A stretch of DNA of 32,013 nt from Gammaproteobacteria bacterium (GTDB taxonomy: Bacteria > Pseudomonadota > Gammaproteobacteria > Steroidobacterales > Woeseiaceae), in assembly GCA_030425905.1 (NCBI GenBank), contig JAUHZT010000021.1:1-32013 (forward strand), in the 5' to 3' direction. The position numbers and the translations under genes are program-made. This document shows positions 1 to 32,013 of this stretch, in pieces (the stretch's first letter is position 1; every line of letters starts with the position of its first letter). Below the pieces are notes generated by a model that saw only the letters and a program-made list of their open reading frames with translations, did no database searches and had not been told where the DNA came from.

Positions 1-1
1 G

Positions 2-1021
2 TTTGACGTTGGCGAAGAATTGCCGAGGCATACCAATGGCATGCATTTCGTGGCGCGGGCAGACACCGGCGTTGAGCTGCACAGTGAAGTGTACTATTCG
101 CTGGGTGGCGGGTTTATCGCACGGGCTGACGAGCCGGAGGTGGCGGCGCAGGAAGGGGAGCCGCCCTTCCAGTTCAAGAGTGCAAACACACTGCTCGAAA
201 TTGCGGCCGCCAACGATCTGAGCATCGCGGAGCTCGTGATGGAGAACGAGCGTACCTGGCGCAGTAACGCAGAGATCACCCAGCGCATCGATCGTATCTG
301 GCAGGTTATGGACGAGTGCATCGAGCGAGGCTTGCACGCAGAAGGAGTCTTGCCCGGGCGTATGGCGGTACTGCGGCGTGCGGCGAAATTGCGCAAGCGC
401 CTCGAGCAACGTTCAGAGCCGTCACCGATGGCGGCGACTGAATGGGTGAATGCATTTGCGATTGCGGTCAATGAAGAAAACGCATCGGGTGGTCGAGTGG
501 TGACATCGCCGACCAATGGTGCAGCCGGCATCATCCCGGCGGTTCTCAAGTACTACACGCGCTTCGTGCCTTCAGCGTCGGCTGAAGGGGTACGTACGTT
601 CCTGCTGACAGCCGGTGCGATAGGCATTCTGTACAAGACCAATGCGTCGATCTCGGGTGCTGAGATGGGCTGCCAGGGCGAAGTCGGCGTGGCCTGCTCG
701 ATGGCGGCGGGTGGCCTGGCCGCGGTGCTCGGCGGCAGCAACGACACCATTGAGGAAGCGGCTGAAATTGGCATGGAGCATAACCTTGGCCTGACCTGCG
801 ACCCCATTGGCGGGCTGGTGCAGATCCCGTGCATCGAACGCAATGCGATGGGCGCCGTCAAGGCTATCAACGCTGCCACACTGGCGGCACATGGCGATGG
901 CACGCACAAGGTGTCGCTGGACCAGGTCATTGAAACCATGCGCCAGACGGGTATCGACATGAAGTCGAGCTACAAGGAGACTTCACAGGGCGGACTGGCG
1001 GTTAATGTCACCGAGTGTTGA
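2..1021 (+). CDS. sdaA: L-serine dehydratase (L-serine ammonia-lyase), 5' end missing
   Basis: Converts L-serine to pyruvate and ammonia using an oxygen-sensitive [4Fe-4S] cluster in the cytoplasm. The frame is already open at the left edge, so the start and about the first quarter of the protein lie outside; about 340 of the usual ~455 residues are present. The sequence opens with the LP-H-NGM-F segment followed by YYSLGGGF, typical of the end of the beta domain. The catalytic alpha domain follows, with [12 protein letters not shown], then [17 protein letters not shown] and [18 protein letters not shown], which contain the conserved cluster cysteines. The gene ends at TGA 1019-1021, only 11 bases from the convergent sixA-like gene. 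No clear terminator is seen. The assignment is secure; sdaA versus a paralogue such as sdaB cannot be separated here. Confidence 0.95.
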
Positions 1022-1032
1022 TGGTGTGCGCG

Positions 1033-1533
1033 TCAGCGCTTCAATTTGCTTTTCGGGTAGTCGTAAAGGATCAACTCGGTCTTGGGTTGCGTGTACAGGC
1101 TCCAGTCATCCTGCTCAAAGGTGACGCAGACCACGCCGGCAGTCGGCAAGTTGTCAGTCAGGTTCGGTGACAGGTAGTTTGCAAAGTCAGTGAGCCCCGG
1201 GTTGTGACCGACAACCATCAAATTGTTAAAACCGGCGTCCTGGGCGCAGACGATATCGAGAATGCGGTCGAGCGAGGCCAGGTACAGTGCATTTTCGCGC
1301 TGCAGAAATTCCAGTGGGTATGAAAGATTGCGTGCGATTGCACGTGCAGTCGACCATGCACGTACTGCCGGGCTGCTGATAATCAGCGAAGGACGAATGC
1401 CGGCCGCCGTAATACGCTCGGCCATCTCAGGCGCATCGCGTTTGCCGCGCAGGTTGAGCGGCCGCTCCTTGTCGCTCAGCGAATGGTCATCCCAGTTCGA
1501 CTTGGCATGACGCACGATGGTCAGAGTCTTCAT
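1033..1533 (-). CDS. sixA: SixA-like phosphohistidine phosphatase (histidine phosphatase superfamily)
   Basis: A 166-residue single-domain member of the histidine phosphatase family. The N-terminal RHAKSNW motif (catalytic His9) and the later VGHNPGL motif (second active-site His) match SixA, which removes phosphate from phosphohistidine on HPt or PTS proteins. The length fits SixA (~160 aa) and excludes larger phosphoglycerate mutases. The ATG at 1531-1533 lies 10 bases after the sufT stop on the same strand, so it is most likely the last gene of the suf operon. That placement is not expected from any known Fe-S function. The family is sure; the exact substrate is not. Confidence 0.85.
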   Translation of the reverse strand: MKTLTIVRHAKSNWDDHSLSDKERPLNLRGKRDAPEMAERITAAGIRPSLIISSPAVRAWSTARAIARNLSYPLEFLQRENALYLASLDRILDIVCAQDAGFNNLMVVGHNPGLTDFANYLSPNLTDNLPTAGVVCVTFEQDDWSLYTQPKTELILYDYPKSKLKR

Positions 1534-1543
1534 ACAGTGGCAG

Positions 1544-2095
1544 CTACATGAGTCCGGTTTGCAGTCTCGCTTCGTCCGACATCATAGACTGGTTCCAGGG
1601 AGGATCAAATACGAGTTCCACCCGGACATCCGTAACGGTAGGAATTACTGCGATTTTTTCCTGCGCGTCAGCGACCAGAACTTCACCCATGCCACAGCCC
1701 GGTGCTGTCAGCGTCATGTCGATGCTGACTGTGCGCTCGCCGTTGCCGATAGAGCGCACTTCGCATCGATAGATCAGCCCCAGGTCAACGATATTGACGG
1801 GTATCTCGGGGTCATAGCAGGTCTTGAGTTGCTTCCAGATAACCGCCTCGATATCGGCGTCTGTCGGGTCGTCCGGTACCTCTGGCGGCGGAGTGGGTTC
1901 CTTGCCCAATGCATCGGCATCCGCGCCGGCAATGCGAAACAGGTTGCCTTCGATGTAAACCGTAAAGCTGCCGCCCAGTGCCTGTGTGATAAAGCCTGTC
2001 GTTCCCTCGCGCAGTTTGAGCTCCTCGCCAGCGGGGATGATGACGGCCCTGACGTCACGTGCCAGGGTGACGGGCTCATTGGTGTGTCCAAACAT
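1544..2095 (-). CDS. sufT: SufT, putative Fe-S cluster assembly factor (DUF59/MIP18 family)
   Basis: A 183-residue protein. The N-terminal ~75 residues form a small SufT-specific beta-rich part (IPAGEELKLREGTTGFITQ and an ALGGSFTVYIEG segment). A proline-rich linker follows, and then a DUF59/MIP18 domain from about residue 85, with YDPEIPVNIVDLGLIY, the conserved cysteine in TAPGCGMG, and VELVFDPPW. SufT helps mature Fe-S proteins, probably in cluster transfer. Its start is 8 bases downstream of the sufU stop, inside the suf operon, which supports the assignment. The domain order and operon position leave little doubt about the family; the biochemical role is known only in outline. Confidence 0.92.
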   Translation of the reverse strand: MFGHTNEPVTLARDVRAVIIPAGEELKLREGTTGFITQALGGSFTVYIEGNLFRIAGADADALGKEPTPPPEVPDDPTDADIEAVIWKQLKTCYDPEIPVNIVDLGLIYRCEVRSIGNGERTVSIDMTLTAPGCGMGEVLVADAQEKIAVIPTVTDVRVELVFDPPWNQSMMSDEARLQTGLM

Positions 2096-2103
2096 GGTCC
2101 TGC

Positions 2104-2571
2104 TTACTCCGTCTTTGTAGCGGTGGTGTCGTTATTGATCGCACATCGCAAGGCATGCCATGCAAGTGTTGCGCACTTGACCCGTGACGGGAATTCCCGC
2201 ACACCTTGCAACGCATTCAGCTTGTCATGCGCAATGCTCTCTTGCTCGCCAGCCAGGCTGGCGGTGACCTGATCGAACCAGGCCATGGCAGCTTTGCTGT
2301 GCAAACCGATGATCGTATCGGTCATCAGCGACGCGGAGGCAAGCGAAATGGCGCAGCCCGTACCTTCAAATGCGGCGTCGTTGATGACACCGTTGGTGTC
2401 GATCTGCAGATACAAGTGCAGCTTGTCTCCGCACAGTGGATTAATGCCCTCGGCTGTATGGGTTGCAGTGTCCAGGGCACCAAAATGTCGAGGTGTGCGA
2501 GCATGGTCAACGATCAGTTCGCGATACAACTCGCGAAGCTCGTCAGTGTTCATGCTCGCCACCGTGTTCAT
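2104..2571 (-). CDS. sufU: SufU, Fe-S assembly NifU-like protein
   Basis: SufU accepts sulfur from the desulfurase SufS, through a Zn-bound site in well-studied Gram-positive enzymes, and passes it to the SufBCD scaffold. The 155 residues contain the expected ligands: Cys and Asp in PLCGD, Cys in GTGCAISLAS and Cys in RVKCATLAWHAL. I chose the ATG at 2569-2571 because it overlaps the sufS stop as ATGA, like two other junctions of this operon. A second in-frame ATG (MNTDEL) six codons later is possible, and a longer upstream frame is unlikely. There is no sufA or sufE in the operon, so SufU is the likely partner of SufS. Confidence 0.93.
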   Translation of the reverse strand: MNTVASMNTDELRELYRELIVDHARTPRHFGALDTATHTAEGINPLCGDKLHLYLQIDTNGVINDAAFEGTGCAISLASASLMTDTIIGLHSKAAMAWFDQVTASLAGEQESIAHDKLNALQGVREFPSRVKCATLAWHALRCAINNDTTATKTE

Positions 2572-3809
2572 GCAAAAACAGCCGCTGCCTTGCGTATTGC
2601 CGCGCAAAGTCTGTCGACGTCGTCACGGCTGTTATAAAGCGCGAGCGAAGCTCTTGCGGTGCCGGGCAGCTTGAAGAAGTCCATCACGGGCATGGCACAG
2701 TGGTGTCCGGTGCGAATCGCGATGCCCTGATGATCAAGGATGGTACCCAGATCATGCGGATGGATATCGCCCAGCATGAAAGACTGCACACTGGCTTTGT
2801 GTTCTGCCGTGCCAATCAGGCGCAGGTCATCAACCGCGCTCAACTGCTGCATGAGGTAGTCGAGCAGCGTGGCCTCATGTGCTGCGATGCGGTCCATGCT
2901 GATGCCCTCAAGGTAGTCGACTGCTGCGCCCAAGCCAATTACCCCCGCAATGTTCGGTGTGCCGGCCTCGAACTTGTAGGGCAGTTCGTTAAACACGGTG
3001 CCGTCGAAGCGCACTTCCAGGATCATGTCACCGCCGCCTTGCCAGGGTGGCATGTCATCCAGAAGGGCCTCTTTGCCGAACAACACGCCGGTGCCGGTCG
3101 GACCCAGCATTTTGTGGCCGGAGAACGCATAAAAGTCGCAACCGAGCTCCTGCACATCCACGGCCATGTGCGGCACCGCCTGTGCGCCGTCTACAAGCAC
3201 GGGAATATCGCGCTCCCTGGCCAGGGAGATAATCTTCCTGAGCGGATTGATCGTACCCAGCGCATTCGACACGTGGCCGATGGCCAGCATCTTCACGTCG
3301 TCGGTCAACAATTGCTCAAGCGCGTCAAGTTCCAGCTGACCGCGGGAATCAATCGGGGCGACGAGCATCTCGGCGCCTGTTTGCTCGCACACGAACTGCC
3401 ACGGCACAATGTTCGAGTGATGCTCCAGGTGCGTGATCAGTACTTTGTCGCCGGGTTTCAGCCGTGGTCGGCAAAAGCTTTGAGCGACAAGGTTGATAGA
3501 CTCGGTAGTGCCACTGGTCAGTACTATTTCGCTGCGGCTACGCGCATTGATAAAACCTTGCAGTTTGTCACGCGCCCCTTCATAGGCTTCTGTCGCCCGG
3601 TGGCTGAGCGTGTGTACGCCCCGATGAACATTTGCATGGTCGTGTTGCTGGTAGCGCGCGACGGTATCAATGACGGACTTGGGCTGCTGTGCGGACGCAG
3701 CGCTGTCGAGATAGACAAGTTCATGCCCGTGAATCTCCTGCAGCAACGCAGGAAAATCGTCGCGCAGATTCAGCTCAGCACCCGAATTCGAAGCTTGTAC
3801 CTGACTCAT
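2568..3809 (-). CDS. sufS: SufS, PLP-dependent cysteine desulfurase (group II)
   Basis: Removes sulfur from L-cysteine, leaving a persulfide on the enzyme that feeds Fe-S cluster assembly. The 413 residues match the family length. Visible landmarks are LDSAASAQQP near the N-terminus, TSGTTESINLVA (PLP phosphate binding), THLEHHSNIVPW, SGHKMLGPTGTGVL with the PLP-binding lysine, and RTGHHCA with the catalytic cysteine near the C-terminus. The short active-site loop places it in the SufS/CsdA group rather than the IscS group. Its ATG overlaps the sufD stop by four bases, and its stop overlaps sufU by four bases, indicating translational coupling. Confidence 0.97.
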   Translation of the reverse strand: MSQVQASNSGAELNLRDDFPALLQEIHGHELVYLDSAASAQQPKSVIDTVARYQQHDHANVHRGVHTLSHRATEAYEGARDKLQGFINARSRSEIVLTSGTTESINLVAQSFCRPRLKPGDKVLITHLEHHSNIVPWQFVCEQTGAEMLVAPIDSRGQLELDALEQLLTDDVKMLAIGHVSNALGTINPLRKIISLARERDIPVLVDGAQAVPHMAVDVQELGCDFYAFSGHKMLGPTGTGVLFGKEALLDDMPPWQGGGDMILEVRFDGTVFNELPYKFEAGTPNIAGVIGLGAAVDYLEGISMDRIAAHEATLLDYLMQQLSAVDDLRLIGTAEHKASVQSFMLGDIHPHDLGTILDHQGIAIRTGHHCAMPVMDFFKLPGTARASLALYNSRDDVDRLCAAIRKAAAVFA

Positions 3810-5080
3810 GATTGTCTTCCGTCATCGATCGTACGCAGTCGCTCCTCAACCTGTCCGCCAAGAAACTCATGTGCCTCGCTAATCGGCGACGTGTTAACGA
3901 TTGTTGCGGCGAATGCGCGGGTCAGGATGCGTTTCGCATCTGGCTTGCTGATGCCGCGGGCACGCAGATAGAACAGGGCGCGTTCGTCGAGTTGTCCCAC
4001 GGTGGTGCCATGTGCGCACTTGACGTCGTCAGCATCAATTTCGAGTTCTGGCTTGGCGTCAATCTCGGCGGCGTCAGAAAGCAGCAGATTGTGGTTTGCT
4101 TGCGTTGCGTCCGTCCCATCGGCGCCCTTGTGCACAATAGCCTTGCCATTCCAGACGGCGCGGCAGTGCCCACTCAGCACCCCGCGGTATTCCTGTTGCG
4201 AAATCGCGGGGCCAACGAGGTGATCGACTTTTGTGTGGTTGTCGACGTGCTGACCGTCGGCCACGATGTACAGGCCATTGAATCTGGCAGTGGCATTTCG
4301 ACCCTGAATAGCGACGTTCAGATCGTTGCGGGTCAGCCTGCCACCCAGATCGAAGCTGCCGTGATGCAGGCTGCTGTCGCGTTTGAGGCTGACGTTCAGC
4401 CGTGCCGTCTGGCTATGGTTTGTTGCGCGGTCCTGCAGTCGCAGGTATTCGCAAACAGCGCCTTCCGCGAGATCAAGGTGCAATACGCAGTTCGAGTAGT
4501 GTTGAGCAGGGCCCGATGAGACATGTGCTTCGACGATGCGCGCGTTCGCGTTGCGTTCCAGCGAGATGTTCACACGCGCGTGCGTACTCGCTACGGCGTT
4601 CTCAACCGTATCGATAAACAACAGGCCGAGTGGTTTGTCAGGTGCAAATTCTGCGCATATATCGAGCTTCAGCCCGTCTCTGAGCAATGCGAGGTTCAGG
4701 TCGGCCAGCGGCTCGTCGATAGCCAGGTCTGTTTTCTGCAGTGAGCCGGATTGAACACCGGGAATATTAGTGCCCGGGGAATGCTGTTCGAGTACTTTTC
4801 CGTTGGCGATCACGATCCAGTGCGCATCGAGATTCGCCTGCGTTTGGCGCAGCAGATCTTCATCGATAGCGGCGGGCGCGGACGCCACCTGCAGAGACTG
4901 CTGGCTGATCTCAATAACGTTGCTGAGGTCAGTGTACTTCCAGTCTTCGTCGCGCACGGTTGGAAAGCCACGCGCAACGAACAGGTTTGCCGCGTCGCGG
5001 CGGCTGGCAGTCAGGCTATCTACCGGAAGATCACGCACGGCCTGCAACAGTGCTTCATGGTTGAACGCTGGCTCGCTCAT
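3806..5080 (-). CDS. sufD: SufD, Fe-S cluster scaffold complex subunit
   Basis: SufD partners SufB and the ATPase SufC in the SufBC2D scaffold that builds Fe-S clusters. The 424-residue product (E. coli SufD 423) has the characteristic DEDWKYTDL segment near residue 50. It then has the beta-helix core, with HHGSFDLGG, LYIVADGQHVDNHT and the GHCRAVWNGKAIV strand. The C-terminal ends with DDVKCAHGTTVGQLDERALFYLRARGI and an FAATIV helix region. The start at ATG 5080 is chosen because it overlaps the sufC stop as ATGA; an eight-residue longer form is open but unlikely. The 3' end overlaps sufS by four bases. Confidence 0.96.
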   Translation of the reverse strand: MSEPAFNHEALLQAVRDLPVDSLTASRRDAANLFVARGFPTVRDEDWKYTDLSNVIEISQQSLQVASAPAAIDEDLLRQTQANLDAHWIVIANGKVLEQHSPGTNIPGVQSGSLQKTDLAIDEPLADLNLALLRDGLKLDICAEFAPDKPLGLLFIDTVENAVASTHARVNISLERNANARIVEAHVSSGPAQHYSNCVLHLDLAEGAVCEYLRLQDRATNHSQTARLNVSLKRDSSLHHGSFDLGGRLTRNDLNVAIQGRNATARFNGLYIVADGQHVDNHTKVDHLVGPAISQQEYRGVLSGHCRAVWNGKAIVHKGADGTDATQANHNLLLSDAAEIDAKPELEIDADDVKCAHGTTVGQLDERALFYLRARGISKPDAKRILTRAFAATIVNTSPISEAHEFLGGQVEERLRTIDDGRQS

Positions 5081-5829
5081 GCGTTCGCGGCCTCGCGTAC
5101 CCATTCGTAACCTTTCTTCTCCAGTTCAAGCGCGAGCGACTTGTCGCCCGAACGAATGATGCGACCGGCGGAGAGCACATGTACGAAGTCTGGTTCGATG
5201 TAGTCGAGCAGACGCTGATAATGGGTAACCAGAATAATGGCCCGGTCCGGACTGCGCAGGGCGTTGACGCCGTTTGCAACCGCCTTGAGTGCGTCGATAT
5301 CGAGGCCCGAGTCTGTTTCATCAAGAATGGCCAGGTCCGGTTCGAGCATGGCCATTTGCAGGATTTCATTACGCTTCTTTTCGCCGCCTGAGAATCCTTC
5401 ATTGACGCCGCGATTCAGAAATTTCGGGTCCATTTCCAGCAAGGCCATTTTCTCGCGCGCCAGTTTCAGGAATTCAAAGGCATCGATCTCGTCGAGCCCC
5501 TGGTGCTGGCGCTTGGCATTGACCGCCGCTTTGAGCAGGTAGGCATTATTGACACCCGGGATCTCGACCGGGTACTGGAAGCCGAGAAAAATACCTTCGC
5601 GCGCGCGTTCCTCGGGGGCCAGCTCCAGCAAGTCCTTGCCTTTGAACTGCACCGAGCCGCCGGTTACTTCGTAGTCCTCGTGTCCGGCAACCACCTGCGC
5701 AAGCGTACTCTTGCCGGAGCCGTTCGGACCCATGATGGCGTGGACTTCACCGGCCTTCACATTGAGCGTCAGGCCACGAAGAATTTCGGTCTCGCCGATG
5801 CGAGCCTGGAGGTCTTTAATGTCTAGCAT
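5077..5829 (-). CDS. sufC: SufC, Fe-S assembly ABC-type ATPase
   Basis: Cytosolic ABC ATPase of the SufBC2D complex. The 250 residues carry Walker A (GPNGSGKSTL), a Q-loop region (FLGFQYPVEIPGV), the SufC-type signature FSGGEKKRNEI, Walker B with the family-specific LAILDETDSGLDIDALK, and the switch histidine in ILVTHYQRLL. No membrane partner is nearby, and the gene sits between sufB and sufD, so a transport role is ruled out by context. The start is 9 bases after the sufB stop, and the stop overlaps the sufD start. Confidence 0.97.
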   Translation of the reverse strand: MLDIKDLQARIGETEILRGLTLNVKAGEVHAIMGPNGSGKSTLAQVVAGHEDYEVTGGSVQFKGKDLLELAPEERAREGIFLGFQYPVEIPGVNNAYLLKAAVNAKRQHQGLDEIDAFEFLKLAREKMALLEMDPKFLNRGVNEGFSGGEKKRNEILQMAMLEPDLAILDETDSGLDIDALKAVANGVNALRSPDRAIILVTHYQRLLDYIEPDFVHVLSAGRIIRSGDKSLALELEKKGYEWVREAANA

Positions 5830-5838
5830 GTGCTTTCC

Positions 5839-7287
5839 TTAACCGACGGCGCCTTCGAGGCTGACGTTGAGTAACGCCTGCGCTTCCACGGCGAATTCCA
5901 TGGGTAATTCGTTAAATACTTCTTTGCAAAAACCGTTCACGATCATGTTGACGGCGTCTTCTTCAGAGATGCCGCGTTGCCGGCAATAGAACAACTGGTC
6001 GGCCGAAATCTTCGACGTCGTTGCTTCGTGCTCAATGCGCGCACTCGGATTCTTGATCTCCATGTACGGAAAGGTATGGGCGCCACACTCTTTGCCAATC
6101 AGCAAAGAGTCGCACTGGGTGTGATTGCGTGCGCCCTGGGCTTGCGGCATGACGCGTACGAGGCCGCGATAAGCATTTTGCGCGTGTCCCGCCGATATAC
6201 CTTTTGAAACGATAGTGCTGCGCGTATTACGGCCAATGTGGATCATCTTGGTACCGGTGTCGGCCTGCTGGTAATTATTGGCAACGGCCACCGAGTAGAA
6301 CTCGCCAACGGAGTTGTTGCCGCGCAGAATACAGCTCGGGTATTTCCACGTGATCGCCGAGCCTGTTTCAACCTGCGTCCAGGAAATCTTGGAATTGGCA
6401 CCGCGGCAGTCACCGCGCTTGGTCACAAAGTTGTAAATGCCGCCAACACCGTTCTCGTCACCGGGGTACCAGTTTTGCACCGTGGAGTACTTGATCTCGG
6501 CATCCTTTAGCGCCACTAGCTCAACGACGGCCGCGTGTAGCTGGTTTTCGTCTCGCATCGGCGCCGTACAGCCTTCTAGGTAACTCACGTGACTGCCTTC
6601 GTCCGCGACGATCAGCGTGCGTTCGAACTGCCCGGTATTCGCCGCGTTAATGCGGAAATAGGTAGATAGCTCCATCGGGCAGCGCACGCCCTTTGGAATA
6701 TAGACAAACGATCCATCACTGAAGACCGCGGAGTTCAGGGCTGCGAAAAAATTGTCGCGCTGCGGCACGACCGTGCCGAGGTACTTCCGCACGAGTTCGG
6801 GGTGATTCTTGACGGCTTCGGAAAACGAGCAAAAGATGACACCGGCTTCCGACAGCTTTTTCTTGAACGTGGTTGCTACCGACACACTGTCGAACACGGC
6901 ATCGACCGCAACGCCCGCAAGCCTGGCTCGTTCGTGCAACGGAATGCCGAGCTTGTCATAGGTTTCGAGCAATTTCGGGTCTACTTCGTCCAGGCTCTTC
7001 GGTCGGTCCTTATCGGACTTGGGTGCCGAGTAGTAGGAAATGGAGTTGTAGTCGATGCGCGGGTAGTGCACGTGTGCCCATTCGGGCTCGACCATCTCCA
7101 GCCATTGCCGGTAGGCACGCAGGCGCCACTCGAGCATGAATTCGGGCTCTTCCTTAAGCGCTGAGATTGCGCGCACGACATCTTCGTTGAGCCCCGGGGG
7201 TAAACCCTCGCTGGCGATGTCGGTAACGAAACCGTGCGCATAGCGCCGGTTTACGAGTTCTTCAATGTTTTCAGATTCAGTAGACAC
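5839..7287 (-). CDS. sufB: SufB, Fe-S cluster scaffold subunit
   Basis: Main scaffold on which the nascent Fe-S cluster is assembled. From the chosen GTG (7285-7287) the product has 482 residues and begins with [19 protein letters not shown], as SufB proteins usually do. A TTG ten codons upstream is also open but would extend into the regulator gene. The GTG lies one base after the regulator stop (TGA-C-GTG). Landmarks are [18 protein letters not shown]-like sequence near residue 75, [35 protein letters not shown] and, near the C-terminus, [21 protein letters not shown] with the conserved cysteine. It is the first structural gene after the regulator. Confidence 0.96.
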
Positions 7288-7288
7288 G

Positions 7289-7768
7289 TCAGGATTTCTT
7301 CTGGGGTCGGTTTTCAATAGTTACAGGCACGCCGGCAAAGCTGAACCGCGGAGCGCGATGGCCGGTGTCGGAATGGAGGAGATCCTGCAGGCTCACCTCG
7401 TCGAGCGCCTGGCGAATGGCGACGTTAATACGTTGCCAGGCACCGCCGACGTTGCACACGCCTTCGTGTTCACAGTGGCTGTCGAGCGAGCTGCATTCGG
7501 TAATCGAAACGGGACCTTCGAGCGCATCGATGACATCGGCTGCTGTAATCTGGCAGGCTGCGCGGGATAGCTGGTAGCCGCCACCTGCGCCGCGGGTTGA
7601 CTGCACCAGGTCGGCGCGCGCCAGCGATTTCAGTAGCTTGCTGACGGTGGGCAAGGCTATCCCGGTGGCCTCGGCGACATCGGTGGCGCTGACCACGCGT
7701 GCATCGGCCGCCGCGAGGTGCGCCAGCACGACGGTGCCATAGTCGGTCAACTTGCTGATTCTGAGCAC
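7289..7768 (-). CDS. SUF-system Rrf2-family Fe-S regulator (IscR/SufR-like)
   Basis: Transcription regulator that probably senses Fe-S status and controls the suf operon it heads. The 159 residues have an N-terminal winged helix ([19 protein letters not shown], with [21 protein letters not shown] as the recognition region and [12 protein letters not shown] as the wing). A three-cysteine cluster-binding segment follows, in [15 protein letters not shown]. The start is a GTG at 7766-7768, with GGAG nine bases upstream. The protein matches the SUF-linked subgroup of Rrf2 regulators rather than E. coli IscR itself. A matching palindromic operator lies 25 bases upstream of its start, so autoregulation is likely. 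Confidence 0.92.
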
Positions 7769-7792
7769 GAAGTGGCTCCAGATCCAAATAAA

Positions 7793-7807
7793 GGACTATT
7801 TTAGTCC
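7793..7807. promoter_or_regulatory. Predicted IscR/Rrf2-type operator between suf and mla operons
   Basis: A perfect inverted repeat, GGACTA-TTT-TAGTCC. Its core GACT-ATTTT-AGTC fits the centre of the published type 1 IscR consensus (GACT-RWWWY-AGTC) exactly; the outer arms fit poorly. On the minus strand the palindrome contains TAAAAT, a good -10 element for the regulator-suf promoter, so binding there would block transcription. The adjacent regulator gene belongs to the matching protein family. The site also lies 66 bases upstream of the divergent mlaF start, so it could affect both operons. Confidence 0.7.
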
Positions 7808-7872
7808 TATTTAAACCGGGAGGCCAGACCTTGTGCGGTTTTCGCAAAGTCTCTGCTATGCTACGCCCCGCA

Positions 7873-8688
7873 ATGAGCCAGCCAAACGACAATATCATCG
7901 AGATTCGGAACCTGTGTTTCTCGCGCGGTTCGCGCGCGATATTCAAAGGGCTGAATATCAATATCAAACGCGGTGAAGTCACTGCCGTTATGGGGCCCAG
8001 TGGCACCGGCAAGACGACCCTGTTGCGCCTGATAACGCGCCAGCTACGGCCGGATTCAGGGCAGATTCTGGTGGACGGCGTGGATATCGCGACGCTCAAC
8101 AAGAAACAGCTCTACCAGCTCCGCAAACGCTTCGGCATGCTGTTCCAGAACGGCGCCTTGCTGACCGACCTGAGTGTCTTCGAAAATGTCGCCTTCCCGC
8201 TGCGCGAGCATACCGAGCTTTCAAACCGGCTGATCCGGCATGTGGTGTTGACCAAGCTGCACGCGGTCGGCTTGCGCGGTGCGGCGGACATGATGCCGGC
8301 CGAGCTCTCGGGCGGCATGGCACGTCGCGTGGCGCTGGCCCGTGCGATGGTCACCGACCCGGATATCCTCATTTACGACGAGCCCTTCGTGGGGCTTGAT
8401 CCTATTTCGATGGGGGTTATCGTACGCCTCGTGCGCCGCATGAACGATGCACTCGGTATATCGAGCATTCTCGTCAGTCATGATGTGGACGAGATATCGA
8501 CGGTGTCCGATTGCAGTTACCTGATCTCCGACGGCAAAGTGGCTGCGTCGGGAAGCCCGGACGAGCTCAATCGCGCCAGTTCCGAACTCGTACGCCAGTT
8601 CATGCATGGCATGGCCGACGGTCCGGTCGCCTTCCACTTTCAGGCACCTGACTATGCGGAGCAACTCCTCGGTCGGGACGCCGAGTAA
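7873..8688 (+). CDS. mlaF: MlaF, phospholipid ABC transporter ATP-binding protein
   Basis: ATPase of the MlaFEDB inner-membrane complex that moves phospholipids between the outer and inner membranes. The 271-residue product (E. coli 269) has Walker A GPSGTGKTTLL, a Q-loop in FGMLFQNGALLTDLSV, the signature ELSGGMARRVALARA, Walker B DILIYDEPFVGLDP and the switch His in ILVSHDVDEI. I use ATG 7873 (MSQPNDN), which gives the usual length; ATG 7858 and a TTG at 7831 are also in frame, but 7858 overlaps a possible extended -10 (TGCTATGCT). It is the first gene of mlaFEDCB, with a five-base gap to mlaE. Confidence 0.94.
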   Translation: MSQPNDNIIEIRNLCFSRGSRAIFKGLNINIKRGEVTAVMGPSGTGKTTLLRLITRQLRPDSGQILVDGVDIATLNKKQLYQLRKRFGMLFQNGALLTDLSVFENVAFPLREHTELSNRLIRHVVLTKLHAVGLRGAADMMPAELSGGMARRVALARAMVTDPDILIYDEPFVGLDPISMGVIVRLVRRMNDALGISSILVSHDVDEISTVSDCSYLISDGKVAASGSPDELNRASSELVRQFMHGMADGPVAFHFQAPDYAEQLLGRDAE

Positions 8689-8693
8689 GTTTT

Positions 8694-9464
8694 ATGATTC
8701 GCGAAATATACATCCTGCTCGTGGAGTTCGTGCGCACATTCGGCGGGCTCACGCTGTTCCTGATCGAGTTGCTGCAGCAGGCGCCAAGAACCCTGGTGTT
8801 GCGCTTTCGGCTGGTCGTCGCGCAGGTATACAACGCCGGTGCGCTGTCGCTGGTCATTATCATGATTTGCGGCGGCTTCGTTGGCGGCGTTCTGGCATTG
8901 CAGGGCTATGCGAACCTCACCCGATTCGGTGCCGAAGATGCGGTTGGCGTCTTTGCCGGTTTTGCCCTGATCAAAGAGCTGGGGCCGGTGATAACGGCGC
9001 TGCTGTTTGCCGGGCGCGCGGGCACTGCGCTGACCTCTGAAATTGGCCTGATGAAGGCAACCGACCAGTTGTCCGCGATGGAAATGATGGCCGTCGACCC
9101 CATTCGCCGGGTAGTCGTCCCGCGGTTCCTGGGCGGCGTGATCGCCATGCCTTTCCTCGTCGCAATTTTTAGCTGTGTCGGGCTGTTGGGGGCGCACCTC
9201 GTTGGCGTGAATATGCTCGGTATCGATGTCGGCGCATTCTGGCAACAAATGCAGAACTCTTTGGACTTGCGCGATGTCACAGAGGGTATATTGAAGAGTA
9301 TTGTGTTCGGCTTTATTGCGAGCTTGATGGCTGTCTGGGAGGGGTTTAATTCCATTCCCACGGCCGAAGGCGTAAGCCGGGCAACCACACGTACTGTCGT
9401 GATCACGGCGATTGCCGTCCTGATCACCGATTTCATGATAACCGCAGCGTTCCTAAGGAACTGA
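8694..9464 (+). CDS. mlaE: MlaE, phospholipid ABC transporter permease
   Basis: Integral membrane permease of the Mla complex. The 256 residues begin with an amphipathic elbow helix and continue with about five hydrophobic segments (e.g. ALSLVIIMICGGFVGGVLALQGY, and near the C-terminus VVITAIAVLITDFMITAAFL). The family signature region is ELGPVITALLFAGRAGTALTSEIGLMKATDQLSAMEMM. Length is close to E. coli MlaE (260). It is separated from mlaF by five bases and from mlaD by one base. Confidence 0.95.
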   Translation: MIREIYILLVEFVRTFGGLTLFLIELLQQAPRTLVLRFRLVVAQVYNAGALSLVIIMICGGFVGGVLALQGYANLTRFGAEDAVGVFAGFALIKELGPVITALLFAGRAGTALTSEIGLMKATDQLSAMEMMAVDPIRRVVVPRFLGGVIAMPFLVAIFSCVGLLGAHLVGVNMLGIDVGAFWQQMQNSLDLRDVTEGILKSIVFGFIASLMAVWEGFNSIPTAEGVSRATTRTVVITAIAVLITDFMITAAFLRN

Positions 9465-9465
9465 T

Positions 9466-9933
9466 ATGAAAAAAACGCGTGCAGTTGAGCTCGGTACCGG
9501 GCTGTTTGCATTGTTGGGTATAGGCGCACTGTTCTTCCTCACCACCCAGGCAACGGGCGGCGATGATTTTTCAGGTAAAGACTTGTATTCGGTGCAGGCA
9601 CGTTTCGATAATGTTGGCAGCCTGAAGCCGCGTGCCCCGGTATCCATGTCTGGCGTCACGATCGGCCGGGTTACGAACATCGAGTTTGACCCGGAATTAC
9701 TGAATGCCGTGGTGACCCTGTCGATTGACGGGCGCTATAACAAAATTCCGGACGATTCCGATGCCACTATCCTGACCGCCGGGCTGCTCGGCAGCCAGTA
9801 CGTCGGCTTGCAGGCGGGCGGCTCGGACGTCTACCTTGAAGACGGTAGCGAAGTGCTGTTTACACAGTCGGCTATTGTGCTTGAAAACCTGATTGGAAAG
9901 TTCCTTGTCGGTAACTCGTCCGACTCGGAATAA
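9466..9933 (+). CDS. mlaD: MlaD, MCE-domain phospholipid-binding subunit
   Basis: MlaD is anchored in the inner membrane and forms a hexameric MCE ring that binds phospholipid above the MlaFE transporter. The 155 residues show one N-terminal membrane helix (GTGLFALLGIGALFFLTTQA) and a single MCE domain (YSVQARFDNVGSLKPRAPVSMSGVTIGRV ... TILTAGLLGSQYVGLQAGG). A short C-terminal helix follows, in which LENLIGKFL is conserved. It is about 28 residues shorter than E. coli MlaD (183), mainly in the C-terminal tail. The TAA stop overlaps the Shine-Dalgarno of mlaC. Confidence 0.94.
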   Translation: MKKTRAVELGTGLFALLGIGALFFLTTQATGGDDFSGKDLYSVQARFDNVGSLKPRAPVSMSGVTIGRVTNIEFDPELLNAVVTLSIDGRYNKIPDDSDATILTAGLLGSQYVGLQAGGSDVYLEDGSEVLFTQSAIVLENLIGKFLVGNSSDSE

Positions 9934-9937
9934 GGAG
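9932..9937 (+). promoter_or_regulatory. mlaC: Ribosome binding site that fixes the mlaC TTG start
   Basis: AAGGAG sits six bases before the TTG at 9944 and overlaps the mlaD stop codon. It supports TTG 9944 over the longer upstream open frame, which would lack a proper signal peptide at its N-terminus. Confidence 0.7.
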
Positions 9938-9943
9938 CAAATC

Positions 9944-10567
9944 TTGAAGAATCACGCAAACTTGGTGCGGTCGCTGTTCGCGGCTTGCCTGTTCTTTGTG
10001 CTCGGCGCAAACGCTGTGGCTGAAGACTCGCCGAACGTCATCATTGAAACGGCTGTCAAAGAGCTCGCGGATGCTTTCGAAGGGCGCAAAGAAGCACTTG
10101 CCCAGGATCCCGAAGCGCTGCGGGCGGTTGTAGACCCGATCCTGTTGCCGCGCTTCGATCGCAAGTATGCCGCCCAACTCGTGCTGGGCAAGCACTGGCG
10201 AGCAGCGAGCGCCAGCCAGCGGGAGCGTTTTATCGAGGCGTTCTACGAGGCCATGCTGCGCAAGTACGCCGACGGCGTGCTTGAGTTTGATGAAAGCAAG
10301 GTTGAAATACTGGCTTACCGTGGTGATCCCAGCAAGAAACGCACCACGGTACGCACCATCGTACGTCTGGATGATGGCGACAAGGTGCCGGTTAACTACG
10401 GGCTGGTAAAGCGTGACAGCGGGTGGATGATTTTTGACGTTACTATCGAAGGCATTTCCTACATACGTAATTTTCGTGCGGAGCTTGATTCGGAGATTTC
10501 ATCTTCGAGCCTGGAGCAGATGATCGCGCGTTATGAGGCCGAGGCGGGACCGACGACGGGTGAGTGA
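9944..10567 (+). CDS. mlaC: MlaC, periplasmic phospholipid shuttle protein
   Basis: Soluble periplasmic carrier that moves phospholipid between the MlaA-porin complex in the outer membrane and MlaFEDB. Starting at TTG 9944 gives 207 residues (E. coli 211), with a clear signal peptide: MKNHANLVRSL, a hydrophobic core LFAACLFFVLGA and a likely cleavage after ANAVA. The mature part matches the MlaC/Ttg2D family: VDPILLPRFDRKYAAQLVLGKHWR, SQRERFIEAFYEAMLRKYADGVLEF and WMIFDVTIEGISYIRNFRAE. The 3' end overlaps mlaB by eight bases. Confidence 0.93.
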   Translation: MKNHANLVRSLFAACLFFVLGANAVAEDSPNVIIETAVKELADAFEGRKEALAQDPEALRAVVDPILLPRFDRKYAAQLVLGKHWRAASASQRERFIEAFYEAMLRKYADGVLEFDESKVEILAYRGDPSKKRTTVRTIVRLDDGDKVPVNYGLVKRDSGWMIFDVTIEGISYIRNFRAELDSEISSSSLEQMIARYEAEAGPTTGE

Positions 10568-10904
10568 CTTTGAGCTTCAGGATGTCGGTGGTGGCCGCTT
10601 TAAGCTAAGCGGTGAAATGACGTTCGCCACTGCCGAAGAAATTCTGCGTGCCAGTGAGGATATGTTTGAAAACCATACGCGTATCACCGTTGACCTCAGC
10701 GGCGTCACGCGGGCGGATTCAGCGGGTCTTGCATTGTTGCTCGAGTGGGTGACCTGGGCGATACATACGGTTCGCGAGATTCAGTTCCTTGAAATGCCGG
10801 AACGCATCATGGCCATTGCCAAGACGACCGAAGTAGACCACTTACTGAACAAGGGTGAGCGCTGGGCCGGGTTTATCGAGGCGCCGGAAGCAACCGAAGC
10901 CTAG
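10560..10904 (+). CDS. mlaB: MlaB, STAS-domain subunit of the Mla complex
   Basis: Cytoplasmic STAS protein that binds MlaF and stabilises or activates the transporter. The 114 residues from GTG 10560 (MSDFELQDVGGG) include VDLSGVTRADSAGLALLLEW, the STAS core with the conserved polar residue (Ser here, Thr in E. coli MlaB) before AGLA. The GTG lies inside the last codons of mlaC, giving an eight-base overlap; the longer ATG-type frame from 10533 would add an arginine-rich stretch inside mlaC and is unlikely. It is the last gene of mlaFEDCB and converges on mlaA with a 22-base gap. Confidence 0.9.
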   Translation: MSDFELQDVGGGRFKLSGEMTFATAEEILRASEDMFENHTRITVDLSGVTRADSAGLALLLEWVTWAIHTVREIQFLEMPERIMAIAKTTEVDHLLNKGERWAGFIEAPEATEA

Positions 10905-10926
10905 TCAGCGCCACTGCCTGGCATTC

Positions 10927-11703
10927 CTAGTTCAAGTCTTCGTCGTCGTCGCCGAAATCTTCGTCGAAGTCGTCGTCAAAGTCGTCGTCAAAGTCGTCGT
11001 AGAAATCATCATCCACCGGCGGATCGCCGTCGTAAACCTCGAAGTTCCGGTTCTGCAAATACGATTCGCGAATGGTGACGTAAGGGTCCTTGGAATCTTC
11101 TATCAGATTGTCCAGCTTCAGCAGATTTGCGCGCAGGTTGATAATGCGCAGGACGTTGAGGGGATCCCGTACTGAAGAATCGTCATAGTGCCAGAGCGGA
11201 TCAGCCAACATGTCCAGCGGCAATGCCGTCGCATCACGGAGCGTCTTCGGGCCAAGGAAGGGCAGCACTACGTACGGCCCGTCCGGCACACCCCACACCG
11301 CAAACGTCTGGCCGAAGTCTTCGTGGCGCTCGTCAAGACCGGCGATAGTGGAAACATCGATCAGGCCGGCGATGCCTATCGTGCTGTTGAATAAAAAACG
11401 CGTGATCTCACTAAAGCCGTCTCGCGGTTTGCCCTGTAGAAAGTTGTTAATCGCAGAACCCGGGGTCAGCAGGTTTCTCGAAAAATTCGTCACGCCTTTG
11501 CGCATGAAACCCGGAACGACAGCTTCGTATCCTTTTGCGACAGGTTTGAGCAGGAATCGATCACTGACATCGTTAACCTCGTGCACGCTCCGGTTGAGCG
11601 GCTCCCAGGGGTCGTAGGCCACTCGCGAGGATTCCTCGGTGCTGGCGCACGCGCCGAGCATGAGTACGCAAGGGAGTACAAACAGCCTGAGCTTATCGGT
11701 CAT
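10927..11703 (-). CDS. mlaA: MlaA (VacJ) outer-membrane lipoprotein with acidic repeat tail
   Basis: MlaA sits in the outer membrane with porins and extracts mislocalised phospholipids for MlaC. The 258 residues start with a lipoprotein signal ending in LMLGAC (Cys19). The VacJ core follows: YDPWEPLNRSVHEVNDVSDRFLLKPVAKGY, NFSRNLLTPGSAINNFLQGK, RFLFNSTIGIAGLIDVS, DFGQTFAVWGV and GPYVVLPFLGPKTLRD. The last ~30 residues are almost all Asp, Glu and Phe, in a repeating D-D-F / D-D-D-F pattern, which is not part of the usual VacJ fold. The start overlaps the end of bepA by 11 bases, so the two are one transcript. Confidence 0.93.
   Translation of the reverse strand: MTDKLRLFVLPCVLMLGACASTEESSRVAYDPWEPLNRSVHEVNDVSDRFLLKPVAKGYEAVVPGFMRKGVTNFSRNLLTPGSAINNFLQGKPRDGFSEITRFLFNSTIGIAGLIDVSTIAGLDERHEDFGQTFAVWGVPDGPYVVLPFLGPKTLRDATALPLDMLADPLWHYDDSSVRDPLNVLRIINLRANLLKLDNLIEDSKDPYVTIRESYLQNRNFEVYDGDPPVDDDFYDDFDDDFDDDFDEDFGDDDEDLN
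10936..11012. repeat. Trinucleotide-rich repeat encoding the acidic MlaA tail
   Basis: A run of GTC/GTC/AAA-like units on the plus strand (minus strand: GAC GAC TTT repeats) codes for the Asp/Phe tail of MlaA. Several near-identical nine-base units (Asp-Asp-Phe) stand in tandem. This makes slippage-driven length variation plausible. All visible units keep the reading frame. Confidence 0.75.
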
Positions 11704-13192
11704 TGGACACCATTGATTGGCCGCGGCTGCGCTGCATTTGCTTGAGCTGCTCCTCGGTCATGTACTCACGGATAAAGTCAATGCGGGCTTCAAAGCGGAT
11801 GCGCTGAATCTCCTGCAACTCCGGCAGCGCCAGTGCTCGCTGCAGATACCGGATACCGCCGACCAGGTCGCCAGTCATCAATTCGTATTCGGACATGTAG
11901 TAGTAAGACTCGGCGTAGTCCCCGGCATCATTTGCGGCACGCGCTATGAGCCGCACCTGCTCGGGTGTCGGCGGAATGTTGTTCATCAGGTCGAGCAGGA
12001 GTGCATGCGCACGCTCAGCCTGCCCAAGGTGCAAGAGTTGCTCACCGTAGGTAATAATCAGGGGCACGTTGCGGGGAAACAGCTCGACGGCACGGTCAAA
12101 GGTCGCGATGCCTGCCGCGTAGTCTTCAAGTCCGAACTGGGATTCGCCAAGCCCGATGTGATACGCGATCACTTGCGGATCGTCGGCAATGAGGTCGGCA
12201 AAAATCCTGTTTGCTTCCACATACCGGCCGTCCAGTTCATAGGCGACGGCGCGCCCGTATTTTTCAATATTGGACTGTTGTTCGTAGGGTTGCTGCTCGA
12301 AATGCGCAACGGCCTGTTCAGGCGTATCGAAGCGCTCTGCAATCACGCGTGCCCGCGACAAGCCATAATTGGTGGAGTCCTGAACAAGCTGGCGGGGGTA
12401 CGCCTGGGCCCGATTGCGCGCCTCGGCGATGCGCGCCGTGGTTACCGGGTGGGTGCGCAGAAATTCCGGCGCTCGTAGTTCCGGCGACGCCGGCTGCTGC
12501 CGCGCCATGACTTCGAAAAACGAGGCCATGCCGTGCGGATCATAGCCCGCGTCATGAAGCGCGTTGATACCAATCCGGTCGGCTTCGTATTCGTGGCTGC
12601 GGGTGAAATTAATCTGGCTCTGTGCCGCCGTTCCCTGCGCAACGGCCATGCCGGCCTGCACAACGTCAGAGCTGCCGCCTGCAATACCGGCGACCATGGC
12701 ACCGAGCATCAACGCTGTTGACAGGAGACTCTGGCGTTGGCTGGCGTGGATGGAGCGGGCTATGTGCCGCTGTGTGACGTGCGCGATCTCGTGCGCCAGT
12801 ACGCCAGCCAGTTCATCTTCGTTGCGAGTGGCCTCAATCAGGCCCGTGTGCACACCGATATAGCCGCCGGGCAGGGCGAAAGCATTGATGCGCGAGTCAT
12901 TCACCACGAAGAACTCGAAACTGTGGTCACCGTCATTGGTTTGTGCGGCGATGCGATGACCGATCTCATTGATGTATTCGTTGATCAAAGGATCTTCGAC
13001 GACCTGACCGCTCATGCGAATCTGCGCCATGATCGCGCGCCCGAAGCGGTTCTCTTCGGACTTCGACAGAATCGCGTCAGCCGGGCTGCCCATGTCGGGC
13101 AACTTGATGTCGTCGGCACCCGCGGCACTGAAAAAGCTCAGTGTCGCCACGGCGACGAGGGTCACTAGTTTTCCTGGGTATCTATGCTTCAT
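11693..13192 (-). CDS. bepA: BepA-like periplasmic M48 metalloprotease with TPR domain
   Basis: Periplasmic zinc protease/chaperone that monitors outer-membrane protein (LptD/BAM) assembly. The 499 residues (E. coli BepA 487) begin with a Sec signal peptide (KLVTLVAVATLSFFSAAGA, cleavage before DDIKLPDM). The M48 domain shows HEIAH (zinc ligands and catalytic Glu, about residue 136) and the third ligand in SHEYEADRIGINAL. From about residue 310 to the end, helical TPR-like repeats follow (AVAHFEQQPYEQQ..., YHIGLGESQFGLEDYAAGIATFDRAVELFP). It is upstream of and overlaps mlaA. A possible sigma-E-type promoter lies directly before the ATG. Confidence 0.92.
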   Translation of the reverse strand: MKHRYPGKLVTLVAVATLSFFSAAGADDIKLPDMGSPADAILSKSEENRFGRAIMAQIRMSGQVVEDPLINEYINEIGHRIAAQTNDGDHSFEFFVVNDSRINAFALPGGYIGVHTGLIEATRNEDELAGVLAHEIAHVTQRHIARSIHASQRQSLLSTALMLGAMVAGIAGGSSDVVQAGMAVAQGTAAQSQINFTRSHEYEADRIGINALHDAGYDPHGMASFFEVMARQQPASPELRAPEFLRTHPVTTARIAEARNRAQAYPRQLVQDSTNYGLSRARVIAERFDTPEQAVAHFEQQPYEQQSNIEKYGRAVAYELDGRYVEANRIFADLIADDPQVIAYHIGLGESQFGLEDYAAGIATFDRAVELFPRNVPLIITYGEQLLHLGQAERAHALLLDLMNNIPPTPEQVRLIARAANDAGDYAESYYYMSEYELMTGDLVGGIRYLQRALALPELQEIQRIRFEARIDFIREYMTEEQLKQMQRSRGQSMVSNDR

Positions 13193-13199
13193 TGCTGAA

Positions 13200-13227
13200 T
13201 CGGACTGGTGCCGGCTGATTCCGTTCC
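13200..13227 (-). promoter_or_regulatory. Possible sigma-E (RpoE)-type promoter of bepA-mlaA
   Basis: Reading the minus strand, GGAACGG (13227-13221) is followed after 16 bases by TCCGA (13204-13200). This resembles the RpoE pattern GGAACTT-N16-TCTGA. Transcription would start almost at the bepA ATG (13192), giving a very short or leaderless mRNA, which lowers confidence. bepA and other outer-membrane quality-control genes are known RpoE targets in enterobacteria. Confidence 0.35.
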
Positions 13228-13301
13228 CGCAATGATACCCGCTTGCACCGCGGAAACGTGCTGATTCGCCATAAGTGACTGAATTTCAATATCCGGCAAA
13301 G

Positions 13302-13775
13302 CTACTTAGCCAGTTCCTTGACCGCCTCAAGCACGGCTGCGGCATGCCCTTTTACCTTGACCTTGCGCCATTCGCCTCGCAGCTTGCCATCGGCGTCGAT
13401 CAGGAAGGTGCTGCGCACGACGCCCATGAACTTGCGGCCATAGAGAGACTTTTCGTGGATGACATCGAACTGCCGGCAAAGCTTCTCATCCGGGTCCGAT
13501 AGTAGCTCGAAGGGGAATCCCTGCTTGGCCTTGAACTTCTCGTGCGAGGCCAGGCTGTCCCGTGAGACGCCGAATATGCGCGTGTTTTGCCGCCGAAACC
13601 GGGTATGCAACTCGGTAAAGTCCTTGCCTTCCTGGGTGCAGCCCGGGGTACTGTCTTTCGGGTAGAAGTACAGCACGACGTTCTGGCCGCGCAGGTCTTT
13701 GAGGCGCACAGGCTTGCCACCAGTCGATTCGCAGGTGAAGTCGGCGACGACGCGATTCAGAGTGGGTCCACTCAA
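13302..13775 (-). CDS. bcp: Bcp/PrxQ-type peroxiredoxin
   Basis: Thiol peroxidase that reduces hydrogen peroxide and organic hydroperoxides. The 157 residues match the Bcp subfamily: FTCESTGGKPVRLKDLRGQNVVLYFYPKDSTPGCT with the peroxidatic Cys46, then GVSRDSLASHEKF and LCRQFDV, and RSTFLIDADGKL. Neither usual resolving position holds cysteine: residue 51, where E. coli Bcp has Cys50 shifted by one, is part of QEGKDF, and residue 82 in the KFKAKQGF segment is Lys, where many relatives have Cys. It may therefore act as a 1-Cys enzyme. It follows gcvR by 29 bases, the same pair order as in E. coli. Confidence 0.93.
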   Translation of the reverse strand: MSGPTLNRVVADFTCESTGGKPVRLKDLRGQNVVLYFYPKDSTPGCTQEGKDFTELHTRFRRQNTRIFGVSRDSLASHEKFKAKQGFPFELLSDPDEKLCRQFDVIHEKSLYGRKFMGVVRSTFLIDADGKLRGEWRKVKVKGHAAAVLEAVKELAK

Positions 13776-13804
13776 GGTAGTTCTCCTTCAGATTCCAGTG
13801 TTGG

Positions 13805-14335
13805 TCAGCCCTTGACCGGGTCAAGAATGGCATCCAGGTTCATGCGGTCGCACATTTCAGCAAAATCGTCGCGTAACAACGCGAGATTAACGGAGGCGGG
13901 CACATTGATCGCCATCTGCACGGCAAACATTGGCGCGCCCGTGTGGGCGGCGGCATAGCGCCGGGTAGCCAGATCGGCGATTTCCACGTCCCGGGATGCA
14001 AAGAAGTTGGCGAGTCCGAAAACGATGCCCTGCTGGTCGAGGCAGACGACATCGACCGCGTAGGGCATACGGTCTTCCCGAACCCGACGCTCACCGGTCT
14101 TGCGGATGGCAAACGTAAGGTCAGCGCCTTCGGTCAGTTTCTCCAGGCCTTTTTCGAGCCGATCAAGCGTGTGCCATTTGCCAGAGACCAGCATGAGCAC
14201 CGCGAATTCTGCGCCCAGTGTGGTCATGCGGCTTTCTTCGATATTGCCTCCGCACCCCAGGACAACTTTCGTGATGTCCTGTACGACACCCGTGCGATCT
14301 GTGCCGATCGCTGATAAAACAATGAGTTGCGTCAT
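13805..14335 (-). CDS. gcvR: GcvR-like ACT-domain regulator
   Basis: In enterobacteria GcvR represses glycine-cleavage genes by binding GcvA. The 176-residue product from ATG 14335 (MTQLIVLSAIGTDRTGVVQDI) contains two ACT domains: the first around residues 3-85 (GGNIEESRMTTLGAEFAVLMLVSG), the second around 93-170 (VVCLDQQGIVFGLANFFASRDVEIADL). No DNA-binding motif is seen, as expected for GcvR. An in-frame ATG seven codons upstream is possible. Divergent dapA and downstream bcp reproduce the E. coli dapA / gcvR-bcp arrangement. The in vivo target in this organism cannot be read from the window, since no gcv genes are present. Confidence 0.85.
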   Translation of the reverse strand: MTQLIVLSAIGTDRTGVVQDITKVVLGCGGNIEESRMTTLGAEFAVLMLVSGKWHTLDRLEKGLEKLTEGADLTFAIRKTGERRVREDRMPYAVDVVCLDQQGIVFGLANFFASRDVEIADLATRRYAAAHTGAPMFAVQMAINVPASVNLALLRDDFAEMCDRMNLDAILDPVKG

Positions 14336-14441
14336 TAAATTAGAATTTTTCTTCATTATGGGAATTGATTGCCATCTCGCCTTGCCAGCGCCGACAGCGA
14401 ACAGTAACATCGCCGCCTTATTTGTGGCGAGGGGCGTACGC

Positions 14442-15347
14442 ATGTCCGCACGAACTTCGAACGGAAGCGATAGGTTCCAGGGCAGCCTGGTCGCACTTAT
14501 AACGCCGTTCGATGCAGACAATAAGGTTGACTATCCGGCACTCAAGCGCCTGATCGACTTTCATGTCGAGCAGGGCAGTGACGGCCTTGTCATCGCCGGG
14601 ACCACCGGCGAGTCGCCGACGCTTGCGACGGACGAGCATATTGCCCTGATTCATCGCGCGGTCGAGATGGTCGATGGCCGCCTGCCGGTTATTGCGGGTA
14701 CGGGCTCGAACTCTACCGCACAAACAATGCAGTTATCGCGCAATGTTGCGGACAGTGGTATCGATGCTTACCTGCTGGTGGTGCCTTACTACAACAAACC
14801 GGTTCAGGAAGGCCTGTTTCGGCATTTCTCGACGCTTGCGGACGCGCTGGAAAAGCCGGTCATGCTGTATAACGTGCCTGGGCGAACGGTTGCTGACCTG
14901 CTGCCCGAAACTGTGGCGCGGCTGGCTTTGCACGAAAATATAGTTGCGCTCAAGGAAGCGACCGGTAGCATTCAGCGGCTGAAGGATATTCAGAAGCTGG
15001 TGGAGCCATCGTTTGGACTTTTCAGTGGCGACGATTTCACTGTACTGGATTTCCTGATTGAAGGTGGCCATGGTGTGGTGACCGTAAGTGGCAATGTGGT
15101 ACCGGCTGCGATGTCCAGGCTGTGCCGCCTGGTACGCGAAGGTGAGATTGAGGCCGCACGGGAACTGGATGCAACGCTGCAGGATTTGAACACGGCGCTG
15201 TTTATCGAGTCGAACCCGATTCCGGTCAAGTGGGCGGTTGCGGAAATGGGCCTTGCAGGGCCGTCAATTCGACTGCCGCTGACCGAGTACAGTGACAAAC
15301 ACCATGCCTCGATGCGGGCTGCAATGAAGCAAGCAGGCGCGGCGTGA
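14442..15347 (+). CDS. dapA: DapA, 4-hydroxy-tetrahydrodipicolinate synthase
   Basis: Condenses pyruvate with aspartate semialdehyde, the first committed step to diaminopimelate and lysine. The 301 residues include FQGSLVALITPFDADNKVD, the GTTGES motif, the catalytic tyrosine in MLYNVPGRT and the Schiff-base lysine in IVALKEATGS. ATG 14442 gives a length close to the family (about 292); open frame continues upstream but is not DapA-like. The stop overlaps a GTG of the following lipoprotein gene as GTGA, implying co-expression. Confidence 0.96.
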   Translation: MSARTSNGSDRFQGSLVALITPFDADNKVDYPALKRLIDFHVEQGSDGLVIAGTTGESPTLATDEHIALIHRAVEMVDGRLPVIAGTGSNSTAQTMQLSRNVADSGIDAYLLVVPYYNKPVQEGLFRHFSTLADALEKPVMLYNVPGRTVADLLPETVARLALHENIVALKEATGSIQRLKDIQKLVEPSFGLFSGDDFTVLDFLIEGGHGVVTVSGNVVPAAMSRLCRLVREGEIEAARELDATLQDLNTALFIESNPIPVKWAVAEMGLAGPSIRLPLTEYSDKHHASMRAAMKQAGAA

Positions 15348-15361
15348 ATACAAGGAATGCA

Positions 15362-15670
15362 ATGAGCGTGACAAAGACCTATCTGGCTGGCGCGATCGTA
15401 TTGTCGGTGTTGCTCATGTCGGGCTGCGGCGGCGAGCCGGTCCTGTCCTGCGACGAGGCACAGCGATATCAACTGGCTGTACCGGGCAAACGGGTGGTTG
15501 CGCCCGAAGGGCTCACGCAACTCGATCCGCTGAAAGAATTACCAGCACCCGAGCCATCGCCGCAGCCACCGCGCCCGGCAGGCTCACCGTGCCTCGACAT
15601 GCCGCCCGGTTCGATCGGCGGCAGCAGCGCCGCCAAGGATGAAGAACAGGCTGAGGAGTCAGGAAGCTAG
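15362..15670 (+). CDS. Short lipoprotein in the bamC position, resembling the BamC N-terminal segment
   Basis: A 102-residue lipoprotein (signal MSVTKTYLAGAIVLSVLL, lipobox LMSGC, Cys22). I chose ATG 15362 because AAGGA lies five bases before it; a GTG at 15344 overlapping the dapA stop is an alternative. The mature ~80 residues are proline-rich and look unfolded, ending in an acidic tail. In most gammaproteobacteria dapA is followed by bamC (~340 aa). The motifs RYQ, VAPEGL...LPAPEP and CLDMPP recall the flexible N-terminal part of BamC (in E. coli RYK, HAPAGM and ALDIRPP), which binds BamD. Both folded BamC helix-grip domains are absent. The BamC relation is inferred from position and short motifs only. 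Confidence 0.6.
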   Translation: MSVTKTYLAGAIVLSVLLMSGCGGEPVLSCDEAQRYQLAVPGKRVVAPEGLTQLDPLKELPAPEPSPQPPRPAGSPCLDMPPGSIGGSSAAKDEEQAEESGS

Positions 15671-15684
15671 GTCGAAAAAAATTC

Positions 15685-15758
15685 GGAGAGGTGGCTGAGT
15701 GGCTTAAGGCGCTCGCTTGGAAAGCGAGTGTACGCTTATACCGTACCGGGGGTTCGAA
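15685..15758 (+). pseudogene. Truncated tRNA-Ser(GGA) copy
   Basis: Identical to the first 74 bases of the complete tRNA-Ser at 15874, including acceptor 5' strand, D-arm, anticodon GGA, long variable arm and the 5' half of the T-arm. After TTCGAA the sequence changes. The 3' T-stem strand, acceptor 3' strand and CCA are missing, and nothing nearby pairs with the acceptor GGAGAGG. It cannot fold as a working tRNA. Confidence 0.88.
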
Positions 15759-15762
15759 CCGA

Positions 15763-15804
15763 GGCGCTTGCGCCGACAGACGCACGAAGTGCGCCCCGCA
15801 GGGG
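15763..15804 (+). repeat. Block of three consecutive short hairpins
   Basis: GGCGC-TT-GCGCC (15763-15774), CGCAC-GAA-GTGCG (15781-15793) and CCCC-GCA-GGGG (15794-15804) follow one another directly after the truncated tRNA copy. Such dense hairpins suggest a REP-like or tRNA-associated repeat element. I see no second copy in the window. No open reading frame of note lies in this 108-base spacer. Confidence 0.6.
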
Positions 15805-15873
15805 TGAGGAGCAAAGCGACGAATCAATCCCGCACTGGACGATTTGACGCAAGATTATAGAAACTGAAAATTC

Positions 15874-15964
<91 letters not shown>

Positions 15965-16070
15965 GTTTCTAAATCTAGCTATTGATTTAAAGCCTGGCTC
16001 TCCGCGCCGTCTGACCTATGCCTGCAGCGGCCAGTCGCATCCAGTACCGACTGCGTAGAAGAGCTATTGA

Positions 16071-16637
16071 TCATCGCAGCATCGCAGACACACCAGTGAA
16101 GTACGGGTGCAGAAATAGCACAAGCAAGAATATGATTGCACTGATAGCGATTCCTTTCATTTCCGCGCCTAATCCGGGGCCGGCCGGTAAGTCCCGAACT
16201 CCGTCACGATGAGTGATTAGTGCCATTTCAATCAAGGCCCATAGACCCAGCCCACCGAACAAGACCAACGCCCTGATAGTGCCATTGGTCAACAAATGAC
16301 TCACCGACCAGACGACAACGCCCAACAGCATTGGATGACGCACAAATCGCTTGATAATGGTCTGATAATTCGCAGCACCGAGAAGCAAAAATGAAATCAT
16401 CATCAGCGTGAAGCCAGCCGGCCGCGACCATGGGGGTAACACATAGAGGTATTGTTCAGGCGAAGATCGCCAGCCAACTACGATAATAACTATGGACGTC
16501 AATATGGCTATCGTAAAAACGGCGCGATAAGGGCTTGCGCCAAATTTGTCGATAACGCGTTGCCGGTATCCCGCGGCAAGAGAGGGAATCAGATGAACAA
16601 CAACCCAAAGCGCGACGCCAGCGACTAATGTACTCAT
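16071..16637 (-). CDS. NnrU-like integral membrane protein
   Basis: A 188-residue protein with about five to six hydrophobic segments and little soluble sequence. The segment RHPMLLGVVVWSVSHLLTNGTIRALVLFGGLGLWALIEM fits the NnrU / isoprenylcysteine-methyltransferase-like family, where RHP, the H-L-x-x-G/N-x motif and LFGG are typical (shown here as key residues over roughly positions 100-140). NnrU is linked to denitrification in some bacteria, but no nitrogen-oxide genes are nearby. The ATG at 16635-16637 is the natural start, and the region upstream to 16780 holds no gene. Confidence 0.75.
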   Translation of the reverse strand: MSTLVAGVALWVVVHLIPSLAAGYRQRVIDKFGASPYRAVFTIAILTSIVIIVVGWRSSPEQYLYVLPPWSRPAGFTLMMISFLLLGAANYQTIIKRFVRHPMLLGVVVWSVSHLLTNGTIRALVLFGGLGLWALIEMALITHRDGVRDLPAGPGLGAEMKGIAISAIIFLLVLFLHPYFTGVSAMLR

Positions 16638-16780
16638 GATCTTCTCACGTTATAAGTATTGCTGCTTATCCATTGGCTGCAAGTGACGGGCTGCTTTGAA
16701 TCAGAAGCAATTGCTTGTCAGTTTATCACCGAGGCAGCGGCTTTCGGCAAGAAGCACCTGCTAGCTCCACGAGGATCAGG

Positions 16781-17269
16781 CTATTTCACCGCTTCTAGCT
16801 CTTCCCAAAAGTTGATGCATGGTGTTTCTTTCATCATCCTTCTGACCATCTCTGCAAAGTCAGGATTGAAAAATGGGCTGCACATTTTCCAAAGCGCTCT
16901 CGCTCGCTTGGTTCCAAGGAGGAAGTAGATAACATCGCGATAACTTATCCATGTTTCTTCGTCCATAGCTCCACTTCTGTGCTGCAGCCATTCATGCTCG
17001 CGGGCGCGCATCTGACCAATAATCCAGAATTGCAGTTTTATCTTCTCCTCAAAACTGGGTGTTTCCTCTTGGGAAAACAAGCGCCCAAGTTCCGGGTGCT
17101 CGACAAATTTGTAGACACCGTTCTGGTCATTTGCGACCTGAGCCTGTCGCGACTCTGAACGCAAGAGTTCTGCGCCCTGGCGAACCTGTACGGTCAGGTA
17201 GATTAGTGTTACGACAATTACGATTACGCCGATGATATCGGCCAAATTTGCGTATTGCTCGAGCGTCAT
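16781..17269 (-). CDS. Small membrane-anchored protein of unknown function
   Basis: I do not recognise this gene with certainty. The 162 residues have one N-terminal hydrophobic helix (about residues 8-26, ADIIGVIVIVVTLIYLTVQV). This is followed by a charged, helical, probably cytoplasmic part rich in Trp and aromatic residues (REHEWLQHRSG, ETWISYRDVIYFLLG, FFNPDFAEMVRRMM). There are no catalytic motifs that I can name. The layout (N-terminal anchor, RQ-rich helix, EW and W-x-x-Y-R motifs) recalls uncharacterised proteins common in marine proteobacteria. It is flanked by stretches of about 110-140 bases without genes and is probably transcribed alone. Confidence 0.7.
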   Translation of the reverse strand: MTLEQYANLADIIGVIVIVVTLIYLTVQVRQGAELLRSESRQAQVANDQNGVYKFVEHPELGRLFSQEETPSFEEKIKLQFWIIGQMRAREHEWLQHRSGAMDEETWISYRDVIYFLLGTKRARALWKMCSPFFNPDFAEMVRRMMKETPCINFWEELEAVK

Positions 17270-17382
17270 GATTACCCCTTGAGTGCGTCAGCTTATTCTG
17301 GAAATACAATTCAGGCGCCTACAACTCAGTGTCCGCTTTGGGCTGCAGTTTCAACCGGTCGATGCGACACCTAAGCTCTAAC

Positions 17383-18876
17383 CTATAGAGCGAATGGCAG
17401 TGGCTCAAGCTCATCGATGCATCTGAGATCAAGATTGTCAACCGTAGCGGTTTCCAGGAAGGCCAACATAATCCTGTCGATGCACTCCGGATCGCTTACA
17501 TCAAAAGGCAGGTGCCCTGCATGTGGAACGATTACGACGCGGGAATTACTGAATCCCTGCGCTAGCTGTTCAGCATCCGACGGCGGCGTAATCGGATCTT
17601 GCTCGCCGGTAATCAGCAAAGCAGGGACAGTGGCTTCGACTGAGTGATCCAGGGCGATGGGATAAGTACCGGTTGGCCACAACTGACATGCGCGAATCTG
17701 CTGCACGACGCGGTAGTCGCCCAGGTAAGTGTCGCTGGTAAACGATTCAGTTTCCGTGGGATCAATCCGCGAGACATCGTCAGTACAGGTGAAACTAAGA
17801 TACGCACCCTCGGCGAAGAAGGGTGGCGGATTGGCGTCGGCAGGTAATGCCAACTCGAGGAAAGGATCGAAATCGCCTTGACTCGCTGCGTCCACAATCA
17901 ACGGCAATGACCTTGCGCGGTACGCGGAGTACATAGCAGACCGGAGCGCCTCGACAAAGACGTCTTTCCGGATTGTCATGTAGACACCACCGCCGAGGTC
18001 AGCATTCTCATAGTGATACACGAATGGCTCAGTCAGGCTATCTAGCAATGTTGTCCAGCGAACACGCAAATCCGGGTACGCTTGTCGACAGGCAGCCTGC
18101 GCCTCACAGTCGCTTAGAAGAAGGTCGAATGCCCGTTGAAATCCGGCCGCATGGTGGAGTGGCATCCTGTGTGTTGACGGTAGCGACCCGATTGCCGTCA
18201 GCGTACGGACATGTTCCGGGTAGCGGCGAATGTACTCCGTCGCGAGTCGAGTGCCATAACTGATTGCCTGCAGGTCAATCTTCGCGTAACCAAGCGCCTT
18301 GCGCACCATCTCGAGGTCATCTACGGCATTGCTGGTAGCGTACTGCCGCAGGTCCGCCCTGGACTCGAGACTTTCTCGGCATTTGATCACTTCGTCGGGA
18401 GGATACATCTCCCCTAGTTGGCGCTGTAGTGGAACACCGCGACCTTCAAGGAAACCACAGTGCAGTGGATTAGATCCGCCGGTGCCGCGAAGATCGACCA
18501 TCACCACATCATGCCGCTCGGCGTAAGCGGCCCCCTCGTTGAGGAAGAAGTCCTCACTCCCTGTTGCCGGTACGCCCGGGCCACCTTCAAGTACGAAGAG
18601 CGCAGCCGGCTTCACGCCGGATTTCTTTGCCGGCACCATAACGATATTCAGCTCAATCTGCCGGCCGTCGGGTCTTGAATAGTCTTCCGGCACAGGCAGC
18701 CGCCCACAACGCAGTTCACTGCGCGGCCCGGTTTCCGCACAGGGTGGCATGTGTAGCTCTGCAGGCCGCTTCTCGGGCGTACGGATGTTTCCGGACTCCT
18801 CGGTGCACCCGGCGGCGGCGAGCGTGCCCGCGATCGCCAAATGAAACAGGAAGACTGACGCTACTCTGGTGAGCAT
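17383..18876 (-). CDS. Alpha/beta hydrolase lipoprotein of the TAP/proline-iminopeptidase type
   Basis: Likely peptidase or esterase anchored in the envelope. From ATG 18876 the product has 497 residues, with a signal peptide and a lipobox-like LAAAGC (Cys24). Earlier in-frame ATGs at 18909 and 18981 would bury the signal; no start has a strong Shine-Dalgarno. The fold landmarks are the oxyanion segment VLEGGPGVPA, DVVMVDLRGTGGSNPL, the nucleophile in AISYGTRLATEYIRRYP, the acid in LLITGEQDPITPPSDA and the His in VPHAGHLPFD. The last part matches the TAP-like C-terminal domain. The nucleophile elbow is A-x-S-x-G instead of the usual G-x-S-x-G. The substrate is unknown. Confidence 0.82.
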   Translation of the reverse strand: MLTRVASVFLFHLAIAGTLAAAGCTEESGNIRTPEKRPAELHMPPCAETGPRSELRCGRLPVPEDYSRPDGRQIELNIVMVPAKKSGVKPAALFVLEGGPGVPATGSEDFFLNEGAAYAERHDVVMVDLRGTGGSNPLHCGFLEGRGVPLQRQLGEMYPPDEVIKCRESLESRADLRQYATSNAVDDLEMVRKALGYAKIDLQAISYGTRLATEYIRRYPEHVRTLTAIGSLPSTHRMPLHHAAGFQRAFDLLLSDCEAQAACRQAYPDLRVRWTTLLDSLTEPFVYHYENADLGGGVYMTIRKDVFVEALRSAMYSAYRARSLPLIVDAASQGDFDPFLELALPADANPPPFFAEGAYLSFTCTDDVSRIDPTETESFTSDTYLGDYRVVQQIRACQLWPTGTYPIALDHSVEATVPALLITGEQDPITPPSDAEQLAQGFSNSRVVIVPHAGHLPFDVSDPECIDRIMLAFLETATVDNLDLRCIDELEPLPFAL

Positions 18877-19016
18877 TGGATGCACTTTATTGCTCAACCA
18901 GATAGCCATAGCTAGCGTTCGATCCAAAGTCGAATAGTGTGCAAAACTTCGCCGCAATTCCGAGCGGCAGAAATGGGTCACAGGCCGTCAATATACCGCA
19001 AGTTTGCAGCGCAAAA

Positions 19017-19565
19017 CTAAGCCGCGTTTGGTCTGACGATCACGAAAATTGCGATACCGTAGGCGTACTCAACTAATGCCCCTATAAATGCACCAACAAT
19101 CACCGGTGCTTCGAAGAAGACCAAGGGTATGGCGACAATGACCAATGTTGCTCCGAAAGCCCAATAAATCCGCAACCCATAGAGTGTCGAAAATGTGAAG
19201 TACCGACCACCGATTACAAGCAACATTGCTGGGAAAAACCATTCGATCTTGTAGAGGCCGGCACCGATTGCAACGACTATCGAAAGCAACATCCAAATCG
19301 TGCTTTCGATTGCAAGTGGCGCCAGCGGGTTATGTTTGCTGTGCTTTCCCGATCTGCCTATGACCTTACACAACACCACCGATGCCGGAAATATCAACAT
19401 GCCGCCGAAAATCAACGTCAATACTCCGGCGTACGAGCTTACAAACGCCGCGGCCAACGCGGCGGCTAGCCAAGCCGTAGCCGAAGTAACTACACCAGTT
19501 GCTCCACTATAGTAGGCATTGCGCATATCTCGCTGCGCCTCGTCGATCGATTTCATCTTCTTCAT
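19017..19565 (-). CDS. DUF7010-like integral membrane protein
   Basis: A 182-residue membrane protein with about five to six hydrophobic segments after a charged N-terminus (MKKMKSIDEAQRDMRNAYYSGATGVVTS). The start D/E-x-x-R-x-A-Y-x-x-G followed by W-L-A-A and a long FGGMLIFP segment is what I recall of the DUF7010 family. I have no better functional hint. A second ATG three codons downstream is possible. The gene stands alone, with an intergenic region of more than 280 bases upstream that contains two inverted repeats. Confidence 0.65.
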   Translation of the reverse strand: MKKMKSIDEAQRDMRNAYYSGATGVVTSATAWLAAALAAAFVSSYAGVLTLIFGGMLIFPASVVLCKVIGRSGKHSKHNPLAPLAIESTIWMLLSIVVAIGAGLYKIEWFFPAMLLVIGGRYFTFSTLYGLRIYWAFGATLVIVAIPLVFFEAPVIVGAFIGALVEYAYGIAIFVIVRPNAA

Positions 19566-19639
19566 CCTACCGGTGGTTTGTGCGTAACAATGGAGGAATC
19601 TAACCCATCCAAAATGCGATTACGTAAATGTTTGCTTCG

Positions 19640-19654
19640 GGTCAACAGTTGACC
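19640..19654. promoter_or_regulatory. Perfect 15-bp palindrome, candidate operator
   Basis: GGTCAAC-A-GTTGACC lies in the 283-base region between the divergent DUF7010-like gene and the secreted hydrolase gene, 75 bases upstream of the former's start. Symmetry and position suggest a dimeric regulator site. No regulator gene is adjacent. Confidence 0.4.
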
Positions 19655-19785
19655 TCCATAATAACCGAAAACCAGTTATTCGACCCTCTCCTGTGCTATT
19701 CGAATCAGACGCAAATGGATGGCGTAGCGGAGCCTCAGGAATCGGCGAGGCCGGTAGGCAAGGAAATTATGCGCTCGAAAATGGT

Positions 19786-19804
19786 CGACCGCAGAATGCG
19801 GTCG
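19786..19804 (+). other. Strong hairpin in the hydrolase 5' region
   Basis: CGACCGCA-GAA-TGCGGTCG forms a perfect 8-bp stem with a three-base loop, followed by TTT, 45 bases before the chosen start of the hydrolase. It could be a leader hairpin, a weak terminator or a binding site. The short T-run makes a true terminator doubtful. Confidence 0.35.
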
Positions 19805-19848
19805 TTTCGTATCGAGAACCAATCCCATCTGATCATGTCGAAACGCGT

Positions 19849-20646
19849 ATGAAAGCACCCCTCCGGCTAATTTTAGTGCTCCTGATTTTGCAGGCCAGTG
19901 TTGCCATATCTGCTGCGAATGACGGTCCTGAAATTCAGCGTGGCCATGTTCACGTTGCAAGAACACCCGCTCAACTCGTCGACGGAAAGTCGCTGGAGGG
20001 TTTGTCGGACATTCACGATGTGGGCCGGGAAATTAGCTGGCAGATGTACGTGCCGGAGAACTATGATCCAGACGTTCCGGCAGGCCTGCTGGTTTTTGTA
20101 AGTCCGACCCCCAAGGGCTGGCTACCCAAAGCCTGGCGTCCGGTTCTTGATGAACACAATCTGATCATGATCAGTGCGGATATGTCTGGCAACGGGACGC
20201 GTACAAAGAAGCGGCTATTGCATGCAGCGCTGGCACCGTATGTCGCGGCCGAGCGCTACAGCATTGATCCTCAGCGAATCTATGTGTCGGGGTTTTCTGG
20301 AGGAGGGAAGGTGGCCAGCATTGCCGCTGTGCAGTTCGCAAACTTGTTTACCGGCGCGATTTACATTTGCGGCGTCGTTGCCTGGCCGGATGTTTCTGCC
20401 GACCAGTTGGCTTTGGCGAAGTCCCGGCGCTACGTGTTTATTACAGGAAGCGACGACTTCAATCGCAAACTGACTCGGCGCCTGTACGCAAAGTACGAAA
20501 AATCAGGGATGAATCATATCAGTCTGCTGACGATCCACGGAATGGCACACAACGTTCCGGGTGAGAAGCATTTTCGCGAAGCGATTCACTATCTTGAAGC
20601 TGACGATCATGCGACAGAGAACACTCCTGTAGCCGATAACCCGTAG
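19849..20646 (+). CDS. Secreted alpha/beta hydrolase, esterase/PHB-depolymerase-like
   Basis: A 265-residue exported hydrolase. ATG 19849 gives a proper signal peptide (MKAPLRLILVLLILQASVAISA, cleavage near ANDGP); the frame continues upstream but codes for an unlikely polar N-terminus. The mature part has VPENYDPDVPAGLLVFVSPTPKG, the nucleophile elbow YVSGFSGGGKVASI, a candidate Asp in FITGSDDFNR and the catalytic His in IHGMAHNVPG. The Tyr-Val-Ser-Gly-x-Ser-Gly-Gly pattern is typical of esterase/depolymerase families. The substrate is not evident. It converges on the DUF4397 gene, separated by its terminator. Confidence 0.8.
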   Translation: MKAPLRLILVLLILQASVAISAANDGPEIQRGHVHVARTPAQLVDGKSLEGLSDIHDVGREISWQMYVPENYDPDVPAGLLVFVSPTPKGWLPKAWRPVLDEHNLIMISADMSGNGTRTKKRLLHAALAPYVAAERYSIDPQRIYVSGFSGGGKVASIAAVQFANLFTGAIYICGVVAWPDVSADQLALAKSRRYVFITGSDDFNRKLTRRLYAKYEKSGMNHISLLTIHGMAHNVPGEKHFREAIHYLEADDHATENTPVADNP

Positions 20647-20673
20647 CATCCACATGGGTCATGTAGCGCCCAA

Positions 20674-20703
20674 AAAAAGAGGCCCCTGCTTGGAGCAGGG
20701 GCC
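20674..20703 (-). terminator. Rho-independent terminator of the DUF4397 gene
   Basis: GGCCCCTGC (20681-20689), loop TTGGA, and GCAGGGGCC (20695-20703) form a perfect 9-bp stem. On the minus strand the stem is followed by TCTTTTTTT, as expected of an intrinsic terminator 40 bases after the DUF4397 stop. The plus-strand side has no T-run, so it acts mainly on minus-strand transcripts. Confidence 0.9.
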
Positions 20704-20744
20704 CAAAGTGCTCAGTCTGGCTGTCAGGTAGCCACTGAGCTGGC

Positions 20745-22106
20745 TTATTCCGCGATTGCGAAATCGTCCAGAAGAATAAGTCCGAGCGCCGTTTCGCCGG
20801 GTAACGGATCCCTTGCAACGGCGGTATAGACTCCACCATCCGACACCTCGATAGACGCCGGTCCGATGGCCGCGGTCTTGCTACCTGTAGCGGTGACCGT
20901 TACATCGTAGTCACCGGCCGCAAGTGCGATGTAACCGGTGTTCGCCTTGAACGGGATAGAGGCGAGCGTTGGCATTTCGTTATTGATGTTGGCGCCAACC
21001 GCGGTAACGTAGATGTCCACTTCACCGGCACTGGGCGATGCATGCACAATTCTCACTTTGGCGTTGGTTGCCACCGGGCGTGGGTCGTCAGTGAGGATAA
21101 GTGGCTCGATGGCTGCGAGTTCACCAACCGCCAGTACCGAGTAGCGTTCGCCGGCCAGTAGCTCCAGGTCAACGGGACCAATCGCAACTGCACCCGGGTT
21201 GCCGGCAACGGTAACCGCTACTTCGTACGTTCCGCCTGCTACCTCCACGAAAGGTGTTGCCTCAGGAAATGCGAGGCTCGGTACGAGTACGCCACCATCG
21301 ACCAGTACGTCAACTTCTGGTGCGTCGGGAGACGCATGAACTACTTGCAGGGATGTCGGCGTGTCCATGTCCAGAATTTCGGCCGAGCCAGTGCCCGTCA
21401 GCGCTACGAGGCCAATGGGTGCATTGCCACCGCTTGTGTTGGGCAGCGCGGCTAGCGTCAGGTCGTCACCATCGTCTAGCGTCACTGTACCGGAATCGTA
21501 GACAACCGCCGCCGGGTCGCCGGATGCGGTTACGCGGATCTGGTAGTCGCCCGCTGCAACTTCAGCCGGCCCGATAGTTTCTTTGAAAGAGAATGTGCCA
21601 ACCGGTGCACTTGCCGTGAGATCGGCCCCGGGTGTTGTGACGAACACATCGACTTCCGGTGCTCCGGCAGCGCCATGCAGAACAAACAGTCGGGCTGAGC
21701 CTGCACTGACCGCAATATCGGGTTGGCTGATAACTACGGCTTCAATAGCGCTTGCTTCATTAACGGCGGCAATGGTGTAGATCGTATCGCCCGACAGGTC
21801 CAGATTCACTGGGCCAATAACCGTCGCTGTTCCACCTGGCAGTATTCCATCAACCTGTACAGAATGGGTGCCCTCATCGAGCACAAGCTGGCCGGAGCCT
21901 GTCTTGTAGTCTACGTCGCTTAGAACCTCGGCACCGTCGACCAGCACGTTTACAGCAGGTGCATCGGGCGATCCGTGCAGCACCTGCACCTTAAGCGTGG
22001 CAACTAGAGGCGGCTGAACAGCCTGTACGTTGTCATCGTCGTCATTGTCACAAGCGGCAAGCATTAGCATGCTGCAAATGACGAGGAACTTACTGGTGTG
22101 TTTCAT
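20745..22106 (-). CDS. Lipoprotein with four DUF4397 repeats
   Basis: A 453-residue lipoprotein. From ATG 22106 the signal [19 protein letters not shown] places the lipid on Cys19, followed by an acidic D/N spacer (DNDDDDN). The rest is four related ~100-residue beta-rich modules, each opening with a V-x-x-x-H-[GA]-[SA] ... [AG]-x-[VE]-V-[ND]-[VI] pattern ([52 protein letters not shown]) and ending in a YTIAAV/YSVLAV-like strand. DUF4397 proteins are cell-surface proteins of unknown, perhaps binding, function. The longer frame from 22154 lacks a signal peptide at its N-terminus. It is divergent from the two-component system. Confidence 0.88.
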
Positions 22107-22193
22107 TTTCTGCCCCTTGGTTTTGGCTATCAGTTGAAGAGGCGTCAGTGTCACAGGCGTCGGGGGGCAAAGGGTCTCAGGCCTGTTTCAAAC

Positions 22194-22209
22194 TGTATCG
22201 AGATGTATC
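22194..22209 (+). promoter_or_regulatory. Tandem TGTATC repeat, candidate OmpR-family binding site
   Basis: TGTATC occurs at 22194-22199 and again at 22204-22209, exactly one helical turn apart, 52 bases before the response regulator start and within the divergent region to the DUF4397 gene. OmpR-family regulators bind such 10-bp direct repeats. It may be an autoregulatory site; no convincing -10/-35 pair could be assigned here. Confidence 0.4.
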
Positions 22210-22260
22210 AGGTAGCCATTGTTGTGTAACAGCCTTGGTAAGACGCGCTATCATCCCCGC

Positions 22261-22956
22261 ATGGCAAAAGTGCTGCTTATAGACGATGACCGGAAGCATT
22301 CGGAGTTGATGCAGGCGTATTTCAAGCGCTACGGCATCAATCTCATTTGTGCGTATGACTCGGTGCAAGGGCTTAAGAAGCTAAACCGGGAACAACCGGA
22401 CCTGTTGCTGCTCGATATCATGTTGCCGGGCAAGGACGGTTTCGAGATATGCCGGGAAGTCCGTAAGTTCAGCAATATACCTATTATCATGCTCACAGCA
22501 CGCGGCGATGTCATTGACCGGGTTTCAGGCCTGGAACTCGGTGCCGATGACTATGTGGGTAAACCTTTTGAGCCTCGTGAACTCGTCGCTCGCGTGCAAG
22601 CCGCACTGCGTCGTTCGGAACTGGCGGGTTCAACTATCGGTGCGCTGAACTTCGAAGGGCTTAGTATTGATACAGAACTTCGATCCGTCAGCGTCGACGG
22701 GCAAGCCGTGGACTTGACCTCAATGGAGTACGAGCTTCTTCTGATCCTTGCACGCAAGCAGGGGCGCAAGCTCTCACGTGATGACATTCTGAGCGAGTTG
22801 CGCGGCATCGATGCGGCTATCCTGACGCGAGCGGTGGATATCATGATCAGCCGCTTGCGCCACAAAATTGGCGATACGGCGAAGCCCCCAAGGTTCATCC
22901 AGACCATTTGGGGACGCGGTTACTCATTTGTTGGCATCCCGAGAGCTGATGCTTGA
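22261..22956 (+). CDS. OmpR/PhoB-family response regulator
   Basis: A 231-residue two-domain regulator. The receiver domain (1-~120) has the acidic pocket LLIDDD (Asp8-10), phospho-acceptor Asp52 in LLLLDIMLPGKDG, the Thr in MLTARGD and Lys in VGKPFEP. The C-terminal winged helix (about 135-228) has LTSMEYELLLILARKQG, ILTRAVDIMISRLRHKIG as recognition helix, and the wing IQTIWGRGYSFVG. It is most like the CpxR/RstA type. ATG 22261 fits the family; the frame extends 14 codons upstream without likeness. It overlaps the kinase gene by eight bases. Confidence 0.95.
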   Translation: MAKVLLIDDDRKHSELMQAYFKRYGINLICAYDSVQGLKKLNREQPDLLLLDIMLPGKDGFEICREVRKFSNIPIIMLTARGDVIDRVSGLELGADDYVGKPFEPRELVARVQAALRRSELAGSTIGALNFEGLSIDTELRSVSVDGQAVDLTSMEYELLLILARKQGRKLSRDDILSELRGIDAAILTRAVDIMISRLRHKIGDTAKPPRFIQTIWGRGYSFVGIPRADA

Positions 22957-24289
22957 GCGCCTCTCACATTCGCTGTCATTTCGGCTGTTACTTATTTTTG
23001 TCTTGCTGGGTGGCTTGTTCATTTTCGGCACCTTCAAGGCTGTGCAGCGCTTCTACAATAGTGACCAGATCCGCGGTCTGATCAGTGGCCATCTCTCATT
23101 GCACGTTAACTACGTACGTGAAGATATTGGTGTGCCGCCGCGTATAGATCGTGCGCTCACAATCACCAGGAAGGTGCCGGTTGATATTCGAATTCTCGGC
23201 CCGGACATGGACTGGGCATCCGATCCGGCATTTCCTCGCATCGAGAATCTGGATTTTGCGGCCAGCCCGAGATTCAGTGACAGTCCCGGCGCGTGGGCCG
23301 ACGAGTTGCAAGGTGTCGATTTTGCAGCGCAAGATAACCACGATTTCTTGCGCATACGCCAGGGCGGCTACGAGATCGCCGTTTCGACGCCCAGAATATC
23401 GGATGTGTCGGAAGGTCCCGGGTTGGTCCCGCTTGTTCTGGGGCTCGGGCTTTCTTTCCTGTTGCTGGCCTATCTCGCGGTTTCGTGGCTGTTTCGCCCG
23501 ATCCGGACGATCCGTGACGGTGCACGGCGCATTGGTAGCGGAAATTTTGATTTTCGAATAAAAAATGTACGTCGCGACCAGTTAGGTGACCTCGCAGCCG
23601 ATATAAACACGATGGCCGGCGATGTCCAGAGAATGCTCGATGCGAAGCGTGCGTTGTTGCTGGGAATCAGTCATGAGTTGCGCACACCGCTGTCGAGAAT
23701 GCGATTAACGCTCGAGTTTCTGGAGGATGATGAGAACGCTCGTGGTCTGAAAGAAGAAATCATCGAAATGGAGAAGATCGTTGCGGCATTGCTGGAGGCG
23801 GAGCGGCTGAACAGCTCGCACGCAGCGTTAGTGCGAAGCGACGTGTCTATAAACGAACTCGTGCGCAAGTTGCTGCAGGACTTTTTCCAGAAATCCGCGG
23901 ACCGCTTGCAGGTCGTTCTACCGGCGGACCCGCTCATCGTTTCCGTCGATGAGGCACGTATTGCCTTGTTGCTGAAGAACCTCATTAGCAACGCGCTCCG
24001 TTACTCACGGCGCGAGGATGGGCCGATAGATATTGTTGTTTCCCGCGAAGAAAACGAACTCATCATCAGGGTGAGTGATAACGGGCCGGGTATGTCCGCT
24101 GAGGAGGCTCGGCATATCGGCGAGCCTTTCTACCGAAGTGATGTGTCGCGGGCGCGCGAATCAGGAGGTACGGGGTTGGGATTGTACCTCGCGTCACTGG
24201 TGGTCAAGGCTCATGGTGGCAGTTTGCGACTGCTAGACACTCAAAAGCCCGGCGCCAGCTTCGAAGTCCGTATTCCGCTGGTACGGTAA
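22949..24289 (+). CDS. EnvZ/CpxA-like sensor histidine kinase
   Basis: A 446-residue inner-membrane kinase, partner of the preceding regulator. Layout: membrane helix at about 11-29, a periplasmic sensor region of ~130 residues (about 30-158) without a recognisable ligand domain, a second helix at about 160-182, and a HAMP domain (FRPIRTIRDGARRIGSGNFDFRI). A dimerisation H-box follows, with His242 in LGISHELRTPLSRMRL. The catalytic domain has the N-box LLKNLISNALRYS, G1 SDNGPGM, an F-box GEPFYR, and G2 GGTGLGLYLA. The ATG lies in the last codons of the regulator gene. The signal is unknown; the downstream lipid genes suggest membrane state or oxidative stress (inference). Confidence 0.94.
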   Translation: MLERLSHSLSFRLLLIFVLLGGLFIFGTFKAVQRFYNSDQIRGLISGHLSLHVNYVREDIGVPPRIDRALTITRKVPVDIRILGPDMDWASDPAFPRIENLDFAASPRFSDSPGAWADELQGVDFAAQDNHDFLRIRQGGYEIAVSTPRISDVSEGPGLVPLVLGLGLSFLLLAYLAVSWLFRPIRTIRDGARRIGSGNFDFRIKNVRRDQLGDLAADINTMAGDVQRMLDAKRALLLGISHELRTPLSRMRLTLEFLEDDENARGLKEEIIEMEKIVAALLEAERLNSSHAALVRSDVSINELVRKLLQDFFQKSADRLQVVLPADPLIVSVDEARIALLLKNLISNALRYSRREDGPIDIVVSREENELIIRVSDNGPGMSAEEARHIGEPFYRSDVSRARESGGTGLGLYLASLVVKAHGGSLRLLDTQKPGASFEVRIPLVR

Positions 24290-24334
24290 AGCTACACCGA
24301 AGTGCCTACCTGCAACACTGTGATCCCGGCAGTT

Positions 24335-24350
24335 TGTAAGCGAATGTAAC
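24335..24350 (+). promoter_or_regulatory. Tandem TGTAAG/TGTAAC repeat, CpxR-like box
   Basis: TGTAAG (24335-24340) and TGTAAC (24345-24350) are one helical turn apart; read as GTAAG-N5-GTAAC they resemble the CpxR consensus GTAAA-N5-GTAAA. The box ends 16 bases upstream of the predicted -35 of the lipid-gene promoter, a position typical for activation. The preceding genes encode a regulator of this class. Confidence 0.5.
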
Positions 24351-24366
24351 GAAACCACTTTCTCTA

Positions 24367-24395
24367 TTGTTGGCGGAAAACAGGCCTCGTATATT
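24367..24395 (+). promoter_or_regulatory. Predicted sigma-70 promoter of the lipid-modification genes
   Basis: TTGTTG (24367-24372), 17-base spacer, TATATT (24390-24395). The -10 is near consensus while the -35 is weak, consistent with a promoter that needs an activator. Transcription should begin near 24402, about 20 bases before the methyltransferase ATG. Confidence 0.55.
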
Positions 24396-24421
24396 GGTTG
24401 CTCACTATTCTGGAGGCTGCG

Positions 24422-25486
24422 ATGAGCGGCTTGACCACAAGAGCAGTCAGTTGGACCGAGTCCGGACTTGTCCCGGATCCCGTCATTCGCGCGGCTATCA
24501 GGCGCCTGCTTGAGAACAAGCGCAGGGAAATTCACTCGGGTGATGTGGAGTATGCCGCCAATGCCTTAAACGGCTTCGTGGCTATGATGGATCAATCACC
24601 TGTCGCGCTGCAGCCGGACGTCGCGAACGAGCAGCATTATGAAGTGCCGGCAGAATTTTTTGCACAGGTGATGGGCGATCACCTCAAATACAGCTGTTGC
24701 TACTGGCCGAAAGACGTCAGCTCCCTTGCCGAGGCGGAAGCGGCGGCCCTGGCTGTAACAGCCGAACGGGCAGGTATTGCGGACGGAATGCGCGTTCTCG
24801 ACCTTGGCTGCGGATGGGGCTCCTTGTCATTGTGGATCGCTGAACATTTTCCGGGCACACAGGTTGTATCGGTATCCAACTCTTCCAGTCAAAGTGCGTT
24901 TATCAACGACCAGGCGAGGCGTCGTTCAATAAGCAATGTCGAGACAATTGTTTGCGATATGAACGACTTTGATACCGAGCAAAAGTTTGATCGGGTAGTC
25001 TCGGTTGAAATGTTCGAGCATATGCGCAACTACCGGGAACTGTTCCGGCGTATTGACAATTGGCTGCTCCCGAACGGGCAGTTTTTCATGCACATTTTCT
25101 GTCATCGAACAACGCCGTACGAATACCAGGACAAAGGGCCAACAGACTGGATGAGTCGGCACTTTTTCACAGGCGGCATCATGCCGAGTGCGAACCTGCC
25201 ACTGCGATTTGCCGACAATTTGCAGATTGCGAAGCAATGGCAGTGGAATGGCAGCCATTACGCCAAGACGAGCAATGCGTGGTTGGCCAACATGGATAAG
25301 AACGAGGCATCCATTATGCCGGTGTTCGAGCGTTGCTACGGCGCATCTCACGCATCATTGTGGTGGCAGCGCTGGAGAATGTTCTTTATGGCTTGCGCCG
25401 AATTGTTTGACTACAACGAGGGGCATGAGTGGTTTGTAAGTCACTACCTGTTCGATAAATCCGGACGCACAGATGCTATTGGCTAA
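24422..25486 (+). CDS. Coclaurine N-methyltransferase-like SAM-dependent methyltransferase
   Basis: A 354-residue class I methyltransferase of the Cfa/mycolic-acid/CNMT superfamily. Residues 72-95 (HYEVPAEFF..., LKYSCCYWP) bind and orient substrate; the SAM site is VLDLGCGWGSLSLWIAEHFP (about 125-144). The segment VSVEMFEHMRNYRELF (about 193-208) keeps Glu196, Glu199 and His200, which correspond to the catalytic residues of plant coclaurine N-methyltransferases as I remember them. HHFCH-like HIFCHRTTPYEYQ and FFTGGIMPSANL also match that branch better than true Cfa. CTGGAGG lies six to twelve bases before ATG 24422. The substrate here is unknown; a lipid or amine is plausible from context. 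It overlaps the next gene by 14 bases. Confidence 0.85.
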   Translation: MSGLTTRAVSWTESGLVPDPVIRAAIRRLLENKRREIHSGDVEYAANALNGFVAMMDQSPVALQPDVANEQHYEVPAEFFAQVMGDHLKYSCCYWPKDVSSLAEAEAAALAVTAERAGIADGMRVLDLGCGWGSLSLWIAEHFPGTQVVSVSNSSSQSAFINDQARRRSISNVETIVCDMNDFDTEQKFDRVVSVEMFEHMRNYRELFRRIDNWLLPNGQFFMHIFCHRTTPYEYQDKGPTDWMSRHFFTGGIMPSANLPLRFADNLQIAKQWQWNGSHYAKTSNAWLANMDKNEASIMPVFERCYGASHASLWWQRWRMFFMACAELFDYNEGHEWFVSHYLFDKSGRTDAIG

Positions 25487-26018
25487 TCTTGTCATTTTTC
25501 AGGTGGCCTGGTTGCTGTCGGTTGTTGGCGGCGCACAGCAAATGCCGTGGCTTGGGCCGCTCGCAGCCGTATTCGCACTGATCGTCCACCTGCGTGCAGC
25601 CCGCAAACCGTTTGAGGAAGTGCTGCTGGTTTTGCTTTGTGGTGTTCTCGGCGCCTGTTTCGATAGCGCCCTGGTGAGCGCTGGCTGGGTTGCTTACAAA
25701 GCCGGCCAGTTTAGCGAATTCATGGCGCCATACTGGATCATCACAATGTGGATGCTGTTTGCGATGACCCTCAATGTTTCCTTGCGCTGGCTCAGGGACC
25801 GGCCGGTTCTCGCGGCACTGTTTGGCTTTTACGGCGGGCCCGCGTCTTATATCGCGGGCGAAGCACTGGGTGGCATTGTGCTCGTTGACAAGCTCGCTGC
25901 GCTACTGGCACTGGCGGTCGGCTGGGCGGTCATGATGCCACTGCTGATGAAGACCGCCGAGTATTTCGACGGGATGCCGGGGGCACGGCGTAACTGGATT
26001 GCGGCATCCACTCGATGA
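25473..26018 (+). CDS. DUF2878 integral membrane protein
   Basis: A 181-residue inner-membrane protein with about five to six hydrophobic segments, from the N-terminal VIFQVAWLLSVVGGAQQMPWLG to the C-terminal LLALAVGWAVMMPLLM. Conserved DUF2878 marks are the N-terminal F-Q-x-x-W, GVLGACFDSALV, MLFAMTLNVSLRWL and FYGGPASYIAGEALGGI. Family members are often found beside Cfa-type and DUF1365 genes. The ATG is inside the end of the methyltransferase gene (14-base overlap), implying coupling. The function is unknown. Confidence 0.85.
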   Translation: MLLANLVIFQVAWLLSVVGGAQQMPWLGPLAAVFALIVHLRAARKPFEEVLLVLLCGVLGACFDSALVSAGWVAYKAGQFSEFMAPYWIITMWMLFAMTLNVSLRWLRDRPVLAALFGFYGGPASYIAGEALGGIVLVDKLAALLALAVGWAVMMPLLMKTAEYFDGMPGARRNWIAASTR

Positions 26019-26064
26019 AGCGGCGCTCGGGCTGCGACGGGAATAACGTTTCTGGAGACGTGCA

Positions 26065-26583
26065 ATGAGCAGGTACCTGGTCATTTTAAGTGCAATCCTG
26101 TTGGCGGGATGTGCCGCTAAAGAGGCTGAAATGAAAACAGTTGACTACGTGGACATTGATCGATTCATGGGTGCGTGGTACGTCATTGGCAACATACCCA
26201 CGTTCCTGGAAAAGGACATTTACAACGCTGTCGAGACCTACAGTCTGAATGATGATGGCACTATTGATACGGTATTCACGTTTCGGCGTGGCGGCTTTGA
26301 CAGCGCCGAGAAAGAATATAACCCCAAGGGTTTTGTGCTGGACGAGCAGACCAATGCACGTTGGGGCATGCAGTTTATCTGGCCCGTGAAATCCGACTAT
26401 CGCATCGTATACCTGGACGACGAATATACGACGACAATAATCGGGCGACAGAAGCGTGACTACGTGTGGATTATGGCGCGAACGCCCACGATCGATGAGG
26501 AAGAGTATGCGCGCCTGGTAACTATTGTAGAGGAACTCGGCTACGACCTGTCGTCGCTAAGACGCGTTCCGCAACAGTGGTAG
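26065..26583 (+). CDS. Blc-type lipocalin lipoprotein
   Basis: Outer-membrane lipocalin that in E. coli binds fatty acids and lysophospholipids. The 172 residues have the lipobox LLAGC (Cys16) and the lipocalin signature FMGAWYVIGNIPTFLEKDIYN (about 34-54). Strand motifs follow, including NPKGFVLDEQTNARWGMQFIWPVKSDYRIVYLD, TTIIGRQKRDYVWIMARTP and a C-terminal alpha-helix EEYARLVTIVEELGYD. The length equals the usual Blc (~177). CTGGAG lies ten bases before the ATG. It sits between membrane and lipid-modifying genes, fitting a role in carrying damaged or modified lipids (inference). Confidence 0.92.
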   Translation: MSRYLVILSAILLAGCAAKEAEMKTVDYVDIDRFMGAWYVIGNIPTFLEKDIYNAVETYSLNDDGTIDTVFTFRRGGFDSAEKEYNPKGFVLDEQTNARWGMQFIWPVKSDYRIVYLDDEYTTTIIGRQKRDYVWIMARTPTIDEEEYARLVTIVEELGYDLSSLRRVPQQW

Positions 26584-26587
26584 CCCG

Positions 26588-27862
26588 GTGAAGGTTGCTG
26601 TCATAGGTACGGGTATCGCCGGTAATGTCGCCGCATTCAAGTTGCGGCGCGAGCATGACATAACGGTCTTTGAAGCAAACTCGTATATTGGCGGACATAC
26701 AAACACCGTCGACGTGGTCGAGGACGGGCAAACCTATGCAGTAGACACCGGCTTTATCGTTTACAACGATCGCACCTACCCCAACTTCATCCGGTTGCTT
26801 GATGAACTCGGGCAGGCATCGCAGCAAAGCGAAATGAGTTTTAGCGTGCAGGCCAGCAATGGCGGCATTGAGTATAACGGTGCTTCTTTGAATTCGTTGT
26901 TCGCGCAGCGCCGAAACATTTTTCGACCGTCATTCTATCGCATGCTTAGAGACATTCTTCGCTTCAATGAGTTGGGCTTGCAGGACCCGACGGATGGCGA
27001 CGGGGAAGAATCCCTTGCAGAGTTCTTGCGACGCAAGAAGTTTAGCCGGGAGTTTGCAGAGCACTACCTGATTCCGATGGCTGCGGCTATCTGGTCGGCT
27101 GAACGGTTTTCGGTGCTGGATATGCCGATAGGTTTCCTGGTTCGCTTTTTTGCCAATCATGGACTGCTACAACTTAGCGACCGTCCGGTCTGGCGCGTGA
27201 TAAAGGGGGGATCACGGCAATACGTCAGGAAACTCGTTGCCGGCCATGCGGACCGGATACGCCTGGCAGCGCCGGTCGAATCAGTGCGCCGGCGGAATGG
27301 GCAGGTTGAGATCTACTCGGCGGCCGGTGGCAAGGAAGTATTCGACGCGGTCTTCATGGCTTGTCATAGCGACCAGGCGCTGAAACTGTTGCGAGATGCG
27401 ACGTCAACTGAGCGCGAAGTACTTGGGGCTATCAGGTTCCAGACGAATGAGGCCATTCTGCATACCGACTGTTCGTTGATGCCAAGGCGCCGCAGGGCGT
27501 GGGCAGCGTGGAACTACCGTTTGCCTGAAACGCATCAGCACCAGGTAGCTGTTACTTACAATATGAATATTCTGCAGGGCCTGGCCGCGAACAAGCAGTA
27601 CCTGGTAACCCTGAACAACCGGCAGGACATAGACGAGCGGCAGATAATTCGAACAGAACATTACGATCACCCGGTCTTTTCCAGGGCGGCACTGGCCGCG
27701 CAAGCGCGCCATGCTGAAGTCTGCGGACCGCAAACCTATTTCTGCGGTGCCTACTGGCGCAACGGCTTTCATGAAGATGGAGTTGTCAGTGCACTCAGGG
27801 CCGTCGAATTTTTTAACGAGGAGTCATCCGGTGCACAGTTGCATTTACGAAGGGCGGGTTGA
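26588..27862 (+). CDS. FAD/NAD(P)-dependent oxidoreductase, amine-oxidase/desaturase-like
   Basis: A 424-residue flavoprotein from GTG 26588, four bases after the lipocalin stop. The N-terminal dinucleotide motif is VAVIGTGIAGNVAAFKLRREHDITVFEANSYIGGHTNTV, with GxGxxG at 7-12 and the acidic residue closing the motif. GFIVYNDRTYPNFIRLL, MPIGFLVRFFANHG, VWRVIKGGSRQYV and the C-terminal YFCGAYWRNGFHEDGVVSALRAVE (second FAD contact) match the COG2907 group. That group regularly accompanies DUF1365 and Cfa genes. A role in desaturating methylated fatty-acyl chains, as proposed for the Rhodobacter furan-fatty-acid pathway, is possible but not shown. Confidence 0.87.
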   Translation: MKVAVIGTGIAGNVAAFKLRREHDITVFEANSYIGGHTNTVDVVEDGQTYAVDTGFIVYNDRTYPNFIRLLDELGQASQQSEMSFSVQASNGGIEYNGASLNSLFAQRRNIFRPSFYRMLRDILRFNELGLQDPTDGDGEESLAEFLRRKKFSREFAEHYLIPMAAAIWSAERFSVLDMPIGFLVRFFANHGLLQLSDRPVWRVIKGGSRQYVRKLVAGHADRIRLAAPVESVRRRNGQVEIYSAAGGKEVFDAVFMACHSDQALKLLRDATSTEREVLGAIRFQTNEAILHTDCSLMPRRRRAWAAWNYRLPETHQHQVAVTYNMNILQGLAANKQYLVTLNNRQDIDERQIIRTEHYDHPVFSRAALAAQARHAEVCGPQTYFCGAYWRNGFHEDGVVSALRAVEFFNEESSGAQLHLRRAG

Positions 27863-28598
27863 GCACACTCGGACAGCACCGGCCCGGCATCAGTTCAGCT
27901 ATCGCTTGTTCATGATGTACCTGGACCTCGACGAACTCGACGAGGTGTTTCGCAAACACTGGTTCTGGTCAGTCAGACGGCCGGCACTTGCCAGCTTTCG
28001 GCGCGAAGATCACCTTGGGCCAGCGACGCAAGACCTGGGTGCCGCGGTTCGCGACCGGGTCGAGGCGGAAACGGGACAGCGGCCGGAAGGTCGCATACGG
28101 CTACTCACTAATTTGTCTTACTTTGGCTACTGCTTCAATCCGGTGAGCTTCTACTATTGTTATGCGGCTGATGGCGAGACAGTTGAGTACATCGTCTGTG
28201 AAGTCAATAACACGCCATGGGGCGAACGCGACACCTACGTTCTTGATTGTAGTAAAGCAGAGAGCGTCCAGGCACATTGGGATTTTCGGCCCGGTAAAAA
28301 GATGCATGTGTCCCCGTTCATGCCGATGGATGTCGACTATCACTGGGTCCTGTCCAACCCGGCTGAGCGGCTTTCGGTGTTCATGGCGAATTTGCAAGAC
28401 GGGGAGCGCATGTTCAGTGTCGCGATGCGTCTCGAGCAAAAAGCAGTGACTGGCTGGTCGCTAAGTTCGGTGCTGTTGAGGTTTCCCTTGCAAACGATGA
28501 AGGTTATTTTCGCCATCTATTGGCAGGCATTGCGACTCTGGCTAAAGCGCTGCCCCGTTTACCCGCACCCGGGTAGCAAGAAAAAGGCGGTTGTATAA
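27831..28598 (+). CDS. DUF1365 family protein
   Basis: A 255-residue protein. I chose GTG 27831 (VHSCIYEGRVEHTRTAP), where DUF1365 proteins begin and which has GAGGAG seven bases upstream; it overlaps the oxidoreductase by 32 bases. Conserved marks: EGRVEHTRTAPARHQFSYRLFMMYLDLDEL at the N-terminus, RIRLLTNLSYFGYCFNPVSFYYCY in the middle, EVNNTPWGERDTYVL and KKMHVSPFMPMDVDYHW. No catalytic mechanism is established for the family; it is co-inherited with Cfa-like enzymes and was tied to furan-fatty-acid synthesis in Rhodobacter. It is followed by the Cfa-like gene after one base. Confidence 0.9.
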   Translation: MHSCIYEGRVEHTRTAPARHQFSYRLFMMYLDLDELDEVFRKHWFWSVRRPALASFRREDHLGPATQDLGAAVRDRVEAETGQRPEGRIRLLTNLSYFGYCFNPVSFYYCYAADGETVEYIVCEVNNTPWGERDTYVLDCSKAESVQAHWDFRPGKKMHVSPFMPMDVDYHWVLSNPAERLSVFMANLQDGERMFSVAMRLEQKAVTGWSLSSVLLRFPLQTMKVIFAIYWQALRLWLKRCPVYPHPGSKKKAVV

Positions 28599-28599
28599 G

Positions 28600-29877
28600 A
28601 TGAATACCGGTACGAATTCCATGCATTCTGCTGAGATCGGCGAGAGTGATACGGACTGGTCACCACTGGACCGCTTGGCGCGCAGGGTCGTTCTCTCAAG
28701 ACTCGAAAAGCTGCAACAGGGACAAATTCTTTTCATCGAAGACGGTGTGTGCACAGCCGTTGGTCACAAGGTCGGCACTCGCTCCTTGAGCGTGGAAGTG
28801 CATGTATTGAGTCCGAAGTTTTATCGGCAGATCGCATTCCAGGGGGCGGTCGGTGCTGGTGAGGCGTATATACACGGCTACTGGGCATGCAGCGACCTGC
28901 GCGACCTGCTGCGAATTCTGCTGCAGAACCGCGAGGTGCTCGAGAATGTCAGTGGCGGGTTGGCGATGCTGGGCAAGCCGATCCTGGCGATGCTCCATGC
29001 GCTACACAGGAATACCAGGAAGGGCAGCCGTAAAAATATCAGCGCGCACTATGACCTGGGTAATCCGTTCTACCAGCTCTGGCTGGATCCGACGATGATG
29101 TATTCATGCGCCTATTTTGATTCAGCGGAGAAAACGCTGGAAGAGGCCGCTACCGAAAAGCTCGATCGAATATGCCAGAAGCTGGACCTTTCGGCGGGCG
29201 ATTCGATCATTGAAATTGGCACAGGCTGGGGCGGTTTCGCTATTCACGCAGCTCGTCACTACGGATGTCACGTAACGACGACGACGATCTCCAGGCAGCA
29301 GTACGAGTTTGCAAGACAGGCTGTAGTCGATGCTGGCGTTGAAGACCGGGTTACGTTGTTACTAAAAGACTACCGTGATCTTGAAGGGCGCTTTGACAAG
29401 CTGGTGTCGATAGAGATGATCGAAGCGGTCGGGCATGAGTATCACGACAGGTTTTTCTGCAAGTGTGCAGAGTTGCTCAAGCCCAACGGACAAATGCTGC
29501 TGCAAGCAATAACGATGGCGGATCAGCACTACGACAGCTATAAGACGCGCGTGGATTTCATCAAGCGGTATATTTTCCCGGGCGGGTGTCTGACATCGGT
29601 CACGGGTATGGCTGAAACAATGACCCGGCATACCGACCTGCGAACAATTCACCTGGAGGATATTGGCCCTCATTACGCGAGAACATTGCGGCATTGGCGT
29701 GCACGATTCAATGCGCGCCTCGATGACGTACGCGAGCTTGGCTACTCGGAGTCGTTTATTCGCATGTGGGAGTTCTACCTCGTCTATTGCGAGGCCGCTT
29801 TCATGGAGCGGGCCATTGGCACAGTGCAGCTACTGGCTGTCCGACCGGGCGCGCGGCGCGAAAAAATAGAGTACTAG
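28600..29877 (+). CDS. Cyclopropane-fatty-acid synthase-like methyltransferase
   Basis: A 425-residue SAM enzyme acting on unsaturated phospholipid chains. The N-terminal ~140 residues form the Cfa lipid-binding domain (FQGAVGAGEAYIHGYWACSDLRDLLRIL). The catalytic domain shows ISAHYDLGNPFYQLWLDPTMMYSCAYF, the SAM motif IIEIGTGWGGFAIHAARHYGCHV, TISRQQYEFARQ, the active-site segment VSIEMIEAVGHEYHDRFF and, near the C-terminus, ESFIRMWEFYLVYCEAAF. The ATG at 28600 is one base after the DUF1365 stop. Length exceeds E. coli Cfa (382) mainly at the N-terminus. The product may be a cyclopropane or a methyl-branched chain leading to furan lipids; sequence alone does not decide. Confidence 0.92.
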   Translation: MNTGTNSMHSAEIGESDTDWSPLDRLARRVVLSRLEKLQQGQILFIEDGVCTAVGHKVGTRSLSVEVHVLSPKFYRQIAFQGAVGAGEAYIHGYWACSDLRDLLRILLQNREVLENVSGGLAMLGKPILAMLHALHRNTRKGSRKNISAHYDLGNPFYQLWLDPTMMYSCAYFDSAEKTLEEAATEKLDRICQKLDLSAGDSIIEIGTGWGGFAIHAARHYGCHVTTTTISRQQYEFARQAVVDAGVEDRVTLLLKDYRDLEGRFDKLVSIEMIEAVGHEYHDRFFCKCAELLKPNGQMLLQAITMADQHYDSYKTRVDFIKRYIFPGGCLTSVTGMAETMTRHTDLRTIHLEDIGPHYARTLRHWRARFNARLDDVRELGYSESFIRMWEFYLVYCEAAFMERAIGTVQLLAVRPGARREKIEY

Positions 29878-30009
29878 ATGCCGGGGTACGCGGTGCTGTA
29901 ATCACAGTGCGCAGTGGTGTCAAAGTTAGCCGAACACGTTTTCGGCAGAGCAATCAGCACCGTTGTGGCAAGCGCGCTCGCGGCGAACAGTCGACCAACG
30001 CTGCCCGGT

Positions 30010-30930
30010 TTATCGCGTCAGGTATGCGAGCTGCGCGGCGTCGAAAGAGGCAGCCTTGCGGCCGATCAGTGCTTCCAGAGTCGTGTGATCGGCCGTGTTG
30101 TTTTCCGCAAGCATCGTGAGTTGATCTTTGCTGACCGGGAAACCGGGGAGCCAACCCAATGCCAGCGCAAAAACTTTCATCAAAGGCACAGGCATCGGCA
30201 CTATGATTTTTTTGCGACCGATAGCCGTAGCAATGCTCCGGACAATATCGTTCCAGCTCAGTTCTTCCGGGCCGCCCAGTTCGTAGGTCTGTCCGATGGT
30301 CCGCGGATCGCCGAGCGCCTGAACAAATGCATCGGCGACGTCGGCGACGTGCACAGGCGACATGCGAGCGCTGGGTGAAGCAGGTGACCAGCGTGTCCGA
30401 AAGTCGATTGCAGGCAAGGGCGGCCGGATCATGTCGTTAGCGAGCTGGGTCGCAAATTCCATCCTGCCGCGCGGGTCGCCGAAAATTACCGACGGGCGAA
30501 AGATCGTGCAGTCGAGGTTCAGTTCACGCGCAAATTGCTCGGCGCGGAACTTCGTGTCCTGGTAGGGAGTACCGCCAGCACGTACCCCATTGGCGCTCAT
30601 GAGTAGAAATCGCTCAATGCCAGCCGCCTGCGCAGCGCGTGCAACTTTGGCCGCACCCTCGAATTGCAGTGCCTCAAAGCTAATACCCCTGGCGGGGTCC
30701 TCGTCCAGAATTCCAACGCAATAAACAACCGCACTGCAGTCGCGTAGAGTAGCGGCGATAGCCGAGTCACTGGCAAGGTCTCCGGAGACCGTCACGCAGC
30801 TATCGGGGCGCGGTATTTTCGACTCGCTGCCGGCGCGCACCAGCAGTCTCACACTATGACCGTGGGCGAGCAGGGCGTCGATGATGTACGAGCCGACAAA
30901 GCCTGTGCCGCCGAACATGGCAACCTGCAT
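30010..30930 (-). CDS. NDUFA9-like atypical SDR (NAD(P)-binding) protein
   Basis: A 306-residue extended/atypical short-chain dehydrogenase. The N-terminal [32 protein letters not shown] gives the GxxGxxG Rossmann motif. [21 protein letters not shown] and a YxxTKxxAE-like [11 protein letters not shown] follow. [23 protein letters not shown] and [16 protein letters not shown] place it in the complex-I NDUFA9-like group. The role in bacteria is unclear (quinone- or NAD-linked chaperone or reductase). It converges on the Cfa-like gene; the 132 bases between (29878-30009) show no clear gene or terminator. Confidence 0.87.
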
Positions 30931-31066
30931 GTTGTACTCCGTTCCCGAACCGTCGCCGATTATCGCATGCGGCTGCGACGGAAACTGTTACCGGTTGTTT
31001 CAGTACCGGGCAGAGCGCTACTCTAGTCATTGTGATCCATACTTACTGAGTGCGTTAGGCAGAAAA

Positions 31067-32013
31067 ATGGAATTCAAGGACTACTACGAAGTCATGGGCG
31101 TCAAACGTGACGCAACACAGGACGACATCAAGCGTGCCTATCGCAAGCTGGCGCGCAAATACCACCCGGATGTGAGCAAGGAGCCCGACGCTGAAGCGCG
31201 CTTCAAGGAAGTCGGCGAGGCCTATGCCGTGCTGCGCGATCCGGAAAAGCGCGCGAGTTACGACGAACTGGGTGCTAACTGGAAGAGTGGGCAGGACTTT
31301 AAACCACCGCCGAACTGGGGCGGCGGGTTTGAGCCGGGCGAAAGCTGGTCAGGTGGCGCGCAGAACGCTGATCACAGTGCGTTTTTCGAAGAACTGTTTG
31401 GGCGCGGTTTCGCTAGCCGGGGGGCCGGGCAGCAAGCGGGATTCAGCCAGCGGGGTGAAGACCAGCACGCCAAAGTGGTTATTGCGGTCGAGGACGCCTA
31501 TCAGGGCGCGACTCGCACAATCAGCCTTCGCGAACCGCAAATTGATGATCGAGGGCGCGTAACGACGCGCACACGCAGTCTGAAGGTCAACGTCCCGAAG
31601 GGCGTCGGCGAAGGACAGCGCATACGACTCGCAGGGCAGGGCTCTCCCGGCTTTGGCGGCGGCAAGGCTGGCGATCTCTATCTTGAGATCTCGTTTGAAG
31701 CGCATCCGCTGTACACGGTAGAAGGCCGTGATGTGTTTATGAAATTGCCGGTTACCCCCTGGGAGGCGGCCCTGGGTGGCAAAGTTACGGTTCCCACACC
31801 GGCTGGCGCCGTTGAGCTGACCATCCCCAAAGGGGCGAGTGCGGGTCGCAAACTCAGGCTTAAAGGGCGCGGTATTCCGGGTAAGTTGCCGGGCGATTTG
31901 TACGCCGTGATCGAGCTTACCCTGCCGCCGGCCGACAGCGACAAGGCAAAGGCGTTGTATCAGCAAATGGAGAAAGAGCTTGCCTACAATCCGCGGAGCA
32001 AGCTGGGAGCTAA
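31067..32013 (+). CDS. cbpA: CbpA-type DnaJ-domain co-chaperone, 3' end outside window
   Basis: DnaJ-class co-chaperone of DnaK and curved-DNA-binding protein in E. coli. 315 full codons are visible and the frame is still open at the right edge (the last TAA is out of frame). A J domain at 1-~70 has the HPD motif in [19 protein letters not shown], then a Gly/Phe-rich linker (about 75-110). Two C-terminal beta domains follow without a zinc-finger region, which separates it from DnaJ. Motifs include [33 protein letters not shown] and [20 protein letters not shown]. coli CbpA has 306 residues, so the stop should be close. The start is ATG 31067, preceded by an A-rich stretch and AGGCAG. Confidence 0.94.

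Follow-up and report, generated by a model that had tools for sequence, protein, structure and literature searches.

What does a compact run of lipid-modification genes behind a two-component pair make, and is it that pair which controls it? These questions are raised by a locus in the window (the whole 32,013-nucleotide stretch of DNA that was analysed, from a Woeseiaceae-like gammaproteobacterium). Six consecutive plus-strand genes (24,422–29,877) were found there downstream of an OmpR-type response regulator (RR) and a sensor histidine kinase (HK); the coordinates of all features are given in Table 1. We read the locus, with a probability of about two in three, as a membrane-lipid modification operon that is driven by its own kinase–regulator pair and belongs to a furan-fatty-acid and photo-oxidative-defence regulon.

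Layout of the gene cluster

Gene starts in the cluster were picked with the aid of relatives' sequences. From M1 to ufaM, the junctions are an overlap of 14 bases, a gap of 46, a gap of 4, an overlap of 32 and a gap of 1 base, so that at four of the five the genes overlap or are separated by no more than 4 bases; the RR and HK reading frames also overlap, by 8 bases. Because the same gene order recurs in dozens of genomes, the synteny of the cluster goes beyond chance. This recurrence was a check proposed in the first-pass annotation, whose description of the locus held: six consecutive plus-strand genes, mostly overlapping or closely spaced, with a response regulator and a kinase ahead of them and a tandem box and a promoter between. 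Domain matches confirmed its list of products as well (two SAM methyltransferases, a flavoprotein, DUF1365, DUF2878 and a Blc lipocalin), the lipocalin scoring 86.6 bits against the NCBIfam Blc subfamily model, under the model cut-off of 267. The window cassette is a short version, in which phrB, DUF1295 and DUF6134 are missing at this site. A gene for a DUF4397 protein adjoins the RR gene in many genomes of the genus.

The pair shares with OmpR/CpxR/RstA-type systems a receiver and winged-helix RR, a HAMP-type HK and 10-bp direct repeats, whereas both RR and HK score under the cut-off of every one of the best 25 NCBIfam models listed. Two hydrophobic segments of HK flank a region of about 120 residues that was taken as periplasmic from hydropathy, and this sensor region is conserved across 25 aligned sequences.

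Table 1. Positions of genes and candidate regulatory sites in the window
Feature	Position	Strand	Evidence and remarks
DUF4397 protein gene	20745–22154	−	PF14344, 244 bits; divergent from RR; start uncertain
Candidate site of RR autoregulation, repeat TGTTTC-N4-TGTATC-N4-TGTATC upstream of RR	22184–22209	+	
RR, OmpR-type response regulator	22261–22956	+	Response_reg and Trans_reg_C
HK, membrane sensor histidine kinase	22949–24289	+	HAMP, HisKA, HATPase_c
Box TGTAAGCGAATGTAAC, 10-bp direct repeat, candidate RR site	24335–24350	+	Sole exact match in own genome
Sigma-70-like promoter TTGTTG-N17-TATATT	24367–24395	+	Read from sequence; −35 at 24367–24372, −10 at 24390–24395
M1, CNMT-type SAM methyltransferase	24422–25486	+	CMAS, 145 bits
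DUF2878 small hydrophobic protein	25473–26018	+	PF11086, 139.8 bits
Blc-type lipocalin	26065–26583	+	Lipocalin_2 PF08212, 138 bits; N-terminus lipoprotein-like (by eye)
UfaD-like FAD oxidoreductase	26588–27862	+	Amino_oxidase and NAD_binding_8; GTG start
UfaO-like DUF1365 protein	27831–28598	+	PF07103, 278 bits; GTG start
UfaM-like fatty-acyl methylase, CFA-synthase relative	28600–29877	+	CMAS, 310 bits
Third repeat TGTTACCGGTTGTTTC, weak candidate site	30986–31001	+	Between NAD(P)-binding epimerase-like and cbpA/dnaJ-like genes

The box upstream of M1 and the response regulator

The box, of the pattern TGTAA-N2-GA-N-TGTAAC, was found at −85 to −92 of M1 in 45 of the 46 genomes of the genus in which the DNA upstream can be read, that is, in the 48 M1-bearing genomes without G030 and G062, whose upstream DNA is missing. 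In the exception, G050, M1 is present, the box is absent and no RR ortholog was detected. Information content is 1.68 bits per column in the box versus 0.24 upstream, and pairwise identity is 0.87 versus 0.32, the flanks being saturated with changes. Both promoter hexamers are conserved and their spacing from the box is fixed. The call of the M1 promoter rests on this conservation, since a generic promoter scan (4 promoter-like sites versus 4.8 expected in shuffles) did not list it. Among 39 exact M1-box sites, 35 precede M1, one lies near DUF2878-DUF6134-lipocalin in G070 (73% complete), where neither RR nor M1 was found, and three (G035:C4, G064:C43 and G036:C209) are near none of the queried genes. 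Allowing one mismatch added a single site in the own genome (C152:1324), which lies inside an ORF and was dropped.

A perfect TGTWWC-N4-TGTWWC repeat was revealed around positions −66 to −77 in 37 of 41 RR promoters (with 2 of 5000 windows matching by chance), both box patterns, for M1 and for RR, having been written after the sequences had been seen; four loci have no such repeat. In the own genome the match before RR spans 22,194–22,209. The 41 promoters represent 38 of the 49 RR-positive genus genomes, with 11 left out, plus L085, L224 and L263.

Of the 73 genus genomes, 49 have an RR ortholog, a single one per genome at E ≤ 1e-70; the 24 genomes scored as lacking it include G041 and G066, in which RR or HK is off the contig end, and G068 (62% complete). 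Across the 73 genomes, RR and M1 are both present in 45, RR only in 4, M1 only in 3 and neither in 21, while the corresponding counts for RR and DUF1365 are 41, 8, 4 and 20. In 24 of the 48 M1-bearing genomes, HK precedes M1 by no more than 2 kb, several others being cut by contig ends. In 7 other genomes RR and M1 share a contig, 15–31 kb apart, and the box persists. As the comparison of control covers one genus and a small number of relatives, Fisher tests make the genomes look more independent than they are; RR may have been relocated or lost on few occasions.

The genomes G022, G008 and G012 hold RR, the box and M1-DUF2878-DUF6134-lipocalin, and DUF1365 has no match anywhere in them; thus, the box may serve M1 first. 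The pair might then mainly control the M1 module (M1, DUF2878, DUF1295, DUF6134 and lipocalin) for some other lipid change, with ufaD-ufaO-ufaM as loosely attached passengers under other promoters; M1 also occurs without ufa genes in the fetched flanks of some of the 80 named M1 loci (e.g., L226, L229, L232 and L235). We consider this unlikely, since the genes are contiguous in the genus loci holding both parts, with alignment gaps of 6–49 bases between lipocalin and ufaD, and UfaO was found near M1 at 53 of the 80 named loci.

That RR and HK are mere neighbours, and that another conserved regulator binds the box, appears improbable. The binding of RR to the box is predicted from sequence, the box is kept where RR is distant, half-site letters differ between the M1 and RR promoters, and G070 has the box with no RR found. 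However, RR and M1 co-occur, a repeat of the same period precedes RR itself, and box and RR are jointly absent in G050. In addition, regulators of the OmpR type typically recognise direct repeats with a 10-bp period.

Probable furan-fatty-acid genes and M1

In the available text of the source, UfaD is described as a desaturase with an NAD/FAD-binding domain, UfaO carries DUF1365, UfaM is a SAM methylase, and RPA2571-2569 of Rhodopseudomonas palustris follow the D-O-M order by locus tag (PMC7380195). The last three genes of the window cluster agree with ufaD, ufaO and ufaM in domain and order, and the UfaD-like gene lies directly before DUF1365, as RPA2571-2570 do by locus tag, a likeness of domains and position. 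The furan-fatty-acid lead and the gene identities of the first-pass annotation thus agree with this source. The same three domain types make up the furan pathway of Rhodobacter sphaeroides and R. palustris, whereas in the window, compared with what the source gives for R. sphaeroides, they form a single series with M1, DUF2878 and lipocalin that is preceded by a two-component system. The best solved structure for the UfaD-like protein is the LkcE amine oxidase. A product consisting of cyclopropane or simple methyl-branched acyl chains is more improbable still: both methyltransferases are in the CMAS family and UfaM-type proteins retain the Glu and Tyr found in CFA synthase, but the position of the E. 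coli CFA synthase His (alignment to 6bqc) holds Gln in the UfaM-like protein and in 118 of 120 UfaM-type rows, the other two being gaps, and UfaD- and UfaO-type genes adjoin in the published D-O-M order (PMC7380195, available text).

M1 is closer in sequence to coclaurine N-methyltransferase (CNMT), its best solved structure (6gkv, E = 1.9e-74), than to CFA synthase (6bqc, 4.2e-31). M1 and the window UfaM are 26% identical, a figure that does not decide the relationship between M1 and FufM (RPA0924), the second furan methylase, which is reported to be 26% identical to R. sphaeroides UfaM.

The window cluster probably converts membrane fatty acids to protective furan fats. In the operon model that we infer, HK would sense an envelope signal via its periplasmic region and phosphorylate RR, which would bind TGTWWC-type repeats with a 10-bp spacing; at the M1 promoter, 16 bases separate them from the −35 element downstream. 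RR would activate the operon, starting with M1 and reaching ufaD-ufaO-ufaM through read-through, and may also act on its own promoter. UfaM would methylate a cis-monoenoic acyl chain of a phospholipid, UfaD would desaturate the methylated chain, and UfaO would insert oxygen from O2 to give a methylated furan fatty acid able to scavenge singlet oxygen and species related to it. A further methylation, of this lipid or of a head group, is the probable role of M1.

Known regulators and further candidate sites

As the first-pass annotation had stated, there is no sigma/ChrR pair at the locus, as far as a scan of 10 of its proteins (20,745–30,930) shows. In the own genome (88.8% complete), a ChrR-cupin search gave one sub-threshold match (25.6 bits versus a cut-off of 27), a 281-residue lipoprotein-like ORF, and a sigma-E/ChrR pair hidden elsewhere was rejected on this result. 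Matches to the ChrR-cupin family occur in 102 of 119 relatives, many with two cupin matches per frame of about 220–280 residues, so the family is not a specific ChrR marker. No B12-binding MerR gene was found among the same 10 proteins, the remaining window being read by eye.

According to the available parts of the sources, the furan acid of R. sphaeroides rises upon chrR deletion (PMC7380195), and the RpoE2-ChrR system of Shewanella oneidensis has a single operon for phrB and cfa and brings it, together with a periplasmic glutathione peroxidase (GPx), under a common regulator (PMC4336711). The latter uses an ECF sigma factor with TGATC...CGTA-type promoters, whereas a sigma-70-like promoter and a 10-bp repeat are found in the window genus. 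In Pseudomonas, as far as the available text goes, the LitR/PplR/PmlR regulons cluster phrB, a short-chain dehydrogenase, an FAD oxidoreductase and ufaM, with phrB and ufaM light-induced about 25–33-fold (PMC9758184); these are class II LitR/CarH regulators, unlike anything among the proteins scanned at the window locus. Within 10 kb of the 80 named M1 loci, B12-type MerR genes were found at 16, ECF sigma genes at 7 and two-component genes at 10, and a different, face-to-face two-component pair adjoins the cassette in Kangiella, Acinetobacter and the gamma proteobacterium HTCC5015. The wider cassette is thus not peculiar to the window genome, a correction to the first-pass annotation; the latter's suggestion of rewired control is supported by the RR/M1 co-occurrence, the M1 box, the RR repeat and the joint absence of box and RR in G050.

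A GPx gene, of the kind that is under sigma-E/ChrR in Shewanella (PMC4336711, available text), is present in 35 of 49 RR-positive and 2 of 24 RR-scored-absent genomes. A weaker candidate repeat (score 11–12 of 12) precedes it in 18 of 30 loci, which cover 30 of 38 GPx matches. No GPx ortholog was found in the own genome, and phrB, encoded there elsewhere than at the locus, has no perfect repeat within 200 bases upstream. Half-sites differ (TGTAAC for M1, TGTTTC/TGTATC for RR and TGTTAC for GPx), so a single regulator for all is an assumption. TGTTAC-N4-TGTTAC, derived from the tkt/metK site, occurs in 25 of the 49 genomes with RR and in 1 of the 24 scored as lacking it, compared with 8 and 9 genomes, respectively, for the reversed control; 7 of its 30 sites precede GPx and 23 do not, some lying in ORFs, and metK is not a recurrent neighbour in the 73 genomes. 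The repeat before the epimerase-like gene was present in two of four genomes with upstream sequence (window and G018; not G057 or G065), L316 being left out because its upstream sequence is too short. A broad regulon in the own genome was rejected: TGTWWSNNRWTGTWWC gave 4 sites (reversed control, 0) with about 3 expected by chance, which leaves position and conservation as the only grounds for weighing a site.

We tentatively suggest, at somewhat less than even odds, that in this Woeseiaceae-like genus a kinase–regulator pair took over a photo-oxidative regulon (furan genes, photolyase and exported glutathione peroxidase) run elsewhere by sigma-E/ChrR or LitR, and that the wider cassette (M1, DUF2878, DUF1295, DUF6134, lipocalin and desaturase) extends the furan pathway, with M1 as a candidate second methylase. 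Damage would then be read in the periplasm by HK and not via ChrR turnover or light-sensing LitR. The face-to-face pair in Kangiella, Acinetobacter and HTCC5015 suggests that such takeovers occurred more than once.

Among the literature matches listed (top matches), control of bacterial furan-fatty-acid genes is described only as ECF-sigma/ChrR and LitR-type, and none concerns two-component control. This suggests that the new element is the control, that is, the box and the two-component link, the three ufa genes being already published. If true, the two-component route would show the same protective cassette rewired to different sensors; it would also point to a signal in the periplasm that could be identified, and supply a compact regulon with clear limits in a lineage that has received little study. 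M1, DUF2878, DUF1295, DUF6134 and lipocalin, the companions that recur, are candidate pathway steps open to direct testing.

Organization of the locus and its enzymes

The first-pass annotation described six consecutive plus-strand genes, mostly overlapping or 1–5 bases apart, with a response regulator and a kinase preceding them. Both points were borne out: at four of the five junctions the genes overlap or are no more than 4 bases apart (46 bases at the remaining one), and an OmpR-type response regulator (RR) and a membrane sensor histidine kinase (HK) lie before M1, the CNMT-type SAM methyltransferase gene that opens the run. The source assembly G000 (3.38 Mb, 240 contigs, 88.8% complete; the window is its contig C236) belongs to a Woeseiaceae-like genus. 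Reading of translations by eye also revealed ORFs resembling an SUF iron-sulphur assembly cluster and an Rrf2-type regulator.

Features of the window, of related genomes (G) and of loci around M1 relatives in named genomes (L)
Feature	Location	Strand	Remark
RR	22261-22956	+	response regulator
HK	22949-24289	+	histidine kinase
Box	24335-24350		before M1
Six-gene run	24422-29877	+	after RR and HK
SUF-like ORFs, Rrf2-type regulator	1544-7768		
DUF4397 gene	20745-22154		
Third TGTWWC-type repeat	30986-31001		
Frame with two ChrR-type cupin matches	G019:C64:26488-27117		about 2.5 kb from RR
Frame with two ChrR-type cupin matches	G001:C32:12842-13474		about 7 kb from RR
Face-to-face HK/RR, Kangiella taiwanensis	L254:11045-13014		after M1, at cassette end
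Face-to-face HK/RR, Acinetobacter pittii	L268:11080-13100		after M1, at cassette end
Face-to-face HK/RR, HTCC5015	L271:11315-13827		after M1, at cassette end

The final three genes carry the domains of the furan-fatty-acid genes ufaD (FAD), ufaO (DUF1365) and ufaM (CFA-like methylase). The D-O-M order is shared with R. palustris RPA2571-2569, judging by locus tags in PMC7380195, and the earlier assignment to UfaD/UfaO/UfaM agrees with that source in both domains and order. In an alignment of 120 UfaM-type rows, the E. coli CFA synthase His (LLHTIG) was replaced by Gln in 118 (two gaps), the Cys position was occupied by Ser in 64, Cys in 37 and Ala in 14, and Glu and Tyr were retained in 118 and 117, respectively. 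We take these four positions to be bicarbonate-binding in CFA synthase; the differences from the E. coli enzyme would be compatible with a non-cyclopropane product. Among solved structures, the best match of M1 by sequence was coclaurine N-methyltransferase (6gkv, E 1.9e-74); CFA synthase (6bqc, 4.2e-31) was far more distant. The identity of M1 to the window UfaM was 26% across 329 positions.

Of 119 relatives, 68 had DUF1365, including 45 members of the genus. The longest gene order within the genus was DUF4397, RR, HK, phrB (opposite strand), M1, DUF2878, DUF1295, DUF6134, lipocalin, ufaD, ufaO and ufaM. DUF4397, phrB, DUF1295 and DUF6134 are each absent from some genus loci; this particular locus is without the last three, and one photolyase gene of the genome is on another contig. 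In many genus genomes the DUF4397 gene and RR point away from each other, with the repeat region that they share in between; in L085 and L224, RR and M1 flank this gene. In two genomes, frames with ChrR-type cupin matches were located near RR.

Association of RR with M1 and the upstream box

Among 73 genus genomes, a single RR ortholog (E ≤ 1e-70; 76–88% identity, window itself excluded) was found in 49 and M1 in 48. Both were present in 45 genomes, RR only in four (G007, G035, G048, G067), M1 only in three and neither in 21; the Fisher p of 2e-11 exaggerates the significance, given the kinship of the genomes, which also restricts the number of independent events. The M1-only genomes are G041 and G066, where RR or HK is cut at a contig end, and G050. 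For RR and DUF1365, the counts were 41 both, 8 RR only, 4 DUF1365 only and 20 neither. In 24 of the 48 M1-bearing genomes, HK is found no more than 2 kb upstream of M1. In seven others (G005, G009, G022, G033, G036, G045, G052), RR and M1 share a contig at a distance of 15–31 kb, and all seven retain the box.

This box (TGTAA-N2-GA-N-TGTAAC), a candidate RR site, scored 11–13 of 13 at -85 to -92 of M1 in 45 of the 46 M1-bearing genus genomes whose upstream sequence reached 100 bases or more; as the pattern was derived from the same sequences, the count is descriptive. Random 150-base windows attained 11 in 25 of 5000 cases, some of them probably real boxes. With the flanks as control, information content was 1.68 bits in box columns vs. 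0.24 upstream, and pairwise identity 0.87 vs. 0.32. The box is followed, at constant spacing, by a -35 (TTGTTG) and a -10 (TATATT), so that its centre would lie at about -60 relative to the expected transcription start. Exact matches to the pattern numbered 39, spread over 37 of the 73 genomes; 35 of these sites precede M1 (reversed pattern: 3). Among the 46, only G050 (88% complete) lacks the box, and no RR ortholog was found there.

Taken together, co-occurrence, box conservation, G050, the relocated RR genes and the repeat at the RR promoter (see below) suggest RR/HK as a candidate controller of the putative M1-ufa operon. Counting against this reading, half-site letters vary between the M1, RR and GPx (glutathione peroxidase) promoters; DUF1365 was not found in G022, G008 and G012 (estimated contamination 9% in G008 and 6% in G012), which have RR, box and the M1 module (M1, DUF2878, DUF6134, lipocalin); and in G070 (73% complete) a box is present, and RR and M1 were not found.

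Repeats at other promoters

Of 41 RR loci, 38 from genus genomes and three from more divergent sources, 37 have a perfect TGTWWC-N4-TGTWWC starting around -66 to -77 of RR; the exceptions are G057, G037, G010 and G004. This pattern, written after such promoters had been seen, occurred in 2 of 5000 random windows. TGTTAC-N4-TGTTAC sites were found in 25/49 RR-bearing genomes vs. 1/24 scored as lacking RR (reversed control: 8/49 and 9/24). Seven of the 30 such sites lie before a GPx gene, which frequently diverges from an NAD(P)-binding/DUF2867 gene and whose product has a signal-peptide-like start by eye. This GPx was present in 35/49 RR-bearing genomes vs. 2/24 scored as lacking RR, the two (G041, G068) having incomplete data. 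Its upstream repeat matched 11–12 of 12 positions in 18 of 30 loci, 10 in 4 and 7–9 in 8, with 11–12 reached in 16 of 5000 random windows. GPx is a weaker candidate target because TTGTTA there may double as a -35, and a search of the 88.8% complete source genome did not reveal this gene. A third TGTWWC-type repeat of the window lies between NAD(P)-binding epimerase-like and cbpA/dnaJ-like genes; a comparable repeat lies ahead of that epimerase gene in G018, with none there in G057 and G065.

Regulators in other genomes and known control systems

Of 478 confirmed M1 relatives in named genomes, the best 80 were analysed; their record titles cover several phyla, and some of their loci are short. 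UfaO was matched in 53 of these 80 loci, and ORF clusters included DUF1295 (61), DUF2878 (42), DUF6134 (33) and a desaturase (27). Their 10-kb flanks contained B12-type MerR (16), ECF sigma (7), and RR and HK (the same 10), including mixtures of MerR with ECF (L228), MerR with two-component (L234) and ECF with two-component genes (L277). Pfam supported the identity of a MerR, an ECF sigma and a ChrR-like cupin protein, one of each kind; other ChrR-like neighbours were assigned by eye. An RR 67–80% identical to that of the window was found in three named loci with Woeseiaceae titles (L215, L224 and L263). A different pair, its HK and RR face to face right after M1, occurs in Kangiella (L254), Acinetobacter (L268, L283) and HTCC5015 (L271), with Pfam support for three of the four. 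L288, titled PS1 clade and presumably alphaproteobacterial, has the order ufaD-ufaO-ufaM-M1-DUF1295, a possible place to look for a second furan methylase.

Control of ufa-type genes by sigma-E/ChrR has been published (PMC7380195, PMC6852236), as has their control by LitR-type regulators, with phrB and ufaM induced about 25–33-fold by light (PMC9758184); a cfa-type gene of Vibrio cholerae is also blue-light-induced (PMC5241685). Two-component control of such genes was not found in the literature searched, in which few subscription papers were covered. According to PMC4336711, Shewanella RpoE2-ChrR governs phrB-cfa and a periplasmic glutathione peroxidase, which parallels the proposed RR targets. 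Mainly because of this parallel, RR/HK may here have taken over a photo-oxidative regulon that is elsewhere under sigma-E/ChrR or LitR control.
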